A stretch of 64,000 nt of DNA from Fidelibacterota bacterium (GTDB taxonomy: Bacteria > Fidelibacterota > UBA8477 > JABMPR01): assembly GCA_018650795.1 (NCBI GenBank), contig JABIFG010000207.1, positions 1-64,000 of the forward strand, given 5' to 3'. Made by a program: the position numbers and the translations under genes. The stretch's first letter is position 1, and the number at the start of each line of letters is the position of its first letter. Shown piece after piece: positions 1-64,000 of the stretch. Below the pieces are notes generated by a model. The model saw only the letters and a program-made list of their open reading frames with translations. It was not told the DNA's origin and ran no database searches.

Positions 1-51
1 ATCCTATTGCTTCTCATTCATATCGACCGAAAACGTATCCGCTAGATTTCG

Positions 52-2025
52 TCATTGTAGAAATAGCATCTTCCCTACCTGCATTTCCTCACCGTCAATA
101 GCCTGATAGTAATATACACCCGCCGGGGCGATCTGCTCAGATGCATCATGACCATTCCATTTCAGTAGGGCAGGTCCTTTTAATTTTGATGACAGATCAT
201 AAGTCTGAATTTCTCTACCCAGTAGATCAAAAATGATCAATTGAAGCCTATCTGCCTGATTGATTTGAATCGGGATTCTGGTCGAGCTGTTAAAAGGATT
301 GGGATAATTTTGACCGAGAATAAAATTATTGGGCAATTCAGTTTCTGTCCAGGCTGAGTCCAGGAAAAATTCCATAAATCTTAAATTGAATCCAGCTTCA
401 AAAATCTCAAATGTCAATACATGGCTACCTGCACTTATTGAGATATCATCTAAGTGAATAGCTTGCCAGTTCTGCCACCCGCCCGTAATAGGGGTTTCGA
501 TGGTTTGATTTATCTGCTGTCCATCAATATATAGTCGCAAATAGCCTGAGCTACTCGGACTGGCAACTTCAATTTCGAGGCTATAGCTACCACCCTGTTC
601 AGCATTTAAAGTATATCGAAGCCACTCTCCATCCTCAGTGAAACCAACACTTGGAGTTCCGCTTTGACCTAGCTCGATATCTACGCCATCATTTCTGTAC
701 TGGTACCCAGAATTCCACGCTGTATAATTATCCCAATGAACGGTTTGATAGACATTGTCGTTGTATGCAATACCTTGATTTCCAAGGTCATAATCGGCCA
801 TTAAAATAGTTCCGGGAATAAGATGATCTTTGAAAGGTTTGCTCTGGATATTGTAATCCGGGTCAAAAAGTGAGGCAACCACTCCAGGTCGCAAAGTACA
901 GTTTTCGGTTTTAAGATTTTCAGCCAGCTCCATCAATATGGCTTCAGCGACAGATGGAGAGGGTTTATTATTTCCAGTTCTCCAATAGTCCCTCAGCTGA
1001 TTATAAGCTGCTGGTCTCGCAGCTGAGTATGGACTAGTAATCGTATCCACTTTTTTGGTGGTCCACCAACACCAACCTACATTGTTTTCCTCAAAAAGCT
1101 GTACGGCATCATGAAACCAGGCATTAGAATTCTCACCAGTTTCACTCATCCACAATGGAACATCGTAGGCATCTCGCATATTCAGATAGCTGTTTATGGA
1201 TCCCAGACTATTTGTACTCCAATATTTGTGAAAACTATAGCCCATATTGTCATCAAAAGGTGGCGTGAGCCCATTAAAGTCTGTGGCGTACCAATTGCCC
1301 TCAATGAATAATATATGATTTATGTCCACAGCACGGATAACTGTAGTCAGATCCATATAAAGTCTTCTAAAGTCTTGCAGGCTAACACCCTCTGCTAAAA
1401 CCGGTTCATTTAAAAGATCATAACCACCAATCCAGGGCTCATCAGCATAGCGGGTAGCAATGGCTTCCCAAATCATCATTGTATGCGTTTTATTTGAATC
1501 CGCCAACCACAAACGAGCCGTCCCGTCGCTATCGCTGATGGGTCCATGATTTTGTCCACCAGGGGCGCAGTGCATATCCAGAACCACATGCATCCCTACC
1601 TCTGAACACCAGGCGATGAGTGAATCTGTTACTTCAAAACCCCATTCGTTTGGAACCCCCCTGGCATGTGAGAACATATTGTAATGAAAAGGCATCCTGA
1701 CATGGTCAAAGCCCCATGCTGCCAATTCATGGATATCCTCACGCGTAACATAATTCTGGTGATAGGCCGAATAAAATTGATCAGTAGCTGTTTCTCCGAT
1801 GACATCGACAATATCTGCACGAATGGTTGTTGGTGATTGGGCTTCAGTGTGGAGCATATAACCTTCAGGAACCAGCCAGCCGCCAAGCCCCATCCCCCTT
1901 TTTAAAACGCTATTTCCAGTTCCATCAACAATTCTAGTCCCATCAGCATGGACAAACCCGTCAGCTCGGGCTTCGGTAAAAAGCTGGAGTGTCATGAGCA
2001 AGATGAGGAGAATCAGTCTTATCAT
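52..2025 (-). CDS. Secreted GH5 beta-glucanase with CBM6 and C-terminal sorting domain
   Basis: Predicted surface or secreted glucanase of 657 residues. A signal peptide covers about residues 1-21. The GH5 (clan GH-A) barrel spans about 30-380 and carries the GLGGW(L/V)PEGYM block seen in exo-beta-1,3-glucanase-like GH5 proteins. The likely acid/base is Glu207 in LLNEP and the likely nucleophile is Glu295 in WMSETGE. A CBM6-like beta-sandwich spans about 405-556, and a type IX-style sorting module containing NYPNPFN occupies about 565-657. The start codon overlaps the stop of the upstream GH16 gene by four bases (ATGA), so translation is probably coupled. It is the last gene visible in a long minus-strand operon that may continue past position 52. 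The catalytic domain is clearly related to the one at 36561-38663. The GH5 subfamily and exact linkage (beta-1,3, beta-1,4 or mixed) are inferred. Confidence 0.85.
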   Translation of the reverse strand: MIRLILLILLMTLQLFTEARADGFVHADGTRIVDGTGNSVLKRGMGLGGWLVPEGYMLHTEAQSPTTIRADIVDVIGETATDQFYSAYHQNYVTREDIHELAAWGFDHVRMPFHYNMFSHARGVPNEWGFEVTDSLIAWCSEVGMHVVLDMHCAPGGQNHGPISDSDGTARLWLADSNKTHTMMIWEAIATRYADEPWIGGYDLLNEPVLAEGVSLQDFRRLYMDLTTVIRAVDINHILFIEGNWYATDFNGLTPPFDDNMGYSFHKYWSTNSLGSINSYLNMRDAYDVPLWMSETGENSNAWFHDAVQLFEENNVGWCWWTTKKVDTITSPYSAARPAAYNQLRDYWRTGNNKPSPSVAEAILMELAENLKTENCTLRPGVVASLFDPDYNIQSKPFKDHLIPGTILMADYDLGNQGIAYNDNVYQTVHWDNYTAWNSGYQYRNDGVDIELGQSGTPSVGFTEDGEWLRYTLNAEQGGSYSLEIEVASPSSSGYLRLYIDGQQINQTIETPITGGWQNWQAIHLDDISISAGSHVLTFEIFEAGFNLRFMEFFLDSAWTETELPNNFILGQNYPNPFNSSTRIPIQINQADRLQLIIFDLLGREIQTYDLSSKLKGPALLKWNGHDASEQIAPAGVYYYQAIDGEEMQVGKMLFLQ

Positions 2026-3560
2026 TTTATGAGCAGGATTTTCTTTTGAATGATGTGGCCGTTGAACTGAAAGCGAGCGAGATAGATACCACTGTTGAGA
2101 TTATTTGCTGACCAAACTAAACGGTGTTCACCCTGGCTGTGAAAATCTGACACTAACTCTGTGACCAATTGCCCCCTTAGATCCAGAATATCAATGGAGA
2201 CAAAGGCAGATTCCTGTAAAGTGAAGGCAAAGGTGGTTTCGCTATTAAATGGATTTGGATAATTGTTAATTTCAATCAAAGCGGAACGCTCAGGCATGTT
2301 ATCAATGCCAGTTCCGAATATTGGCGGTCCATAAATATTATCATAATAGCAGTTACTCACCATGCCACCTACCATAAACTGGATCACAATTTGATCCAGG
2401 TCCTGACGATTTACAGCATATGAAAATTCAAAATATAGAGTGGTCCACAAATTTGTTTGATCAATTGTTTGTCTCGAGATGATTTGGGTAGTGGTGGGAT
2501 CGGCCAGCTCATGGTTTTGCAATTTAAAGGTCACTTGAGTAATTGGAGACTCAGTATAAACCAGTAATGAAAAGGTATGATTCTCAATCAGATCAAGCTT
2601 CTCTGGTAAAGTTAAAAATAAATAATCATCCGGACCCGTTGCAGCCCATTCTCCAACATATGTACTACTATTTATTCCACCGGGATCGGGATTATCGACG
2701 ATAGCGGGGGCATTTGATGAGGAACCATCCCAGAGATACCAATCAAAAACGTCCCCCCCTTCAAACGAATTATACTCATGCAAATCCTGGTCTATAGGGG
2801 GTACAGTCGGATCAAAACCCTGGTCCCAAGGCTGAGTTAGACTTAGAATCATGTTACCATTGTAAAACGAAATATTGTTATGGATGAAGTCAACATTATT
2901 GCCATTGAAAGTATGGGTCGCTTTGGCCCATCTATTTTGGTCCCAGTGGGAAAAATCGTCGGTCCAGGCATGCAAGAATTTATTTTCTGACCCATAATCG
3001 CCTTCATCGGGATTGTAGTCATAATATTTGACCCAATCATAATGGGCGAATACTGGCAAAATATTCGGATCAAAAGGACCGACCCAATTGACATATATCG
3101 GTTGCCAAATATTCATCATAATTTTTTGAGAATGTACGAGCTGCTCAATGTGCAGGCCTGTTTGGCGATGAATCTCTATTCCATCAATAAACCAGGCAAC
3201 ATATTCAGGAGTCCATTCAAAGGCATAAACATGATAACCATAATGCGGGTTGAACCAAGTCTGGGCATCATACACATGGTTTACTTGACCTGGTGTAATG
3301 GTATTAAACTGAACTTCATTAAAGGCAGCCCCCAGAATTTCTACATCGATTTCGTTCCAGCCCGACCCTCCATCATTATAAGTAAAAAATGATGATAGCA
3401 TACCGCTGCCCTCTGCAGAACGCATCCGGACCTCAAAACGCCCATAGGTTAAACTCTCTAGTGTTCTTAATTCTGCCCCTCGGTAATCTTTGGCCCATAT
3501 GGAGCTTGCAAATATCAAAATCAGCAAGGATGAAAAGATATTGCCGTATAAATTTTTCAT
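2022..3560 (-). CDS. Circularly permuted GH16 lichenase (Fibrobacter type) with sorting domain
   Basis: Predicted endo-1,3-1,4-beta-glucanase, 512 residues, signal peptide about 1-23. The mature protein begins AKDYRGAELRTLE and carries the catalytic block WNEIDVEILG, with Glu70 and Glu74 as nucleophile and acid/base. The strand segment normally found at the GH16 N-terminus (FSHWDQNRWAKATHTFNGN and following) lies instead at about 203-245, after the segment that normally ends the domain (WVKYYDYNP, about 176-184). This is the arrangement known from the natural circular permutant of Fibrobacter succinogenes, whose sequence it resembles closely from memory. Residues about 270-415 look like a carbohydrate-binding beta-sandwich. 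The C-terminus (about 425-512) is a YPNPFN sorting module. It sits one base after the gene at 3562 and overlaps the GH5 gene by four bases. Confidence 0.9.
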   Translation of the reverse strand: MKNLYGNIFSSLLILIFASSIWAKDYRGAELRTLESLTYGRFEVRMRSAEGSGMLSSFFTYNDGGSGWNEIDVEILGAAFNEVQFNTITPGQVNHVYDAQTWFNPHYGYHVYAFEWTPEYVAWFIDGIEIHRQTGLHIEQLVHSQKIMMNIWQPIYVNWVGPFDPNILPVFAHYDWVKYYDYNPDEGDYGSENKFLHAWTDDFSHWDQNRWAKATHTFNGNNVDFIHNNISFYNGNMILSLTQPWDQGFDPTVPPIDQDLHEYNSFEGGDVFDWYLWDGSSSNAPAIVDNPDPGGINSSTYVGEWAATGPDDYLFLTLPEKLDLIENHTFSLLVYTESPITQVTFKLQNHELADPTTTQIISRQTIDQTNLWTTLYFEFSYAVNRQDLDQIVIQFMVGGMVSNCYYDNIYGPPIFGTGIDNMPERSALIEINNYPNPFNSETTFAFTLQESAFVSIDILDLRGQLVTELVSDFHSQGEHRLVWSANNLNSGIYLARFQFNGHIIQKKILLIK

Positions 3561-3561
3561 T

Positions 3562-4767
3562 TTATTCGTCCCCAGTCCAGCGTGTTTGAATTTGATTATA
3601 GGCCATTCGTGATGTCACAATTACAGCATCTCCGTCCTGGGAGAGTTTCATGATCCCAAACCATTCTTCGATATCATCAGGGTCTTGTGTATATGAATCT
3701 TCCAGACCGAATTTCCACCAGGCATCCAGATATTCATGAATTATGACCCCAGCCAGAGGTGCTATGCTACTCTCAGCATCATCCAGATTCTGGATTAGAC
3801 CCTGGGCCTGTTCCTCCTCAGTATTTCCCCCATAACCATAATTTGGTGGCCCAGTTGATGGAACTCCAGGAGAAACACTTAGACCTGTCTCTGTGATGAG
3901 CAATGGTTTATCAGGTACCATGTTCTTTAGGTACTCTAACCAGCCCTGAAATATTGTGCCTGAAGAACTGCCTGTAGGAGGATCCTCCAGATAGTAATCG
4001 ACTGCATAGGAATAGGCGTTGTGGCTACGAAAATCAAGAAAGGGGGTGTCGATAATTTCTGCAGTTCGAATATCATTTGCATAAGTAGTCAGCGGCACAA
4101 CATCAAATAGCTGGGAGTAATAGCTCTTCGTATGATCTGCCATTTCAGCTAAAAATGCCTCTGTAGCTGTTAGTGTTGTATCCGTGGCAATAAATTCTCC
4201 CACATATGAATTAATGGACGGATTCAGGAGATTGGTGGACAGAATGCTCTGTTCACTCAATTCATTACCAACCACAAAAGCAAGTAATGGGGGTACCGTA
4301 CCATCAGTACCCATAAACATCCGCTGGATTACTTCACGGATATATTGTTTTGATGATTCCTTGAAGGTTTCATTTTGAAAATTTTCCACCTCACCATCAA
4401 ACCAGATAGTTTGTACAATATTCAGGGACCCTGTTTCCTGAATCACCTCATAACAATATTGTGGGGCACTCCACAGTCTGATTGTATTGGCACCCAGGGC
4501 AACAATATTGTCGATGTCCTCATTCACCCACATCTGAAGATCGGCGGGTAAGGGATGCCTAGATTCAACTTCCCAGGGGATATATCCGGGATAACCCACA
4601 ACGTAAACCACACCCCGAATATCCAGCGGATTTCCATTTAACAAGATATGATTTGAGTCTACCGAAAAAGCTGTTAGATCTGTTTGGGGGGTATTGGCTT
4701 CCTGACAACCTATTATTGAGGTGATCAGGATTAGAAAAATGATCTGTCTCTTATTTATTTTCATCAT
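3562..4767 (-). CDS. Clan GH-A glycosidase lipoprotein, family unassigned
   Basis: Lipoprotein of 401 residues with lipobox IIGC at Cys21. The rest resembles a TIM-barrel glycosidase of clan GH-A: an early GNPLDIRGV strand as in GH2/GH5-type barrels, a probable acid/base in VVGNE (Glu169) and a probable nucleophile in LLITETG (Glu293). It probably acts on beta-glucan fragments in the periplasm or on the outer membrane, inferred from its place between two GH16 genes. I cannot name the family; GH2-like, GH5-like and GH158-like assignments are all possible. The spacing of one base to the permuted GH16 gene and 48 bases from the laminarinase gene supports co-transcription. Confidence 0.7.
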   Translation of the reverse strand: MMKINKRQIIFLILITSIIGCQEANTPQTDLTAFSVDSNHILLNGNPLDIRGVVYVVGYPGYIPWEVESRHPLPADLQMWVNEDIDNIVALGANTIRLWSAPQYCYEVIQETGSLNIVQTIWFDGEVENFQNETFKESSKQYIREVIQRMFMGTDGTVPPLLAFVVGNELSEQSILSTNLLNPSINSYVGEFIATDTTLTATEAFLAEMADHTKSYYSQLFDVVPLTTYANDIRTAEIIDTPFLDFRSHNAYSYAVDYYLEDPPTGSSSGTIFQGWLEYLKNMVPDKPLLITETGLSVSPGVPSTGPPNYGYGGNTEEEQAQGLIQNLDDAESSIAPLAGVIIHEYLDAWWKFGLEDSYTQDPDDIEEWFGIMKLSQDGDAVIVTSRMAYNQIQTRWTGDE

Positions 4768-4815
4768 GAGATACTGGCAATAGACATAATATCACTACGG
4801 GACACTAAATTTTCC

Positions 4816-5829
4816 CTACTGGAAAACTCGTACATAATCAACGAGCATTGCCTGAGGAAAGCTGGTTGATTGGTCCGGATCACCAGCCCAGGGTCCGCCC
4901 AGAGCAACATTTAAAATGATGTGAAAGTCCTGATCAAAGGGTGCTGGCCAATCACCACCTATGCTATACCAATCAGTGAGGGTCTGGTAATGATTTCCAT
5001 CTACATACCATCTAAGCTCGCCTTCCTCCCACTCCAGAGTGAACAGATGAAAGTCGTCTGAAAAATCTCCCTGGGATAATTGATAGGAGCTTCCAGATTG
5101 ACTATTATTTGGTGGATTGCTACCATAATGAATGGTACCATGGACAACATCTGGATTATGGCCCACCAGCTCCATAATATCCATCTCACCACTTACAGGC
5201 CAGCCACCATAAACCGACTGGGTGGGCATCATCCAGATTGCCGGCCAAAGCCCTTGGCCAAAAGGAAGTTTAGCCCGGATATCAAAACGACCGTAGGTCC
5301 AATCCCCTTTCCAGGCAGTGTTCATCCTGGCAGATGTATAGGCCGGATTGTTTACATCGAAAGGGTTAGCTTTGCGCAAAACAATATTCAGATTTCCTGC
5401 ATGAATAAAAGAATGTGCGGGATCATCAGAATAGGATTGGAGCTCATTATTGACATATGCCGGCCACCAGTTCTCGTGGTTCCACTTGTCCAGTTCAATA
5501 CTGGTACTGTTAAATTCATCATTCCAGACCAGAGTCCAACCCTCAGGAACCATTGAGGGAGAGATGCAGTTTCCATCGTCATGTGTGGCCTGTGGATCGT
5601 AATTGACGGCACTAGAGTCTGTACACCCATAGTATTGACAACTGCCATCATCCTCAGTTGCCAGGCTGTCAAAATTGAGTGCAATTACATCCATACACCC
5701 GCTAATAACCTGTGCAGGTTCATCAGAAGTATTTGGCGATGATTTGCATGCACCAATCACTAGGAGTAGAGCAAGGATTGCTAAAGCAGGCGGATTTAAA
5801 ACTTTATTTTGACTCAAGTTTGTTCCCAT
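4816..5829 (-). CDS. GH16 laminarinase lipoprotein
   Basis: Predicted endo-beta-1,3-glucanase. I choose the ATG at 5829 (337 residues) over an in-frame TTG two codons upstream. A lipobox (VIGAC) gives lipid attachment at Cys28. Two tandem GC(T/M)D..A.N(Y/F)D..AT.DDG.C repeats follow (about 45-90), a linker type common in FCB surface proteins. The GH16 domain spans about 95-337, starting LVWNDEFN, with catalytic GEMDIMELVGH (Glu215 and Glu220) and the laminarinase-like GTIHYG and FHLFTLEW strands. It has the normal, non-permuted order, unlike its neighbour at 2022-3560. The start overlaps the foldase gene by 26 bases. Anchoring in the outer membrane, perhaps surface-exposed, is inferred. Confidence 0.9.
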   Translation of the reverse strand: MGTNLSQNKVLNPPALAILALLLVIGACKSSPNTSDEPAQVISGCMDVIALNFDSLATEDDGSCQYYGCTDSSAVNYDPQATHDDGNCISPSMVPEGWTLVWNDEFNSTSIELDKWNHENWWPAYVNNELQSYSDDPAHSFIHAGNLNIVLRKANPFDVNNPAYTSARMNTAWKGDWTYGRFDIRAKLPFGQGLWPAIWMMPTQSVYGGWPVSGEMDIMELVGHNPDVVHGTIHYGSNPPNNSQSGSSYQLSQGDFSDDFHLFTLEWEEGELRWYVDGNHYQTLTDWYSIGGDWPAPFDQDFHIILNVALGGPWAGDPDQSTSFPQAMLVDYVRVFQ

Positions 5830-7321
5830 AATCAAATATGTGATCTGTAGTAACTTGTGGGAAAGGCGGTACTACAACTGGGTAGGGAACCTTATCCTGA
5901 GCTACGAACATATCGATACGTGTGAGAGTGATATCCTCAAATGTTTTAAAATTGATGAATATCTCATCTGAGTAAGCCTGTTGGAGACTATCAACTATGG
6001 GGTTCATATGTCTTTCAATAAAGGGAATGGAATTGGAGGATTGTAACATGCTATCCGAAATTGAATAATTGATAATTTCTTTATAGATTCCAGACAAATA
6101 TTGGTCTTGCCACATTTCACCATAAGACTTTATTTCCTTACGATCTGCATAGCCCCCATCATAAGCTTCCCCGGTCACGATGTAATCTCGCAACAGATCT
6201 GCTATAGCCAATTTTACTTGATTAGCGAAGTCAGCCATTTCGAAACGTTTTTCGCGAAAAACCAGGGGGTGTCGTGAAACCAAATCAGTTAAATCTTGTA
6301 CAGTCCAATCCTTCTCATCAAATCTAAATAGCTTCTGGTCCAGATAGGAAACTTCAAATTCAGAATTATTTATTGATAAATGCTGTTTTTCTATTTCCCA
6401 AATAGCCTGATTCAACATGGAACCTTTTTCTGCCTCTTTGAGAAGATATTTCTCTGCAAGATCATCGACCAGATTGCGAAAAGTTGCTTCCTCCAGCATA
6501 AAACTTTTACCACGCATAAGTCCCGAAACATGATCATTATAAAGCTGATTACCCTTGCGTTCCTCCACTTTTGAGACAACATCATCCCACAGGGTTTGGT
6601 TACCAGTTTCGGAGAGCTGAATATTATCTTTCCAGGCAATCACTTTGAACATCAAATATTTTCCATCTTGCAACTTAAGAGGTCCTAAAACTGAACCTCT
6701 TTCCAGTGGTTGGGAATAGAGTGTATTTCTTATAATGGATTCATCGTCATCAAACCAGGTGACTTTTCTAATGTCCATTTCCTCAGTACCAAGTATCCGT
6801 GAGTAAATAGCCTCAAAACTCACTCCCTGATCAAGAAATTCTTTGGCTCCGTAGGCATAGTGAGAATCAGGAAAGGTAACAAACCCTAACTCGTACTCCC
6901 GTCTTGCGCTTAAAAAGTTATTTCTCAATTCCTCATCAGTTGTACTGACGCGATTAATTCCATAATCATATCTATATAACTGCCGCATGGCCTGTTCCCT
7001 CCTCCCCAGTATATACTGATCCAGGTGTCGGGGAGATTCGTATTCAGGCTTGGATAGGATATCGAGTGCTAAAAGTTTTTCAGCTATCAAAGAATTAAGA
7101 ACTATTTTTTTGTGGATATTATTATCGCCACGGCAGTAGGCTGGCCGGGGTGTGTATTCAACCCTGCGAATAAATTCAGATTTTGTAATGACACGATCAC
7201 CCACTCGGGCTACAACAAGGGAGTTCGGATATGGGTCAGTATCTTTTCCTCCACAGCTTACCAGCAGAAGAAAAGACACGGCCAAAACACAAAAAGATCG
7301 ATCTATCTTTTGAGTATCCAT
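5804..7321 (-). CDS. SurA/PpiC-like peptidyl-prolyl isomerase lipoprotein
   Basis: Lipoprotein of 505 residues with lipobox LLVSC near residue 23. The start VVARVGDRVITKSEFIRR matches the N-terminal chaperone module of SurA/PpiD-type foldases, and the central region resembles a rotamase fold. The long helical C-terminal half lacks an obvious second PPIase domain. Such proteins help outer-membrane proteins fold in the periplasm. Here the gene sits between the PorV-like barrel gene (21 bases upstream) and the laminarinase gene (overlapping), inside a polysaccharide operon, so a dedicated role in delivering the TonB receptor, PorV-like protein or large surface proteins is plausible but inferred. 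The isomerase active site cannot be confirmed by eye. Confidence 0.7.
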   Translation of the reverse strand: MDTQKIDRSFCVLAVSFLLLVSCGGKDTDPYPNSLVVARVGDRVITKSEFIRRVEYTPRPAYCRGDNNIHKKIVLNSLIAEKLLALDILSKPEYESPRHLDQYILGRREQAMRQLYRYDYGINRVSTTDEELRNNFLSARREYELGFVTFPDSHYAYGAKEFLDQGVSFEAIYSRILGTEEMDIRKVTWFDDDESIIRNTLYSQPLERGSVLGPLKLQDGKYLMFKVIAWKDNIQLSETGNQTLWDDVVSKVEERKGNQLYNDHVSGLMRGKSFMLEEATFRNLVDDLAEKYLLKEAEKGSMLNQAIWEIEKQHLSINNSEFEVSYLDQKLFRFDEKDWTVQDLTDLVSRHPLVFREKRFEMADFANQVKLAIADLLRDYIVTGEAYDGGYADRKEIKSYGEMWQDQYLSGIYKEIINYSISDSMLQSSNSIPFIERHMNPIVDSLQQAYSDEIFINFKTFEDITLTRIDMFVAQDKVPYPVVVPPFPQVTTDHIFDYGNKLESK

Positions 7322-7342
7322 CCGTACTTTATTATTAGCGAT

Positions 7343-8440
7343 CTAAAATTGATATGTCAATGTAAATGAGTTGGCATATCCAAGTAAACCCATTGACCTG
7401 TAAGCATAATCCAAAGCGATAGACTGGCGCCCAAATAGTTTATACTCAATGCCGCCACCCCAGGTGAAAGCAGAATATGGAAGACTTGAACCAAATAGAT
7501 TTAATTCTTCGGGGGCATTAACCAGATATAATCCTCGTATACCTGTCCTCAAAAAAAGATGAGTTCCACGAATAAATCCCATATCGTATTGAAGTCCCAT
7601 ATTGATTGATTCACTATTATTATTCGGGTGAAGCACATCCATTGCCAGCAAAAGATTATGCGTATGGGTGTATAGCGGATAAAATGAAACTCCAGCTCTA
7701 AAGATGACAGGAAGATCCCAGGATTCTGTCCGAAATTCTCCCTGTACAGCAGAATAATTTCCAGCTTCGTCAGGCAGTATATCTATAGCATTTAGCATAT
7801 CTATACCAGAGTAAGACATTTTAGAGCCATAATTTGATATGCTCATGCCTATACGCATGCCTTCTTCCTTGTTCCCTGTAGGGCTTAGGAAATCGGTAAC
7901 AATAGATACTCCAAGATCAAGTGCTAAGGCACTTGCGCCACTATGCCATATTGAAGAAGATATATATTTAGTTGATACGCCGAATGAGAACCAGTTTACA
8001 ATTGAGCGTGCATATGTGAGAGCCATGGCGTATTCGGAGGCACGATAGAATTCTTTAGTCCCATCCTGATACTGAAGGTTTGTAACCTCGATACTCCCGA
8101 AATCAACATGGTTCATACTTAATCCGATATTCCCAACACGCGGAACAGTTATTGCGACAGCAGCGTATCGATTGGCAATACCTGCAACCCAGGCCTGATC
8201 CATGACAATCAACTCTGAATGCTCCTGAAAAGCCAAGCCAGCAGGGTTCCAATATATTGATGAGATGTTGTTACCCACACTTACGTAGGCCTCACCCATT
8301 GCCACTGCGGGACCAATTCCAATTTCAAGAAAACTAGCTGCCGTAGTTCCATATCGATACGGTTTCTGAGCTATAAGGGAACTCGTTAGCATGAGTCCCA
8401 AAAGAATGAGCTTAGAATTCATTTTTATAATATTTCTCAT
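7343..8440 (-). CDS. PorV/PorQ-family outer-membrane barrel protein
   Basis: 365 residues: signal peptide (LGLMLTSSLIAQ), then FLEIGIGPAVAMGEAYVSV and the SSIYWNPAGLA block typical of the PorV/PorQ family of FadL-like barrels. Alternating beta-strands run to a C-terminal aromatic residue (TLTYQF). In type IX secretion PorV shuttles or binds cargo carrying C-terminal sorting domains; many FCB genomes carry several paralogues next to TonB receptors. The start at 8440 overlaps the stop of the upstream gene by four bases (ATGA), which favours it over the internal ATG at 8422. Being in an operon with a TonB receptor and sorting-domain enzymes suggests locus-specific cargo handling or an outer-membrane channel role; which one cannot be told from sequence. 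Confidence 0.8.
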   Translation of the reverse strand: MRNIIKMNSKLILLGLMLTSSLIAQKPYRYGTTAASFLEIGIGPAVAMGEAYVSVGNNISSIYWNPAGLAFQEHSELIVMDQAWVAGIANRYAAVAITVPRVGNIGLSMNHVDFGSIEVTNLQYQDGTKEFYRASEYAMALTYARSIVNWFSFGVSTKYISSSIWHSGASALALDLGVSIVTDFLSPTGNKEEGMRIGMSISNYGSKMSYSGIDMLNAIDILPDEAGNYSAVQGEFRTESWDLPVIFRAGVSFYPLYTHTHNLLLAMDVLHPNNNSESINMGLQYDMGFIRGTHLFLRTGIRGLYLVNAPEELNLFGSSLPYSAFTWGGGIEYKLFGRQSIALDYAYRSMGLLGYANSFTLTYQF

Positions 8441-11400
8441 TTCAACACCGCGAATTTTCCAATTTGCTCTCGCCCTGATTCCATTGATTCCACACGGTAT
8501 ATGTACATTCCTGCAGCAATCTCCAGATTTTCTTCAGTAAGTAGATTCCAGTGGACAGATCCATTGGCTGCTGCATTATCAACTTCTATGGTTTTAATCA
8601 AGACACCAGATGAAGTAAAAATATGGATAACACAAGATGCTGGAAGGTGAGTAAACATCAATTTACGAGGCTGGTTCAGGAAGCGATTCCGCAGCGCTCC
8701 TTCCATTGCGTTTGTACCAACATAAGGATTGGGGACAACCTTGATGCTGTCCATGGTTTGAGCTTCGCGAACAAGATCAACTTCTTGAATGGAACGCGCC
8801 GTATATCTTATCGTATCGGTGCTCCAAAATGGTCTGGTAAATTCGAGTTGATATCTATCACCTACTCCTGGATAATCAAGATCACTACCACCAATAAAAT
8901 CTATCACAAAGGCTGTACCCAACCACTTTGCTGACGTATCAATGCTACCGACAAGAATCTTATCCTGAAATTTGTTAAACAATCCATCAGTATTCCAGGA
9001 TGGACCATAATGATCCTGAACAACCAAATCCATAATGGGATGATTGCCGTCCGAATCGACCAGGCTTGTGTTGATCACGTAAAAGTCAAAAGATTGATCC
9101 AAAATGACTTTTGGAGGAAACCATAAGCCATTGTCATTTTCATCTCGGACGCCGGCGGAAGAGCCAACCTGGCTAGTGTAAGCAAGTGTATCCCCGGTGA
9201 AAACAATCTCATAATCAAAGGGAAAGAGATTGGTTTCTCGCTTGGTGAGTGAAACCAACATGTGGTTGATTGGGGAACCGCTAATCCAACCAGTAGCATA
9301 GGGTCCGTCATCCATTTCAGGTGTAAAAACACTCTGGTCAATATGAAGCTGGATACCATCGATAATATCCGTTATGATGAGCGTATCCGGGTTCAAACCC
9401 CAAATATCCAAATCCTCATCGTAAATTAGATTATCGGTTGAATAATTAACATTTCCAGCTGAATCGTAGCGGGACTCACTATGTACCATCACGGGTTGTT
9501 CACCGGTGACGTCTAACACTTTATACCCACTGGTTATATAATTTGTGGGGTTTGACCTGTTATTCAACAAGGTATCAATGAAGAACGTGACCTCGTAGGT
9601 ATGCCCGTCTTTAACTTGATCGCGTGCGAAGACGATTGGGGTTACAGTACCGCTCCCGAGAGTTGGCTCTTGTAATGAATCCAACAAAACAACTGGATCA
9701 TGAAATCCTGCGGCCGTACTTCTGGGAGTCACTATTTGAACATTCTTACCTATGCCGGAGATTACGTCGTACTCATCAATGCTAACTACCAGGTTATTTT
9801 CAGTAGGCGCGATGCCTGGAATGCTCGTGCTAATACCATAATCATAGGCAGCTAAACCGTAATAATACGTTCTACCGTTTTCAACTTTTTCATCAACAAA
9901 ATAATGTTTTAAGCCTGTTTCTGTACCGAGGTTATATGCAATCCCGTTAACCAGACCAAAATCAGCAAAACCAAATACAGAATCAATTAAATCACATTCA
10001 AATATGGGATCTTTGAATGTGGGTAGACCATAACCGTCCGTTATAACTTCTGCATCTTCAAAGAATTTATCAGTAGACCGATATAATTTATAACCCTCAA
10101 AATCATTCACGTTTCCAATAAATGGATCCCGGGTAAGTTTGTCCGAACGATCATCCCAGGTTAAAATGACTTTTCCATCGCCTGCTGTGGCTTCCAGTGT
10201 CGGCATTAAAGGTGGTTGAGCAAATCGATAATCTGATTCATAAATCAACTGGACTACTGCCTTTAATTCATATAACGCAGGAGCTATCCAGTCAGGCGAT
10301 AACATGTTCTCGTCTCTTGAATGGAGCTCAGCCATAGAAACTCGCTCTGTTCTTCCTGCAAATAGCGGGAAAGGACCTGATGCAAACAATTCTACTAGGT
10401 TGGCGTTCACATCATATAACCTCACCAGGGTATCTGAGGCAACCATATCCCACATAATTTCATCATTGCTAAACCATTTTGTACCTGGAGGTGCCGGACC
10501 TTCAGGTACTCCAACAATAGTGAAAAGTTGAAATGATGTTAATCCTAGCATATCAGATTCGCTCACATCAGTCTCAGCAAAATTTGGTTCACAACCCAGG
10601 GCTTCATCAAAATCTGGTTGATGATTTCCTTCACCTATATCAGGGCCGGGATAATTCAAATCGAGAGGTCCTAGTCCATCCAGACCTACATCATCACCAT
10701 ATGATTCAGACGACTGGTAGATGCCATCCCCATTTAAATCCTCTCCATCTCTCCAATCCTGATCTTCATCCCCTGACCAGTGTGGTTTTAATTCTGATTC
10801 GGACAAACCGTAAAATTCCAGGAATTTCGCGAGGTCATTAATTCCATCATATGCCCCAACTTCAGTTCCGGCCAGGTTGTCTCTTTTCTCATCAATGAGG
10901 CCATCATCATCGTTATCCTCATTATCAAAAGCCAGACCTGGGCTCTCCAAATAGGCAAATCCCATAATTCCAGGGGTGCCACCATCCGAGGCTGACTCAT
11001 CCTTATCCCATGAGTATGCCAGATCCAATTCATCATTGTAAAATCCGATGTCATCATCAGGACCTTCACCACCAATGGCATTATCCACCCAATATCCAAA
11101 ACAAACTTCAGGAAGATCGTATATTGAGTTATTCGTTATGTTGTATTCCCAGAAAAGAGCATCCCGCACTTGAGGATTATTCCATTGAAATCCACGGGTT
11201 TCAACTCGCAGACCCAACCCTCCCCACGGGGCATCATTTTGAATGGTAATTTCATGCCCTTCCTGACCGATAAAATGTCCGGGGCGCGGGTAGTATTTAA
11301 CCATATCATCATCGCCGAGGTATTCCTGATCCTGAGCATCATTTACTACAAAATAGGTCTCCAGATCGGCATATTGGATACCCCTGCCAAATCTTCCATC

Positions 11401-11970
11401 CCATTCCAGTGGCCATTCCTTCGAATATCCACCTTTTGGCCAGCCCTCGACTGGCCAAGATGCTGTGTCATTACTCATGGCTGGGTGCTCACTGGTTTCG
11501 TTAAAATATCCCCAGACCGGGTAGAAGCCCCACTCAGTACTGCTTGTGTCACTTCGATCCATATGCTCTCGGTAACTGGTTTGCAAATAATGCAGGACAT
11601 GCAGGTTTGGATCATTTTCGATGACAGATTGATCTTGAACAACGATTGAATCTACTGTGCTAGGATCTCCATCATTTTCAATATAGACCCTTGCCCCTAC
11701 CAGTAATCCAATACCATCAAGCATCTTATAACCGGAGTTGTTATTGGGCCATTTCGAAGCGGCTTCATCAGGCCAATTTGACAATTCAGTGTTATTGGTA
11801 AACTCTAGATGAATGCGGTTTCCATTCATAGTACCTTCACGCTCGGCATCAAAATCGCCAGCTACATCAATAGGGCCACTATATGGCCGCCCCTGGCTGC
11901 TTAACACCAACGGTAATCCAAGGAGTATGGTTAAAACGAAGGTTATCCTGAGTTGTTTTGATGTATTCAT
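8437..11970 (-). CDS. Giant secreted protein with fibronectin-III-like region and sorting domain
   Basis: 1177-residue exported protein with a signal peptide ending about LVLSSQG. It contains Asp-rich, probably calcium-binding loops (NEDNDDDGLIDE and DLNGDGIYQ), a fibronectin-III-like region at about 590-750 (VILTWDD, EGYKLYRST, TYYYGLAAYD), further beta-rich segments, and a C-terminal sorting-like module starting KVVPNPYVG. No catalytic motif is visible. It lies one base after the TonB receptor gene and overlaps the PorV-like gene, a trio that recurs in FCB genomes. Since no SusD is present, this protein could take the surface glycan-capture role beside the receptor; that is inference. Confidence 0.7.
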   Translation of the reverse strand: MNTSKQLRITFVLTILLGLPLVLSSQGRPYSGPIDVAGDFDAEREGTMNGNRIHLEFTNNTELSNWPDEAASKWPNNNSGYKMLDGIGLLVGARVYIENDGDPSTVDSIVVQDQSVIENDPNLHVLHYLQTSYREHMDRSDTSSTEWGFYPVWGYFNETSEHPAMSNDTASWPVEGWPKGGYSKEWPLEWDGRFGRGIQYADLETYFVVNDAQDQEYLGDDDMVKYYPRPGHFIGQEGHEITIQNDAPWGGLGLRVETRGFQWNNPQVRDALFWEYNITNNSIYDLPEVCFGYWVDNAIGGEGPDDDIGFYNDELDLAYSWDKDESASDGGTPGIMGFAYLESPGLAFDNEDNDDDGLIDEKRDNLAGTEVGAYDGINDLAKFLEFYGLSESELKPHWSGDEDQDWRDGEDLNGDGIYQSSESYGDDVGLDGLGPLDLNYPGPDIGEGNHQPDFDEALGCEPNFAETDVSESDMLGLTSFQLFTIVGVPEGPAPPGTKWFSNDEIMWDMVASDTLVRLYDVNANLVELFASGPFPLFAGRTERVSMAELHSRDENMLSPDWIAPALYELKAVVQLIYESDYRFAQPPLMPTLEATAGDGKVILTWDDRSDKLTRDPFIGNVNDFEGYKLYRSTDKFFEDAEVITDGYGLPTFKDPIFECDLIDSVFGFADFGLVNGIAYNLGTETGLKHYFVDEKVENGRTYYYGLAAYDYGISTSIPGIAPTENNLVVSIDEYDVISGIGKNVQIVTPRSTAAGFHDPVVLLDSLQEPTLGSGTVTPIVFARDQVKDGHTYEVTFFIDTLLNNRSNPTNYITSGYKVLDVTGEQPVMVHSESRYDSAGNVNYSTDNLIYDEDLDIWGLNPDTLIITDIIDGIQLHIDQSVFTPEMDDGPYATGWISGSPINHMLVSLTKRETNLFPFDYEIVFTGDTLAYTSQVGSSAGVRDENDNGLWFPPKVILDQSFDFYVINTSLVDSDGNHPIMDLVVQDHYGPSWNTDGLFNKFQDKILVGSIDTSAKWLGTAFVIDFIGGSDLDYPGVGDRYQLEFTRPFWSTDTIRYTARSIQEVDLVREAQTMDSIKVVPNPYVGTNAMEGALRNRFLNQPRKLMFTHLPASCVIHIFTSSGVLIKTIEVDNAAANGSVHWNLLTEENLEIAAGMYIYRVESMESGREQIGKFAVLK

Positions 11971-11971
11971 T

Positions 11972-14842
11972 CTATAATTCTACTTCCAGGCCAATTTTTA
12001 TTTCACGAGGTGTACTGAACATTCCAGGGTCTTTGTATCGATCATCATATGTATTGAATTTACTGCGATGTCCCTCAATATCGCCTTCTTCAACGATATC
12101 TGAATATGCTCTACCGGTGGTACTATTTACATAATTCTCGTTATAACGATCAAGTACGTTATAAACTGAAAGATTCAAGCGGGCATTAACACCAAACATC
12201 TGAGGAAGTCTCAGAAATCCGGTAAAATCCACATGATAGCCAAGCGCTTTGTAATTATTGTTAGGCGCTAGATTTATATTCACCAGAGGACTTCCAGTCA
12301 TGGGCGAATATGAATAAGTCGTTCCCGAGTTAACATACCCAGTAAAGAAGCCACCATAATTTGAGGCTGTATATCCGGCTGACACATTAAAGGTATGTCT
12401 CTGGTCCCAACTCATTGGGATCATTTTATTGACTTCATCAATTTTCGAGCCTGCTCTGTTAAAGGTTTGCTGGGGATTATCCGCATTACCCTTGGTGTAC
12501 TGCAGCGTATAATTCACATTGGTACGAAAGCCACCCTTATTAAAGTCAAACTTGACTTCCAGACCACGTACGTTGCCATAATCCTTGTTTGTATATAAGC
12601 CGTAATTTATTTGATTATAGGTTGTGACAACCGCCACAGTTAATAAATCATATATATCTCTATAATAGAGATTTACTTCAACTCCCATACCCTCAGCCAG
12701 CTCTTGCCATAAACCAATTTCATAGCTTACTGTCTTTTGGGCATTTAAACCAAGTGTTTCACCACCCAGATTCCCGTTACCCATGGTTGTCCCATAATCG
12801 GCTGAGCCAACGAGAAAAGCATCATTGGCATAAATGGCTGAATAGGCTGGCATTTGGAAAAAATGGCCATAACTAAAATGTAAAACAGCTCTGTTTCCGA
12901 GTTGATAAGCAAGCCCAAAACGGGGGCTAATTTGATAAATTGATTTTGAGTCAAGAAATTCTGACATTCTTGGTTCATCTAGAACCTTAACACTATCCTG
13001 CAATTCAGAATCCCATACCAAAATGGGAACACCCAGGGAATCCTTAACATAATATGTTGAGGAGTTGGATGGATTTCGTCTCTGTGAGGGGTAAACTGTA
13101 TTTGCATCAAAATAGTCATAGCGTAAGCCAACGTTAATAACCATTTCATCAAATTCCATTTTGTCTTGAATATAGAAAGATCCATCTATCGGTTTCTTTG
13201 TATAACTATCTGCGTCAAGAGTATTATTCCCTAGAGTGACCGGTTTGTAATCATATTCATTATCTGTACCAGCATATGCATTCTTAATCAGGTGATATGA
13301 GCTGGTGATGTCATGCTGGGAGAGCTGAACACCGGTTTTCAGACTATGGGTATTGTTTACCTGCCAGGTCAGATCAAATTTTGCATTTTTTGTGATTGTT
13401 TCACGTTCGGTATGCCCCTTGTCTTGCCCACCATAGGAGAATCCAGGACCAAATGAGTTTGCATAAAGTTCATGGATGTAATTATAAACAGTATCACCAG
13501 CGGCATACCAGATACCATTAATTTGACTAAATTCTTCAGCAATGGTGTATGATTGTGGATCCTTAAAAAGGTAATTACCATAATAGTTTGTTGACTGACT
13601 CAACTTGATATCATAGAAAAGTGAGTTGCTGAGCATATGATTCAGTTGAAAGGCAATAAAATCTGTATTGCCATAATTCTTATTTCTACCATCAGGTTTA
13701 TATTTGTTTGCGTGGCTATATCCACTCCACTCATCCACATTCCTGTTGAACATAATTGAGGAGCGAAGTTTAGGGCTTGGTTTGAAAGATAATTTTGTTA
13801 AAAGTGAAGAGTGTTTACTTGAACCCATTGAGACAAAAGCACTGTCCCCTGTGTGCACATCATCCCATTCCAGCGAATCAGCCGATGAGTAATCACTGAC
13901 GTCCCAAACGTTAAAACGCCTGATTCCATTCAGATGTCCAGCTGTTGATTGCTCACGATAATTGATGAAAAATCCAATCCGGTCACCCAGTATGGGACCG
14001 GTTATCATAAATTTGTTATCATAGTTCGTATTTAGATTAAAGCGATCCTCCTTATTACCAGTCAGACCGAATGGTTCCAATCCGAGAAAAATATCCTTTT
14101 CACCCTCATATGTATTTGATGTAAAATAGGTAGCTATTGATGACGAAACGCTTGCGTGAAACTCTTTGGAGCCATTCTTTGTAACAGCATTTACGATGCC
14201 ACTCATGGCGTTCCCATATTCTGCATTAAATGTGCCCGTAATAACCTCTAGATCTTGCACAGCCTCAGTTTCGACGCTCACTGTTGCACTATTTCCACCA
14301 AATACTTCATCTACCTGGATACCATCTATGAGATAGCTGACTTCACCACTACGGCCGCCTCGAAAATGCCCGGCGACAACTCCAGCTTGCATATTGACAA
14401 CAGCCCCAATGCTCTCAACAGGAAGGACTTCAATATCTTCTGAGGAAATATTTTTTACCGTACTTGTTTGATCCCGTTTGGTTGAAATCTTACTAGCAGT
14501 TACAACTACTGTAGCCCCTTCCATTATACTACTGTTGATGTCAGCATCTAGATAAGTCGTTCGATTTGTAGAAACTCGCACATCTTCAACTACATAAATC
14601 TCATAACCAATCATCGAGACTTTAACAGTATAGGTACCAGGCGTTAAATTGATAATATCATAATAGCCATGTTCATCTGTAACTGCACCAACGCCGGCTT
14701 CTTCAATGATGACATTTACACCGATCATGAATTCTTTATTTTCGGCATCTCTAATTTTTCCTGCAATTTTCCCAGTTGTCTGTGCATGCATACTTGAAAC
14801 AATAAGTAGGCTAAAAATCAGGGCTGTAAATAGTTTATTCAT
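11972..14842 (-). CDS. TonB-dependent outer-membrane receptor (SusC-like)
   Basis: 956 residues with a signal peptide (LLIVSSMHAQ) and a carboxypeptidase-regulatory-like domain at about 22-105 (GKIAGKIRD, GVGAVTDEHGYYDI, GTYTVKVSMIGY). The plug spans about 110-240 (VSYLIDGIQVDEVFGG, FNAEYGNAMSGIVNAVTK), followed by a 22-strand-type barrel to the C-terminal LEVEL. It should import oligosaccharides, presumably laminarin or mixed-linkage glucan fragments, across the outer membrane using TonB energy. No SusD gene follows; instead the gene is next to the giant FN3-like protein and the PorV-like barrel. It begins the tight eight-gene run down to position 52. Substrate is inferred only from the neighbouring glucanases. 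Confidence 0.9.
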   Translation of the reverse strand: MNKLFTALIFSLLIVSSMHAQTTGKIAGKIRDAENKEFMIGVNVIIEEAGVGAVTDEHGYYDIINLTPGTYTVKVSMIGYEIYVVEDVRVSTNRTTYLDADINSSIMEGATVVVTASKISTKRDQTSTVKNISSEDIEVLPVESIGAVVNMQAGVVAGHFRGGRSGEVSYLIDGIQVDEVFGGNSATVSVETEAVQDLEVITGTFNAEYGNAMSGIVNAVTKNGSKEFHASVSSSIATYFTSNTYEGEKDIFLGLEPFGLTGNKEDRFNLNTNYDNKFMITGPILGDRIGFFINYREQSTAGHLNGIRRFNVWDVSDYSSADSLEWDDVHTGDSAFVSMGSSKHSSLLTKLSFKPSPKLRSSIMFNRNVDEWSGYSHANKYKPDGRNKNYGNTDFIAFQLNHMLSNSLFYDIKLSQSTNYYGNYLFKDPQSYTIAEEFSQINGIWYAAGDTVYNYIHELYANSFGPGFSYGGQDKGHTERETITKNAKFDLTWQVNNTHSLKTGVQLSQHDITSSYHLIKNAYAGTDNEYDYKPVTLGNNTLDADSYTKKPIDGSFYIQDKMEFDEMVINVGLRYDYFDANTVYPSQRRNPSNSSTYYVKDSLGVPILVWDSELQDSVKVLDEPRMSEFLDSKSIYQISPRFGLAYQLGNRAVLHFSYGHFFQMPAYSAIYANDAFLVGSADYGTTMGNGNLGGETLGLNAQKTVSYEIGLWQELAEGMGVEVNLYYRDIYDLLTVAVVTTYNQINYGLYTNKDYGNVRGLEVKFDFNKGGFRTNVNYTLQYTKGNADNPQQTFNRAGSKIDEVNKMIPMSWDQRHTFNVSAGYTASNYGGFFTGYVNSGTTYSYSPMTGSPLVNINLAPNNNYKALGYHVDFTGFLRLPQMFGVNARLNLSVYNVLDRYNENYVNSTTGRAYSDIVEEGDIEGHRSKFNTYDDRYKDPGMFSTPREIKIGLEVEL

Positions 14843-14900
14843 GGTATACTTTTTCTTTAAGATGAATTCTCTTTCCGGGTGATCTTGCAGATGCAGCCAT

Positions 14901-14928
14901 CCCCGAGTGCAATAAATTACACTCGGGG
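14901..14928. repeat. 9-bp inverted repeat between operon segments
   Basis: Perfect arms CCCCGAGTG and CACTCGGGG around a 10-base AT-rich loop lie in the 107-bp gap between the stop of the multi-module protein and the TonB receptor start. No T tract follows on the minus strand, so it is not a classic intrinsic terminator. It could be an mRNA-stabilising or partially attenuating hairpin between segments of a long operon. That role is inferred. Confidence 0.6.
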
Positions 14929-14949
14929 TTTGACCACACTAGGATATGT

Positions 14950-17900
14950 TTATTTAAGCAGTGTTACTTTCATTACTGACGTTCCAGAAGCACGGGATAT
15001 TACAACAAAGTAAATTCCGGTACCCATTGGTTGTCCGTAAGAATTTCTGCCATTCCATACAACATTATAATGGCCAGGAGCATGTCTTGTCTCAAGAAGA
15101 GATCTGACATTCTGACCCAACATATTGTAGATATCAATTTTAACATCTTCAATAGCTGGAAGCTGATATTGTATAGTTACATCTGGATTAAATGGGTTGG
15201 GATAAGTACTCATCAAGAACTCAGTGGGCAGCAGAAGTTCATCATCTACAGCTACTGTGTTACAGGATCCAAACACCACACCTGGGACATCGTATTCTGT
15301 TTCATCACCGATTGGTGTGAGGAGTTGACGTACATCAAGATCCACACCATTATCGAAAACAGTACATTCCAGACCCGCCATATTTTCAAAGGTTCCAGCA
15401 GCATATGCAAACAGGTAGTTTACCGTATCACGTGAAGACAGAGTCAGGCTCCCGCTCCACACACCGCTCACTGCAGTTTCTGTGAAAAGAACTGGATTTG
15501 AAAAATCCCACTCATCATCTGAGCTGATTACATAAGGTGCATCCACTGCAGGATTAAAACCTGCTTCAGCTCTCATATCAACGTTGAAAGTAACCTCAAC
15601 GTCATGGATTGGAGCACAAGGGAAACAACTGCTAAAGCAGAAGGCTGGGAGAATAAGATCAACTTCAGATGTTATTGTTCGGTCGTTATAATCACCAACT
15701 CCACAACCACCGTTACCAAGATCGTCGGAGTCTTCCCAGGCTCCACCCCAGCTACCATCAGTCGGTCCATTTCTAAACTTCCAACCAAATGCAGCACCAG
15801 CAGGGATCTCTATGGTGTATTCCCAGATATCATCAGCATCGGTGTCATCCATTACATAGCCAATTTCACCAATATCTCCACCAGCCATATATACACCAGC
15901 AGCATCAACAACTTCATCCTGCATGTTGACTCTGAATGTAACGTTAACAACATCTACGATACCACAACTACCATCGTCAGTACACTGACCAAAACAAGTC
16001 ATTACGGTAGTATCGTTTACTCCTACTTCAATGTGACGATCATTCCATGGGTCTACTGCACAATCTTGACCCGCGATATTCTCTTTGTAATCAAAACTGG
16101 GACCGTTTGTGAATGTATAATCTTCACTAAAGTTATTCAACACCTGTACAACGATAGTATAGATATCATCACCAGCAGTCTCATCGCCGTCGATACCTTC
16201 ATCATTAAACTCGTAATTACCAGGTGACCCAAAATATGATCCACCAGCAAGAAATACACCTTCAGCGCTTACTTCTTCCAGGGACATATTTAGTTCAAAG
16301 GTGAGATCAACAACATCCGTTTCATAGAGACAACTACCGTCACTTACTGTTGCTAACGGATCATAATTGATAGCAGTGGGATCCGTACAACCATATACAT
16401 CATCAGAATAAATAACGGCCAGGTTATCAATCCAGATTGCACCAGTAGTTACGTCTCCAATTTCGGTTACCCAGGGTGGATCGACCCATTCGAAGGAATA
16501 TCCAACGATTTTGCTGAAATCAAGTTCATTATCTCCGGTGATTCCTGCCCAACCTGTTCTATGAAAACCCTCGCTGTATTCCTGAATACTACCAGCATCT
16601 TCGAGAGGAATTCTGATCTCATTCCATTCAGTATCGAGCTGATCAAGAATGTAGTCATCCTCAATAAAGGAGTACCAGACTTCAACACTGTCTTTTTCCC
16701 ATTTAGTGGGATCAGGCTGGTCACTGGCTTCAAACAGGATGAAGCGCATTGCTAGCGATGAGTCAACTGATGTATCCTCATAGTTCCGATAATGAAAACT
16801 GAAGTAGTTATGGTCTGTAATATCAAGATAATCATCTTCATAATGCAGCAGCCCTGCGTAACCACCGTAGGTATAATAATTTTCAACGGAATAGTTAAAC
16901 TGGACCGCACCAACACCATCTTGTGGGATTCCATCACCTGTAACCGGCGTAGAAGTCACCCAGGTTAGACCAGGCGTTGCATCATCACTAAAATCTAAAA
17001 TCCAGTTTTCTGTGTCGCCAATTGCTATATCAGCAGCAGTTTCAAAACCATTCAGTACCAGTGTTTCAGGTATCGTCCATGGCACGCCATGAAAATAGAT
17101 ATTGTCTAAATAAATATCTCCATTACCATCGAATTTTAATTGGTGAATGTCAGTCAGAACCATACCCAGATCAGTAAAATAATCTAAGCGTATGTCAACA
17201 CTCGTCCAACCATCCCCACCAACAGGTAAGGCATAAGCTTGTTCTCCGCTGGAGATACTAATTGGAAATACATTCAAGGCCGTAGAGTTCATACTCCAGA
17301 AATCAACATGCAGGTAGCCCTTGGCTGAGACATCATGGGCAACGCCTCCATCCGCACTTCCAATATTGATTCCCTGCCAGTTTAAACCTTCATAAACCAT
17401 CGTGTTATTAGCTTCAATCTGTATTTCGGAATAGACAGTAGCCTGTCCCCAACCAGGATTGAAGTTGGTTCCAGCTATGTCAGTATAAGCATCACTATAT
17501 ATTGAAATGACATCAACTTCCAGTTCGGTAGGTGTTGGTGCAGCAACAAGTGGTGAATTTGCAATCTCATCACAGGCAACACATGCATTCCAACAAATTG
17601 TGTCCATTACAACATCATTAAATAGCGCTACAACACCGTAGGTAACATCTGCAGGATCATCAGGATGTGGAAAAGAACATGCAGATCCAACCGCTGGACG
17701 TCCCTCAGGACTTCCCCAGCCACCGCCTAAAAGATAAAGAAAACGATGCGTGCCGGCTGCAACAGTGGCAGTCGCGGAATAGATACCATCGGCGTTATCA
17801 TCTGTTAGCTCAAGATCCCAGCCACTCCATCCACCAAAATCGCCAGTAGCCCAAATATTAGAACCATCAGGAACTGTTTCATTGGCCATATCAACGATAA

Positions 17901-18336
17901 ATGTTACATCATATTCATCCTGACAGGGTTCACAGGAGTTCCAACAAGTTGTGTCAGCAAGCACGTCAGCATCAACCACAGTAAAACCGAAAGTGGCATC
18001 ACCTTCATCTACAGCTGAATCACAAATTGATTGATCTGGTGGTCTTCCTTCAGGGCTTCCCCAACCACCGCCTATGAGATATAAAAAGCGGTACGACCCT
18101 GGAGCTAAATTAAGTGTATCAGAAAAAATGCCATCACCATCAGGATCTGTTAGTTCAGCACCCCAACCAGACCAGTTATCGAATTCTCCCGTGGCCCAGA
18201 TATTTGTACCATCTCCAATATCTGCACGTGCGGCATCTACGGCGATGATCACGTCATAAGTCTGCGCAGTCAACAGCGCAGGCAACAACATGAAAATTGC
18301 CAGTGTTAAAATAATGTAGTTACGTTTAGGTCGCAT
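14950..18336 (-). CDS. Multi-module glycan-binding surface protein with sorting domain
   Basis: I start it at the ATG at 18336 because GAGGAGGA (18343-18350) lies just upstream; the longer reading frame merely translates that ribosome site. About 1128 residues: signal peptide (LLPALLTAQ); two near-identical modules (about 12-225) with NIWATG(E/D)F and RFLYL(I/L)GGGWGSPEGRP, like CBM48/CBM20-type sandwiches; and a SDAYTDIAGTNFNPGWGQ module (about 245-400) also found twice in the protein at 39983-42307. A jelly-roll-like domain, a GCTDPTAINYDP repeat and three more sandwich modules follow. The last 90 residues are a YPNPFN sorting domain. No enzyme motif is visible, so a glycan-capture role is inferred. 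It follows the symporter gene by 50 bases. Confidence 0.75.
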   Translation of the reverse strand: MRPKRNYIILTLAIFMLLPALLTAQTYDVIIAVDAARADIGDGTNIWATGEFDNWSGWGAELTDPDGDGIFSDTLNLAPGSYRFLYLIGGGWGSPEGRPPDQSICDSAVDEGDATFGFTVVDADVLADTTCWNSCEPCQDEYDVTFIVDMANETVPDGSNIWATGDFGGWSGWDLELTDDNADGIYSATATVAAGTHRFLYLLGGGWGSPEGRPAVGSACSFPHPDDPADVTYGVVALFNDVVMDTICWNACVACDEIANSPLVAAPTPTELEVDVISIYSDAYTDIAGTNFNPGWGQATVYSEIQIEANNTMVYEGLNWQGINIGSADGGVAHDVSAKGYLHVDFWSMNSTALNVFPISISSGEQAYALPVGGDGWTSVDIRLDYFTDLGMVLTDIHQLKFDGNGDIYLDNIYFHGVPWTIPETLVLNGFETAADIAIGDTENWILDFSDDATPGLTWVTSTPVTGDGIPQDGVGAVQFNYSVENYYTYGGYAGLLHYEDDYLDITDHNYFSFHYRNYEDTSVDSSLAMRFILFEASDQPDPTKWEKDSVEVWYSFIEDDYILDQLDTEWNEIRIPLEDAGSIQEYSEGFHRTGWAGITGDNELDFSKIVGYSFEWVDPPWVTEIGDVTTGAIWIDNLAVIYSDDVYGCTDPTAINYDPLATVSDGSCLYETDVVDLTFELNMSLEEVSAEGVFLAGGSYFGSPGNYEFNDEGIDGDETAGDDIYTIVVQVLNNFSEDYTFTNGPSFDYKENIAGQDCAVDPWNDRHIEVGVNDTTVMTCFGQCTDDGSCGIVDVVNVTFRVNMQDEVVDAAGVYMAGGDIGEIGYVMDDTDADDIWEYTIEIPAGAAFGWKFRNGPTDGSWGGAWEDSDDLGNGGCGVGDYNDRTITSEVDLILPAFCFSSCFPCAPIHDVEVTFNVDMRAEAGFNPAVDAPYVISSDDEWDFSNPVLFTETAVSGVWSGSLTLSSRDTVNYLFAYAAGTFENMAGLECTVFDNGVDLDVRQLLTPIGDETEYDVPGVVFGSCNTVAVDDELLLPTEFLMSTYPNPFNPDVTIQYQLPAIEDVKIDIYNMLGQNVRSLLETRHAPGHYNVVWNGRNSYGQPMGTGIYFVVISRASGTSVMKVTLLK

Positions 18337-18386
18337 TGTGCGTCCTCCTCTTTTTGTGTTACTCTTCATTCTTTATACAAACATTG

Positions 18387-19994
18387 CTAGAAGAATTTTA
18401 TCCATAGGGCAAATATCGAGATAACCAGAACAATACTTGCGATTATATTAACTTGGTTCCAACGTGGATTTTGAACATCCATTTTGCGGCTAAGATCAGT
18501 TTGTAATTCTGATGCAGATGCCAGTGTAAGGCCAGCAATTTGTTCGCGGTTCGGCATTGATGTGGCCAGACTAACGGTAACGAGCACTCCAACCGAGACG
18601 ACGAACAGGAATACTGCAAAATGTAGAAAATTCATCGTGGCATACCACTCGAAGGCCCCCAATGATGTACCGGACTTAACTAAAATTTCAAGAATAAATC
18701 TCATAGCACCCAATACAGCACCTGTACCAAGGGTTGCTATAGCACCTTGAGAATTCGCTCTAGGCCAAAATATCCCAAGAATAAATACTGCTGCAATGGG
18801 TGGGCTGATATAGGCTTGCACACTTTGCAGGTAAACAAATAGTTGACTGCTTAGCATGGTAATAAGAGGAACAGACAATACGCCCAATACCACCATCACT
18901 GTTGTGGCGAGCCGTCCAACCAGAACCAGCTCCGTCTCGGAAGAGTCCGGTCGATAGTGCTTATAAAAATCCATAGTAAACAAAGTAGACGTACTGTTAA
19001 AAACGCTTGCCAGTGATGACATGAGGGCTGCCAGTAAACTGGCAATGACGATTCCCTTGACACCAGTAGGAAGTAGATAACTGGTCACAAGTGTCGGATA
19101 GGCTTCGTCACCAGTAGTACCAAACAGAGCTGCAGCAATTAATCCAGGGAGAATGAGGATGAATACTGGTAAAATTTTTAGAAAACCAGCCAGGATCGCA
19201 CCTGACCGAGCATGATTGATATTTTTAGCACTTAAAACCCGCTGAACAATAAATTGATCTGTACACCAATACCAAATGCCCAGAATAGGGGCTCCAAAGA
19301 TGATGCCTGTCCACGGAAAATCCGGATGATCCATTGCTTTGAACATATTAAAAAATTCTGGCGGCAGTTTCTCTTGAAGTCCAGAAAATCCACCGACTTC
19401 ATTCAATCCTAATACAGTTAATGCAACGGCTCCACCAATTAATATGAAGGTTTGAACCAGTTCTGTATAAATAACAGCCTTTAATCCACCGGCAATTGTA
19501 TAAATCCCAGTCACAATGATCAAGACAATCGCCGACGTCATCATGTCCCATCCTAGAATCTTGTGGAGCAATAACCCACCAGCGTAAAGCGTAACAGATA
19601 TTTTTGTGATGACATAAGCTATTATAGACACGGATGTTAAGTACATTCTGCTGGAGCGGCTATAGCGCCTTTCTAAAAATTCAGGCATGGTAAAAACACC
19701 AGATTTTAAGTAGAATGGAACAAACACCCAACCAAGAAATAGTACCATAAATGCAGCTAACCATTCAAAATGACCTACTGCTAAACCACTACTGGAACCA
19801 GTCCCAGCTAAACCAATAAAATGTTCACTTGAAATGTTTGAGGCAAAAAGGGATGCTCCAATGGCAACCCAACCCACGCTGCGCCCCGCCAGAAAATATT
19901 CTGTGGTATCAGTCGTTCGTCTTGAAAAGTAGACACCAATCCCCAGCACCAATAGGAAATACAGGATAATTACAATGAAATCTATACCACTCAT
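18387..19994 (-). CDS. Sodium/solute symporter (SSS family), probable sugar importer
   Basis: 535 residues with about 13-14 hydrophobic helices. Family hallmarks are TEYFLAGRSVGWVAIGASLFASNIS in helix 1 and the loop after it, the YTIAGGLKAVIYTE region, and SLASVFNSTSTLFTMDFYK in helix 8 and the loop after it, where sodium is bound in vSGLT. It should move glucose or a short glucoside across the inner membrane with sodium. It is the first gene of the minus-strand glucan operon, with AAAGG upstream of its start, and is paralogous to the symporter at 43458-45089. The sugar is inferred from context. Confidence 0.88.
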   Translation of the reverse strand: MSGIDFIVIILYFLLVLGIGVYFSRRTTDTTEYFLAGRSVGWVAIGASLFASNISSEHFIGLAGTGSSSGLAVGHFEWLAAFMVLFLGWVFVPFYLKSGVFTMPEFLERRYSRSSRMYLTSVSIIAYVITKISVTLYAGGLLLHKILGWDMMTSAIVLIIVTGIYTIAGGLKAVIYTELVQTFILIGGAVALTVLGLNEVGGFSGLQEKLPPEFFNMFKAMDHPDFPWTGIIFGAPILGIWYWCTDQFIVQRVLSAKNINHARSGAILAGFLKILPVFILILPGLIAAALFGTTGDEAYPTLVTSYLLPTGVKGIVIASLLAALMSSLASVFNSTSTLFTMDFYKHYRPDSSETELVLVGRLATTVMVVLGVLSVPLITMLSSQLFVYLQSVQAYISPPIAAVFILGIFWPRANSQGAIATLGTGAVLGAMRFILEILVKSGTSLGAFEWYATMNFLHFAVFLFVVSVGVLVTVSLATSMPNREQIAGLTLASASELQTDLSRKMDVQNPRWNQVNIIASIVLVISIFALWIKFF

Positions 19995-20471
19995 GCCTAA
20001 ACCTTTATCGTTATTACCAAAATGCTTTTCAATTCTTGATTATATATGACAAAGACCAGACCATCTGAAGCCACAATGAGCAGCCCCATTGACTATTTCC
20101 CCTGGCCAGTTAACCAAGTGATCAACACAAACAGTGAAAGGTATTAGTAAAACAGTGGTTTACAAATTGATCTATCCATTATATGGCACATACTATTTGC
20201 TTATTTTTTTTGTTACCAACTGAGGGTAGCATCATCTTCATAGGTGAATTGCTTATTATTGGAATAATAATTTTATCATAATGATAAGAACCAAAGATAG
20301 ATATCGGAGGAGCTCTTGTACGTCTTCTTTGACACCTGAGCGACGTATCGTTTTGCGATCACACCTCAATTATTATTTGACAGGAATTAGAGGCTAATTA
20401 TTTATTGGGTAGCTGGTTTAACTCAGGCTTTTGGACTGATCATTCTGATACCTGTAAATGAGAGAACAGGT
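19995..20471. other. Intergenic region upstream of the minus-strand glucan operon
   Basis: This 477-bp gap must hold the promoter of the symporter-led operon and the 3' end of the regulator transcript. I found no GG-N10-GC sigma-54 site reading toward 19994. A weak CCTGT/ACAGG inverted repeat lies near 20451-20469, just beyond the regulator stop. I see no gene or RNA signature here. Confidence 0.5.
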
Positions 20472-21917
20472 CTATTTCAATCCAAGCTCCTTACACATCC
20501 GGTGGAAGTTTGGTGGCGCAAGACCCAGTTTCCCGGCCGCTTCTGTATCAGTTTTACTATGCTTACGCACGTATTCGAAATATTGCTTCCGGAAGTCGTG
20601 TTCTACCTCCTTGAGAGGTGCCAAATTCTTTTCCGTAAACACCGGATTAACAAATGAAGACATGCTATCCTGGGACTGCATATCCAGGGCCAGATTCACG
20701 GTATCCTCGGTAATGCCTTCCATCCCCAGAATGACCAGGCGTTGGACCACGTTCTTTAACTGTCTGACGTTTCCTGGCCAGCCGTATTGTTCGAGCAAGC
20801 TCCAGGCTTTCTCAGATATTACAGGGGGTACAATGCTCAAGTCATGACAATAATGATCCACAAAATACTTGATCAATAAGGGAATATCATCCTGTCTATC
20901 CCGGATGGCCGGTGCCTGAATGTTCAGAATATTCAAGCGATAGTATAAATCCTCCCGAAACTTATTCTGTTTCATCAGTTCTTTCAGATTCTTATTGGTC
21001 GCTGAAATAACCCTTACATCTACCATATAGCTTTTTTTTCGACCAATTTTGTCCATCTCTCCCGTCTCCAGAACCCGGAGCAACTTGGCCTGGGCTAAAT
21101 AGGGTAATTCAGAGATCTCATCCAAAAATATCGTTCCCAGATTGGCTTGTTCAAAAAGCCCTGCCTTGTCTGCTTTGGCTCCGGTAAAGGCGCCTTTTAT
21201 GAAACCAAAAAGTTCGCTCTCAATTAATTCACCTGGAATCGCCGCACAGTTGACTGTTACAAAGTTTTCATATCGTCGATCACTTTGATAATGAATATTC
21301 CTGGCAATGAGTTCTTTGCCTGAACCGGATTCTCCAACGATGAGAACGTTGGCTTGAGTCACGGCAAATTTGGAGATGTGATCCCTAACCTGTTCGATAC
21401 TTTGTGATTCTCCTAATAGGGGTCGCTCCTGGACAATTCGATCTATTTTCCGGTCCAATCGCTTTTGAGATCGAATTCGATCGTTTTCCAGTTGCTTTTT
21501 CTCAGCCGCATTCAGAATCGTGAGGATGAAATCAGTGGGCTGATAAATAAAATCTTCTATATCTGAAGGATATTTTGTCCCGAACCAGTATGCTCCACTA
21601 TCCAGCATTTGGGTGGCAAATTGGATATCAGTTTGATTAATGGTCATTTTTGTTATGACAACCACCTGGATTGTGGCGTCTATTTCACGGATTCTTTTTA
21701 GGAGGCGCTCCCCATATAAGCCCCCAGAAATCTGGTAATCTAAAATTGCAACATCAAAGGGACCGCGGTCTTTAATCGCCTTAAGGGCATCTTCTCCAGT
21801 GGATACGATCTCTTCTATTTGTATCCGCTCACGGAATGGGTCGATAGTATTTTTAATCCGACGAACATCATATTCTTCATCTTCGATTAGTAGAACTTTG
21901 ATCTGATCTTGATCCAT
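20472..21917 (-). CDS. Sigma-54-dependent response regulator (NtrC type)
   Basis: 481 residues. A receiver domain at about 5-125 has the probable phosphoacceptor Asp60 in AILDY. The AAA+ domain at about 170-400 has Walker A GESGSGKE, the sigma-54 contact loop GAFTGA, and FLDEISELP as Walker B. A Fis-type HTH lies at the C-terminus (TDTEAAGKLGLAPPNFHRMCKELG). The intact GAFTGA loop means it can be expected to activate sigma-54 RNA polymerase. The gene lies two bases after the sensor kinase gene. Its most likely target is the sigma-54 promoter at 25059-25075, about 300 bp beyond the head of its own operon; that link is inferred. The protein has the family's usual length and all three domains. 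Confidence 0.93.
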   Translation of the reverse strand: MDQDQIKVLLIEDEEYDVRRIKNTIDPFRERIQIEEIVSTGEDALKAIKDRGPFDVAILDYQISGGLYGERLLKRIREIDATIQVVVITKMTINQTDIQFATQMLDSGAYWFGTKYPSDIEDFIYQPTDFILTILNAAEKKQLENDRIRSQKRLDRKIDRIVQERPLLGESQSIEQVRDHISKFAVTQANVLIVGESGSGKELIARNIHYQSDRRYENFVTVNCAAIPGELIESELFGFIKGAFTGAKADKAGLFEQANLGTIFLDEISELPYLAQAKLLRVLETGEMDKIGRKKSYMVDVRVISATNKNLKELMKQNKFREDLYYRLNILNIQAPAIRDRQDDIPLLIKYFVDHYCHDLSIVPPVISEKAWSLLEQYGWPGNVRQLKNVVQRLVILGMEGITEDTVNLALDMQSQDSMSSFVNPVFTEKNLAPLKEVEHDFRKQYFEYVRKHSKTDTEAAGKLGLAPPNFHRMCKELGLK

Positions 21918-21919
21918 AT

Positions 21920-23398
21920 TTATCCTAATGTTACGTGAATAATAAAGCAGGCACCACCATTTGGTCTATTGCGTGCATCAATCTGCCAACCACACCGGCG
22001 ACTAATCTCACGTGCGAGATAACAGCCATAACCTGAATGGTGTTCACCCTCTTTGGTGCTTACAGATTCCTTGAATATTGTCTTAACACCATCTTCGTCT
22101 GGTTCTAAAAGATTTTCGGCAAACCCCTTACCATCATCACATATTTCAACGATCAACTCATTTTGAGCTGAATCCAGCTGAGTACTAATATGTAATTCCA
22201 AACTACGATCTGAATTGTGATCAATGGCATTCTGGATGAGGGGTTCAATGACCTCCCAGATAACATATTCATTGACATGAATGATCGGGAGATCATCTGC
22301 AAGAGCCAAGTTGATATCTACCGCATTTGTTTCACCTTTTCGGTAGACCCGTTGAAATATATTTTTCACCACGAAGGTGATCACTTCATTGATGTTGGAT
22401 TGGAAAATGGGGTTTCGAATTACATGTAGTGGAGGATCATAGGATTTCATGTCATAAATGGCTCGAGACACAAAATTCGCATATTTGGTCACTCGATCAC
22501 GGGTTTCACCGAGATTATCTACCATCAGACTACGCAGGTCTTCCTTGATGAACCCCATGACTTTCTCAGCTTTGTGGTGTGTATGGTAAATGCGTTTGGT
22601 AAAAAGTAGCTCCTTCTGATGTTCAATTTGCTCGCGGAGCTGGATTGCCCTCTCATCAAAAAGCTGGTGCTGAACCTGTTCACGTTCACGGGCTGCATAG
22701 GAGTAAATGAAAAACATTGCCATAAACCCCATCAGGATCAGGGCTGTGAACAGGATACTGCTCTGACCATAGGCGGTTTTCAGTATGGCTAGCAATCTCC
22801 CGACATCAGGTGTGACCCTCATGTATGCAGCGCCACTCACCTCGCCATGGTCATAAAAAGGAACCAGCAGGTGAAAAGTCTCATCGCCTTCCAGAGAGCT
22901 AATTATCTGTTCATCCAGGAGCAAGGCCTGCTTGTTTTCCGAATAGTATTCCAGAGCTTTGCGGGAAAATGCTTGTGAGATGCTAGACTGAGGTACCACT
23001 TCTCTGATATACAGATCATATATCTGCTCTCCTTCAGAGATAATGATTACTGAGTCACCATTCTCTATCAACAGATATACTTCATCGATGTTGCGCTGCA
23101 AAGTCTGCTGACTTAGCATTTTGTCAAAAGATTGAATAGCGGCGACCTGTTCATGGGGCAATTCATGGGGTTGAGCCCGTCCATGTTCGATCAAAAGTTC
23201 TAATGCTGTGGTTGTCAGGTCAGCAATTCGTTCTGCAGAATCTTTGCGGTAATAATCCATGGATTGACGAAAAAGTTGATTGGTCGATTGATTGTTGATG
23301 AACGAAAGAGCCATTTGGAAGATCATCACAATGATGAATAGCACGACAATATGCTGAATTTCTATGTGATAGGCCTCAAAGCGCTTGAAAGCTTTCAT
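21920..23398 (-). CDS. Membrane sensor histidine kinase, partner of the sigma-54 regulator
   Basis: 492 residues with a membrane helix at about 16-34, a periplasmic sensor domain of about 170 residues, a second helix at about 208-230 (ILFTALILMGFMAMFFIYSY), a charged coiled-coil, and a C-terminal ATPase domain. The ATPase shows an N box (EPLIQNAIDHN), a G1 box (CDDGKGF) and a G2 box (SGYGCYLA). The dimerisation helix lacks the usual HE(I/L)(R/K)xP box. His residues in RIYHTHHKAEKVMGF are the only obvious phosphoacceptor candidates. Its start overlaps the stop of the sugar-binding-protein gene by four bases (ATGA), and it precedes the regulator by two bases. Confidence 0.85.
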   Translation of the reverse strand: MKAFKRFEAYHIEIQHIVVLFIIVMIFQMALSFINNQSTNQLFRQSMDYYRKDSAERIADLTTTALELLIEHGRAQPHELPHEQVAAIQSFDKMLSQQTLQRNIDEVYLLIENGDSVIIISEGEQIYDLYIREVVPQSSISQAFSRKALEYYSENKQALLLDEQIISSLEGDETFHLLVPFYDHGEVSGAAYMRVTPDVGRLLAILKTAYGQSSILFTALILMGFMAMFFIYSYAAREREQVQHQLFDERAIQLREQIEHQKELLFTKRIYHTHHKAEKVMGFIKEDLRSLMVDNLGETRDRVTKYANFVSRAIYDMKSYDPPLHVIRNPIFQSNINEVITFVVKNIFQRVYRKGETNAVDINLALADDLPIIHVNEYVIWEVIEPLIQNAIDHNSDRSLELHISTQLDSAQNELIVEICDDGKGFAENLLEPDEDGVKTIFKESVSTKEGEHHSGYGCYLAREISRRCGWQIDARNRPNGGACFIIHVTLG

Positions 23399-24756
23399 TC
23401 AATAAGATCCTTGGATTGAATATCCTTGATCTCATTCCAGGCCAAGGCTAATCCATCATTTACCGACAACTCTCCTGCCAATATTTGATGCAGCCTGCTG
23501 GATATTACATCTGATAATTTTGTATAGTGATCGACTGCTGGACGGTGAATACCGTACTTCATCATTTCACCGATATTGTTTAAGCGCTGCTGTCGTCGAT
23601 CAGTTGCATCGCCTGTAAAAAATTGTTCCTGAACAGGGAGTACTCCTTCTGCTTCGTATAGTATGTTCTGGCCCTCAAAGGATGCAGCAAACTGCATAAA
23701 TGTAATTGAGGCTTCTTTCACAGGTGAGTGTTTTGATAGCATCATATTCCAGCCTCCAAAGACCGGCGAGCTGGTTTCACCCTCGAAATGCGGAAGCGGT
23801 GCCAATGACAGTTGCTCAAATTTGATTGAATCATAACGTGCATCACGGTCGTTGTTGACGGTTGGCCAGCCCCTTACAAAAGGAATATCGTGATCCAATG
23901 CATATACAATGCAATCATCTTCCGTCATATGTAGGACCTCCCGGGGAGCTTTCCCGGTTTCGATCAAATCTTTAAAGAATTGCACTCTTGCAACAACCAG
24001 GGAATCAGTCAGATCTATTAAGTCACCCGTTTCAGGATCCTGAAGTGATCGACCAAGTATTTCGTTAAAGTTGCAGATAAGCCCCTCATACGCCTCGGCT
24101 TGAGGCAGGTACAGCGGTTGATCGGGGAAATATTTATCACCTAAGCTGAGTAATTCCGTCCAACTAATTGACTGCTTGATTTGCTGGTTAATTCGTTCTC
24201 CATCAGGCAGCGCCAGGATAAGATCCTCGCGATAAAACAACGCCCCAATGTCTATGTATAAAGGAATCGCATAAAGTTTTCCATCCACAAAACAGGTCTC
24301 CAGTGATTGGGGTACCAAGTCTCTCAAAAAATGAGGTGAAAAATAAGGGGCAAGCGGTTCTGCCCATTTGGTAAACCTGGGAACCCAAACCAAATCAACA
24401 GCAAAGACATCGATGCGACTGCTTCGACTTCTCAGGTTTCTGGCTATTAATTCTTTTCGTTGATTAGTATTGAATTTTGCGAATGGTAGATCAATGGGAA
24501 CAACTTCGATCTCTCCAACATGCAGTTCATTAAACTGTCGAATAATCTCGGCATGTCCATACCCAATATTATCTGCGAAATAGACCCTTTGCAGATTGTC
24601 CTCCTTGATGGGTCCCCGGCCAATTGGGAAGGATGATAGAAAGAATGAAATGGTGAAGATTATGGCGCCGAGGGTAAATAAAAAAGGTAGACTCGTTGCA
24701 ATTGATTGAGTACGAGAGTTCGTTTGATTACCGTTATGGTTTGGTGCTGAATTCAT
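23395..24756 (-). CDS. Membrane-anchored sugar-binding protein, putative co-sensor
   Basis: 453 residues resembling family 1 extracellular solute-binding proteins of ABC sugar importers: LYAIPLYIDIGALFYREDLI, FVRGWPTV and PVFGGWNMMLSKHS are typical segments. The N-terminus is a single hydrophobic anchor (about 24-43) with no lipobox. No ABC permease or ATPase gene is in the window, and the gene is translationally coupled to a sensor kinase and its regulator. The simplest reading is a ligand-sensing subunit of a three-component system reporting glucan oligosaccharides. Transport use with permeases encoded elsewhere cannot be excluded. Confidence 0.8.
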   Translation of the reverse strand: MNSAPNHNGNQTNSRTQSIATSLPFLFTLGAIIFTISFFLSSFPIGRGPIKEDNLQRVYFADNIGYGHAEIIRQFNELHVGEIEVVPIDLPFAKFNTNQRKELIARNLRSRSSRIDVFAVDLVWVPRFTKWAEPLAPYFSPHFLRDLVPQSLETCFVDGKLYAIPLYIDIGALFYREDLILALPDGERINQQIKQSISWTELLSLGDKYFPDQPLYLPQAEAYEGLICNFNEILGRSLQDPETGDLIDLTDSLVVARVQFFKDLIETGKAPREVLHMTEDDCIVYALDHDIPFVRGWPTVNNDRDARYDSIKFEQLSLAPLPHFEGETSSPVFGGWNMMLSKHSPVKEASITFMQFAASFEGQNILYEAEGVLPVQEQFFTGDATDRRQQRLNNIGEMMKYGIHRPAVDHYTKLSDVISSRLHQILAGELSVNDGLALAWNEIKDIQSKDLIE

Positions 24757-25135
24757 CTTATTGAAATGATAATAATTGAGATATTAATTCAATACAAGAA
24801 GTATATTTAATTGATTGTAGATGCAGTGAATATGTGACCTCTAGTTTTTATTATGAGCTGTGATCATTCATACATTTTATTAGAACTCTGCTTAATTCTT
24901 CCACCTGAATCTGGAGTAACTCTAATCGATAGTGTTGTATTTACATGTATTTAACTTTTTGATTCTATTTTTATTATTTTTGCGGTCTGGTTTAGGAAGG
25001 GTTTAAATATGATTCCTTTTTGATGTCCTGAATTCAATGATCGTTGGTTGAAGCGGTATTGGCATCCTTATTGCGAAAAGTTCTATATCACTATCAATCT
25101 AGCGGGGTTTGCTTACCCCAATTCGAGGAGAATAT
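24757..25135. other. Divergent control region between regulator trio and GH3 operon
   Basis: AT-rich 379-bp region serving both directions. It holds the sigma-54 promoter (separate entry), a TACATGTA palindrome near 24942-24949, and a GGGGT/ACCCC hairpin at about 25103-25119 in the leader of the GH3 mRNA. Regulator-binding sites would be expected 80-200 bp upstream of 25059; I could not identify a convincing repeated operator. Confidence 0.5.
25059..25075 (+). promoter_or_regulatory. Sigma-54 (-24/-12) promoter of the GH3 operon
   Basis: TTGGCATCCTTATTGCG has the invariant GG (25061-25062) and GC (25073-25074) separated by exactly 10 bases, with the flanking TTGGCA and TTGC of the consensus. 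A start site near 25086 would give a leader of about 50 bases before the ATG at 25136. The neighbouring operon encodes a GAFTGA-bearing activator. Promoter identity is seen; activation by that regulator is inferred. Confidence 0.88.
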
Positions 25136-26986
25136 ATGTTAAGTGGAAATGTGAAAGCGATCCTCCTGTTTACAGTGTTAAGCGGAATGCTCATTGTTGC
25201 CTGTAATACTACAGAGCCAGTTGTCAAACATGATATCATTAAGGGTAAAACCATATCCAGCATTGTTGAGAGCATGACGCTTGCTGAAAAAGTAGGTCAA
25301 ATGACTCAGGCAGATCGACGCTATCTAATTGATATAGATGATATTAAAGATTACTACCTCGGATCAATTCTGAGTGGTGGAGGATCAACACCTGAGGTGA
25401 ATGAACCTGCAGCCTGGGCCAATATGGTTGATATCTATCAATCCAAAGCGGCTGAAACCCGGCTGGGAATTCCCCTGATGTACGGTATTGATGCTGTCCA
25501 CGGACATAACAACGTGATCGGGGCTACCATTGTGCCTCATAATATTGGACTGGGTGCCACAGCGAATGCTGAGCTGGTACGGCAACTTGCTCAGCTGACT
25601 GCCAGGGAAGTCCGGGCAACCGGGATTAACTGGACCTTTGCTCCCTGTGTAGCCAACTCAAGGGATGAGCGTTGGGGTCGGGCTTATGAGTCTTTTGGTG
25701 AAGATCCACAACTTATCTCAGAGTTAGGGGCAGCCCAGGTTTCAGGGTTTCAGGGATCATCGCTTGATGCTGCAGACGCCATTGCAGCCTGTACAAAACA
25801 CTATATAGGCGATGGAGCTCCAACCTGGTTAACGGGAGAAGAAGGTTTGATAGATCGTGGAGACGCCATGATTGATGAGGTAACCCTGCGTGCGCTACAT
25901 CTGCCCCAGTATATCGCTGCCATGGAAGCCGGTACAGCCACTATAATGGCTTCCTACAATAGCTGGAATGGTGAAAAACTCCACGGACACAAATATTTAA
26001 TGACAGATATTCTAAAAGATGAATTGGGTTTCCAGGGCTTCATTGTGAGTGATTGGAAAGGTATCGATGGCATTCCAGGTGACTATAAGAGTGATATTAT
26101 CCAATCCATTAACGCCGGTATAGATATGGTCATGGTACCGGGAGACGTCACCAAAAATGGATATACCTACCGTGAGTTCATTGAAACCTTCAAAGAAGCC
26201 ATAAATGAGGGCTCCATTCCCATGAGTAGAATCGATGATGCTGTCTCTCGAATTCTGACTGTAAAAAAGGATATGGGCTTGCTTGATAATGCATTCAGAA
26301 ACGATAGGTCACTGCTAGCCAGTGTGGGTTCAGACGAGCATCGTGCACTTGCCCGTCAGGCTGTCAAAGAATCAGTGGTAATGCTTAAAAATAGTGAATC
26401 TACTCTTCCTCTTTCTAAGAATGCAACCAGGATTGTAGTCGCAGGACGAGGAGCTGATAATGTCGGGATGCAGTGTGGAGGTTGGAGTATTTCCTGGCAG
26501 GGATCACACGGTGATATCACTCCTGGCACTACCATTTTTGAAGGAGTACAGGAGCTGGTTTCTGAGAATACTGAAGTGCAGCTTTCAATTGATGGGACTG
26601 CAAGTTCTGGAGCCGATGCAGTTATTGTGGTTATCGGTGAGGATCCCTACGCCGAAATGGTTGGCGATCGTGAAAATCTGAATCTTTCTGAAGCAGATAT
26701 TGCTGTCCTTAATACAGTTAAATCTTCGGGAGTTCCAATGGTAGTAGTCCTCTTATCTGGACGTCCAATGATCATCAATGAAGTCCTGAATGATGCAGAT
26801 GGATTCCTGGCAGCCTGGTTGCCTGGAACCGAAGGGGGTGGAATTGTAGATGTCATTTTCGGAGAGCATAACCCTTCAGGCAAGCTATCCGTCACCTGGC
26901 CGGCCTCCATGGAACAAATTCCGATCAACTCGGGAGATTCTGAGTATGAACCGCTCTTCCCGTTGGGATTCGGGTTGAACTATTAA
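25136..26986 (+). CDS. GH3 beta-glucosidase lipoprotein
   Basis: Exo-acting beta-glucosidase releasing glucose from beta-glucan oligosaccharides. I choose the ATG at 25136, which has GAGGAG at 25125-25130, rather than an in-frame TTG at 25109. This gives 616 residues with lipobox IVAC (Cys23). The GH3 N-terminal barrel contains YGIDAVHGHNNV and WGRAYESFGEDP, with the nucleophile Asp306 in GFIVSDWKGID. The C-terminal alpha/beta sandwich follows (VVMLKNSESTLPL to LFPLGFGLNY). Length is normal for a GH3 without a fibronectin tail. It is the first gene after the sigma-54 promoter and is likely periplasmic or outer-membrane anchored. Confidence 0.93.
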   Translation: MLSGNVKAILLFTVLSGMLIVACNTTEPVVKHDIIKGKTISSIVESMTLAEKVGQMTQADRRYLIDIDDIKDYYLGSILSGGGSTPEVNEPAAWANMVDIYQSKAAETRLGIPLMYGIDAVHGHNNVIGATIVPHNIGLGATANAELVRQLAQLTAREVRATGINWTFAPCVANSRDERWGRAYESFGEDPQLISELGAAQVSGFQGSSLDAADAIAACTKHYIGDGAPTWLTGEEGLIDRGDAMIDEVTLRALHLPQYIAAMEAGTATIMASYNSWNGEKLHGHKYLMTDILKDELGFQGFIVSDWKGIDGIPGDYKSDIIQSINAGIDMVMVPGDVTKNGYTYREFIETFKEAINEGSIPMSRIDDAVSRILTVKKDMGLLDNAFRNDRSLLASVGSDEHRALARQAVKESVVMLKNSESTLPLSKNATRIVVAGRGADNVGMQCGGWSISWQGSHGDITPGTTIFEGVQELVSENTEVQLSIDGTASSGADAVIVVIGEDPYAEMVGDRENLNLSEADIAVLNTVKSSGVPMVVVLLSGRPMIINEVLNDADGFLAAWLPGTEGGGIVDVIFGEHNPSGKLSVTWPASMEQIPINSGDSEYEPLFPLGFGLNY

Positions 26987-27009
26987 TCAAATGTCAAACA
27001 TCTGGTAGG

Positions 27010-28323
27010 TTGAAATTGTTGGGGAAATTTTTAACACAGTCCAAATGGAGTAAAATATTAGTTCCCATCACGGGTATCATTTCGATGCTCCTGATTAATA
27101 TTAGTGTTACTTCCCTGATCATTCCTGCTGTCTTACCCATTTCCAAAGTGCGTGTGGTATCCGATAGTGCAGGACACCGACTCCAGGTGAATGGTGAAGA
27201 TTATATGATTTTCGGGATGAATTGGGACTATTTCCCCATCGGTACGAATTACACATACAATTTATGGGACAAGTCGGATGCTTTTATTGAGGAGGCTCTT
27301 CAGCGGGAGATGACACTCCTGAAAAGCATGGGAGTCAACACGATTCGACAATATTCAGATATCCCACCTCGTTGGGTTACACATATCTTTGAGAACTATT
27401 CAATTTTTACCATCATAAATCATCCATTCGCACGTTATGGAGTTGAATTAGAAGGTGAATGGATCGCAAACGTGGATTACTCAGACCCAAATCTACGCCA
27501 TTTTATTTTGACCGATGTAGCTGAGATGGTTGCAGAATTTAAAGATACTCCCGGAGTACTGATGTGGCTCCTGGGTAATGAAAATAATTATGGCCTGTTC
27601 TGGAAATCCACTGAGACTGGAAATATTCCAGATGGAGAGCCATTGGAACAAATCAGGGCAAGGCAGTTGTACTCACTGTTAAATGAAACTATTGAAACCA
27701 TTCATGATCTGGACGACAACCGGCCAGTAGCTATCGCCAATGGTGATCTCTTGTTTCTCGATATCATTGCTGAAGAAATTGACAACCTGGATATTTTTGG
27801 TGCTAATGTCTATCGTGGTGCTTCTTTTGGTGATCTTTTCGATGTTGTTCACCAAAAATTAGATGTCCCGGTCATGTTTACCGAATTTGGTGCCGATGCC
27901 TTTAACGTAAAAGAAATGCGAGAGGACGAAGTGACACAGGCAAAATATCTACTGGCAAACTGGCAGGAGATATATGAACAAGCCAGTGGAAATGGGAAGG
28001 TCGGCAATGCCATCGGTGGTTTTACTTTTCAATTCAGCGATGGCTGGTGGAAATATCAACAAACGACCAACCTGAACATTCATGATACGAATGCCTCATG
28101 GTCCAATGGGGGCTATTTAGAAGACTTGGTTCAGGGTAAAAACAATATGAATGAGGAGTGGTTTGGAATTTGTGAAAAAGGGGTCAGCGACGATCACGGG
28201 TTTTATAAATTAACCCCGCGAGCAGCTTATTACGCGCTCCAAAAAGTCCATTCACTAAATCCGCTCTCCCCCACCATTAATCTTGATCAAATTCAATATC
28301 ATTTTTCAAACATAAAGCCATGA
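27010..28323 (+). CDS. Membrane-anchored clan GH-A glycosidase (GH2-like barrel)
   Basis: About 437 residues. The start is uncertain: TTG at 27010, 27016 or 27019, with only a weak AGG upstream. An N-terminal membrane anchor (about 16-44) has no lipobox. The barrel resembles the TIM domain of GH2 enzymes: FGMNWDYFPIG, GVNTIRQYSD, probable acid/base Glu191 in WLLGNEN, and probable nucleophile Glu292 in VMFTEFG. A periplasmic beta-glucan oligosaccharide substrate is inferred from the operon, lying 23 bases after GH3 and 75 before the importer. I cannot assign the exact family. Confidence 0.7.
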   Translation: MKLLGKFLTQSKWSKILVPITGIISMLLINISVTSLIIPAVLPISKVRVVSDSAGHRLQVNGEDYMIFGMNWDYFPIGTNYTYNLWDKSDAFIEEALQREMTLLKSMGVNTIRQYSDIPPRWVTHIFENYSIFTIINHPFARYGVELEGEWIANVDYSDPNLRHFILTDVAEMVAEFKDTPGVLMWLLGNENNYGLFWKSTETGNIPDGEPLEQIRARQLYSLLNETIETIHDLDDNRPVAIANGDLLFLDIIAEEIDNLDIFGANVYRGASFGDLFDVVHQKLDVPVMFTEFGADAFNVKEMREDEVTQAKYLLANWQEIYEQASGNGKVGNAIGGFTFQFSDGWWKYQQTTNLNIHDTNASWSNGGYLEDLVQGKNNMNEEWFGICEKGVSDDHGFYKLTPRAAYYALQKVHSLNPLSPTINLDQIQYHFSNIKP

Positions 28324-28398
28324 TAAGACAAAATTTCTAATAATTACGAATTTGTATATGCGGATTGACAATCCAGTTGAACTAGAGGAGTCTCGCAC

Positions 28399-30372
28399 AT
28401 GAGTGCAGGAACACATTTCAAAACTGCCCCGGAAGATCGAATTTCCCTCAAACAGAAATCGGCTTACGCCGTTGGTATGCTGGTCAATAACCTCCAGGCA
28501 GCAGCACTACCTGCCATGGTTGTTATCCTCAATCTTGGGCTGGGTATGGATGTCCTATGGGTCGGACTGATCGGGGCAATCCCCCGTATCTTTGATGCAA
28601 TCTCGGATCCCATGTTGGGCTACATTTCTGATAACACGCGTACTCGCTGGGGTCGACGCAGACCATTCATCTTTACCGGAGCGATCCTGGCCGGTATTAT
28701 CTTCGCCGTAATGTGGCAATTACCTTCGGGCTACATTGATATATTGGCTAAAAACCCCGTTAAACAACATCAGACCCTTTCATCGGATGGGCAAAAAGCT
28801 GACTTCAATGACGCTGGTGGAGCCATCCAGAATTACGATGCAGGGCAACTAGCTGATGCAGGTTTTATTTTTTATGGACCTGAGTTGTTGGCTCTCACCG
28901 AAGGCTCTTCTGCAGCAACAAACCTTGATGGATTTCCACAGCTTGAAATCAATGTAGACATCCCTGAACTCAAATCATTCCAGGTTGTATTTAATGAAGC
29001 CGAAGTTCCGGATATCTCTGATGGTGAAGTATACTTTGTAGATCTTTTTCTGCATAATTCTGAGGACCAGAAAGGCCATCTCTATAAATTTAAGCTGGAT
29101 GATCTGCTTCTGAGTACTTCCAATGGTAATCAAAACGGAAATCACCAGCTAGATCTTGAAGCCATAAAAAGTATCTCGCTCCACTTCACCGATTTGGCGG
29201 GTACAGGTCTGGCAACGATTCATTCACTTAAGCTTAGAAAGAGTGATCAGTTCTTCACTTACTATTTTCGATACTTTATGATAATGTCCATTCTTTTCTT
29301 CCTGGCTTACACAGTATATGCAACACCCTTTGTGGCCTTCGGTTATGAAATGACAGCTGATTACCATGAACGTACCCGCCTTCACGCCTTTGCTAATACA
29401 GCCGGCCAACTTGCCTGGCTGGGGGTTCCCTGGTTCTATGCCATCATGGCCAGCAGTCTGTTCAGGGATACTGTTCATGGTGCGCGTACCCTGGCCATTG
29501 TGGTTGGAGCGGTAGTCGCAATATTCGGAATTATTCCGGCAATTTTCCTTAAAGAAAGACAAACCCTGGCTCCAGTTGAAAAAGCTGCTAAAGGGTTGTG
29601 GAAAAACATGGGAGAGTTTTTCACTGGGATTGCCATCACTTTTAAGAATAAGCCCTTTGTCAAGCTTTGTGCATCTACCTTTCTCGTTTTTAATGGCTTC
29701 CAGCTTGGGATGTCATTTTCAATCTACATCATGATTTACTACCTGTATAATGGCAATGATGGAGATGCCGGGAAGTTGATGGGTTGGTACGGTATGCTTA
29801 CCTCCATCGCCACCCTGGCTGTTATTCCCCTGACTGGCTGGATTGCAACTCGGATCGGAAAGCGAAAAACCTTCCTGATTACCATCTCCCTATCCATTGT
29901 GGGCTACTCAATCAAATGGTTCGGCTACAATCCCGAATACCCGTATTGGTTACTCTTCGCAGCACCCTTTGTGGCTTTCGGAACAGGCTCCCTGTTTACA
30001 CTTATGGGTTCCATGATATCTGATGTCTGTGATTATGATGAACTGAAAACCCATCAACGTCGCGAAGGAGTTTTTGGAGCTATTTACTGGTGGATGGTCA
30101 AGGTCGGTATGGCCCTGGCAGGGCTGCTCACTGGAGTTTTGCTTAAAGTCTCAGGTTTCGATGTAGCTTTAGGAGCTGGACAGGAAGAAAGAACTCTGTT
30201 TCTGATTCGGGTGTTTGATGTGGGTATTCCAATCGTTACGTCTGCCATCGCACTCTGGATTATTTCAACGTATACAATTACCGAAACAAAAGCTCATGAT
30301 ATTAGACTAGAACTGGAAAACCGACGTGGGAAAGTTGCTCCTGCTGATACACCTCAAGGCAATGAAGGCTAA
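28399..30372 (+). CDS. GPH-type MFS sugar importer with large extracytoplasmic insert
   Basis: 657 residues, far longer than the usual 450 or so for glycoside-pentoside-hexuronide (MelB-like) symporters. The core is typical: DAISDPMLGYISDNTRTRWGRRRPFI between helices 2 and 3, YYFRYFMIMSILFFLAYTVYATPF as helix 4, and GSMISDVCDYDELKTHQRREG in the second half. Residues about 112-283 are an inserted soluble segment between helices 3 and 4, hydrophilic and beta-rich (LEINVDIPELKSFQVVFNE, SISLHFTDLAGTGLATIHSLKLRK). By topology it faces the periplasm, and it resembles a small carbohydrate-binding sandwich. GAGGAG precedes the ATG. The likely cargo is beta-1,3-glucan oligosaccharide for the phosphorylase encoded two genes downstream. 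Confidence 0.88.
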   Translation: MSAGTHFKTAPEDRISLKQKSAYAVGMLVNNLQAAALPAMVVILNLGLGMDVLWVGLIGAIPRIFDAISDPMLGYISDNTRTRWGRRRPFIFTGAILAGIIFAVMWQLPSGYIDILAKNPVKQHQTLSSDGQKADFNDAGGAIQNYDAGQLADAGFIFYGPELLALTEGSSAATNLDGFPQLEINVDIPELKSFQVVFNEAEVPDISDGEVYFVDLFLHNSEDQKGHLYKFKLDDLLLSTSNGNQNGNHQLDLEAIKSISLHFTDLAGTGLATIHSLKLRKSDQFFTYYFRYFMIMSILFFLAYTVYATPFVAFGYEMTADYHERTRLHAFANTAGQLAWLGVPWFYAIMASSLFRDTVHGARTLAIVVGAVVAIFGIIPAIFLKERQTLAPVEKAAKGLWKNMGEFFTGIAITFKNKPFVKLCASTFLVFNGFQLGMSFSIYIMIYYLYNGNDGDAGKLMGWYGMLTSIATLAVIPLTGWIATRIGKRKTFLITISLSIVGYSIKWFGYNPEYPYWLLFAAPFVAFGTGSLFTLMGSMISDVCDYDELKTHQRREGVFGAIYWWMVKVGMALAGLLTGVLLKVSGFDVALGAGQEERTLFLIRVFDVGIPIVTSAIALWIISTYTITETKAHDIRLELENRRGKVAPADTPQGNEG

Positions 30373-30376
30373 CAAC

Positions 30377-32062
30377 ATGAAACAATCGAAATTTACAGTT
30401 TATCATACTCTTATGCTGATGATGCTCTTCCTAGTGGGGTGTAGCACACAAATCGCTAATGAAAATCAACTGAAATCAACATCAAAATTGATACTCACCT
30501 CTGCCGCAGGTGCAAAACAGGACATTCAGGAAAATGTGAAATTTAAAGCCGGTAGCTCATCTGGAGTTGTGATCTCAATTTTCCCGGATCAGGTCAAGCA
30601 AACCATCGATGGAATCGGAACATCCTTCACCGAATCTTCCGCCTTTGTACTGGCACATCTTGATCCGGAAAAACGACATAAGGTCATGGAGCGAGTATAT
30701 GGTGCAAGCGGAGCTAACTTCTCGCTGACCAGAACTCATATTGGTGCTTGCGATTTTTCAGTCGAAGGAAAATACTCCTATGCAGATAAACCAAATGATA
30801 AAACGTTAAGCTCTTTTAGTATTGCCCCTGATCTGGCTGGTTTCGACCCAGCTACATATCCTGGAGTTAAAGACTCAAAATATGATCTACTTCCCATGAT
30901 CCAGGAAGCCCTTGCTATTAAAAGTACCCAGGAGGATAAAGAGCTCCGTATTGTTGGTTCAGCCTGGACTGCCCCCTCTTGGATGAAGGAAAATGAAGAC
31001 TGGTATACCTCCGGGAGCCCGGAGAATAACTGGCAGGGAACTGGCGGTACACTTAAACCCGAATACGTTTCCACCTACTCCAATTACCTCCTGAAATATC
31101 TGGATGCCTATAAGTCTGAAGGAGTCGATGTCTGGGGACTCACTCCAGTGAATGAGCCCCATGGCAATAACGGACAATGGGAAAGCATGAATTTTTCCCC
31201 CGAAACTCAAAATGAATTTATAAAAAAATATTTGGGACCGGGGTTAGCACAGAGTGATTACAGTGATACCAAAGTGATGATTTTCGATCAAAACAGAGAT
31301 GGTATTGAAGAGTGGACTGATGTGATTTTTGCAGATGAAGAAACTGCCCCGCATATTTACGGGATCGCAGTGCACTGGTATGAAAGTACCAATAAAGTAT
31401 ATGAAGATGTATTTGATCGGGTCAAGGCAAAATATCCTGATTTTTCCATAGTACACACAGAAGGTTGTATCGATGATCTGGGTAGACCTGCGCCAGACGA
31501 TTGCACTGACCCCGCTGGTCGAACTGAGGAAAACTGGTTTAAGAATGACGCGTTCTGGTGGAACCCGACTGCCAGCGATTGGGCTTATGCTGTATCCTGG
31601 GCTGGTGAACATGCAGATGACCATCCCCTGTATACTCCGGTTCATCGTTATGCTCGCAACATCATTGTCAGTTTGGATCATTGGGTTACAGGTTGGATCG
31701 ATTGGAACATTGTGCTGGACCAATATGGTGGTCCCAATCATGTTGGAAATTATTGCGGCGCCCCAATTATGATCGATACAGAAGCTGGCGATGTCTACTA
31801 CACTCCGGTTTATGATGTGCTTTCACAATTCAGCCGAACCATAAGACCAGGTGACAAAGCAGTCCAAACCAGCAAATCTATACCTGGACTGAATCCTGAT
31901 GACTTACACGCCTGTGCTACAGTAAATGATCGCGATCTGCTAAGTGTCCAACTGCTCAACACAAGCAAAGCGTTGATTACTTACAAACTTCAAATTAATG
32001 CACAATACGCTGAGGTAACCATTCCAGCAAACTCAGTTCAAACGGTACAAGTCCAGCTATAG
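30377..32062 (+). CDS. GH30 beta-glucosidase/beta-1,6-glucanase lipoprotein
   Basis: I start it at the ATG at 30377, which has GAAGG eight bases upstream, although a longer frame overlaps the importer gene. The product is 561 residues with lipobox LVGC. GH30 features: IDGIGTSFTESSA at the start of the barrel, FSLTRTHIGACDFS, SAWTAPSWMK, acid/base Glu260 in TPVNEP, nucleophile Glu362 in VHTEG, and a C-terminal beta-sandwich. Members of this family in laminarin loci remove beta-1,6-linked glucose branches, which fits here; glucosylceramidase activity is the other family option. The start lies four bases after the stop of the importer gene. Confidence 0.9.
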   Translation: MKQSKFTVYHTLMLMMLFLVGCSTQIANENQLKSTSKLILTSAAGAKQDIQENVKFKAGSSSGVVISIFPDQVKQTIDGIGTSFTESSAFVLAHLDPEKRHKVMERVYGASGANFSLTRTHIGACDFSVEGKYSYADKPNDKTLSSFSIAPDLAGFDPATYPGVKDSKYDLLPMIQEALAIKSTQEDKELRIVGSAWTAPSWMKENEDWYTSGSPENNWQGTGGTLKPEYVSTYSNYLLKYLDAYKSEGVDVWGLTPVNEPHGNNGQWESMNFSPETQNEFIKKYLGPGLAQSDYSDTKVMIFDQNRDGIEEWTDVIFADEETAPHIYGIAVHWYESTNKVYEDVFDRVKAKYPDFSIVHTEGCIDDLGRPAPDDCTDPAGRTEENWFKNDAFWWNPTASDWAYAVSWAGEHADDHPLYTPVHRYARNIIVSLDHWVTGWIDWNIVLDQYGGPNHVGNYCGAPIMIDTEAGDVYYTPVYDVLSQFSRTIRPGDKAVQTSKSIPGLNPDDLHACATVNDRDLLSVQLLNTSKALITYKLQINAQYAEVTIPANSVQTVQVQL

Positions 32063-32077
32063 CCAAAAGGTGATCCT

Positions 32078-35000
32078 TTGAATAAAACCACCCCCATACC
32101 ATTTACTTTGAATGAAAATGGTGAGTTCATTATTGAGAATTACAACTCAGCAAAACCATTCTCAAGTTTTTTTCCAGGGATTGCTGGTAAAATGGGCATC
32201 CCAATGTGGGTATTTTATGTAAATCGCGGACAGGGAATCTGCAGCATGGGTATCCAGGACAAAGACAAACCCATCATGGAGTTCCTGCCAGCAAATTGGG
32301 CTTATCAATTAGCTCCGAGTCAGGGATTTCGAACCTTTATTAAATTCCCCGGGCATTCAGCATCCAGTTTCTATGAGCCGTTTCAGGCAAATTACAGAGA
32401 TGCCAGTCAAAATATATCGCAACGGATGATCATTTCACCCTCCCACTTGGTTCTGGTTGAAGAGAATCAAAGCCTGGGTCTCACATTCACAATAGAATAT
32501 CATACTGTCCCTGAGGATAGCTATGCCGGTCTCATTCGGACCTTGCGAATTGAAAATACGGGAAACAAGGGCATCAGTATTGAAGGCCTGGATGGCTTAC
32601 CCCTGGTCATTCCCTACGGTCTCAATAACTTTGCGTTGAAACATATCAGGCGCTTAACTGAAGCTTTTGTAGAGGTGAGTAATTACGATCAGTCAGCACC
32701 CCTCTTTAAAGGGAAGGTCGAACCTGCTGACCGCCCTGAGGTTGTCCGCATTGAAAAGGGCAACTTCTATGTCGGTCTGGAGCAGGGTGAGCAGGAGAAT
32801 CGTCTGCTAAAACCCATTGTAGATCCTCAACGGATCTTTGGCTCACACACGGATTATGCCTATCCGGCAAATTTCATTGATTCCAGCTTCGAAGACCTCT
32901 ATGAGGGCCAGGTATTTGAAAACAGACTGCCAGCGGCCATGAGCCCTTTCCAGACTACCCTACAAGCTGGACAGACTTATACTTTGACCTCAATTATCGG
33001 TCACATTGAATCTAGCGAAGCTTTAAATAGCCTGATACCTACCATCAGCAGCATTGATTATCTGCAGAATAAAAAGCGATCTTCTCAGGCGATGATTGAC
33101 ACACTGACCAGGCAGAACCTCATTGTCAGTGGTGAAGCAACTTTAGATCTGTATACGCGTCAAAATTTTCTTGATAACGTACTGCGTGGTGGATTCCCCT
33201 ATACCTTGCGTGGAAAACAAGGCTGTTCAGTTCTACACCTGTATTCCAGAAAACATGGTGATCTAGAGCGTGATTACAATGATTATCGCATCACGCCCAC
33301 AAACTATTCTCAGGGCAATGGGAATTACCGGGATGTAAATCAGAATCGTCGATCAGATCTCCTCTTCAACCCGGATGTGAAGTCAGGAAATCTGGAACAC
33401 TTTTATAATTTGATCCAACTCGATGGTTTTAACCCCTTGGTTATCAAGGAAATCCGGTACCTCGCTCAGGATAAAGAATCGGTAAGCGACGTGCTCACAG
33501 ATTACTTACCCGAGAATCAGGTTAGCCCAACCCTCTCTTTTCTGAGTGATTCCAGGACACCTGGCGAGGTATTGGAATTTTTGTATCAGCGGCAGGTAAA
33601 TTTTCAGGAGAGTGCAGATGAGTTTTTGGGTGATCTGCTGGATGTATGCCACAAAATTCACGACACCGATCATGGTGAGGGATATTGGTCTGATCATTGG
33701 ACCTATAATCTGGATCTCCTGGAAAACTATCTGGCTATATACCCAGAACAGCTGCACTACATTCTTTTTGAGAAGCAGAGTTTCACCTTCCATGATAGCC
33801 CATATCAGGTACGTGCCCGCGAAGATAAATATGTTATCTGGGATAATAATCCCATGCAATTGGAATCAGTCCATTTTGATAATCAAAAGGATGTTCAAAT
33901 TAAAGAACGTGACCACCATGCAAAATCGGTTCGTACCTTAAATGGCGAAGGCGACGTTTATCATACATTCCTAATCATTAAACTTTTAAGTCTAATCACA
34001 AATAAAATGGCTTCTCTTGATCCCTCTGGTATTGGAGTAGAGATGGAGAGTGATAAGCCAAACTGGTACGACGCTCTCAATGGACTTCCAGCCCTTATCG
34101 GATCAAGTCTGAGCGAAACTATGGAATTGAAACGTCACATAGTATTTGTCCAAAATATCCTTGAGCAGCACCCCGATAAATATTCAAGCCTGGATATATT
34201 TGAAGAGCTATTGGATTTTATTCTGATTATTCAAGGCTCGCTCCATGAGGGTTTGGATGCTTTTAGCTTTTGGGATCAAGCGACCACTGCCAAAGAAAAT
34301 TTTCGGCACCAGGTCCGAATGGGTATCAGTGGGATTGAATCCCATATAAGCATTGTAGCTGTCGCAAAATACCTTGAGTCTTGTTTGCGTAAGCTGGACC
34401 AGGGAATCGACCTGAGCTGGGATGCTGATAAAAAAATCCCCTCAACATATTTTACCCATAGCATCGATGAGTATGAGATCATTCAACGCAAAGTTTCAGA
34501 TGGATCTACAGTACCAAAAACCAATGCAAAAGGTCAGAGTTGTTTCAAAGCAAAGGCTTTCAGCGTGCATCACCTCCCCCATTTCCTGGAAGGTCCGGTA
34601 CACTATCTACGCTGCCAGCCCGAACAGAAAGCAGCCCTTGAATTGGTACATAACATCAAGCAGAGTGACCTCTATGATACCAAGTTAGGTATGTATAAGG
34701 TGAATGCCTCCCTGGATGATGAACCCATGGAGATCGGTCGAGCACGAGTATTTTCACCGGGTTGGTTCGAGAACGAATCAATCTGGCTCCATATGGAATA
34801 CAAGTACATGTATGAGATGCTCCGTAATGGGCTATATGACATGTTCTTCGAAGATTTTAAACAAGTCTTTATTCCCTTTCAAAAACCAGAAGTATATGGT
34901 CGCAGCATTCTGGAGAACTCATCTTTTCTGGTAAGTAGCGCAAACCCTGATTCGAAAATACATGGAACCGGTTTTGTGGCCCGTCTCAGTGGAGCAACAG

Positions 35001-35398
35001 CTGAATATATTCAAATCCTGATGCATATGTGCATTGGACCCAAACCTTTTGATCTGGATAAGCATGGAGAAGTGGTTTTCCAGATAAAACCGGTAATACC
35101 CTCCTGGCTATTTACTACAAGCGACCAGCATCTTCAATTCAATCCGTCAAATGATGCGGGTTCAATGTTGATTCCTGCAAATTCATTCAGTTTTATGTTC
35201 CTGGGTGAGATTATGGTCACATATCACAATCCGAAAATGAAAAATACTTTCGGGTCGGATAGAGTCTCTGCCAAACGATTTAGTATTCATGACGAAGAAG
35301 GAAATACTCATAATTTTGAAGGGAATCATATCGAGGGAGATATGGCCCTACAAATACGCTCCCGTCGAGTGAGTCGCATTGATGTGATTCTGGATTAG
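32078..35398 (+). CDS. Beta-1,3-glucan phosphorylase-like protein (GH149/GH161 type)
   Basis: 1106 residues with no signal peptide, so cytoplasmic. TTG start with AAGGTGAT just upstream. The N-terminal beta-sandwich (FSSFFPGIAGKMGIPMWVFY, VNRGQGICSMGI, FLPANWAYQ) and the (alpha/alpha)6-barrel region (GEGYWSDHWTYNLDLLE, ARVFSPGWFENESIWLHMEYK) resemble the GH94-related phosphorylases. The length of about 1100 and the beta-glucan setting point to GH149 or GH161 beta-1,3-oligoglucan phosphorylases. It would split imported oligosaccharides with phosphate into glucose-1-phosphate. The Asp of YWSDHW is a plausible general acid. I cannot choose between the two families by eye. It lies between GH30 (15 bases) and GH17 (29 bases). 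Confidence 0.78.
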   Translation: MNKTTPIPFTLNENGEFIIENYNSAKPFSSFFPGIAGKMGIPMWVFYVNRGQGICSMGIQDKDKPIMEFLPANWAYQLAPSQGFRTFIKFPGHSASSFYEPFQANYRDASQNISQRMIISPSHLVLVEENQSLGLTFTIEYHTVPEDSYAGLIRTLRIENTGNKGISIEGLDGLPLVIPYGLNNFALKHIRRLTEAFVEVSNYDQSAPLFKGKVEPADRPEVVRIEKGNFYVGLEQGEQENRLLKPIVDPQRIFGSHTDYAYPANFIDSSFEDLYEGQVFENRLPAAMSPFQTTLQAGQTYTLTSIIGHIESSEALNSLIPTISSIDYLQNKKRSSQAMIDTLTRQNLIVSGEATLDLYTRQNFLDNVLRGGFPYTLRGKQGCSVLHLYSRKHGDLERDYNDYRITPTNYSQGNGNYRDVNQNRRSDLLFNPDVKSGNLEHFYNLIQLDGFNPLVIKEIRYLAQDKESVSDVLTDYLPENQVSPTLSFLSDSRTPGEVLEFLYQRQVNFQESADEFLGDLLDVCHKIHDTDHGEGYWSDHWTYNLDLLENYLAIYPEQLHYILFEKQSFTFHDSPYQVRAREDKYVIWDNNPMQLESVHFDNQKDVQIKERDHHAKSVRTLNGEGDVYHTFLIIKLLSLITNKMASLDPSGIGVEMESDKPNWYDALNGLPALIGSSLSETMELKRHIVFVQNILEQHPDKYSSLDIFEELLDFILIIQGSLHEGLDAFSFWDQATTAKENFRHQVRMGISGIESHISIVAVAKYLESCLRKLDQGIDLSWDADKKIPSTYFTHSIDEYEIIQRKVSDGSTVPKTNAKGQSCFKAKAFSVHHLPHFLEGPVHYLRCQPEQKAALELVHNIKQSDLYDTKLGMYKVNASLDDEPMEIGRARVFSPGWFENESIWLHMEYKYMYEMLRNGLYDMFFEDFKQVFIPFQKPEVYGRSILENSSFLVSSANPDSKIHGTGFVARLSGATAEYIQILMHMCIGPKPFDLDKHGEVVFQIKPVIPSWLFTTSDQHLQFNPSNDAGSMLIPANSFSFMFLGEIMVTYHNPKMKNTFGSDRVSAKRFSIHDEEGNTHNFEGNHIEGDMALQIRSRRVSRIDVILD

Positions 35399-35427
35399 TC
35401 AAATTATTTAAATTGGGAAAAACATCG

Positions 35428-36534
35428 ATGAAAAATTTTATTAATGCTTTAGCTGGACTCCTTTTGGTGGCGGTAGGTTTGTTTTCTTGTCAACCCAATG
35501 AAATTTTGCTTAAAAAGTCATCTAGGGCGGCTACCGAGCTGACTGCGGCAGGAACAGGCATAGATTTCACTGACCTTACCAGAGAATCACCTTTTAACGA
35601 ACGTAATTTTTCACCTTTTCTGGGTGAAAAATGGATTGGTAATGGAATCTCCTATGGCTGTTATCGTGCCGGTCAAGCTCCAGGTGAGAAAGGTCCAAGC
35701 GAAGCCGAAATCCTTGAGGATCTGAACATCATTTCCCATTATTGGAACCTTATCCGGGTTTATGGATCAGATGCTGATAGTGAACGGGTTTTAAAGGTTA
35801 TTCATGATAATGAGCTGCCTATCCGGGTCATGCTTGGGATCTGGCTGGCGAATGAAACCAAACACCCCGAGCGCAAACCCTTAAACCAGGAACAGGTTGA
35901 GAAAGGGATTGAGTTGGCCAATCGATTCTCAGCGGAGGTCATCGCCATAAACGTTGGTAATGAGTCCCAGGTGGAATGGTCCTGGCATCACATGGAAGCA
36001 GAGAATCTGATTAGATATATTCGCATGGTGAGAAACTCTACCAAAACTCCAGTAACCACTGCGGATGATTATAATTTCTGGAATAAACCACATAGTAAAG
36101 CTGTGGCAGCTGAAATTGATTTTATTGTTTTACATGCTTATCCACTTTGGAATGGAAAAACTCTGGATATTGCCTTGTCATGGACAGATAGTATTTATCA
36201 AGCGGCTTTAGCTTTTCATCCCGATAAAATAATCGCACTGGGTGAAACTGGCTGGGCAACCGATTATAATGCTGATAAAAAGGGTCCAGGAGAACAGGGC
36301 AGTTTGGTCAAAGGCGAGGTAAGTCATAAAGCCCAGGAGCAATTTCTATTGCAACTGAATGCCTGGATTAATAAGAATAATGTTACCACTTTTTGGTTTG
36401 AAGCATTTGATGAACCATGGAAAGGTGGGGGTCTACAAACAGGACTCAGAGAGATCGAGAAAAATTGGGGTCTCTTTTATGAAAGTCGCCAACCCAAACC
36501 TGCTTTTGAGAATTACCTGAAGCTTAACAAATAG
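35428..36534 (+). CDS. GH17 beta-1,3-glucanase lipoprotein
   Basis: I use the ATG at 35428 (368 residues), five codons inside an in-frame TTG, because it directly begins a lipoprotein signal ending LFSC (Cys21). The GH17 barrel contains LIRVYGSDADSERVL, acid/base Glu179 in AINVGNE, nucleophile Glu273 in ALGETGWAT, and the FWFEAFDEPWK segment typical of the family. Expected reaction: endo-cleavage or transglycosylation of beta-1,3-glucan, probably trimming oligosaccharides in the periplasm. It is the last gene of the sigma-54 operon. Its stop codon lies inside the perfect palindrome at 36531-36564. Confidence 0.92.
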   Translation: MKNFINALAGLLLVAVGLFSCQPNEILLKKSSRAATELTAAGTGIDFTDLTRESPFNERNFSPFLGEKWIGNGISYGCYRAGQAPGEKGPSEAEILEDLNIISHYWNLIRVYGSDADSERVLKVIHDNELPIRVMLGIWLANETKHPERKPLNQEQVEKGIELANRFSAEVIAINVGNESQVEWSWHHMEAENLIRYIRMVRNSTKTPVTTADDYNFWNKPHSKAVAAEIDFIVLHAYPLWNGKTLDIALSWTDSIYQAALAFHPDKIIALGETGWATDYNADKKGPGEQGSLVKGEVSHKAQEQFLLQLNAWINKNNVTTFWFEAFDEPWKGGGLQTGLREIEKNWGLFYESRQPKPAFENYLKLNK

Positions 36535-36564
36535 TAGGGACGTAACATGTTACGTCCCTACTAT
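36531..36564. repeat. Perfect 34-bp palindrome covering two convergent stop codons
   Basis: The sequence is its own reverse complement over 34 bases, centred on ACATGT, with arms ATAGTAGGGACGTAACA. The TAG stops of GH17 (plus) and the GH5 gene (minus) both lie inside it. There is no T tract on either side. It could be a bidirectional terminator or processing hairpin, or one copy of a dispersed palindromic element. Confidence 0.9.
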
Positions 36565-38663
36565 TTCAGTTGTACTGCCCCAAAGACTGCAGGGGTCTGA
36601 TAGGAATTATCACGTTCCGCCCACCAGGCCAGTTTTCCATTTCTAGTATTACTGTCATTGTCATTCACATGGATGTCTAAGCCCAGAAAATGGCCAGGAT
36701 CAGTAGAATCACTGAGACCCACCCATGGGATGGTTAATTCAATCTGATAGCCGTCAGATAGCCGCAATTGAGCACAACGGGCATTATTTATTGTAGATCC
36801 GATCGCCGAGCTTACGATTTGTTCATCCAGTACTACCCGCAGCTGATATTCATCACTTCCATAAAAAGTTGATTTGCTATTATCAGCATCAAGATATATC
36901 TCAATCCCATCTTTCAGGTAGTCGATAGAGGCATTATCACTCAAAATATCATCAAATACTCTGACAATAAGATACAGACTCTCGGCATCCCAGGTCACTG
37001 AAAACCAGCCTCCCAGATCTGCTTCTGATGTGCCGGTACCATCAATAACATGCGTAAGTCTGATCTGTTCAAGATTTTGCCAGATTTCATCAACTTCACC
37101 GTCAATAATGGGCGCAATATCTGTACTCTGAATAATATTCCCTTTGAATGGACTCGCTATGAGCTGAGCCGCTGTACTTTGCACATGACCTTTTTCATTT
37201 GATATTTCGACATGGTATTCCCCCGCCTGCTCACCCGTGCTAAACTGGTGCACAAATATTTGAAAGGAAGTTTCTCCAGGAATTGCACGACCATTACGAT
37301 ACCATTGGTAATTCAAGGGATATCCGCTGGCTTTCACCGACAGGGTTAATCCATACCCGGTTTCCAAAATCCCGGACTGGGGATGCTCTATTATGCGTGG
37401 CATCCGGATGCCGCGAATATTCAAATAGTCACTTGGATCCAGGGGATGTAACGATTCAACCATGCCCGGTAAAAATTCACAGTGCTCCGTATTTGTCTTA
37501 CGGGCCTGGTCGAATAACCAGCGTTTGGCTTGACGTTTTGTTGGTCGATCACCAGTTCCCTTCCAATAATCCAGTATTGTTTCAAAACCAGGTGTGCGAT
37601 ATATGCTCCATGGTTGACGACTCAAGTCAAACTTTTTATGGGTCCACCAGTTCCAACCCACGTTGGCAGTCTCCAAAAATTCTGTAGATCTTTTATAAAG
37701 TTCCCAGGGCGGATTCTGTTCACCAGTTTCCCCATGCCAGAGTGGGATATTGTATTTCTGACGTAAATCATCCCAGCGTTGTAGACCGTTTTGAGAATTG
37801 GTTGGTGGATAGGAATGGAAAGCGATCACCAAATGTTTATCCCAATCCAGTGGTTCCAGCATCTCAAAGCTTTGGGCCCAGTCATCCCCTTCCACAAAAA
37901 TGATACCTGTATCATCGGTGTCTCTGATTACGCGGGTGATCTCCACGTATAATTCTCTTAATAAGCCTGGATCAACACCAGGGTAACGTGCTAATAATGG
38001 TTCATTCAAGAGATCGTACCCGACAATGCATGCATAACTATTGTAACGTTTGGTGATTTTATCCCAGAGATCAGTGGTCATCGGCCAATATGTTTCTTTT
38101 TCTGTCCACAATCTTGCTGTACCATCACTATCCGATATATTGGCAGCATTTTGAGCCCCAGGGGCACCATGCAGATCCCAGATCACCCCCATCTCCAATT
38201 CCTCACACCATTTAACGAGATCATCAAGGTATTGGAATGCACTCTCATCGTAATTATAGGGCGCTTGCAAAGGTTGGTCCTCACGTGGTTGCAGCATGGA
38301 GGCTAAGAGAGGAATGCGTAATGTATTCACGCCCCAGGATTTCATGATCAGTACATCAGATCGGGTCATGAAATTCTGATGATAGAGTTTCCAGAATTTT
38401 TTTGCGTTTCTTTCTCCGATGAGATCCACAATAGCATTTTCGAATTGGTATGGTCGATCCAAAACCCGGATTCCCCACATATAACCCTCTGGAAGCAGCC
38501 AGCCACCCAAACCAATGCCCCGCAATTGCACCACGGCTCCTGATGACTTTTCAATGATATTCTGACCCTGAGTAGTGTAGTAGGCTAATGAATTTCCTGA
38601 GAAAATGACCAGACTGACCCCCAGGATTAATATTCTGGCCATTTTGTTATAAGATTTTCTCAT
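36561..38663 (-). CDS. GH5 beta-glucanase with Ig-like and CBM9-like domains
   Basis: 700 residues; signal peptide about 1-27; AAGGA precedes the ATG. The GH5 barrel (about 40-400) shares the GLGGWLLPEGYM block with the protein at 52-2025. Its acid/base is Glu221 in LLNEP and its nucleophile Glu312 in WHGETGE. An immunoglobulin-like domain spans about 425-510 (YQWYRNGRAIPGE, AGEYHVEISNEKG), and a CBM9-like domain spans about 520-700 (IDGEVDEIW, SVTWDAESLYLIVRVFDD, YQIELTIPW). Unlike its paralogue it lacks the YPNPFN sorting module, so it may stay periplasmic or be released. It forms a short unit with the GH128 gene 33 bases upstream and converges on the GH17 gene. Confidence 0.88.
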   Translation of the reverse strand: MRKSYNKMARILILGVSLVIFSGNSLAYYTTQGQNIIEKSSGAVVQLRGIGLGGWLLPEGYMWGIRVLDRPYQFENAIVDLIGERNAKKFWKLYHQNFMTRSDVLIMKSWGVNTLRIPLLASMLQPREDQPLQAPYNYDESAFQYLDDLVKWCEELEMGVIWDLHGAPGAQNAANISDSDGTARLWTEKETYWPMTTDLWDKITKRYNSYACIVGYDLLNEPLLARYPGVDPGLLRELYVEITRVIRDTDDTGIIFVEGDDWAQSFEMLEPLDWDKHLVIAFHSYPPTNSQNGLQRWDDLRQKYNIPLWHGETGEQNPPWELYKRSTEFLETANVGWNWWTHKKFDLSRQPWSIYRTPGFETILDYWKGTGDRPTKRQAKRWLFDQARKTNTEHCEFLPGMVESLHPLDPSDYLNIRGIRMPRIIEHPQSGILETGYGLTLSVKASGYPLNYQWYRNGRAIPGETSFQIFVHQFSTGEQAGEYHVEISNEKGHVQSTAAQLIASPFKGNIIQSTDIAPIIDGEVDEIWQNLEQIRLTHVIDGTGTSEADLGGWFSVTWDAESLYLIVRVFDDILSDNASIDYLKDGIEIYLDADNSKSTFYGSDEYQLRVVLDEQIVSSAIGSTINNARCAQLRLSDGYQIELTIPWVGLSDSTDPGHFLGLDIHVNDNDSNTRNGKLAWWAERDNSYQTPAVFGAVQLK

Positions 38664-38696
38664 TGTAGGTCCTTGGGTGGTTTGATTGAAACATTA

Positions 38697-39593
38697 TCAA
38701 TCTGTTTCTGCATAGGGCAGGTTGATGTAAAACTCCCCCAATTCATTTAATTGTCCCGGTTCGGGGTTAAACAAATAGGTGTAATGATTATCGGGATATT
38801 GTCCCCTTCCGATAAACCAGGCATACCGAAAAACATCTTCCCTCTCTTCACAAATGGCAACCATGTCTCCCATCTGCTGGATTTGTTTTTGATACGAATC
38901 GACCTGAGCATTCCAATTGGCCAATTCAGTGATCCATATTTGTTTGCCGTATTTTTGCAGACGATCGAGTTGGAATTCGAGACCATAATCATACCAGTGA
39001 AATGCCAGATAATCAATTTGAGGTTCCCTGGAGGCCAGTAGCCAAAAGGCATCGTAAAATGCGTCAAGCCAAACCACTGGGTCAGAATAATTTGTCATGG
39101 TGCCCCAATTCATGGCTGGTCCAACTAGATAAATTGATCGATCATATTCTGCTAAATCAGCCTGCACCTGCTCGTAGATAAGCCAATCATTGGCCGCTTG
39201 TTGAGGCGTTCGATTGGCCTGATCCGTAAGATTTGGTTCATTCATCACCAGTAGGTATTCAATTTCTGGATGCTCCAGGATAAACCCTTTCATCTGGTTC
39301 ATACTATTTTGACTTGGATTACCACCCCACAGCATGGGAATAAATTCCATCTCATACTCTGCATAATAGCCCTCTGATGCGCTGGGCTCATAGTACCAGT
39401 TGTACCACCAGGAAACTCCTGATTTGAGCGCATTAAAATCAGATGTATCCGATAAATTGAAAGCCAGCCCACGCTTGGAGCTTTTCTCGATTGAAAATAC
39501 CTGGTCTTCAATCTCGGTAGGTCCAGTAGTGTCCTTATCACAAGCAACAACCATGATTAATAGGCTTGCGATGAGGTATCTGTTACGCTTCAT
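38697..39593 (-). CDS. GH128 endo-beta-1,3-glucanase lipoprotein
   Basis: I choose the ATG at 39593 (298 residues), preceded by AGAGG; a longer frame adds ten residues with no ribosome site. Lipobox VVAC gives Cys18. The domain matches the glycosyl-hydrolase catalytic core family now called GH128: KRGLAFN, VSWWYNWYYEP, FIPMLWGG, acid/base Glu119 in LLVMNEPN, YLAFHWYDYG, nucleophile Glu223 in IWITELANW, and FRYAWFIGRG. Length is normal for the family. Known members cut beta-1,3-glucans such as curdlan or laminarin. It is the first gene of a two-gene unit with the downstream GH5 enzyme. Confidence 0.9.
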   Translation of the reverse strand: MKRNRYLIASLLIMVVACDKDTTGPTEIEDQVFSIEKSSKRGLAFNLSDTSDFNALKSGVSWWYNWYYEPSASEGYYAEYEMEFIPMLWGGNPSQNSMNQMKGFILEHPEIEYLLVMNEPNLTDQANRTPQQAANDWLIYEQVQADLAEYDRSIYLVGPAMNWGTMTNYSDPVVWLDAFYDAFWLLASREPQIDYLAFHWYDYGLEFQLDRLQKYGKQIWITELANWNAQVDSYQKQIQQMGDMVAICEEREDVFRYAWFIGRGQYPDNHYTYLFNPEPGQLNELGEFYINLPYAETD

Positions 39594-39982
39594 CTTGCTT
39601 TTACCTCTATTGGAAGTATCCATTACAGATGGAAATATTCTATTAATAACATTGTACTGTATATTATTAAAATGAGAATCTTTTTATACCAATAATAATA
39701 AATCTTACGTCACCTCTTGATTTGATCAGATCAATTACCTCAAGCTTCACTACACTTATTATTAATCTCAAGGAATTATTGAGTTTTTCTCAGTTGTCCT
39801 AAAATCAATCTAACTCGTTGTGTATTTTAGCCATATGCATGTCTTATCTGTCAATGTCACTCCCTGTATACTAGAAAAATGCAATTTATTTGATTTGTCA
39901 CGGACCAATTAATTGCATCTCTCAAATTGAGGAGTGAATCTTGTATACTTCAAATAGTGACCCAAACAAGCAGGAGATTCAG
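39594..39982. other. Divergent AT-rich promoter region
   Basis: 389 bp between the GH128/GH5 unit and the repeat-containing surface protein. It is strongly AT-rich and holds the operator-like palindrome at 39717-39734. AGGAG at 39972-39976 is the ribosome site for the gene at 39983. A GG-N11-GC sequence near 39902-39916 misses sigma-54 spacing by one base. I see no gene. Confidence 0.5.
39717..39734. promoter_or_regulatory. Operator-like near-palindrome
   Basis: TTGATTTGATCAGATCAA is palindromic at 16 of 18 positions and sits in the divergent control region between the GH128/GH5 unit and the surface-protein gene. It has the size of a dimeric repressor or activator site. No cognate regulator can be named. 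Confidence 0.35.
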
Positions 39983-42307
39983 ATGAAAACAAGATTTATA
40001 CCTTTAATTATCCTTTTATCTATAGTTGGAACAGCGATTGCTCAAAATACGCCCATCGATTTTGAAGCTGGGGGTTATGGTGCGGACTGGACCTGGACAA
40101 CCTTCGAAAATGGTGGCAATGCCCCCATCGAGATTGTAACAAATCCAAGTTCAACGGGGCTAAATATGTCCGCAACAGTGGGTTCAATGACAACCTTAAC
40201 TACCGGAGCTCCCTGGGCTGGTGTTGAATCTCAGCATGGCTCGGATATCGGGTCATTCAGTTTTGACGTCACCAATACTACGGTCAAGATTATGGTCTAT
40301 AAATCTGTGATCAGCGATGTTGGTCTCAAATTCGTTGAAGCAAATGGTGAAGCTCAACCAGAGATAAAAGTCGCCAACACTTTAATCAACGAATGGGAAG
40401 AACTGACCTTTGATTTTTCCAGTCATATCGGTGTAGGAGCTACTGGTATTCTGGACCAAATCGTCATTTTTCCAGATTTTGACCTGGGCGGAAGAACAAC
40501 CGATAACCTCTGTTACTTTGACAACATCAGCTTCTCAGGACAAGAGCTACCTCCAGCACCGGTTGCTCATGCACCAATCCCAACTGTGGCTGCAGAGAAT
40601 GTTATTTCAGTATTCAGTGATGCTTATACAAACCTGGGTGGAACCAATTTCTATCCTGGTTGGGGTCAGACCACCGTAGTTACTGAAGTGGCTATCGAGG
40701 GCAACAATACTCTGCTTTATGCTGGTTTGAACTACCAGGGAATTGAATTGGGAAGTGCACAGGATCTGACTGGTATGGATTCGGTTCATGTAGATTTCTG
40801 GAGTGCGAACTCAACTGAGCTGCAGATCTTACTCATCAGTCAAGCTTCAGGTGAACAGCTCTTCTCCCTCCCTGTAGCCAATGACACGTGGGTAGGTGCT
40901 GACATCCCTCTGTCCCACTTCACCGACCTCGGTTTGTCTGTGGTTGATATTTATCAGTTTAAATTTGTAGGTAATGGAGATGTCTATCTGGATAATATTT
41001 ATTTCAAAGGAGAAGGTGGTGGCTTAGAACCAACACCCCATGCTCCCATCGATTTTGAAGCTGAGGGTTATGGAGCGGACTGGACCTGGACTACCTTTGA
41101 AAATGGTGGCAACGCCCCCTTCGAGATCGTATCAAATCCAAGTGCAACTGGTGTAAATACCTCTGCTACAGTGGGTTCCATGACAACCTTAACCACCGGT
41201 GCTCCCTGGGCCGGTGTTGAATCTCAGCACGGCTCAGATATCGGGTCATTCAGTTTTGATGCCACTAATAGTACAGTCAAGATCATGGTCTATAAATCTG
41301 TGATCAGCGATGTCGGTCTTAAATTCGTTGAAGCAAATGGTGAAGCTCAACCAGAGATAAAAGTTGCTAATACTTTGATCAACGAATGGGAGGAAATGAC
41401 CTTTGATTTTTCCAGTCATATCGGTGTAGGAGCAACTGGCGTTCTGGATCAAATCGTCATTTTTCCAGATTTTGATGCGGCCAGAACCACTGACAATATC
41501 TGCTACTTCGATAACATCAGCTTTTCCGCACAAATTCTACCAGCTGTTCCGGTGGCTCATGCACCAATCCCAACTGTGTCAGCAACAGATGTTATTTCAG
41601 TATTCAGCGATGCTTATTCAAATATAGCTGGAACTGATTTCTATCCTGGTTGGGGTCAGGCCACCGTAGTTACTGAAGTGGAGATTGAAGGTAACAATAC
41701 CCTACTCTATAGTGGTTTGAATTACCAGGGCATCGTGTTGGGTAGCAATCAGAATGTTTCTGAAATGGACCTGCTGCATGTTGATTTCTGGAGTGCAAAC
41801 TCTACAGCGTTAAACGTGTTTTTAATAAGTCCGGGACCTGTTGAAACACCATACGCATTACCGGTATCACCAGAAACTTGGGTGAGCGTTGATATTCCTC
41901 TGACTGCCTTTGTTCCTGTTGATGTTACCAATGTTTTCCAGTTTAAATTTGAGGGGAATGGTGATGTTTATCTGGACAATCTGTATTTTTCATCCACAAC
42001 TACTGGTGTTGATAATAATCTGCTAACTGAAAATTTTGTACTCAGGCAGAACTATCCAAATCCATTCAATCCTGCTACTACAATCCGTTATGAAATCCCT
42101 GAAAGTGAAAATGTTCTGCTGATCATTTATGATATCAAAGGGAATGCAGTGAGAACAATTGAATCTGGAACTCTGAATGCAGGACGATATGAATATGTCT
42201 GGACAGGCTTGGATCATGCCCAACGACCAGTGTCAACGGGTCTATATATTGCCAAGATCCAAGCTGGTACATACTCCGAGACAATCAAGATGTTGTACTT
42301 GAAATAA
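39983..42307 (+). CDS. Duplicated-module glycan-binding surface protein with sorting domain
   Basis: I start it at the ATG at 39983, six bases after AGGAG, giving 774 residues with signal peptide LLSIVGTAIAQ. It consists of two copies of a roughly 330-residue unit. Each copy pairs an A module (PIDFEAxGYGADWTWTTFENG to YFDNISFS) with a SDAY module (VISVFSDAYxNxxGTxFYPGWGQ to GDVYLDN(I/L)YF). The SDAY module also occurs in the protein at 14950-18336. A YPNPFNPATTIRYEIP sorting domain ends the protein. No catalytic residues are apparent, so the protein probably binds glycan on the cell surface. Its position next to GH128/GH5 supports a beta-glucan ligand, by inference. Confidence 0.78.
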   Translation: MKTRFIPLIILLSIVGTAIAQNTPIDFEAGGYGADWTWTTFENGGNAPIEIVTNPSSTGLNMSATVGSMTTLTTGAPWAGVESQHGSDIGSFSFDVTNTTVKIMVYKSVISDVGLKFVEANGEAQPEIKVANTLINEWEELTFDFSSHIGVGATGILDQIVIFPDFDLGGRTTDNLCYFDNISFSGQELPPAPVAHAPIPTVAAENVISVFSDAYTNLGGTNFYPGWGQTTVVTEVAIEGNNTLLYAGLNYQGIELGSAQDLTGMDSVHVDFWSANSTELQILLISQASGEQLFSLPVANDTWVGADIPLSHFTDLGLSVVDIYQFKFVGNGDVYLDNIYFKGEGGGLEPTPHAPIDFEAEGYGADWTWTTFENGGNAPFEIVSNPSATGVNTSATVGSMTTLTTGAPWAGVESQHGSDIGSFSFDATNSTVKIMVYKSVISDVGLKFVEANGEAQPEIKVANTLINEWEEMTFDFSSHIGVGATGVLDQIVIFPDFDAARTTDNICYFDNISFSAQILPAVPVAHAPIPTVSATDVISVFSDAYSNIAGTDFYPGWGQATVVTEVEIEGNNTLLYSGLNYQGIVLGSNQNVSEMDLLHVDFWSANSTALNVFLISPGPVETPYALPVSPETWVSVDIPLTAFVPVDVTNVFQFKFEGNGDVYLDNLYFSSTTTGVDNNLLTENFVLRQNYPNPFNPATTIRYEIPESENVLLIIYDIKGNAVRTIESGTLNAGRYEYVWTGLDHAQRPVSTGLYIAKIQAGTYSETIKMLYLK
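40052..41993 (+). repeat. In-frame 993-bp tandem duplication inside the surface-protein gene
   Basis: Copy 1 runs from 40052 to about 41010 and copy 2 from about 41045 to 41993, offset by 993 bases (331 codons). Long identical stretches remain at DNA level in the A module, for example the coding for GAPWAGVESQHGSDIGSFSFD. The SDAY halves differ more. The uneven divergence suggests recent duplication or gene conversion of the first half. Confidence 0.9.
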
Positions 42308-42427
42308 GGGAAACCTTCTGAATTCGACTCTTGATAGTGAAGCTATGTTTCGGTGGTCAAGCGTACCACTGTCACGCTTTCACTGAAGCATGATGTTCAA
42401 TTGGTATTTAAACGGTGATAGATTATT

Positions 42428-43093
42428 CTATAAACCCCTAGCCACCCTCACAAACTGTCCGACCCGATCGATGTTTTTCCGGAAACCACCATCGGCCAGT
42501 TTCTTGTTGGTGTGAGTTAGGGAGTCAACTCCCCAGGGTTTCACAATTTTGACAGCCTCAGCTACATTCTCCGGTGAAAGCCCACCAGCCAGAATGACTG
42601 GTATTTGAATTTGTTGAACTATTTCCCGACTAATGCTCCAATCGTGGGTAACTCCAGATGCACCAATACCTGCAATTTTGGGATCCTGAGTATCCAGTAA
42701 CAGATACTCAACAACCGGCTCATACGCCTTGGCAATGTCCAAAGCCTGGGGACCCTCAACAGAAATAGCCTGCATAATAGCCAGCCCAGGTAGTTGATCC
42801 CGGAGTCTCCCCACTGCTTCTGGATCCAATGTGTTTTGCAGTCCACACAGGTGCAGAATGTCAGGGCGAACAGTATCTACCATTTCCATAATAGCATCCA
42901 AATCTGTCTCTACCGACAAGGCCACACTGACCGCTCTGGACTTCACAGCATCCACAATTGAGCGTGCAGCATCAAAACTAACTTCACCAGGTAAACCGAT
43001 ACTACTTGGCGTGACACCTATGTGGTCCACACCTTGTTTTATCACATTCAGAGCCTCATCAACACCCTGCATAGTATAAATCTGAACTCTCAT
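42428..43093 (-). CDS. TrpF-like (phosphoribosylanthranilate isomerase family) protein, altered active site
   Basis: 221-residue beta/alpha barrel. TrpF-like segments include DILHLCG, VVEYLLLDTQ (Asp134, at the place of the catalytic Asp), VILAGGLSPENV and GVDSLTHTNKKLADGGF. The usual N-terminal K(I/V)CG motif with the catalytic Cys is replaced by MRVQIYTMQG, so normal TrpF activity is doubtful. No other trp gene is in the window. It lies 23 bases after the galT remnant, at the end of the decayed galactose cluster. It may be a paralogue acting on another sugar phosphate; its function is unknown. Confidence 0.7.
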   Translation of the reverse strand: MRVQIYTMQGVDEALNVIKQGVDHIGVTPSSIGLPGEVSFDAARSIVDAVKSRAVSVALSVETDLDAIMEMVDTVRPDILHLCGLQNTLDPEAVGRLRDQLPGLAIMQAISVEGPQALDIAKAYEPVVEYLLLDTQDPKIAGIGASGVTHDWSISREIVQQIQIPVILAGGLSPENVAEAVKIVKPWGVDSLTHTNKKLADGGFRKNIDRVGQFVRVARGL

Positions 43094-43116
43094 TTAATTA
43101 TCTCCCTCACCGAATA

Positions 43117-43457
<341 letters not shown>

Positions 43458-45089
43458 CTACCAGAATATTGCGTACAAGGCGACGAGTATTACGCTAATG
43501 ATCATGGCACTTATATTAAACACTGGCTCAGTTGCGAAGTATTTTCGTGATACTGAAATACCTTTAGGATCCGCTGCGCCTTTACCTTCAAGCTGGCTAA
43601 CAATAGCGATAATTACCATGGTAGCGACCCATACGATCATCATCTGATGCATCCAGGGTAGTGAGGTACCTAACTTTAGCACCAATGCTATGGGAATGGA
43701 AGAAACTGCTCCCCAGATGGCGCCGTTGTTGGTCGACTTCTTATAAAAAAGACCCATGATGAAAACACCGAGCACTCCCGGGCTGACCAGACCGGTGTAT
43801 TCCTGGATGTATTGAAACATTTCTTTTATTGACCCCAGCATAGGTGCCACCAGCACTGCAATGATTAAAGCCACTAGAACTGTAATTCGTCCCACTTTGA
43901 CAGTTTGTTTATCACTGGCATTGGTGTTGATATATGCCCGATATATATCCATTGTAAATATGGTTGATGTTGAATTCAGCATGGAAGCCAAGGAAGAAAC
44001 AATAGCTGCTGCCAATGCCGCTAATACTAATCCCTGGAGACCAGTTGGCACAAACTGAGAGATTAACCATGGATACGCTTTATCATAATTAACCCCATTG
44101 GCACTACTAAAGGCCTCACTGACACCTGGAATGACACTGGTACCCTGGGGGGCTGTGAACATGACATAAGCAACAATTCCCGGAATGACCACTATCAGTG
44201 GAATGATGAGCTTTAAGAAAGCTGCAAAGGCAATTCCCTTCTGGGCTTCTTTCAAAGATTTGGCGGCAAATGTTCTTTGGATGATGTACTGATTAAAACC
44301 CCAGTAATAGAGATTTGCAACCCACATACCTCCAACCAACACTGCAATTCCTGGTAAATTATTAAAGCTGGGGTGTCCTTCTTTGAGGATCATGTGAAAA
44401 TGATCACCAGCTACATTATATATATGAGAAAGACCATTAAACACACCGCCATCAGGGGTTACATAATTCAAGGCAATCATGGAGGTAACCAACCCACCCA
44501 CAATGAGCAGAATCACCTGAATAACATCTGTCCAGGCTACTGCTGATAAACCACCCCAGATTGAATAAGCCGCAGCAAAAAAGGCCAATCCAAGAATCCC
44601 ATGCATGATATAATCGCCATTTCCGGTGCCCAATATTGTATCAAGCGCTTTAGCTCCAAGGAATAGAACAGAGGTTAGATTTACGAAAATAAAGAGACCA
44701 ATCCAGAATACGGCGAGGATAGTTTTAAGGTTTTTACTATAGCGGACTTCAACAAAACCCGGTATTGTGTATATGTTTTTCTCAATAAATATTGGCAGAA
44801 AATATTTACCCACGATGATTAATGTGAGGGCGGCCATCCATTCGTATGATGCTATCGCCAGACCCAGCGAAAACCCAGAGCCCGACATACCAATAAACTG
44901 CTCTGCAGAGATATTGGCTGCGATTAGTGAGGCACCTATGGCCCACCATGGTAAAGATTTGCCAGCCAGAAAATAGTCTTCTGCATTTTTCTCGTGCCCT
45001 TCTTTACTCCTGGAGACCCACAGTCCTACTGAGACAATAGTTACTGCGTATGTAATGAATACTAGATAATCAACAAATGAAAACTCCAT
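43458..45089 (-). CDS. Sodium/sugar symporter, vSGLT-like (SSS family)
   Basis: 543 residues with about 14 helices. EDYFLAGKSLPWWAIGASLIAANISAEQFIG, YSIWGGLSAVAWTDVIQ, VANLYYWGFNQYIIQRTFAAKS and VSSLASMLNSTSTIFTMDIY match the Vibrio vSGLT/SglT branch, known to move galactose or glucose with sodium. It lies between a GalM C-terminal remnant and a galT remnant, so its ancestral cargo was probably galactose. It remains intact, which suggests it is still used, perhaps for glucose. It is a paralogue of 18387-19994. Confidence 0.9.
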   Translation of the reverse strand: MEFSFVDYLVFITYAVTIVSVGLWVSRSKEGHEKNAEDYFLAGKSLPWWAIGASLIAANISAEQFIGMSGSGFSLGLAIASYEWMAALTLIIVGKYFLPIFIEKNIYTIPGFVEVRYSKNLKTILAVFWIGLFIFVNLTSVLFLGAKALDTILGTGNGDYIMHGILGLAFFAAAYSIWGGLSAVAWTDVIQVILLIVGGLVTSMIALNYVTPDGGVFNGLSHIYNVAGDHFHMILKEGHPSFNNLPGIAVLVGGMWVANLYYWGFNQYIIQRTFAAKSLKEAQKGIAFAAFLKLIIPLIVVIPGIVAYVMFTAPQGTSVIPGVSEAFSSANGVNYDKAYPWLISQFVPTGLQGLVLAALAAAIVSSLASMLNSTSTIFTMDIYRAYINTNASDKQTVKVGRITVLVALIIAVLVAPMLGSIKEMFQYIQEYTGLVSPGVLGVFIMGLFYKKSTNNGAIWGAVSSIPIALVLKLGTSLPWMHQMMIVWVATMVIIAIVSQLEGKGAADPKGISVSRKYFATEPVFNISAMIISVILVALYAIFW

Positions 45090-45181
45090 GAATTGGTCCT
45101 TTTCTTTTATCCCACAATGATTTCAGGCAAGATTCCCTCGATTTGAACTTTCCTGAATTTTATGTTTTATTTCAACTTAGT

Positions 45182-45571
45182 TTATGTGACTGTATCAAAT
45201 TTGTATGTGATTTGATGGTTATATATTTCTCCAGGTTTTAGCACAGTTGATGAAAAAGATGGATCATTGGGCGCATTCGGAAAATCCTGAGGTTCCAGAC
45301 ACAATCCCTGGTGTTTTCTGAATGGCAAGCCCCAAGCTTTCCTTAATCCAGTTGGAATATCATAAATTTCAAATAAATGAGTTAGCAACTCATCTTGAAA
45401 ATTATCACGCTTATACTCCCACCAGGCAAGACTGTCAATATACTCATCCGGGTCAATGAGTTGCTCCTCGCTCACTTCAGCATAGCGAATCCGCAAATAC
45501 TTCTTCTTCTCCGAGGGAGATAAGGTCTTTCGCTTACCTTTTTTTTTAGAACTGTTATGCTTTCTACCCAA
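45182..45571 (-). CDS. Small ORF with aldose-1-epimerase (GalM) C-terminal remnant
   Basis: 129 residues. The last 48 or so (GLPFRKHQGLCLEPQDFPNAPNDPSF to YKFDTVT) match the conserved end of GalM, which is normally about 340 residues. The first 80 or so (a Lys-rich start, then a charged helical segment with LAWWEYKRDNFQDELL) resemble nothing I recognise and are not GalM. The catalytic GalM residues are missing. Either a deletion fused an unrelated N-terminus to the remnant, or the ORF is open by chance. It precedes the symporter gene by 92 bases. I doubt it makes a working epimerase. Confidence 0.6.
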   Translation of the reverse strand: MGRKHNSSKKKGKRKTLSPSEKKKYLRIRYAEVSEEQLIDPDEYIDSLAWWEYKRDNFQDELLTHLFEIYDIPTGLRKAWGLPFRKHQGLCLEPQDFPNAPNDPSFSSTVLKPGEIYNHQITYKFDTVT

Positions 45572-45821
45572 GTTTTACCTGCCAATTTTACGAGTGATAG
45601 CTGTTGGGATTCTTAATTATTCTATTCAAATTAATACAAATAAAGCTGAAAACAATTTCAGTATATAGGGGATAAATTGCTAACCATCTCAATGAATATC
45701 AAAATTTTTCTAAGACAGTGAATTTTGGGCAATCGACGAAGCAAGCCAAATACTGTTCCCTACAACCCACTATCCAGCAACCGGTCATGCACAATCTAAT
45801 GAGTGAAGTGTTTACACTAAT

Positions 45822-45856
45822 AAAAAAGTCCCTGATACTGTTGGTATCAAGGACTT
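45822..45856 (-). terminator. Intrinsic terminator after tRNA-Met
   Basis: On the minus strand a 13-bp stem (one wobble pair) with a TGTTG-type loop is followed by six T residues. It lies about 46 bases beyond the tRNA 3' end. The rest of the 45572-45902 gap is AT-rich and shows no gene. Confidence 0.85.
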
Positions 45857-45902
45857 AAGTTGTGCCTGCACATCGTAGTTGAACGAAGTGAACGCAGATA
45901 TG

Positions 45903-45976
45903 TAGCAGGGGGGAGATTTGAACTCCCGACGCCCGGCTTATGAAGCCGGTGCTCTAACCAACTGAGCTACCCTGCC
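45903..45976 (-). tRNA. tRNA-Met (CAU), elongator type
   Basis: A 74-base cloverleaf on the minus strand. The acceptor stem GGCAGGG pairs with CCCTGCT; the D arm is GCTCAGTTGGTTAGAGC; the anticodon stem CCGGC/GCCGG has loop TTCATAA and so anticodon CAU; the T arm is GGGAG/CTCCC with loop TTCAAAT. CCA is not encoded. It lacks the initiator features seen in the tRNA at 54263. A tRNA-Ile with modified CAU cannot be fully excluded. Confidence 0.92.
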
Positions 45977-46004
45977 TTTCAATTCTCTCTCAAGGATTCT
46001 ATAT

Positions 46005-46126
46005 ATCCTTCGAGACGCTTCGCTCCTCAGGATGACACACCGCGGTTTATCGTCCTACTGAGTCGACCTTGTCAATCCTGGCGGGCCTGCCCGCCGTAGT
46101 TGGGACTACGTCCCACGAAGGCGGGC
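46005..46126. repeat. Intergenic palindromic repeat elements
   Basis: Two elements lie in the 359-bp gap between tRNA-Met and the cytochrome gene. At 46005-46033 is an imperfect palindrome (ATCCTTCGAGACGCTTCGCT and following, to CAGGAT). At 46080-46126 is a GC-rich cluster of nested hairpins: GGCGGGC/GCCCGCC, TGGGAC/GTCCCA, and a final GCGGGC copy. Both have the look of dispersed REP-like elements common in environmental genomes. The rest of the gap is AT-rich, with AGGAGG at 46326-46331 serving the next gene. Confidence 0.65.
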
Positions 46127-46335
46127 GAAAATAGAATTAGCACTATCTGTGAGCAAGGGAATAAACACCTCTTTTAACACGCCATACCTTTTTCTTTATC
46201 CCTACCATTTTACACCTCTCCTAACCAAAGATTAAAGCATTCTCATATATTAAGATTGTTTCATTTTCTCACTATCTGCTATTGTACACTACTACTATTG
46301 TTATCTTTTTCACGAGAATTAACTCAGGAGGAAAG

Positions 46336-47574
46336 ATGCAAAAACTATTTACCCTTTTACTCGTTGTACCTGTCATGTTTATGTGGAGTTGTGAGGACAC
46401 TAAAGATGAAGAAGAATTACCAGATCTAGCCCACGTCGGTTCTGCTGCCTGTGGTGATTGTCACACCGAAATTTATGCAGATTTTATTGATAGCGGCCAC
46501 CCTTACAAATTCAACATCGTTGATGGCGCTGCTCCAACCTACCCAAGTTTTGTTAACAACAGCCTGACCCTGCCTGCCAGTGAATCAGACTGGTCAAACA
46601 TTGCTGGTGTTATTGGTGGTTTTGGCTGGAAAGCTCGCTTTGTTGACATTACTGGTCACGTCCTTGGAACTGCTGAGAGTATTGTTCCTGGTACTGGTGC
46701 CAACCAACATAACTTCTTTGGTGATGGTGTTGGTGTTGATTGGGGATGGAATGATTATCACCCAAGTGATGTTAAAAAATACAACTATGGCTGTTTCAAA
46801 TGCCACACTACTGGTGGTTTTGAAACATCAAACCCAGATAGTTCATGGCTGAAGGTTCATCTCGATATAGATGCTCCAGAAACCATGGATTATTTCGCCT
46901 TTGGTGGAATCCAGTGTGAAGCCTGTCACGGTCAGGGAAGTCAACATGCAGTCGATGGCGACACGCAATATATCGAACGCGTAGTGACTAGCCGTCTCGA
47001 AGGTACCAAGGATGTAACTGATCTTTGTGGTGATTGTCATACACGCAACGCTGACAGATCAATTGCTGCTTCAAGCGGATTCACAAAACATCATGAACAA
47101 TATGATGAATACATCACTACCGATCATTACAATAATGGCCAAATGTCATGTATTGATTGTCATGATCCTCATAAACGTACCATTTGGAGTGGAGATTCTG
47201 TAATTCAGACTTGTGGATCTGATTGCCATGCCGACAAAACAACTATGAAGCACAATGCTGCAGCAAGTTGTAACAGTTGTCATATGCCATATTCATCCAA
47301 ATCTGGACAACAACGCGGTGCTTACACTGGCGATGTTAAATCTCACCTCTTTGCTATTAATACTGAAGCAGACTATGAGTTCTTTAACGATGATGGCGCC
47401 ACAGTAAGAAACGTTGATGGCAAAGCCATGCTCAGTCTGAAATATGCCTGCTATGGCTGTCACGTTGATGAAAATGGTCAAGGTGGATTTGCTACTGCAC
47501 CTGGCGACACAACACAGTATTCAATGAAGACTTTGCAAGTTCTATCTGACTATGCTGTAGGTATGCACGACTAA
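46336..47574 (+). CDS. Octahaem-type cytochrome c lipoprotein
   Basis: I start it at the ATG at 46336, five bases after AGGAGG (46326-46331); the longer frame has no ribosome site. It is 412 residues with a lipoprotein signal ending MFMWSC. There are seven CxxCH haem sites (CGDCH, CFKCH, CEACH, CGDCH, CIDCH, CNSCH, CYGCH) plus one CGSDCH of the CxxxCH type. It is probably an electron carrier or terminal reductase on the periplasmic face or outer membrane. A strong terminator follows. A two-component system and a second multihaem cytochrome lie downstream, suggesting one respiratory module. The substrate is unknown. Confidence 0.85.
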   Translation: MQKLFTLLLVVPVMFMWSCEDTKDEEELPDLAHVGSAACGDCHTEIYADFIDSGHPYKFNIVDGAAPTYPSFVNNSLTLPASESDWSNIAGVIGGFGWKARFVDITGHVLGTAESIVPGTGANQHNFFGDGVGVDWGWNDYHPSDVKKYNYGCFKCHTTGGFETSNPDSSWLKVHLDIDAPETMDYFAFGGIQCEACHGQGSQHAVDGDTQYIERVVTSRLEGTKDVTDLCGDCHTRNADRSIAASSGFTKHHEQYDEYITTDHYNNGQMSCIDCHDPHKRTIWSGDSVIQTCGSDCHADKTTMKHNAAASCNSCHMPYSSKSGQQRGAYTGDVKSHLFAINTEADYEFFNDDGATVRNVDGKAMLSLKYACYGCHVDENGQGGFATAPGDTTQYSMKTLQVLSDYAVGMHD

Positions 47575-47594
47575 AAAGATCTCCGATCAAGAAC

Positions 47595-47624
47595 AAAGGG
47601 GAGGCTCGTCCTCCCCTTTTTTTT
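47595..47624 (+). terminator. Intrinsic terminator after cytochrome gene
   Basis: Stem AAAGGGGAGG/CCTCCCCTTT with loop CTCGT, followed by a T-rich run to about 47624, 20 bases beyond the stop codon. Confidence 0.93.
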
Positions 47625-47665
47625 ATTTGATAATGTTTTCCGAGCCGGTTGAAAGTTAAGTTGCC

Positions 47666-48343
47666 ATGATGAAAATTCTACTTGTTGAAGATGAAAAAAG
47701 ATTAGCCCAACATCTTGGAACTCTCTTGCGAGAGAATAAATATAGCGTGACAACCGCCTATGATGGTAAGAGTGCCTGGGAGATAGTCACCACGGATGCG
47801 TTTGATGCTATCATACTCGATTGGCTACTTCCTGAGATATCTGGTGTTGAAATCTGTGAACGCCTCCGGCAAAAAGGTGATAAAACACCTATCCTATTTT
47901 TGACTGCTCAGTCTGCTATACATCACCGAATCAAAGGATTTGAATCCGGAGCAGATGACTATCTGACCAAACCCTTCAATTCAGAGGAATTGCTAATCAG
48001 ATTGGCAAGCCTAATTAGACGTAGCCACCAACCCCCTATTTCAATCTTTGATTCAAAAGGCTTCACCTTCGATGCTACCAAACACTATGTCTATTATGAT
48101 GGAAAATCCACCGAGTTATCACAGAAAGAATCAGCCATCCTAAATTTGCTCTTTCAACATCCTGGCGATGTTATCTCTCGAAAAACCTTTTTACAGGAAA
48201 TCTGGGGGTATGATTTTGACCCCAAGACCAATACACTTGAAGTGTACATTCGCATGTTACGAACCAAGCTGGACCAGCTCAGCTCCATGAAGCTGATATA
48301 TACCAAACGGGGCGAAGGTTATTACATAGAGAATGAAGCCTAG
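47666..48343 (+). CDS. OmpR-family response regulator
   Basis: 225 residues. The receiver domain has acidic EDE at 8-10, phosphoacceptor Asp52 in IILDWLLPE, Thr in FLTAQ and Lys in YLTKPFN. The C-terminal winged helix (about 130-222) contains LSQKESAILNLLFQHPGDVISR, LEVYIRMLRTKLDQ and YTKRGEGYYIE. It controls promoters with sigma-70-type polymerase. It overlaps the kinase gene by 11 bases. The likely targets are the flanking cytochrome genes, by position only. Confidence 0.93.
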   Translation: MMKILLVEDEKRLAQHLGTLLRENKYSVTTAYDGKSAWEIVTTDAFDAIILDWLLPEISGVEICERLRQKGDKTPILFLTAQSAIHHRIKGFESGADDYLTKPFNSEELLIRLASLIRRSHQPPISIFDSKGFTFDATKHYVYYDGKSTELSQKESAILNLLFQHPGDVISRKTFLQEIWGYDFDPKTNTLEVYIRMLRTKLDQLSSMKLIYTKRGEGYYIENEA

Positions 48344-49733
48344 GCTCCCTAACCTATCCATTAGATTTAAGATTATTTTTGCCCAGGCTGCCAGCCTGGC
48401 TGGGATTCTCCTTCTATTTACATTTATTTTGTCCATCCTACTGGATCAAGTATTGAATATGAACCTGGATAAATTCCTGCATATGCAATCTGATAATTTT
48501 CAAGCTACGATTACAGTTCAGAATGACCGTATTTCGTTTCATGATTTACATAGCAATTTTGAACATTCTGGAGCGGCTGATGATGACATTCCATTTTTTG
48601 TGCAATTCATCAATAACCAGGGCAGAACGATTATGCTCTCTGGTAATCTGGAAGGTCGACGACTTTACCACGGTGAGAACCTCCCATCCCGGGAAACTGT
48701 AGAGACCGTATTCTTTTTTGATAAACCATCAAGACGCTTGATCACACCTGTTCATATTCATCAACAACACCTGGGATGGCTCATCGTAACCATTCCCTTT
48801 AAATATCTCGATGATTTTAAAGACTATAAAAATAAAATTCTTATCGTCACCGGCAGTGTCGGGATTTTACTCTTCATCCTTTTGAGTATTCTTTTTGTAA
48901 AACTCGCCTTGAGACCTGTAAAGCAGTTAGCAAAAAGTGCAGAAGTACTGGCTGAACAATCTGAGATTAGCGCCCTGCCTGATATTGAAAGCAGGGATGA
49001 GATCGGTGATCTTACAAAGACCTTAAATAATCTCTTGCGTAAGGTAGGGCAATCCATGGAGACTCTGGAGCTATTTGCTGCAAACGTTTCCCATGAGTTG
49101 AAAACACCTCTGGCAATCATGCATTCTGAGATTTCTTTACTTCAGAAAAAAAGTGACTCTGCACAACAATATTCCCTGGACCTATTGAGTGAGGAAGTTG
49201 ATAGGATGCAGACCCTCATCGAGAACTTACTAGTTATCAGTAATTCTCAACGGCCCTATAAACTTTTACCCTCAGACATCTGGTTACAGGATTTTATCAG
49301 TGATGAGTCAGGTAGAATCCAGCGAATTTTTCGCAACAATAACGTGCATTTTGATTTTTCGAAAGTTGAATCCACCAAAGTCCATTCAGACATCTATTTG
49401 CTTCAGTTGGTGTTCGACAATCTCGTCCGAAACGCAGTACTCTATTCACCTGATAACTCAACCATATCCATATCGACTACAGCTGATGAGTCAGGTGTAT
49501 CCATTCATGTTTGTGATACGGGACCTGGCATAGCGGAGGCTGAGCTTAAGAAGATTCTTGAACCATTCGTCCGTGGAGAATCAACCATTCACCAGGCCAT
49601 GACGGGTAGCGGGTTGGGCTTATCTATTTCTACGTGGGCTATTGCGCTGTTAAAAGGTTCCCTCAAACTGGAGAATATCACACCTCATGGACTGCGAGCT
49701 TCAATTACCCTACCAAAGAATTCTCAGGATTAG
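48333..49733 (+). CDS. Sensor histidine kinase of the OmpR-type pair
   Basis: 466 residues: membrane helix 1 at about 14-38, periplasmic sensor domain at about 40-165, helix 2 at about 168-192, HAMP at about 190-245, H box with His254 in NVSHELKTPLA, N box FDNLVRNAVLYS, G1 CDTGPGI and G2 GSGLGLSIS. All motifs of a working kinase are present, in contrast to the kinase at 21920-23398. The start overlaps the regulator gene by 11 bases, and its stop overlaps the convergent cytochrome gene by four. The signal sensed is unknown. Confidence 0.92.
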   Translation: MKPRLPNLSIRFKIIFAQAASLAGILLLFTFILSILLDQVLNMNLDKFLHMQSDNFQATITVQNDRISFHDLHSNFEHSGAADDDIPFFVQFINNQGRTIMLSGNLEGRRLYHGENLPSRETVETVFFFDKPSRRLITPVHIHQQHLGWLIVTIPFKYLDDFKDYKNKILIVTGSVGILLFILLSILFVKLALRPVKQLAKSAEVLAEQSEISALPDIESRDEIGDLTKTLNNLLRKVGQSMETLELFAANVSHELKTPLAIMHSEISLLQKKSDSAQQYSLDLLSEEVDRMQTLIENLLVISNSQRPYKLLPSDIWLQDFISDESGRIQRIFRNNNVHFDFSKVESTKVHSDIYLLQLVFDNLVRNAVLYSPDNSTISISTTADESGVSIHVCDTGPGIAEAELKKILEPFVRGESTIHQAMTGSGLGLSISTWAIALLKGSLKLENITPHGLRASITLPKNSQD

Positions 49734-51256
49734 AAGTTTTTCAAATACTCTTCCCTGAAGTAAGTATTTTTGTGCTCCTCAAAGGATCGAAATTCCTGAT
49801 CCAGCAGGTATTGCAGGGGATTTTCTTCACCGAGTGACAGAATAGAATGACACAGTGTACACTCATCAGAAATGGCCACACCTGCTTCATCAACTAGATG
49901 CCGATTATGACATCTGAAGCAACCATCACTTTGCTCATGTTGCATAAAATTATGACACGAAAAACAGCCGAATTCTACACGATGACCAAGGTGATTCGGA
50001 TAAGTCCCCCAATCAATCTTCATGGCAGGATGAATATTGCGATCGTATATGGCTTTTACTGCCTCTATGGACCCAGTGAGCGATAGGAAATCAGTTTCGG
50101 GATACTCAATAGCATAATAGGATTCGAGTCTGTCCTCAATTGTTGAGAGTCCTGTTGCCTTATCGTCATAATGAGTGATAATTGCTGCCATCGCCTCACG
50201 CTTGATGTAGGGAATATCTGGGTCGATATCTCCCCTGGCCATCGCACGATCCAGTGCAGCATCAGGTTGCTCATAGATATGCGTAGCTCGGTTGTGACAA
50301 TCCACGCAATCCATCACTCGAGGTTCCGTATGCTCATATGTGGAATCAGCTAAATGTTGGTTAATATATCTTTTAAACTCTCCATTAGGCTGTTTGACCT
50401 CGACCCAGATCATATCCTCGCGTTGATCATCAACCGAGCTATAACGGACTTCATTGTTTTCAGCAATATGCCAATGAATCCCTGATCCAACTCCATTGAT
50501 CGCATCAACCTTCAGATTAAGAGTGGTATACTGTTTTGTATTGGCTTCATCATCGCGATAACGCTCGATTTTAACCAGTTTTGATCCATAGTGTTTTTCC
50601 GGCCAGTGGCATTTCCCACAGGTCTCTGTTGCTGGTCTGAGATTGTGTATTGGAGTACCGATAGGTTTATCATAAAGATCAAACATAGCTGCTACTGCCT
50701 GCCAGGCACCGTTTACTTTTGCCGAGGCCAATGCTTTAACACCCTCCCCAATATGACAGTCTACGCAGGGAACTCTAGAATGTGGTGAGACCGAGTAGAC
50801 TTGCCATTCAGGGCCCATGATAGTATGACAGGCTGTCCCACAAAATTCTGATTCATCCATATAGTGCATAGCACTCGACCCAGCCGCGACGATAAAAAGG
50901 ACATTTACAATAGTCAGGATACCTACTACTGGAACAACCTTCTCCCAGAAGTTGCTCCCTCCCACTTCCCCATTATCCAGTTTTTCCAAAAACACATGAT
51001 GGAGGGTTCTCCCAGTTTCTTTTTTCTGTTTTCGCCAGGCAAAGGGCAAGAGGGCTAGTCCGATTACAAACAGAATCGGTATTAAAAAATAGGTGACAAT
51101 CCCGGTATAGGTGCTTCTAAACACGCCAATCAGGGACATACCCTCTAAAATGAAGAACGAAATAAAGGCTGTACTTGCTAATATGACCCCAATTTTACCA
51201 ATCCAATTCATGAACAACAATTGAATGAACATCAAATAGCGTTTAAAAAGGTCCAT
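49730..51256 (-). CDS. NapC/NirT-like multihaem cytochrome c with three membrane helices
   Basis: 508 residues. Membrane helices lie at about 19-40, 51-73 and 107-127. The haem domain starts with CGTACH (a CxxxCH site, Cys139-His144) and continues TIMGPEWQVYSVSPHSRVPCVDCH, as in NapC/NirT quinol oxidases. It also has CGKCH, CVDCH, CFSCH, CFRCH and CTLCH, making six normal sites plus one CxxxCH. It probably takes electrons from menaquinol and passes them to a periplasmic multihaem partner, perhaps the lipoprotein at 46336. The three helices and seven haems exceed the usual one-helix, four-haem NapC. Confidence 0.85.
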   Translation of the reverse strand: MDLFKRYLMFIQLLFMNWIGKIGVILASTAFISFFILEGMSLIGVFRSTYTGIVTYFLIPILFVIGLALLPFAWRKQKKETGRTLHHVFLEKLDNGEVGGSNFWEKVVPVVGILTIVNVLFIVAAGSSAMHYMDESEFCGTACHTIMGPEWQVYSVSPHSRVPCVDCHIGEGVKALASAKVNGAWQAVAAMFDLYDKPIGTPIHNLRPATETCGKCHWPEKHYGSKLVKIERYRDDEANTKQYTTLNLKVDAINGVGSGIHWHIAENNEVRYSSVDDQREDMIWVEVKQPNGEFKRYINQHLADSTYEHTEPRVMDCVDCHNRATHIYEQPDAALDRAMARGDIDPDIPYIKREAMAAIITHYDDKATGLSTIEDRLESYYAIEYPETDFLSLTGSIEAVKAIYDRNIHPAMKIDWGTYPNHLGHRVEFGCFSCHNFMQHEQSDGCFRCHNRHLVDEAGVAISDECTLCHSILSLGEENPLQYLLDQEFRSFEEHKNTYFREEYLKNF

Positions 51257-51454
51257 GTAGAATCTCCATGCTGGTAATTAATTGGTGATGAAAGTTAAGC
51301 TGACAGCCTGCATTAGCAATTGCTTCTGCCAGCATTAAATAATATTAATACTTTATCTAATCATGCAGTTTGAATACATTATCATTTATTGAATTCTCAC
51401 TATCAAACCTTATTTTAAAACTCTAGTATTTGATCAATCAAGGAAGGGCTTAGG

Positions 51455-52699
51455 ATGAAATTCAGCTATGGACGTTTATTGCTTCTTGGGTTTGGGTTTA
51501 TGGGTACAACCATATTATGGGGTATCTATAATGCCTATGTCCCCATCTTCCTCCAGGCTGGTCGAGAGGGCTTTGCCACTACATCCGGCGTGAATGGTTT
51601 TGGCATGAGTGCCACTGCAACCGGATTTGTTATGACTCTGGACAACATTGCTGCTCTCTTTATTCTTCCTTTTATTGGTGCCTGGTCTGATCGAATCAGA
51701 ACTAAAATGGGTAGACGTAAACCGTTCATCGCAATGGGTGCTCCATTGGCCTTTATCGGGTTTATTGGTATACCCATGATGCTGAATGTTTCTCTGATTC
51801 CATTTATGATTGCCATATTTGTGACCCTCTTTTTCATGGATGTATTCAGGACGCCAGTTATATCCCTCATGCCAGACATCACCCCGTCTCCCCAACGTTC
51901 TCAAGCTAATGGAATTATTAATCTCATGGGTGGTGTAGGTGCGGTGCTGGCCTTTGTAGTTGGTGGGATTCTGTTCAAGGTTTCTGTAGGCGCTCCTTTC
52001 TATTTTGGTGGTATCATCATGCTCATCGGAGCAGCCGTTGTACTTTACTTTGTGAAAGAGCCTAAAGTTCCAGAACCCAAAGAGGAAGAGCCAGGTCTTC
52101 TGGACAGCTTCAAAACAGTCCTGGTCGATAAAGACAGATCGGCTTTGTTTTTACTCCTGGCCATATTCTTCTGGTTTCTGGGCTATGGAGCGCTGGAAGT
52201 TTTCTTCACCTCATTCGCCGTGAATCGATTCGGTGTGGATAGTGGAGTGGCAACGGGTCTGCTGGCTTTCTTCTCCCTCCCCATCGTCCTTTTCTCCCCC
52301 TTAAGTGGATATCTCGGAGCCAAATTTGGTAGAAAAATAATCATCATGGTGGGAATTGCTGGTTTTGCATTCCTGCTCTTTTGGGGATTTTCAATTCAAT
52401 CCTTATCCATGATTAAAATCATGCTCCCCCTGACTGGTGTCACCTGGTCGCTTATTCTTGTCAATTCACTCCCCATGGTGGTGGATATGGCTCCTCAAGA
52501 CCGTTTAGGGACATATACTGGCTTGTATTACCTCTCGTCTCAATCTTCGGCTATTGTGGGACCTATCATGGCTGGAAAAATTATTGAAATTTTCAATAAT
52601 AATTACGGGGTGGGTTTCATATATGGATCGATAACCCTGTTAATAGCATTATTCTTTATGTTACCAGTTAAACGGGGGGAAGCGCTTCCTGCCGAATAA
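51455..52699 (+). CDS. MFS transporter, SLC45/GPH-like sugar importer
   Basis: 414 residues, 12 helices. ALFILPFIGAWSDRIRTKMGRRKPFIAMGAP between helices 2 and 3 and the Asp-containing TPVISLMPDITPSPQRSQANGI segment match the sucrose-transporter-like (SLC45, GPH-related) branch. This group usually moves alpha- or beta-glucosides with protons. It has no insert, unlike the importer at 28399-30372. An AGG-containing stretch precedes the ATG. The acyltransferase gene starts one base after its stop, so they are co-transcribed. The substrate cannot be named. Confidence 0.85.
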   Translation: MKFSYGRLLLLGFGFMGTTILWGIYNAYVPIFLQAGREGFATTSGVNGFGMSATATGFVMTLDNIAALFILPFIGAWSDRIRTKMGRRKPFIAMGAPLAFIGFIGIPMMLNVSLIPFMIAIFVTLFFMDVFRTPVISLMPDITPSPQRSQANGIINLMGGVGAVLAFVVGGILFKVSVGAPFYFGGIIMLIGAAVVLYFVKEPKVPEPKEEEPGLLDSFKTVLVDKDRSALFLLLAIFFWFLGYGALEVFFTSFAVNRFGVDSGVATGLLAFFSLPIVLFSPLSGYLGAKFGRKIIIMVGIAGFAFLLFWGFSIQSLSMIKIMLPLTGVTWSLILVNSLPMVVDMAPQDRLGTYTGLYYLSSQSSAIVGPIMAGKIIEIFNNNYGVGFIYGSITLLIALFFMLPVKRGEALPAE

Positions 52700-52700
52700 T

Positions 52701-54092
52701 ATGCTCTACCACTTTTTAAAATATCTCTCAATTTTTATGGTGAATGTGTTTTTTAGACGCATTCATGTCGAGCATAAAGAGCGTGTGAGAAAAAAGGGAC
52801 CCGTCATCCTGGCGGCGAATCATCCCAACACCATGATGGATCCAATGTTAGTTGCCTTGCTCTGCGGTCGTAATCCCCATTTTCTAGGAAAAAGCACACT
52901 GTTTAATTCCGCTATTTCAAAACTCTTTTTTAGGTCAGTTCATGTATTACCCGTATATCGAAAACTGGATGCTGAGAATGAAATGGGTAAAAACGCACAG
53001 ATATTCGAGAAATGTTACCAATCTCTGGAAGAGGGAAATGCATTGGTCATCATGCCTGAAGGGATCAGTCAGATGGATGGTACCCTGCATGAAATCAAGA
53101 CCGGTACGGCCCGCATTGGTCTGGGTGCTGAGGTTCAAAATGCATTTAAATTGGGGGTTCAAATTGTTCCAGCAGGTATTAATTATTCCTCCCCTACGGA
53201 ATTTTTTAGTGATGTTCATTGTCGCTTTGGAAGGCCTATTGATCTAAGCGAATATCAGGATCTCTATGAAAAGGATGAGTACGAGGCGGTTTATGAAGTC
53301 ACTAAGCAAATACGTGATGCCCTGGAAAAACTCACTACAACTGTAGAAAGTTCGGAATCTGCCGGCGTCTTAAAAAATCTCAAGAAAATCTATAAAATGG
53401 AACTCGCGGTTGATCTCGGGTTGGATGATGATCTAAAGCAGCACGATTTTTCTATGACCAGAGGGATGGCAGACGCTATCAATTGGTATTCAACTGAACA
53501 TCCCGAATTATTCGCTCAAATGGATCGACGGATGAACCGATATTTGGCCAAAGTTGAGGGTCTTGAACTAAGAGATGAACTACTATCCACCGCTCACGGC
53601 CACAAGACCATAAGCAGACGTGCAATCGGTCTGTTGGGAGTGATCACGGGTTTCCCAATTTACATATGGGGGGTAGTGAACAATTTTCTGGCTTATCGCA
53701 CACCTCCCCTGGTGGTTAAATATCTTGGAACCTCCCTGGAATACTTATCGACAATTAAAATGCTGTCTGGCTTCGTAATTTTTGGGGTGTTTTACACCCT
53801 TCAAGCGCTGGCTGTCTATTTCCTGACCGGCTCAGGACTTTTGACAACCCTATACATTCTTAGTTTATTGCCAGCTGGTCGCTTTGCACTGTACTATCAT
53901 GACACCATGCAGAGATACCGTCAGCATATCCGTATATTCACCTTGTTCTTGAAACGAAAAACCTTGATGTATGAGATTATCCAGGAGCGTTTGACTTTGA
54001 TTACGGCAATTGATGAAGCAAAAGCGGAATACATGAATCGGCTGGAAGAAGAACCAGGCTCCAATGTCGGGGTGGATGACATTGGAGCCTGA
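52701..54092 (+). CDS. PlsC-like glycerolipid acyltransferase
   Basis: 463 residues. Acyltransferase block I is AANHPNTMMDP with His and Asp five residues apart, as in SCT1-like glycerol-phosphate acyltransferases; VMPEGISQ and GTARIGLGAE form the later substrate block. Residues about 330-430 contain three or four hydrophobic helices (YIWGVVNNFLAYRTPPLVVKY, IKMLSGFVIFGVFYTL). It should acylate glycerol-3-phosphate or lysophosphatidate in membrane lipid synthesis at the inner membrane. The link to the upstream transporter is positional only. Confidence 0.85.
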   Translation: MLYHFLKYLSIFMVNVFFRRIHVEHKERVRKKGPVILAANHPNTMMDPMLVALLCGRNPHFLGKSTLFNSAISKLFFRSVHVLPVYRKLDAENEMGKNAQIFEKCYQSLEEGNALVIMPEGISQMDGTLHEIKTGTARIGLGAEVQNAFKLGVQIVPAGINYSSPTEFFSDVHCRFGRPIDLSEYQDLYEKDEYEAVYEVTKQIRDALEKLTTTVESSESAGVLKNLKKIYKMELAVDLGLDDDLKQHDFSMTRGMADAINWYSTEHPELFAQMDRRMNRYLAKVEGLELRDELLSTAHGHKTISRRAIGLLGVITGFPIYIWGVVNNFLAYRTPPLVVKYLGTSLEYLSTIKMLSGFVIFGVFYTLQALAVYFLTGSGLLTTLYILSLLPAGRFALYYHDTMQRYRQHIRIFTLFLKRKTLMYEIIQERLTLITAIDEAKAEYMNRLEEEPGSNVGVDDIGA

Positions 54093-54173
54093 TTGCAGAT
54101 AAGCAGATTGTATCATACTTACGCTCGCATCAGCCATCCGTTCCAAACTCATTTAAATTAATTCCTCAAGGTC

Positions 54174-54202
54174 TTGACAGACCTTGTTGTCCCGATTATA
54201 TT
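54174..54202 (+). promoter_or_regulatory. Sigma-70-type promoter of tRNA-fMet
   Basis: TTGACA (54174-54179) and TATATT (54197-54202) are separated by 17 bases, close to consensus. Transcription would start near 54209, about 54 bases before the tRNA. The TTGACA is also the loop of an AAGGTC/GACCTT hairpin (54168-54185). Confidence 0.85.
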
Positions 54203-54224
54203 CAGCCCGCTTTCTACCGGGGCG

Positions 54225-54245
54225 TACCCTGAGCTTGTCGAAGGG
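54225..54245. repeat. Intergenic repeat element in tRNA-fMet leader
   Basis: TACCCTGAGCTTGTCGAAGG is an imperfect palindrome of a form that recurs between genes in many bacterial and metagenomic sequences. It sits in the transcribed leader ahead of tRNA-fMet. Confidence 0.55.
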
Positions 54246-54262
54246 GAAGACCGGTTAAACAT

Positions 54263-54336
<74 letters not shown>

Positions 54337-54357
54337 CTCAAGTAAGAACAACAACTT

Positions 54358-54384
54358 AAGCCACCTTTTTAGAGTGGCTTTTTT
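54358..54384 (+). terminator. Intrinsic terminator after tRNA-fMet
   Basis: Stem AAGCCAC/GTGGCTT with loop CTTTTTAGA, followed by a T run, 21 bases after the tRNA. Confidence 0.93.
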
Positions 54385-54768
54385 GTTTATAAGCGAGTCT
54401 TGGACAATTATCCTATCCTATTGTTTTATAAGTACTTATAATTCTTCTTTCCAGTGAGATCTTTGGAGAGGATAGCTGGAGCCCAATAATAGCCCCATTC
54501 TTAAGGCGGGTTAAGTACATTGATATTCAATAATTTAGGATGTGCTATATTGTGTTCTATTGTGTAGTTTTGTGTAGTGCTGCGTGACGACGGATGTCAC
54601 GTATACGTCACGCTGGGATTCGGTAATTTACAGCCGCGCCCCTCTCAGTTCGGTAGTCTCTGGGATTAATACTCTAGATTATGGTGACGGTTAAGTATCG
54701 ATTGGATCTACATAAGGTGATAACATGTCGATTTTGAGGCAATTATTCGACATGTTGTATACTGGGTA
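54385..54768. other. Island boundary region with phased repeats
   Basis: 384 bp without a gene between the tRNA-fMet terminator and the helicase stop. It contains TTGTGT at 54550, 54560 and 54570, exactly 10 bases apart, with a weaker TGTG copy at 54541; an 8-bp inverted repeat GCGTGACG/CGTCACGC at 54582-54589 and 54606-54613; and the hairpin at 54722-54756. Such clusters are typical of recombinase or excisionase binding regions. This role is inferred. Confidence 0.5.
54722..54756. repeat. 10-bp inverted repeat beyond the helicase gene
   Basis: Perfect arms AACATGTCGA and TCGACATGTT are separated by 15 bases, starting 13 bases beyond the helicase stop on the minus strand. There is no T tract on the minus strand, so it may be a Rho-assisted 3' hairpin or a protein-binding site. 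Confidence 0.75.
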
Positions 54769-56655
54769 TTACCATTCGCTAGGCCATTGATTGCCATATT
54801 CTACGTATCTAGGTTCGAGATTGAATACAATAAGATTGCTTCTAGTTCGTGTCATTGAAGTGTAAATCATATTATCAAAGGCTTCTACATCCGCTTGCTT
54901 GGGAAGTGGTGTTATTAGCAAGATTACATTCGTCAATTCCCATCCTTTAAAGCTATGGATTGTACTCATTTTTAAGCGGGAATCACCCATCCAAAAAGAC
55001 ATCTTGTGCTTATGGGTTGGAGATTCTGAATCCTCTTCAAAGACATGATTTACCTCAAGAGGCTTAAAACTTTCGACCAACTTCCATCCAATGCTGTGAC
55101 TGTGTGCCAGCACAATAATATCAGAGGGATGTATTTTCTTGCCCTCAGTTAGCCAATTATAAGCCAACCTTATTTTGCTCTCATAACTATCACCCCTGCC
55201 CAAGTTTCTCCACACATAGTGAGGTGCAAAAAGATCTCCTTGAAAGGGTATTGGTTCAGGTGTAGCTCCAACTCCTGGAAGAAATTTATTTGCAAAGCGA
55301 TTTGTCTCAACTAGGAGTCTTTCAGGTAATCTATAGCTTTCCTTTAACAATCTCCAAGGACCTCGGAATTTGCTATTAGTCATTGAATCAACCCAGGAGT
55401 ACTCTCGCTTGTATAAATTCTGACGTTCATCCATCACGAAAAGTATTTCGTCATTCTTTGTCATAAAACCCAACAACATATCATAATAGGATCTGCAAAA
55501 GTCCTGACCCTCATCAATAAGAATCGCATCATACTTTCGATTCTTAACATTTATTCCTCGGTCTAATGATTTCACCACGAAAGAAGGCAATATATCGTCT
55601 AGGTATTCATCGTCGCTCGTTGTGTTCTTGGGGAACTTTATACCGTTTTCACTCAAGTAGTTTTTAATCAAACCATGGAAGTGAGTGAACTCTATCATAT
55701 CCCACTTGAACCCGAACCGTGCTCTTGAAATTTGATCTCTTATATAGTGCCAAAGTGTTATGTTGTATGTGATTATCAATACTTTCTTACCCTGTGAAGC
55801 TATATTTGCGGCCCGCTGAGCGATTACGAGCGTTTTTCCACTCCCTGCGACCCCCCTTAATCTCTGATGAGTATCAGGTGCAGGTGTGATATGCCTGCGC
55901 TGATCTGGGGATAGTGTAATTTTTGTACCTTGTTCAATAGAATGATATGGCGGAGTGAGCCAAAATCTGATTTCCGGGTACCATTTAGAAATTGGTGACC
56001 AGGAGTGTTCAATCTGGTGGAAAGGATTGATTTTCTCAATGGAAGCTTCTTTGCCTCGGAGAGTCTCACCACAAAAGATTCGTAAGTATTTAGATCTAGT
56101 TTTAAAGAGATCATCAATCTGAATTTGCGAAGCATTATGGAAATATAGACCTGCTGAAAAAGCAGCCTTATTCTTTGGGTTCTTTTTAATGTCAGATGAA
56201 ATCCGCGGCACATACAAATTGGTTAAATTCTCTATGTAACGATATGCTTGCTTGATGGGGCTGGGGATTTTCTGATTCCCTGATGCAGTTTTTACATGGT
56301 ATTCTGTGTAGGCTCTTTTTTTCTTTAGAGTCTTGTCATAATACGAGGTAGCAGATTTACTGTAAAGATCAAGATTCCAATCTTTCACCTCGTAAACAAC
56401 AATACCTATCTTGGGATTTCCAATAACAATATCGGGGCGATCTCCATTCAGATAGGGTTGGACAAATATTTCCCAATCTTGTGAGAGATGCGTGTCAAGG
56501 AATTTAGCTAAGTATAATTCACCCTGAGTGAGAGGTGTCTTGAAATTATTGATTTTATCCCAGCTTGGAAAAATGCGACCTGGGACATATCCAGAGGCAT
56601 CTCGTGATTGTTCGAGCCGAGCGTGGTTATCAGGTGAAAGTTTGGGAATAGTCAT
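54769..56655 (-). CDS. NERD nuclease-domain SF1 helicase (UvrD-like)
   Basis: 628 residues. The NERD domain (about 40-150) has a PD-(D/E)xK-like set: Asp75 in RPDIVIG and Glu89/Lys91 in VVYEVKDW. The helicase part has Walker A GVAGSGKT (268-275), Walker B DEGQD (381-385), the MSTIHSFKGWELTNVIL motif and the YTSMTRTRSNLIVF motif of UvrD-type SF1 enzymes. Nuclease and helicase in one chain suggests DNA unwinding with cleavage, as in anti-phage helicases. It is the last gene of the island, 52 bases after the HDR-motif protein and on the same strand. Defence function is inferred from architecture and neighbours. Confidence 0.85.
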   Translation of the reverse strand: MTIPKLSPDNHARLEQSRDASGYVPGRIFPSWDKINNFKTPLTQGELYLAKFLDTHLSQDWEIFVQPYLNGDRPDIVIGNPKIGIVVYEVKDWNLDLYSKSATSYYDKTLKKKRAYTEYHVKTASGNQKIPSPIKQAYRYIENLTNLYVPRISSDIKKNPKNKAAFSAGLYFHNASQIQIDDLFKTRSKYLRIFCGETLRGKEASIEKINPFHQIEHSWSPISKWYPEIRFWLTPPYHSIEQGTKITLSPDQRRHITPAPDTHQRLRGVAGSGKTLVIAQRAANIASQGKKVLIITYNITLWHYIRDQISRARFGFKWDMIEFTHFHGLIKNYLSENGIKFPKNTTSDDEYLDDILPSFVVKSLDRGINVKNRKYDAILIDEGQDFCRSYYDMLLGFMTKNDEILFVMDERQNLYKREYSWVDSMTNSKFRGPWRLLKESYRLPERLLVETNRFANKFLPGVGATPEPIPFQGDLFAPHYVWRNLGRGDSYESKIRLAYNWLTEGKKIHPSDIIVLAHSHSIGWKLVESFKPLEVNHVFEEDSESPTHKHKMSFWMGDSRLKMSTIHSFKGWELTNVILLITPLPKQADVEAFDNMIYTSMTRTRSNLIVFNLEPRYVEYGNQWPSEW

Positions 56656-56707
56656 AATTAGCCAAATAGTCGCAAAGGATCAACTAAATCCTAAGAGCTA
56701 CTCTTGA

Positions 56708-57652
56708 TTAGTCGGATGTGACTCTTCGCATGGATTTTCGTCTGGCGATAAATTCCCCCATAGATTTCCACAGTTCACTTACCTCCTGTACCTGTCCATC
56801 GTCTCCACTAAAAATGGACCTCACAGCCGGATTAGTAAGCTTGGTCTCGTGGACTACTCCCTTTGATACTATGTCCAAGCCAGAAGGAAAATTGAGAAGC
56901 ATTTGATCAAATAGAATCCAGCGATCATGGAACGATACACTTCGAGGACTTTCTTCCACTACAAAATCAATTTCTAAACCTTCACCAACCTCGCGCTCAA
57001 TTTGCTTTACAGTATCATCCTTGTGAGATTTTGAGGAAATGATAGTGACTTTTGGTAAAATTGCTTGTAACGTCATAACTGCTTTTAATATCGGAATCAG
57101 GTTTTCTTTTACCTTTCTGGCATCAGACATTAGAAAAGAATCACATACTAGTACATTCTTTGTAGGAACGGAATAGTGCCCGAGAAACGTACTCCAATCA
57201 TGCATTTTCCCGGGCACAATACTTGGATTTTCTTTGCCACTAATCTTAGGCCATCTCTTTTTAATGGTACTCAGATTGAATATAGGTTGATTGATTGACT
57301 GATTGAGCTTCACAATTTCGTTTTCAGTGAATAATTCAGTGAAGGAGCTGTCAAATTGGGAATAGGCACTCTTTTGGATATCGGTAGTGTCGCCCTCGCT
57401 ATCTTTCCCACTACTATAGGGACTCAAGCCAGCATTCGAGGCATTTCCAAGAAGGCTCCTCAATAGTGGAGATTCTCCAATTCGAATCCTGCTCACATCT
57501 CTAAATATTTTACCCTTCGCATTCATTAGAAAATTTCTGAATAGATCCAAGTTCTCCATGGGCAAACCCGCCATAGTCTTTGCCATAAATTCTGCATCAA
57601 ATTTCTGAATAAATGAGGCCGTAAGGAAGTATTGAGGCCAGTTAGCATTCAT
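56708..57652 (-). CDS. HDR-motif protein (possible PLD-like nuclease), uncharacterised
   Basis: 314 residues. I do not recognise the N-terminal half. The C-terminal half reads as an alpha/beta domain: KNVLVCDSFLM, ILPKVTIISSKSHKDD, then SFHDRWILFDQMLLNFPSGLD with His242, Arg244 and Asp249. That block resembles the HxR-type motif of degenerate phospholipase-D-like domains such as those linked to MIT proteins. Only one such motif is seen, so it may dimerise or be inactive. Its start overlaps the AAA ATPase gene by four bases (ATGA), strongly suggesting the two work together. The function remains open. Confidence 0.6.
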   Translation of the reverse strand: MNANWPQYFLTASFIQKFDAEFMAKTMAGLPMENLDLFRNFLMNAKGKIFRDVSRIRIGESPLLRSLLGNASNAGLSPYSSGKDSEGDTTDIQKSAYSQFDSSFTELFTENEIVKLNQSINQPIFNLSTIKKRWPKISGKENPSIVPGKMHDWSTFLGHYSVPTKNVLVCDSFLMSDARKVKENLIPILKAVMTLQAILPKVTIISSKSHKDDTVKQIEREVGEGLEIDFVVEESPRSVSFHDRWILFDQMLLNFPSGLDIVSKGVVHETKLTNPAVRSIFSGDDGQVQEVSELWKSMGEFIARRKSMRRVTSD

Positions 57653-59319
57653 TTCTGGACTTCCCAGAGCTTCTCAAGCAAACTCGTAGAACTATCGTAG
57701 AATCCTTCAGGAATTGGTTTGTCGAAGAATCCATTCGGATCAATTTTTATCTGTTCAATTTTCCCATTTCCCAGATGATTATTTGATACATAATAAATGA
57801 CGATATCATCATGTGAAAGAACACCCTCCGCGACTTTTAATTGTAATGCTCGAAGAAGTGCTTCGGAATGTGTTTCCACTATATATTGGTTCGATAAGTG
57901 ACTTCTCACTACAGGTTCGGTGTGTGGATGGGCTGCTAAATACCTATTGAGACCATCAAGAGGTGAATCAGGGTTAAGCCCCATTGCAGGATTCGTCGCT
58001 ACCAGATCCGTTATTAATAAATCAGCAAGTTTACTCTGAGCTAAAGGGTGCAAGTGCAATTCTGGTTGCTCAAGTAGGATCGTTTTTCTGGAGCGGGTTT
58101 TCGAGAATATCATAGGTAAAACTTGTGAGTATCCATATCCAACATCGGCTATCGATGACTCGTGTCCCGTTATATTATCCCGCAAAATGATGCGGAAGAG
58201 AGACTCCCGATCAGAGATTCGTTGGATTTCCATTTCCTTCTCAAATCCCAATAATCGTAGATAGTAATTGACAAAAGCAGAGAACTCCTCATCCTTGAAA
58301 TCTTTGCGCCCTGTTAGTTCTAAAAGCTCAACTCTTGTATAGAAAGGTTTGGGCTTTTCCCTGAGCGGTGGGAAGAATTCCATCTCACGAAGCAAAATAT
58401 CTGTTTTCTCTTTTAGAAACTTCATTTCTTTATTTGACTTTTCCATGAAGTCGCTCAACTCTTTCCCTGCGAGAAGGATTGATTTTCTGATGTAGGTTAT
58501 AAGCCGTTTTCGAATAGCTTTTGCATCAAGTGGCTTACTGGAATCAAGTCCAGCTAATAATTTTTCCCAGTTTGAGTTAATTTCTTCACGTGAAGTATCA
58601 TCAAAGGTAGGACTAAGATTATCGTCTCCAAATCCAGAGATGTTTGCAACATTTCTGACCATCGGGCTTCCCCATTCAGAGGGGAATATGCCTCTTTGAT
58701 CCGTCTCACCCGGCAGGTAACGATTCAGGTATTTTTCTACCATCGCCCCAAATGAACCGAGTTCTTGCTCATGTTGAGCCACCCAATTCGATTGTTTTTT
58801 TAGATATTCGCATATGAACTTTCTATATCTTTCAACTATATGCCTGGAGGGTGCAACCTGGAATAATTCACCACGTATTAAGGCGGTTTCATTGTGCCAA
58901 AGATGACAGGAGTAATTGAATGGGGGCTCTCCAATATTCCCGATTTTTCCACTGATTGAATCATTGGAGTTAATAATTAATTGTAGATCAATACTCGCTG
59001 GTCTATGTTTCTCTTTCCCAAATATCTCCTCTTCAGTCAATGGGAATGCCACGTGAGAGGATTGCAATCTAATTTGAATCGGTTCGTGGTTGCCTCGATG
59101 ACTTGCTTCCTTGAAACTAGATAGATCGACCAATGGTCCTCGCCACTTAACTAGTTGTCCCATATCTGTAGTATTTGACTGGACTAAAAGGGCAAGCAGC
59201 TTTTGGATACTACTCTTCCCAGCGCTATTCGGGCCGATAAGAACTGTTATTGGTTTTATATCTAAAGATTGTTTGGATTTAAACGATTTGTAATTTTTGA
59301 ATTCGAGCTTTGAAATCAC
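57649..59319 (-). CDS. AAA ATPase with DUF3696 (OLD/RecF-like), probable defence ATPase
   Basis: 556 residues. N-terminal ISKLEFKNYKSFKSKQSLDIKPITVLIG and Walker A GPNSAGKSS (29-37) are typical of RecF/OLD-type ABC ATPases. A long coiled or helical middle (about 170-330) follows. Then come TILLEQPELHLHPLAQSKLADLL (Walker B), YIVETHSEALLRALQ and a DUF3696-like tail (IKIDPNGFFDKPIPEGF). There is no TOPRIM nuclease domain, unlike Gabija GajA or OLD. The nuclease function could come from the HDR protein, which it overlaps by four bases, or from the NERD helicase. Defence role inferred. Confidence 0.83.
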   Translation of the reverse strand: MISKLEFKNYKSFKSKQSLDIKPITVLIGPNSAGKSSIQKLLALLVQSNTTDMGQLVKWRGPLVDLSSFKEASHRGNHEPIQIRLQSSHVAFPLTEEEIFGKEKHRPASIDLQLIINSNDSISGKIGNIGEPPFNYSCHLWHNETALIRGELFQVAPSRHIVERYRKFICEYLKKQSNWVAQHEQELGSFGAMVEKYLNRYLPGETDQRGIFPSEWGSPMVRNVANISGFGDDNLSPTFDDTSREEINSNWEKLLAGLDSSKPLDAKAIRKRLITYIRKSILLAGKELSDFMEKSNKEMKFLKEKTDILLREMEFFPPLREKPKPFYTRVELLELTGRKDFKDEEFSAFVNYYLRLLGFEKEMEIQRISDRESLFRIILRDNITGHESSIADVGYGYSQVLPMIFSKTRSRKTILLEQPELHLHPLAQSKLADLLITDLVATNPAMGLNPDSPLDGLNRYLAAHPHTEPVVRSHLSNQYIVETHSEALLRALQLKVAEGVLSHDDIVIYYVSNNHLGNGKIEQIKIDPNGFFDKPIPEGFYDSSTSLLEKLWEVQK

Positions 59320-59350
59320 TATAATTATCTCCCCGTTGCAATCATGCGTT

Positions 59351-59905
59351 TCATGCAGACACTTGATTAAGGTTTTGGTCGAATGCTGAATGTAGAGTCA
59401 GTTGTAAATTCGCAAATTGCATCCCAATGATGGCATGTTGGGTAACTTGGTGATAAAGGTTGATAAATCCAATATTGAATATGGGATGAGCACCTATTTC
59501 TAACTCCGAAATTCCATACCCCTGAACCATGCTATGTTTCCTGTAGATTCCCACACCCTCAAATCCTATGAACCACGAGCGATAGTCAACAGTAGCATCA
59601 CTAAATGCAAATTTATTCGTTCGCTTATCATTTCGAATCTCATTTTCTGGACGATAGATATAGATAATATCAACATCAAAATGAAAGCGTAAGATTCCGA
59701 AGCCGAATTGAACACCTTTGTGATCTGTTTTTACAAAACTGTTAATGACAAAACGAAATAGACCACCACCTAACTTGCAAGAAAAGGTTCGAAAACTAAA
59801 ATCTTCACCCCTCTCTTCCTGTACACTAGGATCGATTAACCATGTTACCGCTTGACCAACTAGTGTGGCGAATCGTGGTATTCTCGATATCGTTGCTTCG
59901 TTCAT
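59351..59905 (-). CDS. Hypothetical protein of the island
   Basis: 184 residues that I do not recognise. The sequence is rich in aromatic and beta-type segments (FSCKLGGGLFRFVINSF, FGILRFHFDVDIIYIY, SWFIGFEGVGIYRK) with no signal peptide, membrane helix or nucleotide-binding motif. It lies 31 bases before the ATPase gene and 65 after the NE0113-like gene on the same strand, so it could belong to either unit. The compact beta-rich form would fit a binding or sensor protein. Confidence 0.6.
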   Translation of the reverse strand: MNEATISRIPRFATLVGQAVTWLIDPSVQEERGEDFSFRTFSCKLGGGLFRFVINSFVKTDHKGVQFGFGILRFHFDVDIIYIYRPENEIRNDKRTNKFAFSDATVDYRSWFIGFEGVGIYRKHSMVQGYGISELEIGAHPIFNIGFINLYHQVTQHAIIGMQFANLQLTLHSAFDQNLNQVSA

Positions 59906-59970
59906 GCTGCCAATATGAACATGAGCAAATCACATAATTACAATCACAAGCTTGTTTATTGGGAAGAAGG

Positions 59971-61110
59971 CTAGTCTAGAAAGTGGATAATATTCGGATT
60001 TAAAATAACGCCAATAGAAACGTCCTTCCGGTTTCCCTGAGTAAGAAAGAGCTTCTTTGGCGCAATGTCTTCTCGACGAAGAGGATGTAACTCACTATTG
60101 CGAAGAACTGAGCCTAATCTGGATATCTCTTCATAGAGTGAGGGGATCAATTCGTAGTCAGATGTTTGTTGTCGTTTTTCTCTCGTCCGGTAAAAGTGAC
60201 CACCTTCACCAGATATTATTGCATGCTCTGCTAAAATTAGAGTTCTGGAGTCAGCCAGGAGAGTTTCCTGATCCGCCAGGCATTCCTGACAACCAGAACA
60301 ATCATCGGGACATAGAGCGTTCACCCTGCGCTTTAAGAAATATCTATAATATGAAGCTTCCCGAGGGGTGATTTTTACCTCTTCCCCATCCACACATAAG
60401 ATATTCTTTTCGATCTCAATTCGTTCAATGGGGCGGGCAGCGTACAGCGACTCCTGGATTTCTCGAACCATGCTCTCTGTGGATTGATTGAGGTTTCGCG
60501 AGAGATAGCGTCCTACTCGAAGCACAGGAACATCAGATACTGACAAGAATTGAGTTGGATCTGCTGGCTCACTTGGAAAAAACCACTCACGGTCCATCAT
60601 GCGTTCATCGGGGGCAATAATATGGATTAACTCATCATCAGTTCGACCATATAATTGGAATGCTAGAGCCATAATTGCACTCTGCGTTTTTCTTCCTCCA
60701 GCAACTGTTGCTGTGAGACGAACACCATCCGTGTCAGTGTAGTGCTTTATCCAATTAGAGATCATATTAGATGCAGCTTCATTCTCCTCAGAAGTCAGCA
60801 AATCCTGAATTTCTTCGCCAGTGGTTTCATTTTCGATGACCATTATATCTGAAATCGTGAAAGGGATTTGTCCACTTTTCATCCCTAGAGCTGCTTCTAA
60901 CTGGACTAAAACACCATCGGTAAACATGCTTTTTACCAGTAGATCTCTACCTTTAGTGGTCGTGATAACTTTGATATCGGAGAACTGCCGATTGATCCCA
61001 TAATGAGGAGAATAATAGTAATACAAACATTCTGAAAGTACTGCAGGTGAGGTTCCCATCACCGCTACAAATGCTTCAGAATACTGTGAAGAGATATTGT
61101 GATTGTCCAT
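59971..61110 (-). CDS. NE0113-family CRISPR-associated (CARF-like) protein with HTH and Cys cluster
   Basis: 379 residues. The N-terminal domain (about 12-195) has AVMGTSPAVLSECLYYYY, IKVITTTKGRD, the strong AGGRKTQSAIMALAFQLYGR motif (137-155) and a HIIAPDE strand. This matches what I remember of the NE0113 (TIGR02584) Cas family, a Rossmann-like CARF relative expected to bind or cleave cyclic oligoadenylate. Residues about 228-330 look like a winged helix (VDGEEVKITPREASYYRYF) carrying four Cys (267, 271, 274, 277) that could hold zinc or an iron-sulphur cluster. No cas1, cas10 or CRISPR array is visible. It follows the recombinase gene by 44 bases. Confidence 0.72.
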   Translation of the reverse strand: MDNHNISSQYSEAFVAVMGTSPAVLSECLYYYYSPHYGINRQFSDIKVITTTKGRDLLVKSMFTDGVLVQLEAALGMKSGQIPFTISDIMVIENETTGEEIQDLLTSEENEAASNMISNWIKHYTDTDGVRLTATVAGGRKTQSAIMALAFQLYGRTDDELIHIIAPDERMMDREWFFPSEPADPTQFLSVSDVPVLRVGRYLSRNLNQSTESMVREIQESLYAARPIERIEIEKNILCVDGEEVKITPREASYYRYFLKRRVNALCPDDCSGCQECLADQETLLADSRTLILAEHAIISGEGGHFYRTREKRQQTSDYELIPSLYEEISRLGSVLRNSELHPLRREDIAPKKLFLTQGNRKDVSIGVILNPNIIHFLD

Positions 61111-61154
61111 TGCTCCTAATATCTACCTCACGCTCATTAATCAAAACGCTTTGA

Positions 61155-62198
61155 TCACTCATCATCCTGTTCAATGAGAAAATCCGGTAATCCATTCAAA
61201 TGTTTCTCGGCCAGTTCCGGATTCGGGTGCGTGTAGATCTTTGTCGTCTCACTTGAAGTATGCGCCATTAGCACTTGGCGATCCTGAATTGTCAGGCCAC
61301 CATCTCTAAGAAGATTGTTGTAAGTCACCCTAAAGCTGTGGAGTGTGGCTTTAGGTAGTTCAGCTACTGAGAGCAGATCCTGCAGAAACAACCTTGGATG
61401 TGCTAAATTATCATTAAGCTTCCGTTCACTCTCAGAATACAGATCTGGAAACACAGGACCACTGAGACCTTTGATATCTCCGATTTCACGGACGAGGATG
61501 GCTGCTAGAGGCAGTTCATGTACCCGCCGAGACTTCCTTATCAACTGGGTAATACGATGTCGCTTTATATCGATATGCTCGAACTTCAGCAGGGCTACAT
61601 CCCCGGCTCTCAGTCCAGTGTATAGCAGAAAGCTGTAATAGAGTTTCCATTCTCCTGCATTCTTGAAGATGGCTTTTAGATCTATAGCATTAAGTGGACG
61701 ATGCTTCAGTTCGTGAACTACTCTTGGGGGCGTTGCTAGATCACACGGATTCCTTTCTATCAACCCCTCTCTGACACACTGCTTGAGCATCCTTGAAATG
61801 ATTCCAAGGTGATTCTTTTTGGTCTTTGACTTCTGTTTCATCGAATCCATATAGCCATCTATATGCTGTACTTGGATTTCAGGTATACTTTGGATACCAA
61901 TGCCAGTGAGGTACTTCCCAAACTTGGCAAGTACCCCTTTTGCGATTAGGACAGTTTGTTCAGACTTCCTATCTTCAAGGAAGTCTCGGTGTTGATCTAT
62001 ATACTCCAGAACATCTATTGTTTCCTCTGGCTCGAAGAACGATGTATCACCTTGGGAGAGTTTGAAATCCCATGCATCCTGGATTCGTTCAGCTGTACGG
62101 CGTCTATGCGTACCCGTTGAGATCCTCACTCTCCTACCGTGTACACTAGCGGAGTACCATAGATATGGTGAATCCGCTCTTTTGTATAGTTTTGACAT
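61155..62198 (-). CDS. Tyrosine recombinase/integrase
   Basis: I start it at the ATG at 62198, seven bases after AGGAAGAA (62206-62213); the longer frame to 62240 overlaps the upstream HTH gene. It has 347 residues. A SAM-like core-binding domain lies at about 50-150. In the catalytic domain, LLYTGLRAGDVALL holds the first Arg, LHSFRVTYNN the HxxR pair, and LMAHTSSETTKIYTH the second His and the Tyr nucleophile. All key residues except the lysine, which I did not place, are present, so it is probably active. It could drive integration at tRNA-fMet. Excision partners may be the small HTH proteins upstream. Confidence 0.9.
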   Translation of the reverse strand: MSKLYKRADSPYLWYSASVHGRRVRISTGTHRRRTAERIQDAWDFKLSQGDTSFFEPEETIDVLEYIDQHRDFLEDRKSEQTVLIAKGVLAKFGKYLTGIGIQSIPEIQVQHIDGYMDSMKQKSKTKKNHLGIISRMLKQCVREGLIERNPCDLATPPRVVHELKHRPLNAIDLKAIFKNAGEWKLYYSFLLYTGLRAGDVALLKFEHIDIKRHRITQLIRKSRRVHELPLAAILVREIGDIKGLSGPVFPDLYSESERKLNDNLAHPRLFLQDLLSVAELPKATLHSFRVTYNNLLRDGGLTIQDRQVLMAHTSSETTKIYTHPNPELAEKHLNGLPDFLIEQDDE

Positions 62199-62214
62199 AA
62201 TTGAGTTCTTCCTA

Positions 62215-62412
62215 TTAATAAACCGACGAGACTCGGTCATTGATATTGACTTTAGTTGAATCGAGATATCTCAGATATGCTGATTCAGAGATTCTGTACT
62301 TGTTACTGATGAGGTAGGCTTCGAGCTTACCGTAGTTAATGAGATCGAGTACCGTTCGGTATCCGAGTTTAAGACGATCCGCAACTTCACGGACTGTTAG
62401 AAAATCTTGCAT
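62215..62412 (-). CDS. Excisionase-like HTH_17 protein
   Basis: 65 residues. FLTVREVADRLKLGYRTVLDLINYGKLEAYLISNKYRISESAYLRYL is a complete MerR-like winged helix of the HTH_17 (excisionase) family. GGGGA precedes the ATG. It ends 16 bases before the recombinase start. It is the best candidate for the directionality factor or for a repressor of the integrase. Confidence 0.82.
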   Translation of the reverse strand: MQDFLTVREVADRLKLGYRTVLDLINYGKLEAYLISNKYRISESAYLRYLDSTKVNINDRVSSVY

Positions 62413-62491
62413 GCTATTCCCCGGTTGTTAGGGGTTTACGCTCTGGTGGCGTTAGAAGGGGCTCCATGATTGAAGCCCTTGGATTCAGGAA

Positions 62492-63070
62492 CTAGGCAGG
62501 ACCGACAGCCTGCTTGGCAAGCTCGTGCCTTCGTTTCCGTTCATAGATGATTCCATGAGAGTATCTCATGCTCTTCCCATTCGGGAGTGGAGTAGAAAAC
62601 CCTATTAGGTAATCAATGAGAAAGTGGGCTCGTTCTTTCTTGATAAAACCACTCTGTAGTACATCTTTCAACAGCTTGCGCTCTTTTTCATCGATATACT
62701 TACTGTCAGATAGGCGCTCTAGTAATCGGATCATCTTCTTGGGAGCAGTCCTGGATGAAACTTTATTGCTTTCCACCCATCGTTCTAGGTTATCCTTGCT
62801 TAACTCGTCGTCTCTCACTTGAGATTGGAGGAGGCAATATCTAGATAACATCTCTCCCTTTTTAAGCATAGAGAGCCAATCCTCATGGAAATAGATCCGG
62901 GTGAGCCGCCAGTCTTCCTGCCCAGATACTATAATTCCATTAATTTCAAGGAAATCACGCAGTAGCCTAGCGGGAAAACAGTACTCAGACACGGCCGTAT
63001 TAAAGTGGACCCATTTACCTTTTCGGGCTTTGATCCTGGGACGAAAGAGTTCTGATAATGGCATCGGCAT
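62492..63070 (-). CDS. Hypothetical island protein
   Basis: I start it at the ATG at 63070, which has AGGTGG just upstream; the longer frame would overlap the neighbour by 44 bases. It has 192 residues, is basic, and shows no membrane or signal segment. Early KGKWVHFNTAVSEYCFPARLLRDFLE and later KKERAHFLIDYLIGFSTPLPNGKSMRYS are the most distinct parts. It is helical with many Lys/Arg, in keeping with a nucleic-acid-binding or replication-accessory protein, but I do not recognise it. It lies 79 bases before the small HTH gene. Confidence 0.55.
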   Translation of the reverse strand: MPMPLSELFRPRIKARKGKWVHFNTAVSEYCFPARLLRDFLEINGIIVSGQEDWRLTRIYFHEDWLSMLKKGEMLSRYCLLQSQVRDDELSKDNLERWVESNKVSSRTAPKKMIRLLERLSDSKYIDEKERKLLKDVLQSGFIKKERAHFLIDYLIGFSTPLPNGKSMRYSHGIIYERKRRHELAKQAVGPA

Positions 63071-63071
63071 A

Positions 63072-63737
63072 CTACACCACCTTTGGCTGAATGGATGAAC
63101 CTTCATCACACACATTCTGATAATTCAGGAGCCACTCAGGTTTGAAACGGTAATGACCCGTCTCCCCTTGTGAACGAGTGAACTCAAGATCTCCAGAAAG
63201 CGCTAGTCGCCGTACTTGTGATTCTGATACATGAAGCATCCGTGCGGCTTGTGACGCTTTCAGCAGTTTCTCAACATCTTCACCTGCATGATGAGGTCCC
63301 CAAATATTGGGAAACGCACGCATCACCATACTTAGATATCCTGAATCGACCTTTAGGATTCCGTTAAGCTGCTGCTTGGTTAGTTCAAGAGGAACATCAC
63401 GAAAATTCTCGTCAATCTTTGAGATATCTACAATTGGTAAGAGGAACTCTAATAGACTACGATACTCTGCATTTTGAGGATCATCAAGAAAGTCTACTAT
63501 GAAACTGTTTATTCCCTCAAGGCTACATCCAGCTTCTTGTAACATCCCCAATTGAAGATCCACCCAAGCCTTCGCTGAAACTGGAAGCAGGTTAACCTGG
63601 GCGGTCAGTTCTTCAGACATTCCGATTCCATATTTTGGTTGGGATCCACAGCTATCGATATGCTCCTCGATATTCATTCTTTCAGTATTATCCTCAGCGA
63701 ACGTAACCAACGGAGTTGACTCAATAGAATTATCCAT
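63072..63737 (-). CDS. DNA-binding protein with C-terminal HTH_17 domain
   Basis: I choose the ATG at 63737, preceded by AGGGGG; it overlaps the upstream gene by eight bases. It has 221 residues. About 150 unrecognised acidic residues are followed by LLKASQAARMLHVSESQVRRLALSGDLEFTRSQGETGHYRFKPEWLLNY, an HTH_17/excisionase-type winged helix. The same DNA-binding form appears in two other island genes, but here it is fused to a long N-terminal domain. It is probably a regulator of the element. Confidence 0.72.
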   Translation of the reverse strand: MDNSIESTPLVTFAEDNTERMNIEEHIDSCGSQPKYGIGMSEELTAQVNLLPVSAKAWVDLQLGMLQEAGCSLEGINSFIVDFLDDPQNAEYRSLLEFLLPIVDISKIDENFRDVPLELTKQQLNGILKVDSGYLSMVMRAFPNIWGPHHAGEDVEKLLKASQAARMLHVSESQVRRLALSGDLEFTRSQGETGHYRFKPEWLLNYQNVCDEGSSIQPKVV

Positions 63738-63930
63738 TTTGAACCCCCTGAAGTAAGATTTCATCTAACCACTCTTTGATAAAGAGCAGCTTGCCAGTTC
63801 CACCATTGGTACGGGTGAACTTCACTCGACCTTTGTAGACCTGATTTCTTAACCATGAATCTGAAACTCTGCAATACTCAGCAGCTTCCCTGATCGTCAG
63901 ATATTGTTGTTTTTCATTAGATTGGGTCAT
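63730..63930 (-). CDS. Small HTH_17 DNA-binding protein
   Basis: I start it at the ATG at 63930, six bases after AAAGGTG; the longer frame begins at 63972. It has 66 residues. YLTIREAAEYCRVSDSWLRNQVYKGRVKFTRTNGGTGKLLFIKEWLDEILLQ is a full HTH_17 (excisionase/MerR-like) winged helix. It heads the visible run of island genes and overlaps the next gene by eight bases. The remaining 70 bases to the window end show no further gene. Confidence 0.78.
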   Translation of the reverse strand: MTQSNEKQQYLTIREAAEYCRVSDSWLRNQVYKGRVKFTRTNGGTGKLLFIKEWLDEILLQGVQNG

Positions 63931-64000
63931 TTTGACACCTTTAACTTTATTGGAATCCATTATTGAATTCAATAGGTGTTATGTCCGTGATTCAGGAGGG

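What the first reader, a model, noticed from the sequence alone, without database searches (positions are those of the whole stretch)
54769..59319. Candidate new defence cassette: AAA-DUF3696, HDR protein, NERD-SF1 helicase
An OLD/RecF-like ATPase without TOPRIM overlaps by four bases a protein with one PLD-like HDR motif and is followed by a NERD nuclease-helicase, all on one strand in an integrase-bearing island. It parallels Gabija (ATPase plus UvrD helicase) but replaces the nuclease parts. I know of no named system with this trio.
Basis: partly seen in the sequence, partly recalled or inferred. Interest (0 to 1): 0.72.

Follow-up and report, generated by a model that had tools for sequence, protein, structure and literature searches.

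The report
ATPase plus PLD-like defence gene pair
An uncultured marine bacterium carries, on a mobile DNA element, a probable two-gene anti-virus module (a sensor ATPase and a small phospholipase-D-like protein) beside a CRISPR-type signal-sensing gene and an independent nuclease-helicase; it is a new variant of a known class of defence systems, not the new three-gene system that was proposed.

Summary
The three genes and their motifs are real, but the trio is not a conserved unit; two of its genes are. Every relative of the HDR protein found (two other Neomarinimicrobiota genomes, three Bacteroidota plasmids) lies directly behind an AAA-DUF3696 ATPase. The NERD-helicase moves independently: 10 plasmid and 3 same-phylum loci examined show no AAA-HDR pair. 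Two predicted models of the HDR protein, both of modest confidence, match the PLD-like domain of MITD1 first, so it is probably a single-motif PLD-like effector. The class is already catalogued with other partners: Menshen (DUF262-ATPase-NsnC, where NsnC also carries HDR) and HEC-03 (ATPase-PIN). This is not Menshen: NsnA is absent and a profile test does not join HDR to NsnC. The host has a Cas6-CARF-Cas1-array locus, but no Cas10 or RAMP was found. Verdict: new variant of a known kind. The open idea worth testing is control of an AAA/PLD-like effector by cyclic oligoadenylate. No function was shown.

The parts
57649..59319 (-). AAA ATPase with C-terminal DUF3696, no TOPRIM (GTG start); Walker A K35, Walker-B-like ILLEQPE
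   Evidence: PADLOC best NsnB 1e-47, HEC-03B 4e-40
56708..57652 (-). HDR protein, 314 aa; predicted PLD-like (MITD1-type) C-terminal domain, H242-D243-R244; overlaps the ATPase gene by 4 nt
   Evidence: no family match
54769..56655 (-). NERD nuclease + SF1 (UvrD-like) helicase; neighbour, probably an independent defence gene
   Evidence: C3a187 NERD+UvrD 1e-88; contexts
59971..61110 (-). CARF5 / Cas_NE0113 protein, 379 aa, with a C-terminal Cys cluster (C267, C271, C274, C277); possible sensor of the cassette
59351..59905 (-). 184-aa orphan protein between CARF5 and the ATPase; coding by codon score, no relative found
61155..62240 (-). tyrosine integrase of the carrying element
63072..63972 (-). 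two excisionase-type HTH genes (63072-63764 and 63730-63972)
54263..54337 (+). tRNA-Met, likely insertion site of the element (inferred; no second copy of its 3' end in the window)

Best explanation
The core is a two-gene restrictive or abortive defence module. A DUF3696 AAA ATPase of the OLD/RecF/AriA kind, with no nuclease of its own, senses an invader and holds or licenses a downstream effector whose gene overlaps its own. Here the effector is a single-motif PLD-like (MITD1-type) protein with an HDR signature, which when activated probably attacks nucleic acid. The class is modular: the same type of ATPase is paired elsewhere with PIN proteins (HEC-03) and with NsnC (Menshen). The downstream NERD-helicase is a separate defence gene carried by the same mobile element. 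Shown: gene order and overlap, conserved pairing, the HDR motif, partner modularity, absence of TOPRIM. Inferred: fold of the HDR protein (modest-confidence models), effector activity, role of the ATPase. Not shown: any protection from phage.
For: HDR relatives found by sequence (G023, G183) and by profile (Prevotella, Hymenobacter, Persicobacter; E 4e-9 to 9e-6 in a small set) all lie directly behind an AAA gene of the DUF3696 type. Partners of such ATPases are enriched in HDR even between families without BLAST similarity: 11 of 13 partner ORFs of 240-420 aa carry it, against about 7 of 151 other ORFs; counted once per family, 4 of 7, p = 4e-4. Other members have PIN partners. Loci lie in type I RM operons, beside McrBC genes or in type III CRISPR. 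Foldseek of two models lists four MITD1 chains first, PLD enzymes below.
Against: Both HDR models are weak (pLDDT 52.7 and 60.9, pTM 0.45 and 0.66; TM to MITD1 0.28-0.56). The MITD1 domain is not known to be a nuclease (my knowledge). The Asp at +7 after the His is not conserved in the two closest relatives. Only six loci of this HDR family were found, and the enrichment count was set up after the motif had been seen. No Pfam, PADLOC or NCBIfam model recognises the HDR protein. No functional data exist.
Confidence: 0.62

Rival explanations
1. The five same-strand genes CARF5, 184-aa orphan, ATPase, HDR protein and NERD-helicase are one cassette of type III CRISPR ancillary genes. CARF5 senses cyclic oligoadenylate made by a type III complex, or tunes its level, and gates the ATPase-HDR effector; the cassette works in trans with the host's CRISPR locus.
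For: CARF5 is 41% identical over its full length to the CARF5 that heads the G183 type III-D operon, which also holds an AAA-HDR pair. G006 has CARF5-Cas10-RAMPs-AAA followed by a gene cut off by the contig end. The own genome has Cas6-CARF5-Cas1-array on C210. A relative of the NERD-helicase lies beside type III-A genes in Deinococcus and another near a RAMP gene, cas1 and cas2 in Euhalothece. Gaps between the five genes are 66 nt or less.
Against: No RAMP or Cas10 was found in the own genome, though it is 91% complete in 355 contigs. In G023 and on the Bacteroidota plasmids the pair stands without a CARF gene in the stretches seen. Defence genes cluster in islands anyway. Whether this CARF5 binds a ligand is unknown.
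Confidence: 0.22
2. One reading: ATPase, HDR protein and NERD-helicase are one dedicated three-gene, Gabija-like system.
For: One strand, short gaps (4-nt overlap, then 52 nt), shared island.
Against: Ten plasmid loci and three same-phylum loci with NERD-helicase relatives show no AAA-HDR pair, and the other five HDR loci show no NERD-helicase in the stretches seen.
Confidence: 0.08
3. The pair is a diverged Menshen (NsnB-NsnC) that lost NsnA or replaced it by CARF5 or the 184-aa protein.
For: NsnB is the best PADLOC model; same order; NsnC carries HDR too.
Against: No NsnC model hit; hhalign between the HDR family and NsnC E 0.16, although the one aligned stretch is the predicted first strand; genuine NsnB proteins score 284-402 bits against 162 here; no DUF262 gene.
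Confidence: 0.2
4. The genes are cargo without a defence role, for example DNA-processing genes of the mobile element itself.
For: Integrase, excisionase-type HTH, RadC-like and other mobile-element-type genes lie on the same contig.
Against: Relatives occur inside type I RM and type III CRISPR operons, not with element maintenance genes.
Confidence: 0.08

Closest known systems
Menshen (NsnA-NsnB-NsnC)
   Same: AAA ATPase of the DUF3696 type followed at once by a small HDR-bearing protein; the window ATPase's best PADLOC match is NsnB
   Different: No NsnA (DUF262); HDR protein longer and not joined to NsnC by profile comparison; CARF and NERD-helicase beside it instead
HEC-03 (PADLOC candidate: ATPase HEC-03B + small protein HEC-03A, which looks like a PIN domain)
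   Same: Same type of ATPase, same two-gene layout; a full example is in this host genome on contig C36
   Different: Partner is PIN-like, not an HDR protein
PARIS (AriA-AriB)
   Same: ATPase of the same broad kind plus a separate effector; AriA 2.6e-26
   Different: Partner shows no AriB match
Gabija (GajA-GajB)
   Same: OLD-like N-terminal ATPase and an SF1 helicase close together
   Different: No TOPRIM in the ATPase; the helicase carries NERD and is not co-conserved with the ATPase
Type III-D CRISPR ancillary genes (CARF5, Csx1)
   Same: A CARF5 homologue heads the gene run; the G183 pair lies in such an operon
   Different: No Cas10 or RAMP gene in the island or found in the host genome
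PADLOC C3a187 NERD+UvrD
   Same: Full-length match of the third gene, 1e-88
   Different: A model name only; no description of its function could be read here

Membership tests
Menshen | NsnA, a DUF262 protein, in the operon | tested here: not met
   No DUF262 or NsnA hit in any island protein; NsnA is DUF262 in reference loci. The DUF262 gene is reported as needed for Menshen defence (PMC10952713)
Menshen | NsnB ATPase | tested here: inconclusive
   NsnB is the best model (161.6 bits) but below the 284-402 bits of ATPases in NsnA-bearing loci
Menshen | NsnC as third gene | tested here: not met
   No PADLOC NsnC hit; hhalign E 0.16. Position and HDR motif are shared
HEC-03 | HEC-03A (PIN-like) partner | tested here: not met
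   HDR protein has no HEC-03A hit
Gabija | GajA with C-terminal TOPRIM | tested here: not met
   No TOPRIM family in Pfam; GajA match limited to residues 2-51
Gabija | GajB UvrD-like helicase | tested here: inconclusive
   GajB 4e-11, but C3a187 1e-88 and a NERD domain
PARIS | AriB partner | tested here: not met
   No Pfam or PADLOC hit for the HDR protein
PLD superfamily, MITD1 (MIT_C)-like | PLD-like fold with one HDR-type half site | tested here: inconclusive
   Top four Foldseek hits for both models, E 3e-4 to 5e-3, but modest-confidence models; no sequence match in the PDB
Type III CRISPR-Cas ancillary cassette | CARF protein in the gene run | tested here: met
   PF09623 1.5e-20; CARF5 2.5e-43
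Type III CRISPR-Cas ancillary cassette | Cas10/RAMP effector complex in cis or in the same cell | tested here: inconclusive
   None in the island; none found in the 91%-complete, 355-contig genome; Cas6, CARF5, Cas1 and an array exist on C210
Any defence system | Protection from phage | not testable with these tools
   Needs an experiment

The most novel reading that the evidence does not exclude
A multi-component CARF system: a CARF5 sensor coupled to an AAA-DUF3696 ATPase and a MITD1-type PLD-like effector, found inside type III-D CRISPR operons and also as a stand-alone mobile cassette that listens to the host's cyclic-oligoadenylate signal or to another one. This would be a new kind of cOA-controlled effector.
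Probability: 0.18. Interest if true: 0.72.

Novelty: new variant of a known kind. Interest (0 to 1): 0.45.

Why it matters
If right, DUF3696 ATPases form a plug-in defence class whose effector slot holds PIN, NsnC or MITD1-like PLD proteins, so the ATPase would be the common sensor and the partner the exchangeable weapon. A prokaryotic relative of the ESCRT-associated MITD1 domain acting as a defence effector would also be of evolutionary interest. The CARF neighbour makes one question directly testable: can a type III CRISPR second messenger switch such an ATPase-effector pair?

Tried and rejected
Single-protein scan of genome contigs with the HDR protein: nothing. Alignment-based scans: nothing in viral contigs, only the already known G183 locus in genome contigs. 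tblastn of two HDR proteins in plasmids and phages: no match; the plasmid relatives were reached only through their ATPases. The weak HDR hit in G006:C4 lies in a stretch of housekeeping genes with no ATPase pair and was dropped. The weak Cas10-palm hit on C50 is a GGDEF-EAL protein. HDR = NsnC: not supported by hhalign. Gabija and PARIS rejected on missing TOPRIM and AriB. A second copy of the tRNA-Met 3' end as att site: only one copy in the window. Sigma-70 promoter scan: no more sites than shuffles. The papers most relevant to Menshen (Millman 2022; NAR 2025 gkaf357, cited in PMC12839542) are not held; nothing is claimed from their content.

Full report
OBSERVATION. ATPase 57649-59319 (556 aa, GTG start) has AAA_15, AAA_21 and DUF3696 matches and no TOPRIM; it ends in ATGA shared with the start of the HDR gene 56708-57652. 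The HDR protein (314 aa) matches no Pfam, NCBIfam, PADLOC or PHROG family at useful E-values. The NERD-helicase 54769-56655 matches NERD, UvrD-helicase and UvrD_C_2 and PADLOC C3a187 NERD+UvrD over its full length, 1e-88. K35, H242, K91 and K274 are correct. Two same-strand genes upstream were not in the finding: a 184-aa orphan (59351-59905) that is coding by codon score and has no relative found, and a CARF protein of the Cas_NE0113/CARF5 family (59971-61110). A tyrosine integrase (61155-62240) and excisionase-type HTH genes follow; the contig ends at 67,415 with RadC-like and other mobile-element-type genes. A tRNA-Met lies at 54263-54337 at the other side.

IS THE TRIO A UNIT? No. A search of 245 genomes of the phylum with the HDR protein and with a profile gave two further real relatives, G023 (28% identity, 5e-23) and G183 (25%, 5e-7). 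In both, the gene directly upstream is an AAA ATPase of the same type. G183 is a Neomarinimicrobiota MAG (JACNLC010000048.1), which gives the phylum of the window. Through their ATPases, plasmid loci were reached: in Prevotella, Hymenobacter and Persicobacter the next gene is an HDR-family protein by profile. The Persicobacter ATPase is annotated in fragments. None of these five loci shows a NERD-helicase in the stretch seen; for the plasmids that is only about 4 kb on each side. In the other direction, relatives of the NERD-helicase occur on 44 plasmids; of ten neighbourhoods read none has an AAA-HDR pair; one is beside type III-A CRISPR genes, one near a RAMP gene, cas1 and cas2, one beside type I RM genes. 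Three same-phylum loci do not have the pair either, by inspection.

WHAT IS THE HDR PROTEIN? Six family members share W153, D171 and H242-D243-R244. Two AlphaFold2 models, full length (pLDDT 52.7, pTM 0.45) and C-terminal 189 aa (pLDDT 60.9, pTM 0.66), made from three-sequence alignments, both give four chains of the MITD1 PLD-like domain as the first four PDB hits, with PLD enzymes below. The models are weak and the TM-scores low (0.28-0.56), so this is a lead supported twice, not a proof; the two models share the same three sequences and are not independent. Before the search I had noted the likeness of the HDR...G-L-D stretch to MITD1 from memory (note). In the window the motif is H-x-R-x4-D, but the D is not conserved.

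A MODULAR CLASS. Genes directly behind AAA-DUF3696 genes fall into groups: HDR proteins of several families without BLAST similarity (this family; NsnC in Klebsiella and Campylobacter; Azospirillum; Acetobacter) and PIN-like proteins (Azotobacter, Aeromonas, Rhodococcus, A. soli, and contig C36 of this same genome). Of 13 partner ORFs of 240-420 aa, 11 carry HDR, against about 7 of 151 other ORFs (Pseudoalteromonas has it at another position); counted once per family, 4 of 7, p = 4e-4. The motif was chosen after it had been seen, so the p-value is indicative. PADLOC names two of these combinations: NsnA-NsnB-NsnC (NsnA is the DUF262 gene, NsnB the ATPase; NsnC is the HDR protein) and HEC-03A/B. 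That NsnABC is Menshen is my knowledge; PMC10952713 describes Menshen as including a DUF262 protein needed for defence and a predicted OLD nuclease. The window ATPase scores best with NsnB (161.6 bits) but lower than ATPases in NsnA-bearing loci (284-402 bits), and hhalign does not join HDR and NsnC (E 0.16), although the one stretch that aligns is the predicted first strand.

TYPE III CRISPR LINK. In G183 the pair follows a type III-D operon: CARF5, Cas6-like, Cas10, RAMPs, then ATPase, HDR, a small ORF and a CARF-HEPN Csx1 gene. Its CARF5 is 41% identical to the window's over 382 columns. G006 has CARF5-Cas10-RAMPs-AAA and then a gene cut by the contig end. CARF5 relatives were found in 7 of 245 genomes, several in type III operons. 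The own genome has a Cas6-CARF5-Cas1 locus with a repeat array (37-nt repeats at 70-nt period) on C210, but searches for RAMPs and the Cas10 palm found none. So a type III partner in the cell is possible but not shown. The gaps CARF5-184aa-ATPase-HDR-helicase are 65, 31, -4 and 52 nt, which fits one transcript, but no promoter evidence was obtained.

MECHANISM. Most likely the ATPase senses and the HDR protein executes. ATP-dependent assembly with a trigger (phage DNA ends, a phage protein, or a CARF-relayed signal) would release or activate the PLD-like effector to cut nucleic acid. Steps shown: pairing, coupling, motif conservation. Steps inferred: trigger, substrate, direction of control. 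The NERD-helicase most likely acts on its own, as its relatives stand alone.

VERDICT. Observation confirmed; trio interpretation not upheld; the pair is a new variant of the known AAA-DUF3696 plus effector kind. Interest 0.45; higher if the CARF link proves functional.

Noticed in passing
L054 (G000:C36) 135-1971, minus strand: The same genome holds a second AAA-DUF3696 pair, ATPase (HEC-03B, 3.5e-228) plus a PIN-like protein similar to HEC-03A relatives.
   Followed up: partly
L017 (G000:C210) 3563-8425: Cas6-CARF5-Cas1 and a second, weakly Cas1-matching ORF beside a CRISPR array (37-nt repeat, 70-nt period), with no Cas10 or RAMP genes found in the genome.
   Followed up: partly
window 59351-59905 (-): 184-aa orphan protein, coding by codon usage, no relative in any search, between CARF5 and the ATPase.
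   Followed up: partly
L063 (G180:C25) 1357-8715: Cluster of a RecF-like AAA ATPase, an Hsp70-like protein, a UvrD-like helicase and a NERD-helicase, all on one strand; looks like another defence locus.
   Followed up: no
L022 6953-8184, L023 6938-8176, L033 4504-5684: The ATPase-PIN-like pair is followed by an annotated RNA ligase gene on three plasmids of different genera, which suggests a three-gene system with RNA cutting and sealing.
   Followed up: no
L061 (G202:C68) 8521-18001 and L058 (G241:C189): CARF5-headed type III-D type operons, in G241 of the window's own genus, with further CARF-like genes.
   Followed up: no
L056 (G038:C3) 4218-8833: Very long (1132-aa) AAA-DUF3696 ATPase followed by a 405-aa partner without HDR, in a cluster with a Dam-like methyltransferase and a DEAD-type helicase.
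   Followed up: no
window 46282-51256: Multihaem cytochrome genes (CxxCH motifs) flanking a response regulator and histidine kinase pair, outside the island.
   Followed up: no
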